Assembly: GCA_017623315.1 (NCBI GenBank) | Contig: JAGAPJ010000120.1 | Coordinates: 1 to 34,215 of the forward strand | Source of the DNA: Clostridia bacterium | GTDB taxonomy: Bacteria > Bacillota > Clostridia > Oscillospirales > Acutalibacteraceae | Direction of reading: 5' to 3' | DNA length: 34,215 nt | In this document: piece by piece, positions 1 through 34,215 of the stretch | Layout: each line of letters starts with the position of its first letter | Position numbering within the stretch: the first letter of the stretch is position 1 | Program-made: the position numbers and the translations under genes | The notes under the pieces: model-generated | Told to the model about the DNA's origin: nothing | The model's database searches: none | The model's input: the letters and a program-made list of their open reading frames with translations, nothing else

Positions 1-282
1 AAGCAAACACCCAACCAAGACACAAACGAGCCGTGTAAGCCAAAATTTGAAGCTGTACAAGGCAAAATACGAAAGCCCGGCACCGGATGCTTGTATCAGG
101 TCAGCGACAACCTATGGGAAGGCAGTTACTTCCCAAGACTCGCCGATGGCAAACGTAAGAAATTTAATGTCTATGCCAAAACGAGAGAGGAATGTGAACT
201 CCTCCTCGCTGAGCTGATTCCAAAAGTCAAAGCTGAGATTCAAGAGGCCAAGGCGAAGTTAAAAGAGCAACAATCAGCATAA
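1..282 (+). CDS. C-terminal fragment of a probable mobile-element recombinase/integrase protein
   Basis: The frame is open from the first base, so this is the 3' end of a longer gene and not a 63-residue protein starting at base 91. The visible 93 residues contain a motif GCLYQVSDNLWEGSYFP followed by DGKRKKFNVYAKTREECE, then a charged helical tail ending at TAA 280-282. The W-x-G-x-Y / GKRKK / TREECE pattern resembles the AP2-like arm DNA-binding domains of Firmicutes site-specific recombinases and integrases. From memory, such a module also occurs as a C-terminal appendage of recombinase proteins on clostridial elements. The catalytic part lies outside the window, so the assignment to a recombinase is inference. 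The position at the edge of an accessory block, with a tRNA locus carrying integration-like scars 3 kb away, fits a mobile-element origin. Confidence 0.5.
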   Translation, partial: KQTPNQDTNEPCKPKFEAVQGKIRKPGTGCLYQVSDNLWEGSYFPRLADGKRKKFNVYAKTREECELLLAELIPKVKAEIQEAKAKLKEQQSA

Positions 283-286
283 CGCA

Positions 287-328
287 CACGGCGGTAAGGA
301 ACAAAATCCTTACCGCCGTGAATCTTTT
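287..328. terminator. Intrinsic terminator between converging genes
   Basis: Perfect 14-bp stem (CACGGCGGTAAGGA, 287-300; complement 307-320) with a 6-base loop, followed by a short T-run at 324-327 on the plus strand. It lies between the plus-strand gene fragment ending at 282 and the minus-strand TetR gene ending at 328. The T-run favours plus-strand termination. A near-copy of the same hairpin occurs at 2201-2231. Confidence 0.8.
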
Positions 329-846
329 TATCGTCCTCTGTATTCTTGTTTCAAAACCTCTGCCATATCTTCAGGCGATTCCTGACAACCACCGGCAAGC
401 CACATTTTGATAATAGCATTAAGGCCGTTTCTGAAAAATTCAATATGATACTTGATGTTGCTATCCATATGTTCTTTTTCAGCTCGCCTTGTATCATATA
501 TCGAAACAAGGTGCTTATCGTCATAGCACAACTTGAAATAGGTTTTATAGAAAATCTGATTTTCCTTGATATGCTTAAACATCTTCAGCGCACCGCTACG
601 CTCGTTAAAATAATCGTAATCGGCAAATAGGTTGCTGAAATCATTTTCGAGTTTTTCTCTTGTTTTATCGGCAAGGTCGAATATATCAATATAATTGGCA
701 TAGAAAGTGCTTCGGTTGAGTCCCGTATTTTTGATAATATCCGAAACTGTAATATCTTTGATCTCACGGGTTTGCAATAGTTCAATAAACGCCTTTTCGA
801 TTTTGTCTTGTGAATCCCTGCGTCGCTTGTTATTTTTTACATTCAT
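328..846 (-). CDS. TetR/AcrR-family transcriptional regulator
   Basis: A 172-residue protein when started at the ATG at 846-844, which has GGGAG 8 bases upstream. The frame stays open further upstream to 948, but those codons cross the operator repeats and lack a ribosome binding site. Residues 10-60 form a TetR-type helix-turn-helix: a basic start (KRRRDSQDKIEKAF), then DITVSDIIKNTGLNRSTFY and a YxxxxDL continuation, the usual recognition-helix pattern. The C-terminal 110 residues are helical and look like the TetR_C_7-type ligand/dimerisation domain of small Firmicutes regulators. It is divergent from a two-gene membrane-protein operon, with operator-like repeats between them, so it probably represses both itself and that operon. 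The ligand is unknown. Confidence 0.88.
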   Translation of the reverse strand: MNVKNNKRRRDSQDKIEKAFIELLQTREIKDITVSDIIKNTGLNRSTFYANYIDIFDLADKTREKLENDFSNLFADYDYFNERSGALKMFKHIKENQIFYKTYFKLCYDDKHLVSIYDTRRAEKEHMDSNIKYHIEFFRNGLNAIIKMWLAGGCQESPEDMAEVLKQEYRGR

Positions 847-858
847 AGCTTTTTCTCC

Positions 859-996
859 CATTAAACCAACACTTGCTGATAAATTGATGGTCGCATTTTC
901 TTTTATTCCAACACTTGTTGCCGATTTGATGATTGTTTGATTTTTCAAGAAATATTATACTATGATTGCAATAAAAACACAAGTGTTGGTTTAATG
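859..996. promoter_or_regulatory. Divergent control region with three operator-like sites for the TetR regulator
   Basis: The 10-mer CCAACACTTG occurs at 866-875 and 908-917, and its complement CAAGTGTTGG at 980-989. The outer copies sit in a perfect 17-bp inverted repeat (859-875 and 980-996) in the mirrored leaders of the two divergent genes, each followed by GGGAGA. Two sites are dyads: AACAC-AA-GTGTT at 976-987 and CAACA-CT-TGTTG at 909-920. The second lies just upstream of the -35 of the plus-strand promoter and the first lies just after its -10, so repressor binding would straddle the promoter. Operator function is inferred from symmetry and position. Confidence 0.72.
933..961 (+). promoter_or_regulatory. 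Sigma-A type promoter for the membrane-protein operon
   Basis: TTGTTT at 933-938, a 17-base spacer, then TATACT at 956-961. The predicted start near 968 leaves a leader that runs through the operator dyad at 976-987. A weaker minus-strand candidate (TTGGAA, 17 bases, ATCAAT) overlaps the middle operator and could serve the regulator gene. Confidence 0.6.
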
Positions 997-1011
997 AAGG
1001 GAGATTTCAAA

Positions 1012-1380
1012 ATGAAAAAAAGTAGTTTTGTTGCGCTCATTATGGGAACTGTAAGTGGGGTGCTTTTCGCACTCGGTATGTGTATGGCGCTTCTGCCGGA
1101 ATGGAACGCCTTCACGGAAGGCATCATTTTCGGCGCTATCGGTATCGTGCTTAGCATTATCACAGCACTTATCTGGTGCAAGATGGAAAACAAAAAACTG
1201 CCGAAGATGAGTGGTAAAAATGTATTCCGCACTATTTACGCCGTTGTTGCCGCTTTGGTGCTTGGTATAGGTATGTGTATGTGCCTTGTTTGGCAGCAAA
1301 TCATTTGGGGCACTCTTGTCGGTCTGCTTGGCATCATTATGCTGATTGCATTGATCCCAATGATTAAAGGCATCAAATGA
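1012..1380 (+). CDS. Small four-helix membrane protein of unknown function
   Basis: A 122-residue protein starting at ATG 1012, preceded by AAGGGAGA 8 bases upstream. The longer frame from 937 would begin inside the control region and is rejected. Hydrophobic segments at about residues 5-25, 37-58, 74-97 and 101-118 suggest four membrane helices joined by a short basic loop (KMENKKLPKMSGKN). The first and third helices each contain a similar stretch, LGMCMALL and IGMCMCLV, which suggests internal duplication of a two-helix unit. The stop overlaps the start of the next gene as ATGA (1377-1380), so the two are translationally coupled. I do not recognise a named family. Control by the adjacent TetR regulator suggests a role in response to a small molecule or membrane stress. 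Confidence 0.75.
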   Translation: MKKSSFVALIMGTVSGVLFALGMCMALLPEWNAFTEGIIFGAIGIVLSIITALIWCKMENKKLPKMSGKNVFRTIYAVVAALVLGIGMCMCLVWQQIIWGTLVGLLGIIMLIALIPMIKGIK

Positions 1381-2195
1381 ATATGCTGAAAATAGCGAAA
1401 AATCCTTATATAAGTCTTATTATTAATATTGCTTATGCAGTCGGTAATTGCACTATAGGATTTATCACGCATTCGTGGTGGTTTATTACAGTAGGCGCTT
1501 ACTATACCGTACTTGCCACCACACGCTTTTCTGTTTTTAGAGTAAAGCGAAAGGCAAACGGAAACTCTGATATGGAGTTGTTTGCCAAACGAATTACAGG
1601 CATTTTGTTGCTTGTGCTATCTTTCTGCCTGACAGGTGTTAATACTTTATCTGCCATAATGGAGAAAGGCACAAAATTTCACGAAATCGTAATGATTGCG
1701 ATTGCAACATACACTTTTGCGAAAATAACAGTTGCGATTATTGGATTGGTTAAATCAAAGCGACAAGCTTCACCAATCACCGCAACTTTACGAAACATAT
1801 CATTTGCAGATGCTGTTGTTTCGATCTACACTTTGCAACGCTCAATGCTTGTGTCGTTTCCCGGTATGGAACCGGCTGAAATTTTATTATTCAATATTTT
1901 AACAGGAACAGCAGCTTGGATAGTTGTGCTGATCCTTGGAATCAATCTGATCGGAGGAAAACACGTAGATATGGCTAAATCAAAAATCGTAAAAGCAAAC
2001 GAAAAAATCGCCGAGGCAGTAACCGGCGGTTACAAGAAAATTGAGAAAGGTGTAGTTGATGGCTACAAAAAAATCGAACGAGGTGTGGTTGGCGGTTACA
2101 CCAAGATTGAAGATAAGTTTGTAGATGCTTACCTCACCAAAGACGGTGAAACCGTAGAGGAAGCGAAGGCAAGATTGAAGAAAGAAAACAAATAA
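1377..2195 (+). CDS. Polytopic membrane protein with a C-terminal 11-residue repeat tail
   Basis: A 272-residue protein starting at ATG 1377 in a 4-base overlap with the preceding gene. Hydrophobic stretches at about 12-32, 34-50, 72-92, 104-125 and 165-193 suggest five or six membrane segments. After the last segment a hydrophilic tail (residues 200-272) carries four tandem 11-residue units at about 206-249; the clearest are GGYKKIEKGVV, DGYKKIERGVV and GGYTKIEDKFV. An 11-residue period corresponds to three turns of helix, so the tail should form an amphipathic helix with Lys/Glu at the edges and Ile/Val on one face. That could lie on the membrane or pair with another helix. Similar YKKIE-type tails occur in other Firmicutes proteins as far as I recall. 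Function unknown; probably works with the small protein encoded just upstream. Confidence 0.75.
   Translation: MNMLKIAKNPYISLIINIAYAVGNCTIGFITHSWWFITVGAYYTVLATTRFSVFRVKRKANGNSDMELFAKRITGILLLVLSFCLTGVNTLSAIMEKGTKFHEIVMIAIATYTFAKITVAIIGLVKSKRQASPITATLRNISFADAVVSIYTLQRSMLVSFPGMEPAEILLFNILTGTAAWIVVLILGINLIGGKHVDMAKSKIVKANEKIAEAVTGGYKKIEKGVVDGYKKIERGVVGGYTKIEDKFVDAYLTKDGETVEEAKARLKKENK
1992..2123 (+). repeat. Tandem 33-base repeats encoding 11-residue units
   Basis: Four in-frame 33-base units in the 3' part of the membrane-protein gene. Units 2-4 encode GGYKKIEKGVV, DGYKKIERGVV and GGYTKIEDKFV; the first (KANEKIAEAVT) is diverged. The DNA of units 2 and 3 is clearly similar, with synonymous differences. 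Confidence 0.75.
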
Positions 2196-2200
2196 GAAAG

Positions 2201-2237
2201 CGGCGGTAAGGACATATAATCCTTGCCGCCGTTATTT
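2201..2237 (+). terminator. Intrinsic terminator of the TetR-controlled operon
   Basis: Stem CGGCGGTAAGGA (2201-2212) pairs with TCCTTGCCGCCG (2220-2231) with one G-T pair and a 7-base loop, followed by TTATTTTAT. It begins 5 bases after the membrane-protein stop codon. The arms match those of the terminator at 287-320. Confidence 0.85.
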
Positions 2238-2309
2238 TATCATAAAGTGTGGAAAAAAGAAGATGAATATGTTATTATATATAAAGAAAAAATAGTGGGA
2301 GTTATTACT

Positions 2310-2366
2310 ATGGCAATAGCAGCAAATGAATATGTCGTTTTAGATGTTGAAACAAATGCTTTTTAG
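2310..2366 (+). pseudogene. N-terminal remnant of a DEDDh 3'-5' exonuclease gene
   Basis: An ATG at 2310 with GGGAG 9 bases upstream opens an 18-codon frame, MAIAANEYVVLDVETNAF, ending at TAG 2364. The stretch YVVLDVETN is exonuclease motif I (the D-x-E metal ligands) of the DEDDh family (DnaQ, PolC and DinG type), where a Gly-Leu or similar normally follows. Nothing downstream continues the domain in any frame before the next gene, so this is the stub of a truncated gene that kept its own start signal. Leader-peptide function is possible but the motif match makes a remnant more likely. Confidence 0.55.
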
Positions 2367-2470
2367 TGGTGTAAAAATTACTACGCATTAACCAAAGATA
2401 AGAGATAAACCAACTCTTTAAAGTGCGGCAAAAAAATATAAATGCGAATTATATTAAAAGGTGATACTAA

Positions 2471-3151
2471 TTGAAAAAGAAAATGTCGGCAGGTTCAGGA
2501 TTAAGCAAACATTTTATTGAATGTAAAAGTAAAAAAGTTGGGATTGATTTTTCCGGTAATTCATCAGATGGTCAATGTTTTAGAAACGATGCATCAATCC
2601 TATTTTTCTGTGCTAATAGTTATAAAAGCGCATTTATTTGTTTAGATAAAGAATTAGACTTTAGATTTGAAAACAATAATGCCATAAAAGATATTGAGCA
2701 TCTTATCTTACCTTATTATTTCAACTTCAGACATTACGTAGAATTATCTTTGAAAGCACTAATTATTGCTTTGACAAAAGAATCTCCAAAGACAACACAT
2801 GATTTACAAACTTTAATGACTTGTGTTCTTGAAGATATTGATGTTCTCAAGTTTGATGAAAGTACACCTGCCATATTTTGCACTAAAGAAAATTATGATA
2901 AAACTAAAAGTGAGGTAATTAAACTCGCACAAGAGTTAAATAAAAAGATAAACGAATATCAAAAACTTGAATGTGCAGTAGAATATTACAGATATATTTT
3001 GGAAAAGGATAAAAATGATTTAAGTCTAAAACATGATAAGATAGAATTAGATTACAATCAGACGCATCTTCTGTTTTTTGAAACAAGAGATTTATTTGAT
3101 AAGTTATTAATGAAACTTAGGGAAATAGAATACGTTTATCCAACACTATAA
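2471..3151 (+). CDS. HEPN-like protein of unknown function
   Basis: 226 residues from a TTG start at 2471, chosen because AAAGGTG lies 7 bases upstream; the in-frame ATG at 2483 would be 19 bases away. The gene is visibly more AT-rich than the sugar locus, which suggests recent acquisition. Residues about 40-115 hold a helical pattern, LPYYFNFRHYVELSLKALI followed by THDLQTL. It resembles HEPN-like helical bundles in which an arginine-histidine-rich helix and a downstream HDL motif recur. The R-x4-6-H RNase motif of active HEPN toxins is not seen in its usual place, so nuclease activity cannot be claimed. The C-terminal half is charged and probably coiled coil (about 125-226). It stands alone, between the exonuclease remnant and the tRNA locus. 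A defence or stress role is only a guess from context. Confidence 0.5.
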   Translation: MKKKMSAGSGLSKHFIECKSKKVGIDFSGNSSDGQCFRNDASILFFCANSYKSAFICLDKELDFRFENNNAIKDIEHLILPYYFNFRHYVELSLKALIIALTKESPKTTHDLQTLMTCVLEDIDVLKFDESTPAIFCTKENYDKTKSEVIKLAQELNKKINEYQKLECAVEYYRYILEKDKNDLSLKHDKIELDYNQTHLLFFETRDLFDKLLMKLREIEYVYPTL

Positions 3152-3220
3152 ATATACCAGATAATTTTGTAAAAAACACATATAGGCAAATTTTAATATA
3201 CATATTTCAGACATAACAAA

Positions 3221-3254
3221 AACCTCAGTAACCGCTTAGTTACTGAGGTTTTTT
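3221..3254. terminator. Bidirectional terminator after the tRNA and the HEPN-like gene
   Basis: Perfect 12-bp stem AACCTCAGTAAC (3221-3232) with its complement at 3239-3250, a 6-base loop, a T-run after the stem on the plus strand and an A-run before it that serves the minus strand. It ends the tRNA transcript coming from the right and the plus-strand gene from the left. Confidence 0.85.
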
Positions 3255-3330
3255 GGTCGAGGCGACAGGATTTGAACCTGCGGCCTCTGCGTCCCGAACG
3301 CAGCGCTCTACCAAACTGAGCCACGCCTCG
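3254..3330 (-). tRNA. tRNA-Pro (anticodon CGG), CCA encoded
   Basis: Read on the minus strand from 3330: acceptor CGAGGCG pairs with CGCCTCG. The D-arm is GCTC-AGTTTGGTA-GAGC, the anticodon arm is CTGCG-TTCGGGA-CGCAG with anticodon CGG, and the T-arm is GCAGG-TTCAAAT-CCTGT. The discriminator is A and CCA is encoded (3254-3256). C1-G72 and the CGG anticodon fit proline (codon CCG). This is the only intact copy; two truncated copies lie upstream at 3503-3541 and 3713-3735. No convincing promoter is visible directly upstream of it. Confidence 0.95.
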
Positions 3331-3466
3331 ATCTCTATTAAATTTTCACCACAAAATTACGATTAATTTCGTATTTGTGGGTTTTTATGTGGTCGTAGCG
3401 GTATTTTCCGCTAATTTATAAATACTGTGCCACCGATGAAGTGGCTGTTTGTAAGGGGTTTGAGCA

Positions 3467-3510
3467 GTTCGGCACATTTTGCCCGAACCGTTCGGTATGG
3501 TATCCCGAAC
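3467..3510. repeat. Cluster of inverted GTTCGG/CCGAAC motifs matching the tRNA anticodon loop
   Basis: GTTCGG at 3467-3472, CCGAAC at 3483-3488, GTTCGG at 3490-3495 and CCGAAC at 3505-3510. The middle pair forms a perfect dyad with one central base. The same hexamer spans the anticodon loop of the intact tRNA (3294-3299 on the plus strand). Recombinase core-type sites are one possible explanation. Confidence 0.55.
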
Positions 3511-3541
3511 GCAGCGCTCTACCAAACTGAGCCACGCCTCG
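3503..3541 (-). pseudogene. Truncated tRNA-Pro copy (5' half to the anticodon loop)
   Basis: 39 bases identical to the 5' part of the intact tRNA (3292-3330), covering acceptor 5' strand, D-arm and anticodon stem 5' strand through TTCGGGA. Similarity stops right after the anticodon loop, which is a common crossover position for tRNA-targeting integrases. Confidence 0.9.
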
Positions 3542-3548
3542 ACATATA

Positions 3549-3577
3549 ATATTAAATTTTTAGTTAAATTGTGCCAA
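3549..3577 (-). promoter_or_regulatory. Promoter-like sequence ahead of the middle tRNA fragment
   Basis: Minus strand TTGGCA (3577-3572), 17-base spacer, TAATAT (3554-3549), about 8 bases before the 5' end of the tRNA fragment. This spacing is tight, so a -10 slightly shifted (TATTAT) or a non-functional copy is possible. Confidence 0.4.
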
Positions 3578-3610
3578 CAATATCTACGCGCTGCTACTCC
3601 GCTTACTCTT

Positions 3611-3660
3611 GCGGTGCCCAAAGTTTATGACGGCTTGAAGCGCCTATAAACTTTGACCGC
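3611..3660. repeat. Long imperfect hairpin between tRNA fragments
   Basis: GCGGT-(GCC)-CAAAGTTTAT (3611-3628) pairs with ATAAACTTTG-ACCGC (3646-3660): 15 base pairs with a 3-base bulge and a 17-base loop. No T-run follows, so it is not an obvious terminator. It may be the end of a small mobile or structured repeat. Confidence 0.55.
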
Positions 3661-3712
3661 GGCGCCTTTTCACTTTCTCTTAATCTTCCACGGAAAGCGG
3701 TCAAGCTCAAAG

Positions 3713-3735
3713 CTACCAAACTGAGCCACGCCTCG
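3713..3735 (-). pseudogene. Second truncated tRNA-Pro copy (acceptor and D-arm only)
   Basis: 23 bases identical to the first 23 bases of the tRNA (CGAGGCGTGG through GGTAG), then divergence in the D-arm. It lies about 20 bases downstream of a consensus promoter, the spacing expected of a native tRNA gene, so it probably marks the original tRNA start. Confidence 0.85.
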
Positions 3736-3761
3736 ACATATTAAGATTAGTTATCCATATT

Positions 3762-3790
3762 ATTATATATTTTTAGTTCGCGTTTGTCAA
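3762..3790 (-). promoter_or_regulatory. Perfect-consensus promoter of the ancestral tRNA-Pro
   Basis: Minus strand TTGACA (3790-3785), 17-base spacer, TATAAT (3767-3762). Transcription would begin near 3755 and run through both truncated copies to the intact tRNA, ending at the terminator 3221-3250. Its -35 box lies 13 bases from the -35 box of the divergent bioY promoter. Confidence 0.85.
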
Positions 3791-3803
3791 GGAAATTCGG
3801 CAA

Positions 3804-3832
3804 TTGACTTTTATTTTTTCGGCAAGTATAAT
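3804..3832 (+). promoter_or_regulatory. bioY promoter
   Basis: TTGACT (3804-3809), 17-base spacer, TATAAT (3827-3832); start site expected near 3839, leaving a leader of about 30 bases. I did not see a convincing BirA-type operator. Confidence 0.8.
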
Positions 3833-3867
3833 ATCTGTGTTAATACTTTAAGAAGGGGTAGGGATGT

Positions 3868-4398
3868 ATGGCAAAACCGCTAAATAAAAATACTAAAGCT
3901 TTAATTTTCGCGGCGTTGTTTACGGCGGTAATTTGTTTTTTTTCGCAAATTATGGTGCCAACCCCCGTTTTGCCTGTCACCCTGCAGGTTTTTGGCGTTT
4001 GTCTTTGTGGTTATCTTTTGGGGGCGAAATTTTCGCTTTTATCGGTGCTGTGTTATATATTTTTAGGCGCGGTGGGGCTTCCTGTTTTTTACGGCTTTCA
4101 AGGCGGCGCACACCACCTTTTATCATTGACAGGCGGTTTTATTTTTGGCTTTTTACCCCTTTCGTTTTTCTGTGGAATTTCTAAAAAGATAAAATCAAAA
4201 TTAATGAAAATTTTATTAGGCATTTTGGGCGTTTTAATTTGCCATTTTGCTGGCGTTTTACAGTTTTCGCTTGTTTCGTCAAACGGTTTTTTTGAAAGCT
4301 TTGTAATTGCATCGCTGCCATATTTATTAAAGGATATACCCCTTTGTATTTTAGCGTATTATATAGCCCAATTTATAAATAAAAAGGGGCTAAACTGA
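3868..4398 (+). CDS. bioY: BioY biotin transporter, S component of an ECF importer
   Basis: 176 residues, the usual size of BioY. The start ATG 3868 has AGGGA a few bases upstream. The protein is almost entirely hydrophobic with about six membrane segments. It shows the BioY signatures: PTPVLPVTLQVFG at 31-43, LGAVGLPVFYGFQGG at 66-80, a TGGFIFGF stretch at 88-95, and LLKDIP near the C-terminus (153-158), in the region of the biotin-binding lysine and aspartate. It captures biotin at the cytoplasmic membrane and needs the EcfT and EcfAA' energising module, which is not in this window. No biotin biosynthesis gene is adjacent, so the cell may depend on imported biotin. It has its own sigma-A promoter and probably a short transcript; read-through into the GH16 gene 79 bases later cannot be excluded because no terminator is visible. 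Confidence 0.93.
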   Translation: MAKPLNKNTKALIFAALFTAVICFFSQIMVPTPVLPVTLQVFGVCLCGYLLGAKFSLLSVLCYIFLGAVGLPVFYGFQGGAHHLLSLTGGFIFGFLPLSFFCGISKKIKSKLMKILLGILGVLICHFAGVLQFSLVSSNGFFESFVIASLPYLLKDIPLCILAYYIAQFINKKGLN

Positions 4399-4413
4399 AA
4401 TTGCAACAAAAAA

Positions 4414-4431
4414 TATGAAGAATATACCAAG
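4414..4431 (+). promoter_or_regulatory. Shared 18-bp element, copy 1 (upstream of first GH16 gene)
   Basis: TATGAAGAATATACCAAG, 47 bases before the GH16 start. It matches copy 3 (10890-10907) at 15 of 18 positions and copy 2 (5999-6016) at 14. A -10-like TTTAAT follows 20 bases later. Candidate activator site for the AraC-type regulator at 9482. Confidence 0.55.
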
Positions 4432-4477
4432 ACATTTGCTCTTTAAGGTGGTTTAATGAATTTAAGGGAGTGATATT

Positions 4478-5830
4478 ATGGTATATAAATATAAAAAATT
4501 TATTGCATTTTTTATGGCAGTTTTAATGTTGTTTACGTTATGTTGCTGTACTGCAAAGCCCATACAAAAGCCTGTGGATAATAATTCCGACACCACCTCG
4601 CAGGGCGAAGGTCGGACTGATACCATCACAAGCGTTCCCACACAAAATAGTTCAAACATTCCTGAAAATTCAAGTGTTATTGGTACCACCTCTACTGAAA
4701 ATGGTGATACTACAATTTCCACCACAAGTCCCACAACACCAACCACAAGTGAAACGGTTAACAGCAATTCAAACCATAAAATAACCGCCACTTACGAATG
4801 GCACCCCGGTCTTCCAAATGAGGATGTTTATTATGATTTGACGGTAATGGTAGATGATAAGCTCGTTAACATAAGCAGCTATACCATAACCTCAAAGGTT
4901 AAGGGGGTTACAGGCAAGCAAAACCGTGTAACCTTGCCGTATAGCGCACGTGAAAAGGGTGAAAATGTTATTGTTACGGTTAAGCACGAATCGGGCGCAA
5001 GCTGTGATATAAGCATACCCTGCTTTAAATGGACTCAAACCTTTAACGACGACTTTAACGGCACCGAGCTTGACCGCACCAAATGGAAGGAGCATTGGTA
5101 TTTAACCAACGTTGCCCCTGCTGATGCTTCAACTTATCAGGTAATTGACCGTGCAAAGCCTGCGAAGGACTGTTATACCGTAAGCGACGGCAAATTAAAT
5201 ATGTTAATCAAAGCCGAGCCCACCTATGACACAAGCGCAAAAATTAAATATCTTTATAGCGAATGCTGCCTTGATACAGCGGGACGATTTGAACAAACCT
5301 TTGGGCTTTTCCAAGCAAGAGTAGCCTCGGCAAAATTCAGCGGTATAAATACAGCTTTTTGGTTATTGCCAAATGGGGCATATTCAAAATTTTACACTAA
5401 CTTTTTAAGCGCCGACCCACGTTATGGCTTGGCTGAAATTGATATATACGAATCCTCTGTGGCGTTTGGAAATTATAACCGCCGTACCTTTGCTATATCC
5501 GAACATTTTTATGATTATACCAATAATTATAAGGCAGGCAATAAGCGTTCGGCTTATTACAAGTTAAACGATGATATAACAAATTTTCATACCTATTCGT
5601 GTATTTGGACGGCTGACGCGCTTTATTATTATGTGAATAATAAGTTTATTAGAAGCTCGGTAGGGCTTCAAACCGAAAGTGCGGACGGACGTGAAATCAC
5701 CCCTGCTTATATGATAGTTGACGTTTCGCTTTATCTTGATAATGCTTGGGTAGGCAAGCGCGACTTTAAGGCTTCCGATTTACCTATTGCAGGTTACGTT
5801 GATTGGGCGCGTGCTTATAAATTTAATTAA
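4478..5830 (+). CDS. GH16-family endo-beta-glucanase lipoprotein (paralogue 1)
   Basis: 450 residues. Residues 1-24 are a lipoprotein signal ending in LCCC, lipidation probably at Cys24. Residues 25-98 are a Ser/Thr/Asn-rich linker suited to crossing the wall. Residues 103-185 form a beta-rich module beginning with YEWHPG, present in all three GH16 proteins here. The GH16 domain runs from about 188 (TFNDDFNGTELDRTKW) to the end. The catalytic motif GLAEIDIYE places the nucleophile at Glu320, the helper at Asp322 and the acid/base at Glu325; E-x-D-x-x-E is the beta-bulge form typical of laminarinase-like GH16. It should cut beta-1,3 or mixed-linkage glucan at the cell surface, though the exact substrate cannot be read from the sequence. 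GGGAG precedes the start and a terminator at 5853 follows, so it is probably a single-gene transcript. Confidence 0.87.
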   Translation: MVYKYKKFIAFFMAVLMLFTLCCCTAKPIQKPVDNNSDTTSQGEGRTDTITSVPTQNSSNIPENSSVIGTTSTENGDTTISTTSPTTPTTSETVNSNSNHKITATYEWHPGLPNEDVYYDLTVMVDDKLVNISSYTITSKVKGVTGKQNRVTLPYSAREKGENVIVTVKHESGASCDISIPCFKWTQTFNDDFNGTELDRTKWKEHWYLTNVAPADASTYQVIDRAKPAKDCYTVSDGKLNMLIKAEPTYDTSAKIKYLYSECCLDTAGRFEQTFGLFQARVASAKFSGINTAFWLLPNGAYSKFYTNFLSADPRYGLAEIDIYESSVAFGNYNRRTFAISEHFYDYTNNYKAGNKRSAYYKLNDDITNFHTYSCIWTADALYYYVNNKFIRSSVGLQTESADGREITPAYMIVDVSLYLDNAWVGKRDFKASDLPIAGYVDWARAYKFN

Positions 5831-5852
5831 ACGTTAAAAACGCACTTATTTG

Positions 5853-5881
5853 GGCGCCTTTCACAAGAAAGGTGCCTTTTT
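5853..5881 (+). terminator. Terminator after first GH16 gene
   Basis: GGCGCCTTTC (5853-5862) pairs with GAAAGGTGCC (5867-5876) with one G-T pair and a 4-base loop, followed by five T. It starts 22 bases after the stop codon. Confidence 0.88.
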
Positions 5882-5945
5882 GTTGAAAAATGGTAATAAA
5901 CGTCGAAGAACTGTTTGTGAAAAATACCTAATATGTAGATTTGTG

Positions 5946-5960
5946 TATCGTTAATCGATA
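5946..5960. repeat. Short dyad TATCG-TTAAT-CGATA
   Basis: Perfect 5-bp arms around a 5-base centre in the 288-base gap before the CBM protein gene. It could be an operator, but a dyad this short in AT-rich DNA may be chance. Nothing else was recognised between the terminator and the shared element at 5999. Confidence 0.25.
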
Positions 5961-5998
5961 TTGATAATAACTAAAAATATGAAATAAACCCTGCACAA

Positions 5999-6016
5999 AG
6001 TGAAGATTTTACCAAG
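5999..6016 (+). promoter_or_regulatory. Shared 18-bp element, copy 2 (upstream of CBM protein gene)
   Basis: AGTGAAGATTTTACCAAG followed by CAA, as in copy 3. A -10-like TATGAT starts at 6037, 20 bases after the element, the same gap as in copy 1. The gene starts 102 bases downstream. Confidence 0.5.
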
Positions 6017-6118
6017 CAAACGAGCGGCGGAAATGATATGATAATAGTGCATAGCAGTTGTGTGGTAATTTGCCCTTATCGGTAAACCACAAATTTTATT
6101 TTTAAGGAGTGTATAAGT

Positions 6119-9100
6119 ATGACATCTATTAAAAAGACATTGGCGATTATCCTAGCATTGACTGTATTGTCTGTTGCGGTAATTGTTCCGCTTAGCGCAT
6201 TCACAGGCAGCACAGCAACAATGCCGACAGTCTTTACTTTGATTGAGGATTTTGACGATGGCGCAACCGGTTGGAATTCGGTTGGCAGTGGCGTAGTGTT
6301 CGCCCCAAGCGATGAACACGGTTACGGAACCTCAGGTCAAAGCCTTAAGGTAGACATTAACGGCGGTTGGCAGGGCGCGAAGCTTCAAAGCTGCGCAGTT
6401 GCTATTGAAAATGACGGTTTGGCCTTCTGGCTATATATACCTGAAGCAATGCCGTCGGGCAAAAACTTCGTTGTTAATTTAAGGGTTGGCACTACTGCCG
6501 GCGATTATGGAACCAAGTATGAGGGTGTAGTCCCCAGTGCAACGCTTACCGCAGGTGAGCATATAATCACTATCCCGTGGTCTGATTTTGTGTTAAAGTC
6601 CGGTTCATTGACACTTACATCAGGCAATCTTATTACACAAATTGAATACACCACAAATATCGGTGCGGGTCATACATATTATCTTGACCAAGTTGGTCTT
6701 TATAAAGGCCAAGGCACACAGTCAACTTTTATTCCTAGCACTGTTAAAATGCCTGACAATTATAAGGTAATAGATGACTTTAATAAAGCAAGCGCACTTA
6801 GTTGGGCTGCAACCAACAAAGCAACAATGGAACTTTCGGCTGACCGTGGTTACGGCGCAACCGGTAAATCGGCACACATTAGCTGGAATGAATCTGGTTG
6901 GTCTGGTTTCAAAACTTCCAGTAATCAAAGCATCACAATGACGGGTGACGGTCTTGCATTTTGGGTTTATAACGCAGGCGCAAAAATTACAGATTTAGTT
7001 GTTGTTCTTAATTGTGGCGGCACTAAATTTGAAAAGAAGGTTACTTTTGAAGCAGGCGAACAGGTATTTAAAATTCCGTGGGCGGAATTCACAAATACTA
7101 CCGCAGGTGCTTTTGATGTTTCTAAAACTGTAAATCAAATTGAATTTACAAAATCTGTTGCATCTGCAAATTATTATGTTGATGAGCTAAGCTGCTATTC
7201 AAGTTATATAGGCAGCACACTCGATATGCCCGATAACTTCACCCTTATTGAAGACTTTAACGGTGAAAACACTCTTGCATGGGCAGGTACAAATAAAGCT
7301 GCCGACACCTTCAAAATTTCTGCTGAACGCGGTTATGGTGCAGATGGTAAATCCGCTCATGTTAGCTGGACTGAATCCGGTTGGTCGGGCTTCAAGACCG
7401 CAAGCGGTAAAAACATTGCCCTTACAGGTGACGGTCTTGCATTCTGGGCTTATAACGCAGGTGGCGAGCTTACAAGCTTTTGTGTTGTTCTTTTACAGGA
7501 CGGCGTTAAGTATGAAGCAAAAATCACTCTTAAAGCAGGCGAAGCGGTTTATAAAATTCCATATACCGATTTTGTAAAGAACGGTACTGCAGTAAATACC
7601 ACAAAGACTGTTTCTCAAATTGAATTTACTAAATCTGCCGGCTCGGCTGATTACTTTATCGACCAGATTGGTTGCTATTCTAACCCCAAGAAACCCGCAG
7701 TTTCTACTATTGTATTTGATACCAGCACAAAATGCTCTGCTTCCGCTGTAAGCGGCAACGGTAAGGGTAACAGCGGCGGTATGGATAGCGTTAAGTGGAA
7801 ACTTTACGATATTGAAAACGACCCCCGTTTTGTTCGTGCAGGTTGGTTTGTAGCTGATGACGTTACCGCAGGTTATTTCGGTTTTGGTAATGTCACCAAT
7901 ATTGGTACACTTGTAGCGGCTGATGTTTCTTCTGCTTATGATTTCGGTAACCTTGTTTTCTGGATTAAGAGCGAAGTTGCTAACCGTAAGTTAAAGGTTA
8001 CATTGTATGACAGTACTGCAGGTAAAACTGCGGATTACGTTGAATTCACAGTTACTGAAGCAAACAAATGGCAGCAGGTAACTATTCCTGTTAAGGATTT
8101 ATTGGCAAGTGGTACAACACTTACTGAAAGACCTGAATTCCTTAAGTCTATTAACGCTGTTGCATTTACGGGTCAAGGTCTTACCGACACCTTTAAACTT
8201 GGTGAAACCTTTAAGATTGCAGGTCTTCGTATTTATGATTCGGATGTTCCCGATTACAGCGAATATGCAGATCTTGATACCGAAGCTACACAGCCTGCTG
8301 ATGACGGTAGCTATGCAACCGATAGTGAGCTTATTGGTCGTGTATCATTCGAAAAGGATAGCTATTCGGGTAACTCTAACTTCGGCGAAGTTAAAAAGGT
8401 TAAGTACAGCGAATTTGCTGAAGAACTTGCAGGTATTAAAATTACCGCAGGCAGCGGTATTAAGGATGTCGGCACAGCTACCAAGGGTCTTTCGGTTTGG
8501 TTTGGTGGCGAAAAAGAAACCGCAAGCGTTGATGCTTCAACCCTTCAGGACGGTTATTTTAGTATGTGGGTACGTTCAAACCGCGCAGGTATGAGCTTCT
8601 GCTGGTTTATTATGGACGATACCGATAACGACGCTAAAACCACAATGGTACAGGTTTACACCATTAAGGAAGCAAACAAGTGGGAAGAAGTGCGCGTTCG
8701 TCTTACTGATATTGCAGGCAAGGGAATGCTTGACCTTGAATACCTTACTAAAATTCAAATTCGTACAGGTTACGGCGCATTTAACTGGAGATATCCTTAT
8801 GCAGGTGAACAGTGGCTTAATACGGGCGATGTGCTTGAAGTCACAGCCGCAATGATTACCGAAGGCAAGCCTATTAATCCGTTTGAAACCAAGATGAGCT
8901 CTATTGCGCCCGACCTTGATGATAATCAGGGTGGTAATACCGGTGATGACAATAACGACGATAATAATGACAATACCGGTGATAACATAGGCGATAATAG
9001 TGGTAATGAAGGTACTACACCTGAAGGCGATGGCACTGAAAACGAAGGCACAACACCTGAAGACGACGGCACTGAAAATGAAGGCACAACACCCGAAGGG

Positions 9101-9283
9101 GACGGCACTGAAAATGAAGGCGCTGAAGATACCACACCTGATAACAGCGATACTGATACCAACGCTGACGATGATAAGCCGTTTAATGTTGTTCCCATTA
9201 TTATCGGTATAGCAGCAGGTGTTTTAGGTCTTGCAATTTTGGTTGTTATAATCGTTTTAATTGCAAAGAAAAAGAAGGCTTAA
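6119..9283 (+). CDS. Large cell-surface protein with tandem CBM-like domains and a C-terminal membrane anchor
   Basis: 1054 residues, AAGGAG before the start. A signal peptide (about 1-30) is followed by three repeats of about 150 residues at 40-195, 215-360 and 373-520. Each starts M-P-x-x-(F/Y)-x-(L/V)-I-(E/D)-D-F and contains GDGLAFWxYNAG or a close variant, a central IPW/IPY strand and a final Y(Y/F)xD strand. This is the pattern of a jelly-roll carbohydrate-binding fold of the CBM11 or CIA30-like type. Two more diverged beta-domains cover about 530-690 and 725-910. An acidic Asn/Asp/Gly/Thr linker with 12-residue repeats (about 930-1015) leads to a final membrane helix (1021-1049) and a KKKKA tail. 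No catalytic motif was recognised and there is no LPXTG. The protein probably captures polysaccharide at the surface beside the GH16 enzymes. The family assignment of the domains is inference from the strand pattern. Confidence 0.75.
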   Translation: MTSIKKTLAIILALTVLSVAVIVPLSAFTGSTATMPTVFTLIEDFDDGATGWNSVGSGVVFAPSDEHGYGTSGQSLKVDINGGWQGAKLQSCAVAIENDGLAFWLYIPEAMPSGKNFVVNLRVGTTAGDYGTKYEGVVPSATLTAGEHIITIPWSDFVLKSGSLTLTSGNLITQIEYTTNIGAGHTYYLDQVGLYKGQGTQSTFIPSTVKMPDNYKVIDDFNKASALSWAATNKATMELSADRGYGATGKSAHISWNESGWSGFKTSSNQSITMTGDGLAFWVYNAGAKITDLVVVLNCGGTKFEKKVTFEAGEQVFKIPWAEFTNTTAGAFDVSKTVNQIEFTKSVASANYYVDELSCYSSYIGSTLDMPDNFTLIEDFNGENTLAWAGTNKAADTFKISAERGYGADGKSAHVSWTESGWSGFKTASGKNIALTGDGLAFWAYNAGGELTSFCVVLLQDGVKYEAKITLKAGEAVYKIPYTDFVKNGTAVNTTKTVSQIEFTKSAGSADYFIDQIGCYSNPKKPAVSTIVFDTSTKCSASAVSGNGKGNSGGMDSVKWKLYDIENDPRFVRAGWFVADDVTAGYFGFGNVTNIGTLVAADVSSAYDFGNLVFWIKSEVANRKLKVTLYDSTAGKTADYVEFTVTEANKWQQVTIPVKDLLASGTTLTERPEFLKSINAVAFTGQGLTDTFKLGETFKIAGLRIYDSDVPDYSEYADLDTEATQPADDGSYATDSELIGRVSFEKDSYSGNSNFGEVKKVKYSEFAEELAGIKITAGSGIKDVGTATKGLSVWFGGEKETASVDASTLQDGYFSMWVRSNRAGMSFCWFIMDDTDNDAKTTMVQVYTIKEANKWEEVRVRLTDIAGKGMLDLEYLTKIQIRTGYGAFNWRYPYAGEQWLNTGDVLEVTAAMITEGKPINPFETKMSSIAPDLDDNQGGNTGDDNNDDNNDNTGDNIGDNSGNEGTTPEGDGTENEGTTPEDDGTENEGTTPEGDGTENEGAEDTTPDNSDTDTNADDDKPFNVVPIIIGIAAGVLGLAILVVIIVLIAKKKKA
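9005..9121 (+). repeat. 36-base tandem repeat encoding the acidic linker
   Basis: Three 36-base units (9005, 9041, 9077) encode NEGTTPEGDGTE, NEGTTPEDDGTE and NEGTTPEGDGTE, followed by a partial NEG. Codon differences between units show this is not an assembly artefact. Length variation between strains would be expected. Confidence 0.9.
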
Positions 9284-9384
9284 AAAGGCATTTGCTTACA
9301 TAGTTTTAAAAGGTTTGTAATGCCGCTTAAATTTTAATATAATTTTGTAAATATGCGGGTGCAGCTTCAGTATTTTTAAATAGT

Positions 9385-9416
9385 ATTGGGTTGCGCCCAA
9401 TTTACAATTTTTCGGG
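9385..9416 (+). terminator. Weak possible terminator after the CBM protein gene
   Basis: ATTGGG-(5 bases)-CCCAAT stem at 9385-9401, with a T-rich stretch only after about 8 more bases. It lies 100 bases after the stop codon. The rest of the 198-base gap before the regulator is AT-rich and shows no other structure I can name. Confidence 0.35.
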
Positions 9417-9481
9417 TATGTATTTTATGACCTTTTTTTCTAATAATAACACTTAAAAATAAAAACTATGGAATGGATTAA

Positions 9482-10873
9482 ATGTTAAACACAAACAATT
9501 TAAGTTATTGGACGCTTCAAAAATTTCAATATATACTTACCCCAATAAGCAATATGATGTTTTTGGGGCTGGATGCCGAAAAAACCGCTTCAATTTCAAC
9601 CTTAAATCACACCTTTTGTTACGTCAAAAGCGGTAGCGTGGGTGTATCGGTTGAAAATTTTGAATCGGCTGCCAGAAGTGAGAGAATCACATTGTCGGCG
9701 GGTAGCTTGGTTGAATGGAGCGGCAAGGGCTTTATAGAATTTATGGGGCTTGAAAATGACACCCGTGTGTTAATTTTCGACTTTAAAATTTTGCGACCAA
9801 GTCAGCTTGATAGGGACGAAATTTTAAATGCTATAAGCTATAATCTACCCATTTTTATGCAGGCGCTTACCATTGAAATGCCACATATACTTGAGCTTGA
9901 AATTGCCTCAACCGAGCGTAGACTGCTTGAAAGTATGTGTATTGAAGCGGCAAAACGCCCTGCGGGGTATCTTAACAAGGTACAGTTATTGCTTAGTCAG
10001 TTAGTGGTTGAAATTGTGAGAAAACACCCAATGCTCCCACGTTATATCGATGCAGTTGCAATTACAAGCTATACCGACAATGATCGTCCGCTTGCCGCTA
10101 ACCGCGAGATTTTTGTGGACGATGTTGAAATTTGGTGCGGCGATCCTGAAGAAGACGGTGCGTTTATTATACGCACCATGCGGGCGGAAAATTATTTTGT
10201 TTCAAATAACGGCGATAATATTACCGACAAAATAAATTACGAGCTTGTATCACAAAATGCTTCGCATAAATATGGCAGACTTTGGACAGGGAATAAGCCG
10301 TCACTTTATAAGGTGCTTTTTTGGGCGGATAAGGGCATAAAGCCGTTTGATATTCAGCAATACGCTCAAAAGTGGATATATATTAAAACCCGTGTTAAAA
10401 GTAATGCGTCTGGTGAAGTGGGTATTGCGATTTACAGCACAAAGGGGCACCACTGGTTTGGAAGCCCAGTAATGATTGACGAGCCTGATATCTGGCAGGA
10501 AATTACCGTGCCTGTAATGTTTGTTCAATATAACCGCGAAACCTCGCCTATTGTTTCAAAGGCTATAAGGTATATACACGATAATTATTCGCAAAAAATC
10601 ACCTTAAAAACCGTTGCCGATGCAATTTATACAAACCCAAATTATCTTTCAACCGTGTTTAGCCGTGAAAAAGAAATGACCTTTTCGGCTTATATACGCA
10701 GTTATAGGCTTTCGGTTGCACAAAAAATGCTTATTGAAACCGATTTATCGGCTGAAAAAATTGCAATTTCGGTTGGCTTTTATGACATTCAGCATTTTTC
10801 AAAGCTGTTCAAAAAGGAATATGGTGTTTCACCTTATGATTTCAGAAAATCAAACAAGCTTTTAAATAAGTGA
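9482..10873 (+). CDS. AraC-family transcriptional regulator with an embedded beta-sandwich-like domain
   Basis: 463 residues, longer than the usual 280-300 of AraC sugar regulators. The C-terminus carries the double helix-turn-helix: LKTVADAIYTNPNYLSTVFSREK (about 375-397) and EKIAISVGFYDIQHFSKLFKKEYGVSPYDFRK (about 425-456), with the classic G-F-x-D-x-x-x-F-S-K-x-F-K pattern. Residues about 30-105 look like a cupin-type sensor, and 110-185 are helical. Residues about 205-350 are beta-rich, with WIYIKTRVKSNASGEVGIAI and WQEITVPV strands, and resemble the galactose-binding-like folds of CBMs. No signal peptide or membrane helix, so it is cytoplasmic. It sits between the CBM protein and the long GH16/ABC operon and probably activates them in response to an imported oligosaccharide. 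The ribosome binding site (GGA) is weak. Confidence 0.87.
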   Translation: MLNTNNLSYWTLQKFQYILTPISNMMFLGLDAEKTASISTLNHTFCYVKSGSVGVSVENFESAARSERITLSAGSLVEWSGKGFIEFMGLENDTRVLIFDFKILRPSQLDRDEILNAISYNLPIFMQALTIEMPHILELEIASTERRLLESMCIEAAKRPAGYLNKVQLLLSQLVVEIVRKHPMLPRYIDAVAITSYTDNDRPLAANREIFVDDVEIWCGDPEEDGAFIIRTMRAENYFVSNNGDNITDKINYELVSQNASHKYGRLWTGNKPSLYKVLFWADKGIKPFDIQQYAQKWIYIKTRVKSNASGEVGIAIYSTKGHHWFGSPVMIDEPDIWQEITVPVMFVQYNRETSPIVSKAIRYIHDNYSQKITLKTVADAIYTNPNYLSTVFSREKEMTFSAYIRSYRLSVAQKMLIETDLSAEKIAISVGFYDIQHFSKLFKKEYGVSPYDFRKSNKLLNK

Positions 10874-10892
10874 TTTTAAATAATTCACTTAT
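10866..10892. repeat. Inverted repeat overlapping the regulator stop codon
   Basis: ATAAGTGA (10866-10873) and TCACTTAT (10885-10892) flank an AT-rich 11-base loop. The right arm overlaps the start of shared element copy 3. It could be a weak terminator or part of an operator; there is no T-run. Confidence 0.35.
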
Positions 10893-10907
10893 GAAATTTA
10901 TACCAAG
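10890..10907 (+). promoter_or_regulatory. Shared 18-bp element, copy 3 (upstream of the long operon)
   Basis: TATGAAATTTATACCAAG, 49 bases before the second GH16 gene. A -10-like TATAAA at 10926-10931 follows 18 bases after the element. Probable control point for all genes from 10957 to 27995. Confidence 0.55.
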
Positions 10908-10956
10908 CAATATTTATAAAAATATTATAAAATTAATTTAAAGGAAGTGTTAGTTA

Positions 10957-12270
10957 ATGAAAAACATTGTTAAAAAGTCACTTTTAATTGTTATGGTTCT
11001 AGCCTTAATTTTATCGCTTTGCTGCTGTGGCGGAAACAATGGTGGCGAAGCTTCAAAGCCTGATAATACCAACACTAACAACAGTCAAACCACTTCAGAC
11101 GACACGGATAATAATTCAAGTGTTGAGGGTACAATTTCGGGTGAAAACGGCGACACAACCATTTCTTCTACACCCGGCAAGCCCACAGTAAGTGAAAGTA
11201 CAAATAAGGACCCCGCCGGTAATACACTTAAAGCAGTTTATGATTGGCACCCCGGTCTTGTCGATAAGGACGTAGCCTACACCTTAAACGTTAGTTTAAA
11301 CGGTTCGGCTGTTAATGCGGGTGATCTTACAATCACCTCGGCAACTACAGGCGTGAAAATTTCAGGCACAACCATTACACTTCCTTACAGTGTTCGTTCT
11401 GCGGATAAAAATGTTGTAGTTACCATTAAACATAAGAAGGGCACTAAATGTGATGTTTCAATTCCTTGTTACAGCTATAAGCAAACATTTAATGACGATT
11501 TTGACGGCACTGAGCTTAACCGCACCAAATGGCGCGACCACGGTCCCGGTTCTTCAGTTGCTCCGTCAGACGTTGATACATACGAGGTTATCGACCGTGC
11601 AAAAGCTGCTAAAAATTCCTACGAGGTAAAAGACGGTAAGCTTTATATGCTTATTAAAAAAGAGCCCGTTTATGATACCGCTAATAAAATAAAGTATCTT
11701 TACAGCGAATGTTGCCTTGATACACAGGGTAACTTTATGCAAAAGTACGGTCTTTTTGAGGCAAGAATTGCCTGTGCTAAATTCGGCGGTATAAACACTG
11801 CATTTTGGCTTTTACCTAACGGTAGCTATTCGACACAATATACAAACTTTAAAGCTGAATCACCCGAATGGGGCCTTGCTGAAATTGATATTTTAGAAGC
11901 ATCGGTTGCATTTGGTAAAAATGACAGAAAAACCTTCTGCATAACCGAGCATTATTATAACTATAAAAAGAATTTACAGCACGTTCAGGAATCTAAATAT
12001 TACAAGGTAAGCGACACTATCACAAACTTCCACACCTATTCTTGCGTATGGACAAAGGATGCACTTTACTATTATCTTGACGGTGAGCTTATCCGCACCG
12101 CTGACGGTCTTTCTGATAAGGGAACAGGTGATAAGTCGGTGCAACGCGCATATATAATTATCGACAATGCGCTTTATCTTGATAATGCTTGGGTTGGTAA
12201 GCGCGACTTTACTGAAGCTGATCTTCCTATTTCAAGTGTTGTTGACTGGGTACGTGCATACAAGTTCTAA
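10957..12270 (+). CDS. GH16-family endo-beta-glucanase lipoprotein (paralogue 2)
   Basis: 437 residues, AAGGAAG before the start. The lipoprotein signal ends LCCCGG, with Cys24 as the probable lipid site. An Asn/Thr/Ser linker (25-90) is followed by the YDWHPG beta-module (about 95-172) and the GH16 domain from about 177 (TFNDDFDGTELNRTKW). The catalytic motif is GLAEIDILE: nucleophile Glu309, Asp311, acid/base Glu314. The aromatic stretch NTAFWLLPNG just before it and SECCLDT at about 250 are shared with the other two paralogues. It is the first gene of the long operon; the next GH16 gene begins 18 bases after its stop. It probably cleaves beta-glucan outside the cell into oligosaccharides for the two ABC importers downstream. 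Substrate linkage (1,3 or mixed 1,3-1,4) is not determined. Confidence 0.87.
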   Translation: MKNIVKKSLLIVMVLALILSLCCCGGNNGGEASKPDNTNTNNSQTTSDDTDNNSSVEGTISGENGDTTISSTPGKPTVSESTNKDPAGNTLKAVYDWHPGLVDKDVAYTLNVSLNGSAVNAGDLTITSATTGVKISGTTITLPYSVRSADKNVVVTIKHKKGTKCDVSIPCYSYKQTFNDDFDGTELNRTKWRDHGPGSSVAPSDVDTYEVIDRAKAAKNSYEVKDGKLYMLIKKEPVYDTANKIKYLYSECCLDTQGNFMQKYGLFEARIACAKFGGINTAFWLLPNGSYSTQYTNFKAESPEWGLAEIDILEASVAFGKNDRKTFCITEHYYNYKKNLQHVQESKYYKVSDTITNFHTYSCVWTKDALYYYLDGELIRTADGLSDKGTGDKSVQRAYIIIDNALYLDNAWVGKRDFTEADLPISSVVDWVRAYKF

Positions 12271-12288
12271 GGTTTGAGGGGTTTAACT

Positions 12289-13416
12289 ATGGGCAGTATT
12301 TTTAATAAAAAGGAATATTCTAACAAGGGTATTCATTACACCACAGTACGTGTCGAGGCTGACGTAAGCCTTCGTACTGAATATTATTGGCATCCCGGTG
12401 TACCCGGCTTCGACCTTAAATATAATTTTGACGTTACAATGAATCACGGTGAAATAGCAGACGAAAATCTTAAAATTACCTGTAATGATAACCGTGTAAC
12501 AGTTAATAAAACCGAAATTACAATTCCCGAAGAGGTGCGTAATTCTACGCCTGAAATAATTGTTAACGTTGCTTATAAAAACGGTAACGATGAACTTGAT
12601 TGTAATATTGCAGTACCCCTAAAAAGTTGGGAAAATACCTTTAATGACGATTTTGAAGGTGATACACTTAATACTGACGTTTGGAAATCACACCGAAATC
12701 ATCTTACTTATGACAAGCCCGAGGATGCCGATACCTACAAGGTAATTGACCGCGCACAAGTAGCGCCTAACTGCTACACGGTGTCCGACAGTATGCTTAA
12801 TATGCTTATCACCGACGATGTTATTTATGACCCTATTAATAAGGAAACCTATCTTTACAGTGAATGTTGTTTAGACACCCGCGATTCTTTCTTACAAAAA
12901 TATGGTTGCTTCTCGGCACGTATTTCCTGTGCAAAATTCGGTGGCTTAAACACAGCGTTTTGGCTTTTGCCACTTGGTAAGTACAGCACAAAGTACACCA
13001 ACTTTAAGACTGAAGATGCTAAATGGGGTCTTGCTGAAATTGACATTCTTGAAACCTCGGCTGCGTGGGGTCAGGGTAACCGTTTTGCTATAACCGAGCA
13101 TTATTACGATTACACCAACAATTACGCACATATTCAGGAAGGCGAGTATTACGAGGTAGAGGACAAAATGACCGACTTCCACGTATTTACTTGTGTTTGG
13201 TTTGAAGATTCGCTTTATTACTACGTTGACGATAAATTGCTTCGTACTACCTTCGGTCTTCGAGCTGACGGTGTCGAGGGTGAAACCATGACCGAAGCCT
13301 ACATAATTGTTGACGTTTCCTGCTACCTTGACAACAGCTGGGTTGGCAAGCGTAACTTCACCAAAGCTGATTTACCCATTAAAGCTCAGGTTGACTGGGT
13401 AAAGGCTTACAAATAA
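12289..13416 (+). CDS. GH16-family enzyme without a signal peptide (paralogue 3)
   Basis: 375 residues from ATG 12289, which has GAGGGG exactly 7 bases upstream; the TTG at 12274 in the same frame overlaps that site and is rejected. The protein begins MGSIFNKKEYSNKG and has no hydrophobic segment, lipobox or linker, unlike the two paralogues. The YYWHPG module (about 32-112) and GH16 domain (about 117-375) are complete, with EIDILE placing Glu250, Asp252 and Glu255. It is therefore probably active but located in the cytoplasm, or exported by a route not visible here. An internal enzyme could shorten imported oligosaccharides. Alternatively the signal was lost after duplication and the protein is on its way to being a pseudogene, but the catalytic residues and a good ribosome binding site speak against that. 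Confidence 0.83.
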   Translation: MGSIFNKKEYSNKGIHYTTVRVEADVSLRTEYYWHPGVPGFDLKYNFDVTMNHGEIADENLKITCNDNRVTVNKTEITIPEEVRNSTPEIIVNVAYKNGNDELDCNIAVPLKSWENTFNDDFEGDTLNTDVWKSHRNHLTYDKPEDADTYKVIDRAQVAPNCYTVSDSMLNMLITDDVIYDPINKETYLYSECCLDTRDSFLQKYGCFSARISCAKFGGLNTAFWLLPLGKYSTKYTNFKTEDAKWGLAEIDILETSAAWGQGNRFAITEHYYDYTNNYAHIQEGEYYEVEDKMTDFHVFTCVWFEDSLYYYVDDKLLRTTFGLRADGVEGETMTEAYIIVDVSCYLDNSWVGKRNFTKADLPIKAQVDWVKAYK

Positions 13417-13436
13417 TTTTAAAAGAGGTGCTATAA

Positions 13437-14882
13437 ATGAAAAAAATTTTTAAAAAAACCTTAGCAATTTTACTTGTAATGGTATTTTGCTTTACACTTG
13501 CTGCATGCGGTGGCGAACAGGGTAGTAGTCAAGGTGGAAATTCTCAGCCCACCTCAACCCCGTCGGGTAGCAACAGCGCTGTTAACAGCGATGTAAATAG
13601 CGACGTAAATAGCGATTCTAACTCTAACCAAGGCGGTAACCAAAGCGCAAACAGCGGTCCTTCAAATTCGGATATTAAAATTGAAGTAAAAAATATGAAG
13701 GGCAGAGTATTTACCTTTGCCGCACCCTCTTGGGATAATACCGTTGAAACCGATTTGGACTGGGTTAAGGACTTAGAAAAGAAATATAACTGTAAATTTA
13801 AGAACCTAAACCTTAACAACGACTATACAACCCTTTACTCTTCGATTCTTTCGGGCAACCCTATTGCCGACGTTGTTGTATTTAATAACTCTAACTTCTA
13901 TCCTGCAGTTAAAAAAGGTCTTTTAATGGAAATGAAGTCCTCAAAGCTTATTAACTATCAGGATTCGGGTTGCTTTATCCCAAAAGCACAGGAAAAATTA
14001 ACCACAGTTAACGGCAAGCTTTACGGCGCTATTGATACATACGCTTTCCGTCATCTTTTGGTTTACAATCGTTCAATTATTAAGGGCAACGACGACCTTT
14101 TAACCCTTTATAACAACGGTCAGCTTACTTGGGATAAGCTTTATGAAATTTTACAAAAGGTTGTAAAAGCCGGCAAGTACGGTATTTCGGGTAAACAGAA
14201 CGAAGAAGGCATTATGCAAATCTTCATTCTTGCAAACGGCAGTACCTACTATAAGCGCGACGGTATTAACTTTACCTACAACCTTGAAAATCAAAACACC
14301 CGTGACGCTATTGAATTTGTTAGAAAGCTTAAAGCGGGCGGTCTGACAATGCCACTTGACGGCGGTAACTATCTTTATCCTCAAACACAGTTTGTTAAGG
14401 GTCGCGTTGCAATGATGATTGCTGACGGTTGGAACCTTGACTATTTTGCAAAGAATGCTAAGTTTGACTATGGTGTTGTTATGATTCCAAGTAAAAACAA
14501 CCCCAAGAGCGGTCTTGTAGACCTTACCGAATTTGAATGCTACAGTATTCCCGCAAGTGTTAAAGCATCAAGCGACGTTGAACTTATTTTTGCCGCTTGG
14601 AAGCAGGCTGAAGAAGCAAGCAATAACGGTAAAAAATACTCACTTACCAAAAAAAGTGATGCGCTTGATACTAAGGATGCGGCTATAATTAAAAAATATG
14701 CTGACGCTATTGAAAAGGGTCAGGGTATTGTTGATTACCGTAATGCATTGACCGACTATTATGCAGACGACCTTTATAACGCTGAACGTAATTGCCTTTA
14801 CGGTGCAAGTAGTGTTCAGGAATATCTTGAATCGGTTGGCGCAATTTACAAAGCAAAGGCAAAAAGCTTTAATAAGGGCTAA
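13437..14882 (+). CDS. Sugar ABC transporter solute-binding lipoprotein (first set)
   Basis: 481 residues, AGAGGTG before the start. The signal ends LAAC with Cys24 as lipid anchor. A Ser/Asn/Gly-rich linker with repeated NSDV units (about 25-75) precedes a family 1 solute-binding fold: an N-terminal lobe with W..DLEKKYNCKFK, a hinge region, and VKGRVAMMIADGWNLDYF near residue 325. It is expected to bind an oligosaccharide released by the GH16 enzymes and hand it to the two permeases encoded directly downstream. A stem-loop at 14897 separates it from the permease genes and could raise its expression relative to them, as is known for malE-type genes. The exact ligand cannot be read from the sequence. 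Confidence 0.88.
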   Translation: MKKIFKKTLAILLVMVFCFTLAACGGEQGSSQGGNSQPTSTPSGSNSAVNSDVNSDVNSDSNSNQGGNQSANSGPSNSDIKIEVKNMKGRVFTFAAPSWDNTVETDLDWVKDLEKKYNCKFKNLNLNNDYTTLYSSILSGNPIADVVVFNNSNFYPAVKKGLLMEMKSSKLINYQDSGCFIPKAQEKLTTVNGKLYGAIDTYAFRHLLVYNRSIIKGNDDLLTLYNNGQLTWDKLYEILQKVVKAGKYGISGKQNEEGIMQIFILANGSTYYKRDGINFTYNLENQNTRDAIEFVRKLKAGGLTMPLDGGNYLYPQTQFVKGRVAMMIADGWNLDYFAKNAKFDYGVVMIPSKNNPKSGLVDLTEFECYSIPASVKASSDVELIFAAWKQAEEASNNGKKYSLTKKSDALDTKDAAIIKKYADAIEKGQGIVDYRNALTDYYADDLYNAERNCLYGASSVQEYLESVGAIYKAKAKSFNKG

Positions 14883-14896
14883 TTTAAAAAGAAACG

Positions 14897-14917
14897 TGGC
14901 AGGCTTCTTGCCTGCCA
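14897..14917 (+). promoter_or_regulatory. Intercistronic stem-loop between binding-protein and permease genes
   Basis: TGGCAGGC-TTCTT-GCCTGCCA, a perfect 8-bp GC-rich stem with a 5-base loop and no T-run. It is in the place where solute-binding-protein mRNAs are often protected from 3' decay, giving an excess of binding protein over permease. Confidence 0.65.
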
Positions 14918-14941
14918 TATGCTTAAATGAGGTGAACGGCA

Positions 14942-15859
14942 ATGAAAGGAATAAAAAACAAATACACCAAAATGCAGCTTCGTGAAATGAAAACGGGCTA
15001 TATTTTTGTGTTGCCATTTATTATTGGCATTGTTTTCTTTCTTGCATTGCCGATTTTTGATTCTTTACGCATAAGCTTTGGCGATATTAATACCTTTAAC
15101 GGCTATGATATTGTTTTTAAAGGCTTTACGCATTATTTTGACGCTTTGGAGGATGTTGATTATATTAAATATCTGTCCGAAGCACTTAAGGACACGGCAA
15201 TAAACACACCGCTTATAGTGGTGGTTTCATTTGTTATTGCGATGCTATTAAAAAAGGAATTTGTGGGTCGTACAGCTTACCGCATAGTTTTCTTTTTGCC
15301 TGTAATTTTAAGCTCGGGAGTTATGGCTGACATTATGGTGGACACCTTGATTCAGTCGATTATTGACCCCACAACCGCTTCGGATATGGCAGCAGGGGTT
15401 TTGTCTGGCGGACAGGAATTTGTAACAAAGCTTTTACTTAGTTCTGACATTTCGACCGACATTTCAAGCTTTATTCTTTACGCACAGGAAAATATCTCGG
15501 TGGTATTAAGCCATTCGGGTATTCAAATTTTAATTTTCTTGGCGGCTTTACAGTCAATTTCACCCTCACTTTACGAGGCTTCGGCTATCGAGGGCGCAAC
15601 CGCGTGGGAAAACTTTTGGAAAATTACCTTACCAATGGTTAGCCCGCAGCTTTTAGTTGTTGTTTTATTTACAGTTATTGACCGTTTTACCGATATGAGC
15701 ACAAAAATTATGAAGTCAATTTACGATATTGGCTTTGTTGATTTACAGTTTGGCCGTTCATCTGCACAAGCGTGGCTTTACTGTGCAATAATCGGTGTTA
15801 TAGTTGCAATTTTATACGCTATTTTAAAGCGCACCGTATTCACTTATGAAGAACGTTAG
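14942..15859 (+). CDS. Sugar ABC transporter permease, MalF/UgpA type (first set)
   Basis: 305 residues from ATG 14942 with GAGGTG 7 bases upstream. About six membrane segments, beginning with IFVLPFIIGIVFFLALPIF at 21-39. The cytoplasmic EAA loop that contacts the ATPase is EASAIEGATAWENFWKITLP at 212-231, with the conserved alanine and glycine. A longer than usual loop (about 132-190) lies between the third and fourth segments. It pairs with the permease encoded 14 bases downstream and with the binding protein just upstream. No ATPase gene is present in the window, so it probably uses a shared MsmK/UgpC-type ATPase. Confidence 0.9.
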   Translation: MKGIKNKYTKMQLREMKTGYIFVLPFIIGIVFFLALPIFDSLRISFGDINTFNGYDIVFKGFTHYFDALEDVDYIKYLSEALKDTAINTPLIVVVSFVIAMLLKKEFVGRTAYRIVFFLPVILSSGVMADIMVDTLIQSIIDPTTASDMAAGVLSGGQEFVTKLLLSSDISTDISSFILYAQENISVVLSHSGIQILIFLAALQSISPSLYEASAIEGATAWENFWKITLPMVSPQLLVVVLFTVIDRFTDMSTKIMKSIYDIGFVDLQFGRSSAQAWLYCAIIGVIVAILYAILKRTVFTYEER

Positions 15860-15873
15860 AAGGGTGGGTAAAA

Positions 15874-16815
15874 ATGTTTAAATTAAAATCGCCTTCAATT
15901 AAAAAGCCAAGCAAAAAGCAACTTATAAGCTTTGGTCAGGCGTTTATTACGTATGTTTTACTTACCTGCTTGGCTTATATAATTATTTATCCTGTTTTTG
16001 CAAGGCTGATGTATTCCTTTATGACCTCAGCCGACCTTAACGACGACACAGTATTTCTATTTACCAAAAACTTTACTTTAGAAAATTGGGCAACAGCATG
16101 GCAGCTTATGAATTATGGTATTAGTTTTTTAAAAACTGCCTTTTTGGTGCTTTCATATACAGTTTTACAAACAGCCGCCGTTACCTTTATTGCTTACGGC
16201 TTGGCGCGTTTTCGCTTTCCGGGGCGCAGTCTTTTGTTTGTAATTTCAATTATTACCCTTATAATTCCGCCCCAAATTTTAAGTATTCCGCTTTACTTTC
16301 AGTTCCAAAACTTAAGTATTTTGGGTCTTAATACGGGTATGAATTTGCTTAATACACCCATACCTAATGCGCTTTTGTGTATAACAGGCTTGGGGCTAAA
16401 AAGCGGACTTTTAATATTTTTAATGCGTCAGTATTTTACAAGCTTTCCAAAAGAACTGGACGAAGCCGCCGCAATTGACGGCGCAGGTCCCTTTAAAACT
16501 TTCTTTTTGGTTGCGCTTCCAAGCGCTAGAACAATGCTTGTAACAATATTTTTATTTTCACTTGTATGGCAATGGACCGACCGCTTTTACGTTTCGGTTT
16601 TCGAACCGACAAGTAAATACCTGCAAATGATGGTAACACAGGTTTACGGTATGGTAAAGGTTGCTACTCAGGCTTCGGGCAATGTTGATGTGGTGGCGCA
16701 GTCGCTAATTAACAACTCGGCTTTGCTATTGTTTATTTTACCAATGGTAATTGTTTTCCTCTTCGGTCAGCGTTACTTTATAGAAGGCGTTGAACGTTCG
16801 GGCATTGTAGGATAA
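15874..16815 (+). CDS. Sugar ABC transporter permease, MalG/UgpE type (first set)
   Basis: 313 residues, AGAAGGGTGGG before the start. Six probable membrane segments; a basic cytoplasmic N-terminus (KLKSPSIKKPSKK) precedes the first at about 22-42. The EAA loop is DEAAAIDGAGPFKTFFLVALP at about 196-216, a close match to the family consensus EAAxxDGAxxxxxFxxIxLP. ARFRFPGRSLLF at about 111-122 is also typical of the MalG branch. It forms the translocation pore together with the product of the preceding gene. Confidence 0.92.
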   Translation: MFKLKSPSIKKPSKKQLISFGQAFITYVLLTCLAYIIIYPVFARLMYSFMTSADLNDDTVFLFTKNFTLENWATAWQLMNYGISFLKTAFLVLSYTVLQTAAVTFIAYGLARFRFPGRSLLFVISIITLIIPPQILSIPLYFQFQNLSILGLNTGMNLLNTPIPNALLCITGLGLKSGLLIFLMRQYFTSFPKELDEAAAIDGAGPFKTFFLVALPSARTMLVTIFLFSLVWQWTDRFYVSVFEPTSKYLQMMVTQVYGMVKVATQASGNVDVVAQSLINNSALLLFILPMVIVFLFGQRYFIEGVERSGIVG

Positions 16816-16839
16816 TTTAAAAGAAAGGTGCTTTATTTT

Positions 16840-19578
16840 ATGAAGAATAATATATGCCGTATAACGTCATTGATTCTGGCAATAAGTGTAAGCGCCTCTA
16901 TGCTTACCGCTTGCAGTAAACAGGTTAATAAAGCGGTTGACCTTTCGGTTTATTTATCCGAAATAAGCGATGAAGATACAAACGGTGCAATTACTTATTC
17001 TAATTATATTAAAAATTATACTGCCACCACTATTGACGCTAAGGCAAAGGTAATTACTAAAGAAACCGAATGTATAATTGGCAATACACAGGTTTCACAG
17101 TTCAGCGTTATGGAGACGGGGCTTTACCGCCTTTGCGCTGAAATCAAAGGCGAAAAGGATATCCTTGCCGATTATTACGGCAGTCTTAAAATTGACGGCG
17201 AATATCCCTTTTTTGAATGTGAGCAAATTTATTTTGCAAAAAAATGGGTTAATAATAACGAATTTGACGTTAAAAACCAACCCCAACTAACGGAAGCTGA
17301 AAATTATATAAGTTTTGCTAAAAGCGAAAAAAGCTATACCGCAGGGGAATTGTATTTTTATCTTGAGGAGGGTGTGCATAGTTTAGAATTCACACCCGAA
17401 AACCAAAACGTTGAATTTTTGTCTCTTTATTTTGAAGGCTATAAAAACACCGATTTGGTAATAGGTAATCCAAAAGAAAATAACGCCGATGCGGTAATTA
17501 TTCAGGCTGAAAATCCTGATAGCAGAAGCAAATCTTCAATTCTTGAACAAATAGACCGTACCTCTGCCGCAACTGTGCCTGTTTGTCTTGACAGGGCAAC
17601 CTATAACACCTTGGGCGGTAATTCCTGGTCTAAACTCGGCGAAAGCGTGACTTGGAAAATGTCTGTCGAAAATGATGGTTGGTACTGTATTAATTTGCGT
17701 GTCCGTCAGGATTATTCGGTGGGTGCGGTTTCTTGCCGTCGTGTTTTGGTTGACGGGCAAGAAATAAAACAAAATATGCCCGATATTAAGGTGCCTTATT
17801 CGGCTTCGTGGCAACGCCTTACGGTTAGCGACGAAAACAACAAGCCGATATACCTTTACCTTAAAAAAGGTGAACACACCGTAACTATGGAATGTTCGCT
17901 AGGCTCTTTAAAGGACGTTGTGCCCGTAGTTAAAAATAGCGTTAACGAATGTAACCGCATTTACCGTCGAATTATTATGATAACAGGCACAAACCCTGAC
18001 CTTTACCGTGACTATAACCTTGACGAAAAGCTTGAAGACATTTTTAAGGATATACAGCATCAGCGCGATATACTTAACGACGTTGCCGATTATTTATCGT
18101 CCCTTTCCGACAGTGGTGAATCTGATGCGGCAGTTTTTAGAAAGCTAGTACGTCAGTTTGACGAATTTTTGAAGGATTCGGATAATATCCAAGGTCAAAT
18201 TAACACCTTAAACGCTAATATAAGCGCTATAGGCACATGGCTTTTGGAATGTACCTCACAGCCGTTGGAAATTGACTGGCTCGAGCTTTTACCCTATGGT
18301 CAGGAAGCCGAGAAAATTAACGCGAACTTTTTTAAACAGTTGTGGCACGATATTGTGCGTATTTTTAAATCCTACGTTGAAAGCTATAACGTTATAGGTG
18401 AAACCGAAACTGACAAAAACGTAGATGTTTGGGTTGTAACAGGACGTGACCAAATACAAATTATTGAAAGCCTTGCCAATAACGACTTTACAAAGCAAAC
18501 TAACATAGGTGTACGACTTAAGCTTGTTTCGGGCGATTCTATAATGGCGGCAACGGTAGCGGATATCGGTCCCGACGTTACGTTATTTAACGGTGCGCCC
18601 AACGTTATAAGCTATGCCGTAAGAAGTGCAACGGTTGATTTATCTAAGCTTGACGGCTTTGACGAGGTTATTAAGGACTTTTACCCCTCGGCTTTAGAAC
18701 CGTATTATTTACAGGGTGGGGTATACGCCTTACCCGAAAGCCAAAGCTTCCCAATGCTGTTTTACCGCAAGGATATTTTAAAGGAGCTTGAATTAGAGGT
18801 TCCGACTACTTGGGACGAGGTTTATGACTGTATAACAACACTTCAAAAAAATAATATGACCTTTGGTTGCCCAACCTATGATGTGTTTTTATATCAAAAC
18901 GGTGGCGCATATTATAACCAAAAGCGTACGGTTTCACTTTTGAATTCGGAAGAAAGTGTAAAAGCCTTTAAAACCTGGACGAAATTTTATACTAACTTTA
19001 ATTTACCCTTAAGCTATAACTTTATTAACCGTTTTAGAAGCGGTGAAATGCCCGTAGCAATTGCCGACTATAACAGCTATAACAGCTTGGTTGTATTTGC
19101 ACCCGAAATTAGCGGCAATTGGGGTATGACAACCGTTCCGGGTACTGTTAAAGCCGACGGCAGTGTTGACCATTCGGTAAGCACATCGGGCACAGGGGCA
19201 ATGATTTTTTCAAAAAGCGGCGATATTGATTCATCTTGGCGCTTTTTGAAATGGTGGGTAAGCGGTAAAACCCAAACCGACTACGCAACAAAGCTTGAAA
19301 CAAAGCTTGGCGCTTCGGCGCGTGTAATGGTGTCTTCCAAAACCGCGTTTGAAAACCTTAATTGGACAAGTGAACAGTCTGCCGCTATTAAAGAGCAATG
19401 GAAATGGACTGTCGGCACACCCGAGGTTCCGGGTGGTTACCTTATGACCCGCCACATTAACAACATTTTCCGCAAGGTTGTTTACCAAGGTGATGACCTG
19501 CGTGAAACGGTTGGCGAATATAAAAATATTGTAGATAAAGAGCTTACCTTAAAGCGCGAAGAATACGGACTGAAATGA
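16840..19578 (+). CDS. Giant solute-binding lipoprotein with N-terminal CBM-like domains (second ABC set)
   Basis: 912 residues from ATG 16840; AAAGGTG lies 9 bases upstream and the GTG at 16828 is part of that site. The signal ends LTAC (Cys25). Residues about 40-200 and 220-360 are two beta-sandwich-like modules; the second starts IIQAENPDS and has GWYCINLRVRQD, VLVDGQEI and GEHTVTME, the strand order of CBM6/35-type folds. Residues 375-500 are helical, probably a coiled coil. From about 505 there is a complete family 1 solute-binding domain, with YALPESQSFPMLFYRKDIL and PTTWDEVYD as its clearest landmarks. Ordinary binding proteins have 400-550 residues, so the N-terminal half is an extra module that could hold glycan chains near the transporter. 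I recall similarly large binding proteins beside YIP1 and DUF5696 genes in Paenibacillus. Confidence 0.83.
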   Translation: MKNNICRITSLILAISVSASMLTACSKQVNKAVDLSVYLSEISDEDTNGAITYSNYIKNYTATTIDAKAKVITKETECIIGNTQVSQFSVMETGLYRLCAEIKGEKDILADYYGSLKIDGEYPFFECEQIYFAKKWVNNNEFDVKNQPQLTEAENYISFAKSEKSYTAGELYFYLEEGVHSLEFTPENQNVEFLSLYFEGYKNTDLVIGNPKENNADAVIIQAENPDSRSKSSILEQIDRTSAATVPVCLDRATYNTLGGNSWSKLGESVTWKMSVENDGWYCINLRVRQDYSVGAVSCRRVLVDGQEIKQNMPDIKVPYSASWQRLTVSDENNKPIYLYLKKGEHTVTMECSLGSLKDVVPVVKNSVNECNRIYRRIIMITGTNPDLYRDYNLDEKLEDIFKDIQHQRDILNDVADYLSSLSDSGESDAAVFRKLVRQFDEFLKDSDNIQGQINTLNANISAIGTWLLECTSQPLEIDWLELLPYGQEAEKINANFFKQLWHDIVRIFKSYVESYNVIGETETDKNVDVWVVTGRDQIQIIESLANNDFTKQTNIGVRLKLVSGDSIMAATVADIGPDVTLFNGAPNVISYAVRSATVDLSKLDGFDEVIKDFYPSALEPYYLQGGVYALPESQSFPMLFYRKDILKELELEVPTTWDEVYDCITTLQKNNMTFGCPTYDVFLYQNGGAYYNQKRTVSLLNSEESVKAFKTWTKFYTNFNLPLSYNFINRFRSGEMPVAIADYNSYNSLVVFAPEISGNWGMTTVPGTVKADGSVDHSVSTSGTGAMIFSKSGDIDSSWRFLKWWVSGKTQTDYATKLETKLGASARVMVSSKTAFENLNWTSEQSAAIKEQWKWTVGTPEVPGGYLMTRHINNIFRKVVYQGDDLRETVGEYKNIVDKELTLKREEYGLK

Positions 19579-19589
19579 GGTGAAGATGA

Positions 19590-20501
19590 ATGCAAGCACA
19601 AAAAAATAAAGTTTCGGTATTAAAGCAAATGAAAAAGAAAAAGCATTGCTATTTGTTTTTGGCGCCCTTTTTTATCTTATTTTTGCTTTTTACCGTTGTG
19701 CCCGTTTTAATGGCAATGGGGCTTTCATTCACTTCCTTCAATGTTTTTGAAGCACCTAAATTTGTTGGGCTTAAAAATTATGTTCAGTTGTTCTTTTATG
19801 ACGACCTTTTTATAAAATCCTTTTCAAACACTCTTACAATTGCAATTTTTGTAGGCCCTTTAGGCTATTTGCTATCTCTTGTGGTGGCATGGTCTATTAA
19901 TGAACTAGCCCCTGCACTTCGTACCGTTTTGGTGGTGCTTTTCTATGCACCTTCAATTTCGGGTAACGCCTATATGATTTGGACGCTTATGTTCAACGGT
20001 GACGCTTACGGTCTTTTAAACGCTTGGGGCAAAAAGTTTGGTTTAATTAACGAGCCTATACAATGGCTTACCGACACAAAATATATGATGATTTGCGTAA
20101 TCGTTGTAAGCCTTTGGATGAGTCTTGGTACAGGCTTCCTGTCCTTTGTTGCGGCGCTTCAGGGTATAGACCGCAGTCTTTACGAATCGGCCGCAATTGA
20201 CGGTGTACATAATCGTTGGCAGGAATTATGGTTTGTAACCCTTCCTTCAATGAAGCCTCAGTTACTTTTCGGTGCGGTGCTTGCAATTACGGGCGCTTTT
20301 TCTGTTGGCGAGGTTTGTACAAATTTGTGCGGTAATCCCAGTACCGACTATGCCGTTCACACCCTTTTAAATCATATGCAGGACTATGGTAACACCCGTT
20401 ATGAAATGGGCTATGCCTGTGCAATTTCCACCTTTTTGTTTGTGCTTATGATGGGTGCTAATCAGCTTGTCAACAAGCTTTTAAGAAGGGTGGGCAGCTG
20501 A
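19590..20501 (+). CDS. Sugar ABC transporter permease, MalF/UgpA type (second set)
   Basis: 303 residues from ATG 19590; GAGGTG is 7 bases upstream. The ATG at 19586 lies in another frame and stops after 7 codons. Membrane segments start at about residue 21 (YLFLAPFFILFLLFTVVPVLM), and the EAA loop is ESAAIDGVHNRWQELWFVTLP at 199-219. Downstream of the giant binding protein and one base before the partner permease gene, so the three form a second importer set distinct from the first. The two MalF-type permeases of the window differ clearly in sequence, so this is not a recent duplication. Confidence 0.92.
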   Translation: MQAQKNKVSVLKQMKKKKHCYLFLAPFFILFLLFTVVPVLMAMGLSFTSFNVFEAPKFVGLKNYVQLFFYDDLFIKSFSNTLTIAIFVGPLGYLLSLVVAWSINELAPALRTVLVVLFYAPSISGNAYMIWTLMFNGDAYGLLNAWGKKFGLINEPIQWLTDTKYMMICVIVVSLWMSLGTGFLSFVAALQGIDRSLYESAAIDGVHNRWQELWFVTLPSMKPQLLFGAVLAITGAFSVGEVCTNLCGNPSTDYAVHTLLNHMQDYGNTRYEMGYACAISTFLFVLMMGANQLVNKLLRRVGS

Positions 20502-20502
20502 T

Positions 20503-21378
20503 ATGAAGGTAATGAAGGGACTGGCTAATCAGTCACGGTATGCACGTTCAAATTTTGGCGGTATTGTAAATCTTTTGTGGCTTTTGCTTTTTGCTTCGGC
20601 AATGGCACTTCCTATGGTGTTTACGGTAAGTAATGCCTTTAAGCCGCTTGAAGAGCTGTTTGTTTTTCCGCCTAATTTAATTGTTAAAAACCCAACCTTA
20701 AATAACTTTGCGGGTATTTCAAGCGTATTGCGTGAATCTTGGGTGCCTGTTGGCCGTAACATTATAAATTCGGTTACCATTACCGCCTTTGGCGTTTTGG
20801 GTCAGGTTATATTTGCTTCTTTGGCGGCTTACGTCCTTGCTAAAGAGGTTTTCCCAGGCTCGAAATTGCTTAACAAGGTAATTGTTTTGTCACTTATGTT
20901 TAACGGTACGGTTACCTCCATACCCACCTATATAATTATGGCTAACTTAAAAATCGTTAACAGCCATTTGGCACTAATTTTGCCCGCCTGCGCTTCATCC
21001 TTGGGGCTTTTCCTTATGAAGCAGTTTATGGAACAAATGGTGCATACCACCATTTTGGAAGCGGCAAGGGTAGACGGTGCAAGTGAATTGCGCATTTTCT
21101 TTCAAATTGTAATGCCAATGTGCAAACCCGCTTGGCTTACGCTTATAATTCTTTCTTTCCAAAGCCTTTGGGGCAATACGGGCGGGCTTTATATTTACGA
21201 TGATGAATTAAAAACCCTGCCTTATGCCCTTCAAAACATTATGTCGGGCGGTACTATTGCCCGAAGCGGTGTATCTTCGGCGGTTGCATTACTGCTTATA
21301 ATTCCACCCCTTGTAACCTTTATTTTGTCGCAGTCAAATATTTTGGAAACTATGGGAAGCTCCGGTATAAAGGAATGA
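20503..21378 (+). CDS. Sugar ABC transporter permease, MalG/UgpE type (second set)
   Basis: 291 residues, starting one base after the preceding stop; its ribosome binding site (AAGGGTGGG) lies inside the upstream gene, so translation is probably coupled. Six membrane segments; AAYVLAKEVFPGSKLL at about 108-123 and the EAA loop EAARVDGASELRIFFQIVMP at 186-205 are typical of the MalG branch. Partner of the permease encoded just upstream. Confidence 0.92.
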   Translation: MKVMKGLANQSRYARSNFGGIVNLLWLLLFASAMALPMVFTVSNAFKPLEELFVFPPNLIVKNPTLNNFAGISSVLRESWVPVGRNIINSVTITAFGVLGQVIFASLAAYVLAKEVFPGSKLLNKVIVLSLMFNGTVTSIPTYIIMANLKIVNSHLALILPACASSLGLFLMKQFMEQMVHTTILEAARVDGASELRIFFQIVMPMCKPAWLTLIILSFQSLWGNTGGLYIYDDELKTLPYALQNIMSGGTIARSGVSSAVALLLIIPPLVTFILSQSNILETMGSSGIKE

Positions 21379-21382
21379 TAAT

Positions 21383-23503
21383 ATGAAAACAAAAAAGCTG
21401 TTAAATTTCATATTGGCGTTAATTACGGTTATATCATTGCTGGCACTACCGGTATGCGCTGTTGAGGAATTAGACGGGGATTCAAGTTCGTATATTTACG
21501 ACTATTGGGGTAATACCGTTTCAACTCCCGTACCATATGAAACCGAAATTAACGTTTGCATTGAGAATTTGGGTAATTCCACACCAAGTATTACTGATAT
21601 GGCGTCTGACAGCAATAATAATATTTATATTGCCGATAGCGCCAATAACTGTATATGGCAATTAAACGAGAAATTAGAATTAATAACAAGCTTTGAAAAT
21701 TACATTATAAGCGGTCAGCAAAAGCCCTTTAACGCCTGTGAGGGCTGCTGGGCGGCTGACGGTAAGCTTTACGTTGCAAATACTGCCGACGCCAACATAG
21801 TTGTGCTTGATATTAACACAAAAGAAACACTGCAAATTGTAAACGCCCCGTCTAATGAGGAATGGAGCAGTACGGTTGACTTTGTACCCATACGCCTTTC
21901 AACCGACAAGGGCGGAAGAATTTACTGTGTGTCACGAAATCAAACACAGGGCATTGTGCAGTTTTCAAAGGAAGGCAGGTTTATCGGCTTTTTAGGCGCG
22001 TTGGACGTTGACCCAAGCGCGTGGGATATTTTTATCCGTACCTTTGGTACTAAAAAAATGAAGAACGAAAGTCTTCAAATGATACCTACCGAATTTACAA
22101 ACCTTTACTGTAACAGTGAGGGCATGGTTTACGCTATAACCGAAACGGTAAGTGATGTCGAAATAAAAGGTGCGGCAACAGGGAGAAATGCAAAGGATGC
22201 CCCAGTACGTCTTTTAAACCCGCTTGGTAACAACATTTTAAAGAACAATGGCTATTTCCCCTTAGTTGGCGATATTGACTTTAAGCTTTCGGGCGAAAAT
22301 TCTGGCGCTTCGCGTTTCATTGACGTAGCCATTGGCGAAAACGGTATTTGCAGTCTTTTAGACCGTAAGCGCGGTAAGGTGTTTACCTATAGCGCCGATG
22401 GCGATTTGCTATACATTTTCGGTGGCTTGGGCGCAGGTATCGGCAGCTTTGAGCAACCCGTTTCGATGGTTTATATCGGTAATAAGCTTGCCGTTTTAGA
22501 CCAAGCGTCAAAGGAAATTACTCTTTTTAAAACCACCGCCTTTACCGAACAGGTTTTAGGCGCTTATAAAGCGCACGAAGAAGGCGATTTTGAAAAGGAA
22601 GAAGCCTGCTGGAAGGCATTAAACCAAAAGTTTTCGGGTTATGACCCTGCAATTTTGGGTATAGGCAAGGCGCTTTATAACCGTGGCGAATATAAAGCCT
22701 CGCTTGAATATTTTAAGCTTACAAACAATAAGTCATACTATTCAAAGGCTTATAAAAACCTGCAGGCAAAATTTGCTGAAAAATACCTTGTTGGTGTTGT
22801 AATCGGTGCAGTTTTGGCGGTTGTTGGCTTATTTTTCGGGCTTAAGCATTTAATTCGTTACGTTAAAACCGCAAATAATACGGTTTGCAAAACCTTGGCT
22901 TTTGGCATCTATACAATGACCCACCCATTTGACGGCTTTTGGGACTTAAAGTGGGAAAATAAGGGCAGTGTAAAGGGCGCAACCTTCTTACTTGTGTCGG
23001 CGTTTATTATAAGGATAATTTCCGAACGGTTGACACCTTATTTATTTTCGTCAAAAAATCTTTCCCAAACAAATACACTTATAAGCACCTGTTCGTTACT
23101 TATTTTCTTTATTTTGTGGATAGTTGCAAGCTGGTGTTTAACAACACTTTTTGACGGCAAGGGCAGCATGAAGGACATTTACGTTTATTCCTGCTATGCC
23201 TTAACCCCTTACGTGTTGTTTACCTTGCCTATTTTGGCAATGGGGCATTTTCTAACACTTGAAATGTCAGCACTTTATTCAAGCCTTCACTTAATTATAA
23301 TTGTTTACTGTCTGTTTTTACTTGTAGCAGGTACAATTTCAGTTCATCAGTTTACACTTGGTCGCACGGTATTAATGCTTGTGGCAAGTGTTTTGGGTAT
23401 AGTGCTTATGATGTTTTTAATAATACTTTGTTCGGGTCTTATTCAAAACATTGTTGACTTTATTACGCAAATTATAAAGGAAATCACCTTAAGGTATTCA
23501 TAA
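21383..23503 (+). CDS. Secreted beta-propeller fused to a YIP1-type membrane domain
   Basis: 706 residues. A signal peptide (about 1-26, ending VCA) exports residues 30-395, which show NHL-like propeller blades: SITDMASDSNNNIYIADSAN at about 70-90, WAADGKLYVANTADANIVVLD, and later IDVAIGENGICSLLDRKRGKVF. Residues about 395-465 form a TPR-like pair (EEGDFEKEEACWKALNQ, RGEYKASLEYFKLTNN). A membrane helix at about 470-490 is followed by HPFDGFWDLKWENKGSV and four or five further helices, the YIP1-type domain. The polarity suggests propeller and TPR outside, YIP1 in the membrane. It lies between the second permease pair and the DUF5696-like gene. I recall YIP1-family genes in this position in Paenibacillus and Clostridia. 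It may scaffold surface glycan handling; that role is inference. Confidence 0.8.
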   Translation: MKTKKLLNFILALITVISLLALPVCAVEELDGDSSSYIYDYWGNTVSTPVPYETEINVCIENLGNSTPSITDMASDSNNNIYIADSANNCIWQLNEKLELITSFENYIISGQQKPFNACEGCWAADGKLYVANTADANIVVLDINTKETLQIVNAPSNEEWSSTVDFVPIRLSTDKGGRIYCVSRNQTQGIVQFSKEGRFIGFLGALDVDPSAWDIFIRTFGTKKMKNESLQMIPTEFTNLYCNSEGMVYAITETVSDVEIKGAATGRNAKDAPVRLLNPLGNNILKNNGYFPLVGDIDFKLSGENSGASRFIDVAIGENGICSLLDRKRGKVFTYSADGDLLYIFGGLGAGIGSFEQPVSMVYIGNKLAVLDQASKEITLFKTTAFTEQVLGAYKAHEEGDFEKEEACWKALNQKFSGYDPAILGIGKALYNRGEYKASLEYFKLTNNKSYYSKAYKNLQAKFAEKYLVGVVIGAVLAVVGLFFGLKHLIRYVKTANNTVCKTLAFGIYTMTHPFDGFWDLKWENKGSVKGATFLLVSAFIIRIISERLTPYLFSSKNLSQTNTLISTCSLLIFFILWIVASWCLTTLFDGKGSMKDIYVYSCYALTPYVLFTLPILAMGHFLTLEMSALYSSLHLIIIVYCLFLLVAGTISVHQFTLGRTVLMLVASVLGIVLMMFLIILCSGLIQNIVDFITQIIKEITLRYS

Positions 23504-23527
23504 TTTCAGCAAAGGAGGAAGGGTAAA

Positions 23528-26047
23528 ATGAAAAAGTTTAAAAAACAACTTGTTTCATTAATAAGCATTATTGCGGTAATTGCTTTATTTGCTTTGTTAT
23601 TTGCAACCAAAAGCTCATCACGAAGCGCTTTGGGCTCTAGTTCCACCTTTGTCTTGCCCGTGCCTGACGGTATTGAAATTACGGGCGACCTCGTTTCAGA
23701 GGAAGTAATGGTTTCCTCTAAAAACGGGCGTTCAATGTATGTGTCTCACGGCGGTGTTATTACCGTTAGGGATGCGCTTAATGACAACGTATTATGGCAA
23801 AACGTGGCTTCAAACGACCATATTTTAGTTTATAACGACATTGAAGCGTCGAATTCGCCCATAAGCATTACCTACCGCCGTGGCGGTGAAACCGATACCG
23901 AGCTTTATTCAAATCTTGACGCGGTGGCAAGCGACCAATACACCGTTGCCTTTAGCGAAGATATGGAACGTATTGAGGTTACTTATCTTTTGGGTGAAGC
24001 AGGTGACGGCGGTTTACTTCCTAAAGCTATTACAAAGGACTATATGGAAAATAAAATTTTTAAAAATCTTTCGCAGGACGAAATTGATTTTTTGAAAGAA
24101 AGATATATTTTCTATAAAGCTGGTACTGCCGAAACCATTTTTATGGAAGAAATATCCGGCATGAAAACCGAGGATATTTATTATCTTGAATTCCCAGGAT
24201 CGTTTGTTATTCAAAGCAAAATAATTTCTTATTTATCTACGGGCGGCTTTAATGAAGAGGATTATAAAAAGCAATGCGAAATTACAGGTGAAAAAGCTGA
24301 AATTTATAACGAAAACTTTATGCTTACCGTTGAGTATTGGCTTGATGATAGCGGCGACGTTATGGTTAACATCCCTGGGGACAGCATTCATTATTATTCT
24401 GAACATCCACTAACAAAAATCACCCTTAATGGTGCGTTTACCTATGCCGAAAATACACAAAACGGCAAATATTTGCTTCCTGCAGGCAGCGGTGCTTTAC
24501 AAAGCTTTTCCGACGGAGATGAAAGAAATAATAATTACACCTATTACGGTACAGATTATTTAAATTCGGTGTCTAATGCAAAGGAAACCGAATTCCCGCT
24601 TCCCATATACGCCACTATCCGTGAAAACGGTAATTCGGTTTTAGGCATTATTGAAAGCGGTGCCGAGGTCGCAATTTTAAATGAACGCTTTACTGAGGGT
24701 GCAAGTCAGCTTAATTTAAGCCTAAAATTACTTGAATACGGCGACGCTTCGGTAACAGCACAGCAAACCTCTACCGTATACTGCACAAGTCAGTTTAAGG
24801 GTGACTTTACTGTACGCTATAAAATAATTGAAGAAAAAACCGATGCAATTTTACTTGCTGGCGTTTACCGTGATTTATTGCTTGCACAAAACAAGTTGCC
24901 CGAAAAGGTTAAGGATACAAGCCCCGCTTTAGTTGAGATTGTCGGCAATGTGCCATATTCATATCAATGGCTTGGCTTATTTAAGGTTAATAAGCAAATT
25001 GTTTTGTCTGACTGGCAACAAGCAAACGAAATTATTAATGCCTTTAATAAGCAAGAATTAACCCCTGCGGTTAAGCTTTCGGGCTTTAATAAAAACGGTC
25101 TTTACCGCCAAAACCCAGGCAAATATAGCTTTTTTGGCAGTAAGGGCGAGCGTAATTCTTTATTTGAAGCACTTAATAAAAAAGGTATAAGCGCATATCT
25201 TGACGTTAGCTTGGCTTATAATTACGGCACGTCGCTTTTGGGATACAACCCAAGTAAACACAGCGCACGTGCGCCCGGTAACGACAACGGCGAAAGGTTT
25301 GTTACCGCAAAATCAACAGGTGAAGCAAATCAAAAAGCATTAATTTTAAATATTGCATCCTCAAAAATGTTTGAAGGCTATGTTAATAAATATAACAAAA
25401 AGCTTTATAATACCTTGGGTGTAAGTCTAGGTGATGCTACTAACAGTCTTAATACCGATTATTCCGAAAAAACACCGCGCAACCGCGCCGATACCTTAAA
25501 AGATTTACAAAAAGCAAGTGGTATTTTAAGTAAAGACCGCAAGGTTTTAGTTAAAAACCCAATAGCATCCTTGCTTTCGGATATATCGCTTTGCGAGGAT
25601 TTAACCCTTACGGGTCTTGCACAGTATTCCTTTAGTGAATACGTGCCCTTCGTACAGGCGGTGCTTCACGGTCACGTTAACTATACCTCTGACCCGCTTA
25701 ACGCTTATAATGATTATAATAAAGCATTTTTAGAAGCGGTTTCGCTTGGTGCGGTGCCTAAATACACCGTTTGCTATAATTTCGACCGTGACGTTATGTC
25801 CACCGAATATGACTTTTTATACTTTACCGACTGGAAAAACTGGGGCGATATTATTTTGACCGATACTGCCCGTGCGGTAAAGCTTTACGAAAAAATTGGT
25901 AATGCACAAATTATAGCTTACCAAAATAATAACGGTGTAACAGTAACCGAATATTCAAACGGCGTTAAGGTTTACGTTAATATGAACGACAGCGACGCAG
26001 TTTTAAATGAAGTTACGGTTAAAGCAAATGATTTTCTTGTTAATTAG
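23528..26047 (+). CDS. Membrane-anchored DUF5696-like protein, putative glycoside-hydrolase fold
   Basis: 839 residues, strong AAAGGAGG before the start. One hydrophobic segment at about 7-27 without a lipobox acts as an uncleaved anchor, the rest being extracellular. Residues about 40-460 are beta-rich with GG/SG turns (for example LPAGSGALQSFSDGD). Residues about 475-800 alternate helices and strands, with TPAVKLSGFNKNGLYRQ, LNKKGISAYLDVSLAYNYG, LGVSLGDATNSLNTDYSEK and VPKYTVCYNFDRD. This order fits a TIM barrel, and the Gly-Asp near Asn/Thr-Asp-Tyr after a strand could be catalytic. I call it DUF5696-like from size, architecture and the YIP1/ABC context, not from a search. It may be an uncharacterised polysaccharide-active enzyme acting with the surface GH16 enzymes. 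Confidence 0.6.
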   Translation: MKKFKKQLVSLISIIAVIALFALLFATKSSSRSALGSSSTFVLPVPDGIEITGDLVSEEVMVSSKNGRSMYVSHGGVITVRDALNDNVLWQNVASNDHILVYNDIEASNSPISITYRRGGETDTELYSNLDAVASDQYTVAFSEDMERIEVTYLLGEAGDGGLLPKAITKDYMENKIFKNLSQDEIDFLKERYIFYKAGTAETIFMEEISGMKTEDIYYLEFPGSFVIQSKIISYLSTGGFNEEDYKKQCEITGEKAEIYNENFMLTVEYWLDDSGDVMVNIPGDSIHYYSEHPLTKITLNGAFTYAENTQNGKYLLPAGSGALQSFSDGDERNNNYTYYGTDYLNSVSNAKETEFPLPIYATIRENGNSVLGIIESGAEVAILNERFTEGASQLNLSLKLLEYGDASVTAQQTSTVYCTSQFKGDFTVRYKIIEEKTDAILLAGVYRDLLLAQNKLPEKVKDTSPALVEIVGNVPYSYQWLGLFKVNKQIVLSDWQQANEIINAFNKQELTPAVKLSGFNKNGLYRQNPGKYSFFGSKGERNSLFEALNKKGISAYLDVSLAYNYGTSLLGYNPSKHSARAPGNDNGERFVTAKSTGEANQKALILNIASSKMFEGYVNKYNKKLYNTLGVSLGDATNSLNTDYSEKTPRNRADTLKDLQKASGILSKDRKVLVKNPIASLLSDISLCEDLTLTGLAQYSFSEYVPFVQAVLHGHVNYTSDPLNAYNDYNKAFLEAVSLGAVPKYTVCYNFDRDVMSTEYDFLYFTDWKNWGDIILTDTARAVKLYEKIGNAQIIAYQNNNGVTVTEYSNGVKVYVNMNDSDAVLNEVTVKANDFLVN

Positions 26048-26064
26048 TTTTTAGGGGTGAATTT

Positions 26065-27801
26065 ATGTATTTTAATTTGTTTTTGCGACCCGCAAGGGGC
26101 GAGGTCAAAATGCAAATGTACGAGCTTCAGCGCAAGGTTGGTCATGACCTTGGGTTTAAGTCTACAATATTTATAGGGCTTGACTTTTTGCGCGACAAAG
26201 AAATGGTTGAACGTCTAAAAACCGACCGCGATAATTATGGTGACGAAATTGCAGTTTGGCTTACCTCCGACAGTAAGGCGGGCGGTGGGCAGGTTTGGCT
26301 TATACGCCGAGAAGATAAAAAGCGTGTGGTTAAAAACTCAATTGACGCTTATATCGAAGCTTTTGGCCATGCACCCAAATCGGTTGGTAACTACGTTATG
26401 GACGCCGATTTAATTGAAATTGTTAAGGAATACTGTCCCGAGGTTGAAGCATGTGTTGCAGGCTGCTTTGAGGAGGGCGTAAAGGTTTTCCACGGTTGCA
26501 ATAATTCTTGGTATCTGTTTTCCGAAGGTATGCCTTGGGGACCGTGGTATCCGTCAAAAACACATTCTGCCCGCCCCGCAAAGAATTATGACGACTGGGC
26601 AGGTGTGGTAGCGGTACCCCATTTAAGCCGAGACCTTGTACTCGGGTTTGAAAACCGCAACGACTTTTTTGCAAGTCACCCTGCAAACATTCAGCGTGGT
26701 CTTGCAAATGAGGGTTATAGCCACGAATATGACTATAACCTTTGCGACCAATACCGTATGCAAAAGGATTTTAACGACGGTATGTCCTATTACCAAATGC
26801 ACGTTTCACCAGGTTGGTTAAGCCGTAATTTTAATATAATTGACCCCGACAAAATTACCCAAACCCTTTATATTGAAACCCTTCAGTATATTGCTGAACT
26901 TCGTGATAATGGCGAGGTTGAGGTGCTTACCTTTAACGAATTTGCAAAGGAATATAAAAAGCAGGTAGAAATCGGCAAGCCCACTGTTGCCTTTGCTAAG
27001 GATATACTTATGGGGTCAGGCAAGCAGTATTATTGGATTTGTAATCCAGGCCACCGTTTGCTTGTAGATACCTTCCAGGGTGGCTCTATCGGTGATTTGC
27101 GCCCTTATGCAGGTGAATATGCTGCTGTAACAGGTCCTGATGCTAAAAATGGCAGATATCTTTATAATACCTACCCCTATATAATTCAGTCACAGTACCG
27201 CACAGGCTACAAAACCCATTCGACCGACGGTACTCGCACAACCCTAATTATGTCGCACGGCGGTGAAAGCCTTGATATGTGTGACTATAATACAACGGTT
27301 GAAGCTATAAATAACAACGGCAATATCCAACAGCTTGTATTAAAGCCTGTCGAGGTTAAATTTAGCGATGGATTTACCGCAAAAATTCAAACCGTTTATG
27401 ATTTTTTGAACGACGGCAATATTCTTATTACCCGCCGTGTGCTTTCAAAGAGTGACGCTTTGGGCGAGCTTTTGCTTCAGGAATACGTTAAGGCTAGCTA
27501 TGGCTTTATTGAATACCCCGAGGATATGAAGGATATTACCCTATATTGCGATGGCGAAAAGGTTATTGATTATACCTACCGCAATACCCAATATAAAAAG
27601 GAAGGCGGTAAAGAAGTTTCGGCGCTTATACCCGAAATTTCAACCGAGGTTGTATTACGCCCCGAAACAGTGGCAAGTGTTGTAACGGTAAGGGAAGGCA
27701 ATTTGTTCTCGCCTTATTTCACTCTTACTGCCGAACATATAGTAAACGAAGATGTAAAGGAGATTAAAACATGGCTGCAAATAAAGAAACTACAGGTGTA
27801 A
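26065..27801 (+). CDS. Putative cytoplasmic carbohydrate-active protein, NodB/GH57-like barrel possible
   Basis: 578 residues, AGGGGTGA before the start. No signal peptide or membrane segment, unlike most neighbours, so it is probably cytoplasmic. The N-terminal 300 residues alternate strands and helices, including LGFKSTIFIGLDFLRD, GDEIAVWLTSD, SVGNYVMDADLIEIVKEY and MSYYQMHVSPGWL. This pattern recalls the seven-stranded barrels of polysaccharide deacetylases and GH38/57 enzymes, where an aspartate or histidine at strand ends binds metal, but I cannot point to the conserved motifs with confidence. The C-terminal 250 residues are beta-sandwich-like. Its last 31 bases overlap the next gene. 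A role in processing imported oligosaccharide or its modifications is inferred only from context. Confidence 0.5.
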   Translation: MYFNLFLRPARGEVKMQMYELQRKVGHDLGFKSTIFIGLDFLRDKEMVERLKTDRDNYGDEIAVWLTSDSKAGGGQVWLIRREDKKRVVKNSIDAYIEAFGHAPKSVGNYVMDADLIEIVKEYCPEVEACVAGCFEEGVKVFHGCNNSWYLFSEGMPWGPWYPSKTHSARPAKNYDDWAGVVAVPHLSRDLVLGFENRNDFFASHPANIQRGLANEGYSHEYDYNLCDQYRMQKDFNDGMSYYQMHVSPGWLSRNFNIIDPDKITQTLYIETLQYIAELRDNGEVEVLTFNEFAKEYKKQVEIGKPTVAFAKDILMGSGKQYYWICNPGHRLLVDTFQGGSIGDLRPYAGEYAAVTGPDAKNGRYLYNTYPYIIQSQYRTGYKTHSTDGTRTTLIMSHGGESLDMCDYNTTVEAINNNGNIQQLVLKPVEVKFSDGFTAKIQTVYDFLNDGNILITRRVLSKSDALGELLLQEYVKASYGFIEYPEDMKDITLYCDGEKVIDYTYRNTQYKKEGGKEVSALIPEISTEVVLRPETVASVVTVREGNLFSPYFTLTAEHIVNEDVKEIKTWLQIKKLQV

Positions 27802-27995
27802 TTTATAAATGTCCGCTTTGTTTTAATAATTATATCGACGTTCCCGTTGACACCTTTGAAGACGGTAAGTACCATTGTGTAAAATGCGGTTTCGTGGGCA
27901 CGAAGGAAGAATTGCTTCAAAAATATGCCGAAATTCGCGATCGATATAAGCTACGCAATACACGTATTACCTTAGAAGAACAAAGAAAATTTTAA
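27771..27995 (+). CDS. Small zinc-ribbon protein
   Basis: 74 residues from ATG 27771, with GGAGA 7 bases upstream; it overlaps the preceding gene by 31 bases in another frame. Two Cys pairs, CPLC (14-17) and CVKC (about 36-39), separated by about 18 residues, form a rubredoxin-like zinc ribbon; the rest is a charged helix (TKEELLQKYAEIRDRYKLR). Last gene of the long operon, followed directly by the terminator. Function unknown; it may help fold or regulate a partner, or bind nucleic acid. Confidence 0.72.
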   Translation: MAANKETTGVIYKCPLCFNNYIDVPVDTFEDGKYHCVKCGFVGTKEELLQKYAEIRDRYKLRNTRITLEEQRKF

Positions 27996-27997
27996 AC

Positions 27998-28033
27998 AAA
28001 AAACTGTGTGGAAATTTTTCCACACAGTTTTTT
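27998..28033. terminator. Strong bidirectional terminator between converging operons
   Basis: ACTGTGTGG (28003-28011) pairs with CCACACAGT (28020-28028), extended by flanking A and T runs so that both strands end in a U-tract. It ends the 17-kb plus-strand operon and the minus-strand murD operon; the latter's last stop codon (28034-28032) overlaps its edge. Confidence 0.92.
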
Positions 28034-28700
28034 ATATAGCGTATATTCCTGATTTTAAAAGTACAAAACGGTATTTGCCTGATTCGATATATTGGTTTAC
28101 GGGTTCCAAAAATTCTTCAATTTCCTTTACGGCATAGCTGTCAAGGTTTACACCTACAAGTTTTTGCGACTGGGCGTTACAAATAATTGCGGTATCGTCC
28201 TTAAGGTAAAGGCTTTTTGGCTTATCAAAGGGTGAATGGTTACCGCCAATTCTTAGTTCCTCACGCATATTGAAAAGGTTATAGCGAAGCAAAACGTTAC
28301 AGTCACTATAAGCCGCCCAAAGCGCGTTTTTGTAAACTATAATATCACTTGCAATACAACCGCGGTAGGTAAGGCTGCCCTGCCAAATGGGTGAAGCATC
28401 GGCATCTAAAAGCATAGCCTCGCCATCGGTTTTTAAAATAAATACCTTAGAATTTGGCAAAACAATAGCGCGGGTTAAAATGTAATTGTTGCAATAATTT
28501 ATTACCGCTTTATAGTTATGACCGTATTTCGTAACTAAATAAACGTTTTTCGCCACGTCCGAAAAACGCCCTGTATCAAAGCTTAGCATTTTATAACCAA
28601 TTACAATTTTGTCGTCCAATGTGTCCTTATGGTAGGAAAACAAAATACCGTTTTGGGTGGGTAAAAGGTCAAAAACGGTTCCTTCAAAAATTTGTCTCAT
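28032..28700 (-). CDS. Hypothetical protein, beta-propeller-like
   Basis: 222 residues starting at ATG 28700, 4 bases after the stop of the upstream gene, with GGAAGAT 6 bases before the start. No signal or membrane segment. The sequence is almost all short strands in blade-like repeats: NGILFSYHKDTLDDKI, KVFILKTDGEAMLLDADASP, NALWAAYSDCNVLLRYNL and KSLYLKDDTAIICNAQSQKL. These fit a small or partial propeller of the kind that folds WD40/PQQ-like blades. I do not recognise the family. Last gene of the minus-strand operon. Confidence 0.65.
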   Translation of the reverse strand: MRQIFEGTVFDLLPTQNGILFSYHKDTLDDKIVIGYKMLSFDTGRFSDVAKNVYLVTKYGHNYKAVINYCNNYILTRAIVLPNSKVFILKTDGEAMLLDADASPIWQGSLTYRGCIASDIIVYKNALWAAYSDCNVLLRYNLFNMREELRIGGNHSPFDKPKSLYLKDDTAIICNAQSQKLVGVNLDSYAVKEIEEFLEPVNQYIESGKYRFVLLKSGIYAI

Positions 28701-28704
28701 TAAT

Positions 28705-29970
28705 TTATCTTCCGTTTCGTATTTTTTGTGCGGCTAAAAGCACACCTGCTTTAGCGCTGTGGAAATTAATACCGCCCTGCATCCAAGCGGCGTAAGGCTC
28801 GCGTAATGGGCCGTCGGCTGAAAGCTCAATCGAAGCGCCAAGGGTAAATGCGCCTGCCGCCATAATAACGGGGTCGTCATAACCGGGCATTTCCCAAGGC
28901 TCAGGCACGACGAATGCGTCAACAGGCGCACCGCTTTGCATACCCTGACAAAATGCCACAAGCCCGTCGGCTGTGCCAAGTGTTACGCACTGAACAATGT
29001 CGCCGCGAGGTTCAAAAGGCTCGGGTGATACGGCATAGCCCATTGCTTTGAATAGTGCCGAAGCATAAACAGCGGTCTTTACTGCTTCGCCTACAACGTG
29101 AGGCGCTTGGAAAAGGCCTAAATATAGTTCACGGCTCATACCAAGGGTTGCACCAACCTCCTTGCCAACACCTGGGCATGTAAGGCGGTCAGCGCATTTG
29201 TTCACAAGATCACGCCTGCCTGCGATATAACCGCCTGTGCGGGCAATACCGCCGCCTGGGTTTTTAATAAGCGAGCCTGCCATAAGGTCGGCACCAACGT
29301 TACAGGGCTCAAGCTTTTCTACAAATTCGCCATAGCAATTGTCAACCATTATAATTGTGTTAGGCGATACCTCTTTAACCGCATCACAAAGCCTTTTAAT
29401 ATCGTCAATAACCAGGGTGGGACGGGTGGAATAACCGCGCGAACGCTGAATATAAGCCATTTTATAATTGTCTTTTGCAAGACGGTTTTTAATTTCTTCA
29501 ATATCGGGCGTACCGTCTTCACGTAAAGCAACCTCGTTATATTCTACCCCAAAGTCGCTTAATGAACCATCGTTCTTTTTATCAATACCAAAAACACCTG
29601 TAATGGTGTCATAAGGTCTGCCTGTAAGCACTAAAACCTTGTCGTTTGGACGCAAAACACCAAACAAGGCAACGGTTAAGGTGTGTGTGCCCGAAACAAA
29701 GTTGTGGCGCATAATTGCATCCTCGGCGCCCATACAGTCGGCCATAACACGCTCTAAAATTTCACGGCCACGGTCATCGTAACCATAGCCTGTCGACCCT
29801 GCCATTGTGGCTTCGCTAACACCGTTTTCAATAAAAGCCTTAAGCACTTTTAACTGATTATATTCAGTAATATCGTCAATTTCTAAAAAGCGTTCCTCAA
29901 GACTTTTTAAAATTTCTTTATCTAAATTTAAAAGCGCGTCATCAATATTAAAAAAGTTTTTAATATTCAT
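28705..29970 (-). CDS. PLP-dependent methionine gamma-lyase/aluminium-resistance family protein
   Basis: 421 residues from ATG 29970, which overlaps the upstream stop as ATGA; the in-frame TTG at 29985 would add five residues and is less likely. The fold-type I PLP pattern is clear: SGTHTLTVALFG (93-104), an aspartate at 210 in IIMVDNCYGEF for the pyridine nitrogen, and Lys236 in AGSLIKNPGGGIARTGGYIAG as the probable Schiff-base lysine. Length and motifs match the YnbB-type family annotated as Met_gamma_lyase or aluminium resistance. The physiological reaction is poorly defined in the family; cleavage of a sulfur amino acid is possible. Cytoplasmic, co-transcribed with two peptidases and a GNAT-like gene. 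Confidence 0.87.
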   Translation of the reverse strand: MNIKNFFNIDDALLNLDKEILKSLEERFLEIDDITEYNQLKVLKAFIENGVSEATMAGSTGYGYDDRGREILERVMADCMGAEDAIMRHNFVSGTHTLTVALFGVLRPNDKVLVLTGRPYDTITGVFGIDKKNDGSLSDFGVEYNEVALREDGTPDIEEIKNRLAKDNYKMAYIQRSRGYSTRPTLVIDDIKRLCDAVKEVSPNTIIMVDNCYGEFVEKLEPCNVGADLMAGSLIKNPGGGIARTGGYIAGRRDLVNKCADRLTCPGVGKEVGATLGMSRELYLGLFQAPHVVGEAVKTAVYASALFKAMGYAVSPEPFEPRGDIVQCVTLGTADGLVAFCQGMQSGAPVDAFVVPEPWEMPGYDDPVIMAAGAFTLGASIELSADGPLREPYAAWMQGGINFHSAKAGVLLAAQKIRNGR

Positions 29971-30650
29971 TTGTTTTTCACCCAATATCCTGCATTATAT
30001 AGTTTTATAAAGCCGTTTTTAAGGTAAAACGGCAAAACACTGTCACGGCAACAGGCATAAAAGTCTTTGCCGTAATTTTTTTGTAAAATTCCGGTAATGG
30101 CAATACTTCCGTACCCTTTTTCGTGGCTGGCAAGCCCGTTTATTATAGCATTATTACCTGAATTGAAGGTAATAACAGCGCATTTTTCTTTTATGGCAAA
30201 TGCCTTTGCAAAGCCAAGATTTTTTCTTCGGCAGTAATCTACCGCAAAGTGTGGGTAATCGGGCAAGGAAAGCCCGTCCACATCCAAAAGGGTATATAAT
30301 TCGTCACTTCTAAGTTCGTCACACGGGGTAATTCCCTCAATATCTGCCTTTCGATAAACAACGTTTATGTTTTCATCTGGTGTACGGTTAATTGCCTTTA
30401 GTGTGTCAATATCGCTAAAAACACAGGCGGGGGACAGTACGTCAACAAATTCTAAAAGCTCTAAAATATCAGCATTATTGTTGTGTATTATCATATTGCC
30501 GTCGGTCATAGCAATAATGCACTTATCATTATCCTGCGCCCAAAACATAACAGATGGGTCGTTTTTATAGCTGTCATAAAGGCAGTTAATTTTAACTATT
30601 TCGGCTGAAACGGTTGACAAAGCGGGAAGTTTATTAATAAGACTTATCAT
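29967..30650 (-). CDS. GNAT-fold acetyltransferase-like protein
   Basis: 227 residues; start ATG 30650 overlaps the upstream stop as ATGA. The C-terminal part (about 130-225) has the GNAT strand and helix order: FAKAFAIKEKCAVITFNS, then GYGSIAITGILQKNYGKDFYACCRDSVLPFYLKNGF. The second piece resembles the acetyl-CoA-binding turn and the final PFYxxxGF motif. The R/Q-x-x-G-x-G/A acetyl-CoA loop is not canonical (EKGYGS), so activity is uncertain. The N-terminal 120 residues look like a second, degenerate GNAT half. Substrate unknown. Confidence 0.65.
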   Translation of the reverse strand: MISLINKLPALSTVSAEIVKINCLYDSYKNDPSVMFWAQDNDKCIIAMTDGNMIIHNNNADILELLEFVDVLSPACVFSDIDTLKAINRTPDENINVVYRKADIEGITPCDELRSDELYTLLDVDGLSLPDYPHFAVDYCRRKNLGFAKAFAIKEKCAVITFNSGNNAIINGLASHEKGYGSIAITGILQKNYGKDFYACCRDSVLPFYLKNGFIKLYNAGYWVKNK

Positions 30651-31654
30651 TTTATTTCGCCGCTTAAAATACCGTTTAGCATATATTTTGTAAGTTTTAT
30701 CATATTTTCCATATCGTTCACATTAGCCACACACGAGGGTGAATGAATATAACGGCAGGGAAGCGAAATTGCAAGTGTGCGAACACCCTCACGACTGAGG
30801 TGTATAGCGCCCGAATTGTTACCGCCCGCAACCGCACGCTTTGGCTGAACGGAAAGACCGCTGTTAAGTGCAGTGTTATAAAGTGCGCGGTCATAAGCGG
30901 TGGCACGGTCCATAAAGGAAACGACGGGGCCTTCCCCTAAATTGCAAACCGATTTTTCATCGCTAACACCTGCAATATCAGCAGCGGTGGTGGCTTCTAA
31001 AATAAGGGCAAAATCGGGGTCGACTGCAAAGGCTGCGACCTTTGCACCACGGGTGCCGATTTCCTCCTGTGTGGAAAAAACAGCATAATAGTCATATTCG
31101 GCTTTTTCTTTTAAAAGTTTAATAAGCACTGCACAGCCAATACGGTCATCAATGGCTTTTGCTTTAATGTTTTCGCCCATAACAGTAAAATCACTTTGAA
31201 TAACGGCAGTGTCGCCAAGTCTTATAAGTGATAATGCCTCCTCTTTTGAGGTTGCGCCAATATCAATATAAAGTGCATCAACCTTTTGCGGTTTCTTTTG
31301 TTCATCCTTTGATAAAAGGTGTACAGGCTTACTGCTTATAACACCTAAAATGTCATTGATTTCAACCGTTTTAAATGCTAAAACCGAAGCGTCCATACCG
31401 CCAACTGTGTCAAATTTTAAAAATCCGTCAGACGTAACGGCGGTTATAATAAGCCCAACCTCGTCCATGTGGGCATCAAGCATAAGGCGTTTACTACTTT
31501 GTTTTTTGCCCTTTTTAAAGCAAATAATATTGCCAAGGTTATCAACCTTATATTCGCAAAAGCCCTTAATTTCTTCTATTATAAAATTACGAACATTATC
31601 TTCACTGCCTGAGGTGCCATCCAAAAGGCAAAGCTTTTTAAGAAGTTCAAGCAT
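30647..31654 (-). CDS. M42-family metallo-aminopeptidase (paralogue B)
   Basis: 335 residues from ATG 31654, chosen over the frame opening at 31696 because GGAGGTG lies 6 bases upstream. Its start overlaps the stop of paralogue A by 8 bases. The co-catalytic metal ligands of the M42 (FrvX/PepA-type) family are present: DAHMDE (His62, Asp64), AIDDRIG (about Asp169-170), TQEEIG (Glu197, catalytic, and Glu198), an acidic residue at about 220 (LILEAT) and a C-terminal IHSP histidine. Cytoplasmic and usually multimeric (tetrahedral dodecamer), it trims short peptides from their N-terminus. Confidence 0.9.
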   Translation of the reverse strand: MLELLKKLCLLDGTSGSEDNVRNFIIEEIKGFCEYKVDNLGNIICFKKGKKQSSKRLMLDAHMDEVGLIITAVTSDGFLKFDTVGGMDASVLAFKTVEINDILGVISSKPVHLLSKDEQKKPQKVDALYIDIGATSKEEALSLIRLGDTAVIQSDFTVMGENIKAKAIDDRIGCAVLIKLLKEKAEYDYYAVFSTQEEIGTRGAKVAAFAVDPDFALILEATTAADIAGVSDEKSVCNLGEGPVVSFMDRATAYDRALYNTALNSGLSVQPKRAVAGGNNSGAIHLSREGVRTLAISLPCRYIHSPSCVANVNDMENMIKLTKYMLNGILSGEIK

Positions 31655-32660
31655 TAAGGACACCTCCTGCCATAATATAAGCGTAGAGTAAATCACAAAC
31701 GCTTTCTAAATCATTAAGTGATAATATTTCAGTTTCACTATGCATATTGCGAAGCGGAATAGAAAGCGTGCAGGTTTTAACACCCTCACGGTTAATACTT
31801 ATCATGTCGGCATTAGTGCCTGTACGACTGCCCATAACCTCTAACTGATAGGGTATGTCGTTTTCTTTGGCAACTGCAATTAATTTATTTGAAACCTCTT
31901 TTGAAAGGGCAGGGGAAATGCCAATCATACCGCCTTTTGAAAGGGTGCCACATTCTTCGTTTGAAATGCCAATACCGTCACCAAAACTAACGTCTAAAGC
32001 AATGGCTTCACTAGGGTTTACGCGGAAAGCGGCGGTACGTACCCCTCGCATACCTAATTCCTCACTGTCGCTTAAAACAAAGGCAACGTTTATTGGAAGC
32101 TTTTTGCCGTGAAGCTTTTCGGCTAACATTAAAAGGCAGGCAACGGCGGCGCGGTCATCAAAGCTGCGGCCATAAACCAAATCGTTTTGAAGCTCACCGC
32201 ATTTGCCCGAAAAGGTGACAAAATCGCCAAGAGCAATAAGCTCCTTAGCCTTTTTACCAAGTGAGGTGTCAAGCTTAATGTTAGCAATATCTTCAAAGCT
32301 TTCCTCGCCTTTTGAAAGGTGAGGCGGTGTTGCACAAAATACAGCGGGAAGCTTTTCTTTGCCGTGCACTAAAACCTCACGGGAGGGCAAAGTGCGTATA
32401 TCAATACCGCCCGCATTTGAAACAGTTAAAAAGCCGTTATTGTCAATATCGGTTACAACCATTGCAATTTGGTCAATGTGTGCATCCAGCATAAGTGTGT
32501 AATCGCTTTTGCCGTCTAAAAAACCAATAACAGTTAAATTGTCCATTTTTTCAGCTTCGGTATAGCGTGATAAAATACCATACGCAAAGTCAGAAGCGGC
32601 AGTAATATTACCCACCGCATCAAGACTTGATAGCTTAAAAAGTAAATCCTTAATATTCAT
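31647..32660 (-). CDS. M42-family metallo-aminopeptidase (paralogue A)
   Basis: 337 residues, ATG 32660 sharing one base with the murD stop (TAATG). Metal ligands as in the family: DAHIDQ (His61, Asp63), SFDDRAA (about Asp168-169), SDSEELG (Glu200, Glu201), LDVSF (Asp223) and MHSETE (His307). It is clearly diverged from paralogue B (for example DQI against DEV after the first ligand pair), so the pair is an old duplication that may form a hetero-oligomer or split substrate range. No visible ribosome binding site of its own beyond coupling to murD. Confidence 0.9.
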   Translation of the reverse strand: MNIKDLLFKLSSLDAVGNITAASDFAYGILSRYTEAEKMDNLTVIGFLDGKSDYTLMLDAHIDQIAMVVTDIDNNGFLTVSNAGGIDIRTLPSREVLVHGKEKLPAVFCATPPHLSKGEESFEDIANIKLDTSLGKKAKELIALGDFVTFSGKCGELQNDLVYGRSFDDRAAVACLLMLAEKLHGKKLPINVAFVLSDSEELGMRGVRTAAFRVNPSEAIALDVSFGDGIGISNEECGTLSKGGMIGISPALSKEVSNKLIAVAKENDIPYQLEVMGSRTGTNADMISINREGVKTCTLSIPLRNMHSETEILSLNDLESVCDLLYAYIMAGGVLNA

Positions 32661-34039
32661 TATAGTTTGTTTACCAATTCTTTAAAATGATTTCCTCTTG
32701 CAACAAAATTGGGGTAAGCATCAAAGCTTGCGCTTGCAGGGGAAAGGGTTACAATGTCGCCCGATTTGGCAATTTCGTTTGCCTTTAAAACTGCGGCTGT
32801 AATGCTTTCGCATCTTATAATTTCGGGTGTGCCGTTATAATTTTTGTCGTTTCTTACAGCGGCTTCAATTTTGTTTGCAGTTGCGCCGCAAAGGTAAAGC
32901 CTTTCAACCTTTTCTAAAATATAAGGTACAAGCGGCTCGTAAGGAATGTGCTTGTCATAACCGCCTGCAATAAGGTGCACCTTTTGGTTAAAGGCTCGAA
33001 GTCCGGCAATTGTACGTGTGGGGCTGGAAGCGATAGAGTCGTTATAATATTTAACCCCATTAACCTCACGTACAAATTCAATACGGTGTTCAACACCCAT
33101 AAATTCCTTTGCAACCTTTTTAATTGAATCCATACCTACAAAGCCCCAAACGGCAGCAATAGCGGCAAGGTAATTTTCAACGTTATGGTCGCCCAAAATT
33201 GCAATATCGTCACGGTGCATAATGGGTGCGTCAATACCGCGGTAGGTCATATGAATAGTGCCGTCAGCTTCTAGCCAAGCGCCGTTTTTAAGGGGCTCGG
33301 TCATAGAAAACGATAACGACTGTCCGCGCGCGTACTTTTTAAAGTCGTTAGTAATTTCGTTGTCGCGGTTTAAAACTGTGCGTGAAAAAGCGTTTTGGTG
33401 AAGAATAATGTTCTTTTTAGCGTCAATATATTCTTCCATATCCTTGTGAACGTCCAAATGGTTGGGGGCAAGGTTGGTGACAACCGCCACGTCGGGACTT
33501 TTACGCATAGAAATAAGCTGGAAGGATGAAAGCTCAACCACGACAAAGTCGTCGGCTGTTATGTTTTCAATTTCGGGAAGTAAGGGCTTGCCGATATTAC
33601 CGCCAACAAAAACCTTTTTGCCCTCGGCCTCAAGCATTTTTGCAATAAGGGTGGTGGTTGTGGTCTTACCGTCCGATCCTGTTATAGCAAACAAGGTTGC
33701 GGGACACAGGTCAAAAAATACTTCCATTTCGCTTGTTACGGCAATGCCTTTTTTGCGTGCAGCTTCGAGTTCAGGCAAATTAAAGCTCATACCGGGGGTA
33801 CGGAAGATAATATCAACCTCTAAATCGTTAAGATAACCCTCTCCCAAGCATAATTCAGCACCTGCTGCTTCAAGTGTGTCTGCAATTTCGCCAATCATTT
33901 CACGGCTTCTGCGGTCACAAGCATAAACCTTTGCACCTTTTTTAAGAAAATCTAAAATTAAGGGGGTGTTGCTGACACCGATACCGCACATAGCGATTTT
34001 TTTCCCCTTTATTTGTTTGAAAAACTGTTTGCAATCCAT
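32660..34039 (-). CDS. murD: UDP-N-acetylmuramoyl-L-alanine--D-glutamate ligase
   Basis: 459 residues, start ATG 34039 with GGAGG 7 bases upstream. It adds D-glutamate to UDP-MurNAc-L-Ala in cytoplasmic peptidoglycan synthesis. The three Mur-ligase domains are visible: a Rossmann-like start (KKIAMCGIGVSNTPLILDFL), the ATP loop TGSDGKTTTTTLIAKML at about 118-134, the ELSSFQL and NHLDVHKDMEEY motifs of the central domain, EHRIEFVREVNGVKYYNDS at the hinge, and LSPASASFDAYPNFVARGNHF at the end, which separates MurD from MurC, E and F. Length is normal. It heads the visible part of the operon, directly downstream of an FtsY fragment whose frame overlaps its start by 31 bases. Confidence 0.95.
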   Translation of the reverse strand: MDCKQFFKQIKGKKIAMCGIGVSNTPLILDFLKKGAKVYACDRRSREMIGEIADTLEAAGAELCLGEGYLNDLEVDIIFRTPGMSFNLPELEAARKKGIAVTSEMEVFFDLCPATLFAITGSDGKTTTTTLIAKMLEAEGKKVFVGGNIGKPLLPEIENITADDFVVVELSSFQLISMRKSPDVAVVTNLAPNHLDVHKDMEEYIDAKKNIILHQNAFSRTVLNRDNEITNDFKKYARGQSLSFSMTEPLKNGAWLEADGTIHMTYRGIDAPIMHRDDIAILGDHNVENYLAAIAAVWGFVGMDSIKKVAKEFMGVEHRIEFVREVNGVKYYNDSIASSPTRTIAGLRAFNQKVHLIAGGYDKHIPYEPLVPYILEKVERLYLCGATANKIEAAVRNDKNYNGTPEIIRCESITAAVLKANEIAKSGDIVTLSPASASFDAYPNFVARGNHFKELVNKL

Positions 34040-34215
34040 AAGACTACCTCCATTTTGACATACTTATTCACATCAATAACCAACCAACGATGTTGAGGAA
34101 ATGGCTCACCACACTTTTTTAAAACACGAACCATCTTTTTTAATTCTTCCATCAGGCCTTTTTTATTATGTAAACGCCCCGCTGTATCCAATAAAACCCA
34201 ACGACAGTCACGATG
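34009..34215 (-). pseudogene. ftsY: Truncated FtsY GTPase-domain fragment
   Basis: The minus-strand frame is open to the window edge. It encodes a stretch with WVLLDTAGRLHNKKGLMEEL, the G3 region of the signal-recognition-particle receptor FtsY, and then HRWLVID, the strand that normally leads into ATTGQN. Similarity stops there (near 34072): the frame reads VNKYVKMEVV across the murD ribosome binding site and stops at 34011. The G4 (TKLD) and G5 regions and the rest of the domain, about 90 residues, are missing. No other frame continues FtsY. Since FtsY is essential, a second intact copy should exist elsewhere, or the junction is an assembly error. FtsY rather than Ffh is chosen because of the HNKKxLMEEL wording. 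Confidence 0.72.

Follow-up and report, generated by a model that had tools for sequence, protein, structure and literature searches.

AraC, RhaS and MarA/SoxS of Escherichia coli use a half-site that adjoins or overlaps the −35 region of the promoter. AraC and RhaS bind tandem half-sites; their comparison with the locus described here is limited to HTH similarity. For AraC-family carbohydrate regulons of Caldicellulosiruptor bescii, repeats were sought at 21- or 32-bp periodicity, and the available part of that report describes AraC-type regulators beside glycan genes, with tandem-repeat sites upstream of promoter elements and judged to act as activators (PMC8579813). Our locus shares this arrangement, the level at which the two were compared, but its regulator and targets are different. 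In Pseudomonas fluorescens, the MtlR site of PmtlE is at least 37 bp long, lies upstream of the −35 box and was proven there by mutation; as given in the available part of the paper, it likewise consists of two similar 15-bp blocks in direct repeat, at −72 to −58 and −50 to −36, but it serves mannitol and a single promoter, the blocks are spaced by 22 bp, and a −35 box (TTGTCA) is present (PMC4514859). The mixed-linkage beta-glucan locus of the Gram-positive Blautia producta combines, as ours does, GH16, an AraC-type protein and an ABC transporter; it also has a cellobiose phosphorylase gene, which is not among the Pfam matches of our gene run, and the available text of that paper describes no operator and contains neither the word promoter nor operator (PMC10318527).

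We analyzed a stretch of 34,215 nucleotides of Clostridia DNA (the window). Its + strand encodes the GH16 protein GH16-1 (4478–5830; Pfam PF00722, an EIDIYE motif and, by eye, a lipoprotein-like start), a CBM protein of 1054 aa (6119–9283; Pfam CBM30/CIA30 match at residues 599–683), an AraC-family regulator of 463 aa (9482–10873) and 11 closely spaced ORFs (10957–27801). The first of these ORFs (10957–12270) encodes a GH16 protein; the run comprises two GH16 proteins, ABC-transporter permeases, a solute-binding protein, Yip1/NHL, DUF5696 and two ORFs without a Pfam match. The regulator is encoded among the proposed targets, as an earlier note on this DNA had stated; it stands between the CBM gene and the long gene run, and its gene lies between two targets in G453 and G415 as well as in the window's own genome (G000). 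It carries an AraC-type double HTH at its C-terminus (about residues 365–456; PF12833, 1.5e-20; PF00165, 7.6e-19). No Pfam match was found outside the HTH at E values up to 10, and hence no known N-terminal ligand-binding domain. Such a domain is not required of every AraC/XylS-family member.

Three 18-mers had been noted ahead of GH16-1, the CBM protein and the long operon. We found them letter for letter on the + strand: TATGAAGAATATACCAAG at 4414–4431, AGTGAAGATTTTACCAAG at 5999–6016 and TATGAAATTTATACCAAG at 10890–10907, designated as sites 1 to 3. They end 47, 103 and 50 bp, respectively, before the start codons of ORFs 4478–5830, 6119–9283 and 10957–12270. The core TGAANNNTNTACCAAG occurred without mismatch in the window at these three sites only; with up to two mismatches it was found 11 times against a shuffle mean of 4.0, and 11 was reached in 0 of 100 shuffles. 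A −10-like hexamer follows each element, after exactly 20 bases in all three cases rather than the 18–20 bases given earlier: TTTAAT (4452–4457, preceded by TGG), TATGAT (6037–6042, preceded by TGA) and TAAAAT (10928–10933). The sequence agrees with the proposed place of the element just upstream of the core promoter: provided that the −10 is correctly assigned, its last base falls near −33, and the −35 hexamers are weak. With these −10 hexamers, the genes behind sites 1 and 3 would have leaders of only about 14–17 nt, which is a point against the explanation we prefer. The only Rfam match in the window at the gathering score was a tRNA (3257–3330, − strand); none was found at the element, where a riboswitch or T-box type of leader RNA would have been expected to match.

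The element is absent before the regulator gene itself, where the best match in the window, as in G453 and G415, reached just 8 of 13, in agreement with the earlier observation. A consensus promoter lies ahead of this gene at 9315–9343, but it comes from a scan that gave 8 matches against 6.8 expected, no more than by chance. A terminator-like hairpin between the CBM and regulator genes was observed in G415 (z −6.3); in the window the corresponding value was z −0.14, which is not significant.

Judged from its sequence, the 18-mer belongs to a larger putative site, TGAAWTTT-N13-TGAANNNTATACCAAG-N19/20-TATAAT-like, with a 21-bp direct repeat and weak −35 boxes, of which it makes up the promoter-proximal half. 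The element as first noted covers half of it; the second half lies 21 bp upstream, or 20 bp at site 1. The upstream half-sites on the + strand are TGAAATTG at 4396–4403 (20 bp from the core TGAA), TGAAATAA at 5980–5987 and TGATTTTA at 10871–10878 (both at 21 bp), and the TGA of the last is the stop codon of the regulator gene. We evaluated the repeat in eight sites, namely the three in the window and five further sites found without use of the repeat. The mean TGAA match was 3.38 of 4 at −21 and 2.12 at the next best shift, and this was reached in 0 of 2000 shuffles at any shift; the five sites outside the window alone also gave 0 of 2000. The three window sites alone were insufficient (23 of 2000 shuffles at −21, 1528 of 2000 at any shift). 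None of the repeat statistics includes the two G453 sites that are almost the same as sites 2 and 3. The G435 site was omitted from the eight-site test, the result of which was unchanged when it was included; it is not independent evidence for the repeat because it was found with the bipartite pattern. A site on contig C69, considered below, was left out of the three-site and eight-site shuffle tests and included in one other site statistic.

The −10 hexamers matched TATAAT in 4–6 of 6 positions at all nine sites, averaging 4.67 of 6 at the fixed offset against a background of 2.26, and TGN precedes them in six of the nine. The −35 boxes, whose positions rest on the assigned −10, matched in only 1–4 of 6 at these sites, and on the same assignment the proximal half-site lies at or overlaps this weak −35 hexamer. 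Repeat and promoter layout together are the geometry of a predicted AraC-family activator operator. Of 15 element positions, 12–15 agreed, as against 36–53% of other positions, although the footprint columns were picked from this very alignment. Nor are the sites independent, given the paralogy of the GH16 and CBM proteins and the near identity of two G453 sites with those of the window.

The earlier note proposed a genome scan for the core with up to two mismatches. The core proved common rather than rare (58 matches on each strand of its own genome, reversed control 17). When the fixed −10 spacing was added, 15 matches were obtained in this genome, nine inside ORFs, one intergenic but wrongly oriented and five intergenic and correctly oriented. 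The same pattern gave 51 matches in G000, G415 and G453 together (reversed control 6), of which 39 were inside ORFs, one was wrongly oriented and 11 were intergenic and correctly oriented; ten of these 11 precede GH16 genes or genes for CBM-protein homologs. Comparison of orthologous loci, also suggested earlier, revealed that G453 and G415 keep the element ahead of their homologous genes despite diverged flanks. The bipartite pattern matched 30 times in 70 same-genus genomes (reversed control 8), and all ten intergenic matches precede GH16 or CBM-protein homolog genes. With a looser pattern, matches occurred in 31 of 61 genomes; the gene context, covered for G415, G066, G401, G402, G416, G439, G440 and the own sites, included two intergenic matches (G066 and G416) that precede no recognized glycan gene.

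Of the ten intergenic bipartite matches, nine fall in G000, G453 and G415, the only three of the 70 genus genomes in which the regulator or a close ortholog (100% and 63%) was found. The tenth, a well-conserved site, precedes the GH16-1 ortholog of G435 (91% complete), in which no close regulator was found, the best HTH match being 34%. Close relatives of GH16-1 (at least 49%) were listed in the 70 genomes only for these four, so that no element-free close GH16 ortholog is available as a negative control. A match to the N-terminal 351 aa of the regulator was found in one of 398 family genomes, namely its own, in four of the 70 genus genomes and at one locus in a contig collection, with coordinates as in G453:C44. 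The full-length protein, compared with 150 family genomes and plasmids, had among the matches listed only HTH-region matches apart from itself.

The earlier observation was confirmed, and its interpretation as a binding place of the AraC-type regulator encoded among the targets is supported in the main. The sequence shows the sites, their geometry, their return ahead of homologous genes and the near-restriction of intergenic sites to such genes; from this we infer binding and activation. The element is probably the promoter-proximal half of an approximately 37-bp tandem operator for an AraC-family activator, most likely the 9482–10873 regulator. A dimer would bind both halves of the direct repeat, which lie 21 bp or two turns of the helix from each other. 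The downstream half-site, TGAANNNTATACCAAG, at about −48 to −33, would extend into the −35 region, so that at promoters with a TATAAT-like −10, often extended by TGN, the bound activator would make up for the lack of a −35 box. A product of glycan breakdown may then turn on the GH16 and CBM proteins and the GH16/ABC-transporter gene run jointly, with no such site at the regulator gene itself.

That the operator is real but bound by another AraC-family protein encoded elsewhere, with the neighboring regulator a bystander or second input, is unlikely: although the own genome has 13 HTH_18 matches and the G435 site has no detected close regulator ortholog, outside G435 every intergenic bipartite site found lies in G000, G453 or G415, which have the regulator or a close ortholog and where its gene sits between two targets. 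We consider it improbable that the regulator binds as a repressor, blocking RNA polymerase until sugar is present. The extension of the proximal half-site to the −35 region would suit such a block, but the poor −35 boxes (1–4 of 6) would need help, and in C. bescii all four studied single-component AraC-type regulators were judged activators from site position, according to the available part of the report (PMC8579813).

It is very improbable that the element is no operator at all but belongs to the core promoter of some other sigma factor, or is a remnant of gene duplication among the upstream regions of paralogs. The targets are mutual paralogs (GH16 about 50–56% identical, CBM homologs 33–44%), and therefore shared promoter ancestry is possible; however, the agreement of the element positions exceeds that elsewhere, unlike decay after duplication, with the reservation on column choice given above. 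ECF-type sigma factor promoters have a −10 unlike TATAAT, whereas the −10 hexamers here are TATAAT-like, as for the housekeeping sigma factor. Although the core alone is common at two mismatches, and the C69 site ahead of uxuA is probably an instance of this, chance similarity hardly deserves credit: the placement of the intergenic matches, the presence of the site in further genomes and the 21-bp repeat argue against it, and the G415 and G453 sites already contradict it.

With activation by the regulator at 9482–10873 as the preferred explanation, the regulon and motif would be new, yet of a known kind, that of an AraC/XylS-family tandem-site activator. The switch seems undescribed in the literature, which was searched by means other than the motif letters. 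The 18-bp element, recognized as half of a classical 21-bp tandem site, provides a concrete candidate operator for a GH16-centered glycan regulon, open to testing. Operators of this type would aid prediction of the genes that answer jointly to a given polysaccharide in bacteria known chiefly through genome assemblies.

The C69 site (G000:C69:33562), between the AraC gene P0002 and uxuA (PF03786, 3.6e-150), has its upstream half-site at a spacing of 22. It was first taken as a regulon member and then demoted as probably spurious because none of three orthologous promoters carries the element: the P0002 orthologs of G456 (77%), G445 (70%) and G453 (69%) have the same 359-aa gene next to them without it. 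By eye, these promoters share another promoter-like stretch, TTGCTTTT...TATATAAT. Two other candidates in the scans were rejected: C52:3686 of the own genome is intergenic and yet directed away from the starts of the neighboring genes, and C5:5608 is inside a long ORF.

G419 encodes a protein remotely related to the regulator (HTH 41% identical), and here too a 21-bp direct repeat, TTGGATTTTACMAT, lies ahead of the divergent neighboring gene, with 13 of 14 bases equal; this was reached in 0 of 1000 shuffles at that period and 32 of 1000 at any period of 15–44. We speculate that the two proteins define a small AraC subfamily whose unclassified middle region senses imported glycan fragments, and that stand-alone 37-bp operators might let scattered genes, such as those on contig C22 and the G435 orphan, join a common glycan regulon and persist when transferred to other positions or other genomes. 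A likely target outside the window is on contig C22. A second TATACCAAA was observed 41 bp above the core of the C22 site, of a quality without counterpart at the other sites.

The 18-bp element that an earlier note had reported ahead of three surface-glycan genes was found at 4414-4431, 5999-6016 and 10890-10907, and these are the only places in the window where TGAANNNTNTACCAAG occurs with 0 mismatches. The window spans all of contig C15 in a genome (G000) that comprises 1,666,552 bases on 141 contigs and is 87.1% complete. Site 1 is followed by a gene for a GH16 protein (GH16-1, 4478-5830), site 2 by one for a protein of 1054 aa that matches CBM30/CIA30 (the CBM protein, 6119-9283), and site 3 by a closely spaced run of 11 genes with ABC-transporter parts, the first of which encodes a GH16 protein (10957-27801). 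In its 3′ part, the CBM protein gene carries a 36-bp tandem repeat of 3.2 copies (9005-9121), and upstream of the locus there is a minus-strand tRNA gene (3257-3330).

A scan of the genome for the core pattern with up to two mismatches showed that it is common (58 matches per strand; 17 for the reversed control). With the distance to a −10-like hexamer fixed (TNTACCAAGN{19,20}TWNNNT), 51 matches were obtained across G000 and two genomes of the genus, G415 and G453, and the reversed control gave 6. Each of the 51 was placed in context using a simple ORF caller; 39 were located within ORFs, one was intergenic in the wrong orientation, and 11 were intergenic and correctly oriented. Ten of these 11 stood ahead of a GH16 gene or a gene for the CBM protein or one of its homologs: the three window sites, one on contig C22 of the same genome, four on one contig of G453, and two in G415. 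Against the initial portion of the CBM protein in the window, the product of the C22 gene is 33% identical and that of its counterpart in G453 43%; Pfam shows no CBM match in either.

The eleventh match (G000:C69:33562) is located between an AraC gene, P0002, and uxuA. It was rejected as a regulon member, as P0002 orthologs in G456, G445 and G453 precede the same gene and the element was present in none of the three; we take the C69 site to be a chance match or a recent gain. In all four genomes (L187-L190, downstream of the P0002 orthologs), uxuA follows an AraC gene and a stretch, TTGCTTTT...TATATAAT, that was seen by eye to recur and is perhaps uxuA's own promoter.

Alignment of the sites revealed that the element is preceded, 21 bp upstream, by another TGAA-type block. 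We tested this repeat on eight distinct sites that had been found without the upstream block (three in the window, C22, two of G453 and two of G415), and excluded two near-duplicate sites of G453 along with C69 and G435. The mean TGAA match was 3.38 of 4 at −21 and 2.12 at the next best shift, and 3.38 was reached at any shift in 0 of 2000 shuffles, likewise for the five non-window sites alone. Restricted to the three window sites, the test did not reveal the repeat: 23 of 2000 shuffles matched it at −21, and 1528 of 2000 did so when any shift was allowed. The spacing is 20 at site 1 and 22 at C69. The consensus is TGAAWTTT-N13-TGAANNNTATACCAAG-N19/20-TATAAT-like. If the first −10 base is placed at −12, the element's last base falls near −33, so that the element reaches the −35 region, where the best hexamer match was 1-4 of 6; TGN preceded the −10 in six of nine sites. 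With the −10s so assigned, the genes behind sites 1 and 3 would have short leaders of about 14-17 nt. At C22 (L097, G000:C22, 1147-1196), a second TATACCAAA lies 41 bp above the core, approximately 2 × 21 bp.

A scan of 70 genomes of the genus with the bipartite pattern at up to three mismatches yielded 30 matches in 17 genomes, site 1 (spacing 20) and C69 not among them, and 8 for the reversed control. Twenty were within ORFs. All ten intergenic matches (G000, 3; G453, 4; G415, 2; G435, 1) end 47-103 bp ahead of genes that encode a GH16 protein, the CBM protein or one of its homologs. In six comparisons between homologous promoters, 12-15 of 15 element positions agreed, compared with 36-53% of 94 others (13/15 and 35/94 for the GH16-1 promoters of G000 and G453). 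This footprint is conditional, as pattern searches had supplied the sites and its columns were picked on those very sites. Its independent part is that the matches stand before homologous genes. Two ORFs resembling GH3 beta-glucosidase/xylosidase models share a contig with the orthologous locus of G453 (L102, G453:C44:54000-70000); no element was seen at these ORFs.

The AraC-type regulator (463 aa, 9482-10873, plus strand) has a double HTH at its C-terminus in Pfam and no Pfam match outside it at E up to 10. Residues of about 181-352 (10022-10537), without a Pfam match yet present in G415 and remotely in G419, are possibly a sensor domain. Among the 70 genomes, residues 1-351 were detected in G000, G453 (100%), G415 (63%) and, remotely, G419 (21%, E 3.2e-5). 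G435 is the exception, with a conserved site and a GH16-1 ortholog (93% identity across residues 55-450); no close regulator ortholog was found in this genome (best HTH match 34% identical), and regulator loss and incomplete assembly are indistinguishable because it is 91% complete. The G435 ortholog (L184, G435:C6, 5845-7352) is an orphan among unrelated genes and carries a complete bipartite site. The absence of the element before the regulator gene, already remarked for the window, extends to G453 and G415 (best match 8/13). A hairpin between the CBM and regulator genes is strong in G415 and not significant in the window. The regulator gene may be expressed on its own.

The earlier reading of the element as the binding position of an AraC-type activator is largely supported, and the site is now read as a tandem operator about 37 bp long, of which the element forms half. 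From the sequence we infer that the regulator would bind and activate these promoters, with a sugar as the putative inducer. The system resembles three known ones: AraC-type regulators of Caldicellulosiruptor bescii, judged activators, with tandem-repeat sites upstream of promoter elements, in a study that searched repeats of 21- or 32-bp periodicity (PMC8579813); MtlR of Pseudomonas fluorescens, which requires 37 bp or more, including two blocks of 15 bp (−72 to −58 and −50 to −36; PMC4514859); and the beta-glucan locus of Blautia producta, where GH16 occurs together with an ABC transporter and an AraC-type protein (PMC10318527). The class features testable by sequence are present, except a recognisable ligand domain. 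The motif, regulator lineage and gene set are new here, and the outcome is a regulon prediction that is sound and testable, and of a kind already known.

The remote relative in G419 is a 481-aa AraC-type protein that shares the regulator's middle region, an HTH of 41% identity and GFYD-QHF in the second HTH. Its gene is divergent to that of a protein of 1264 aa, which has Pfam matches to trehalase and solute-binding models, and a 21-bp direct repeat, TTGGATTTTACMAT, lies between the two genes (L104, G419:C16, 9717-9987). On the strand of the 1264-aa gene, TTGGATTTTACCAT and TTGGATTTTACAAT are 21 bp apart and equal at 13 of 14 positions, with TATTAT 20 bases past the second copy. None of 1000 shuffles matched the repeat at the 21-bp period, and 32 of 1000 did so when all periods between 15 and 44 were allowed. 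Seen post hoc in one genome, this agrees with a putative regulator group using 21-bp tandem sites with a TTTACCA-like core.
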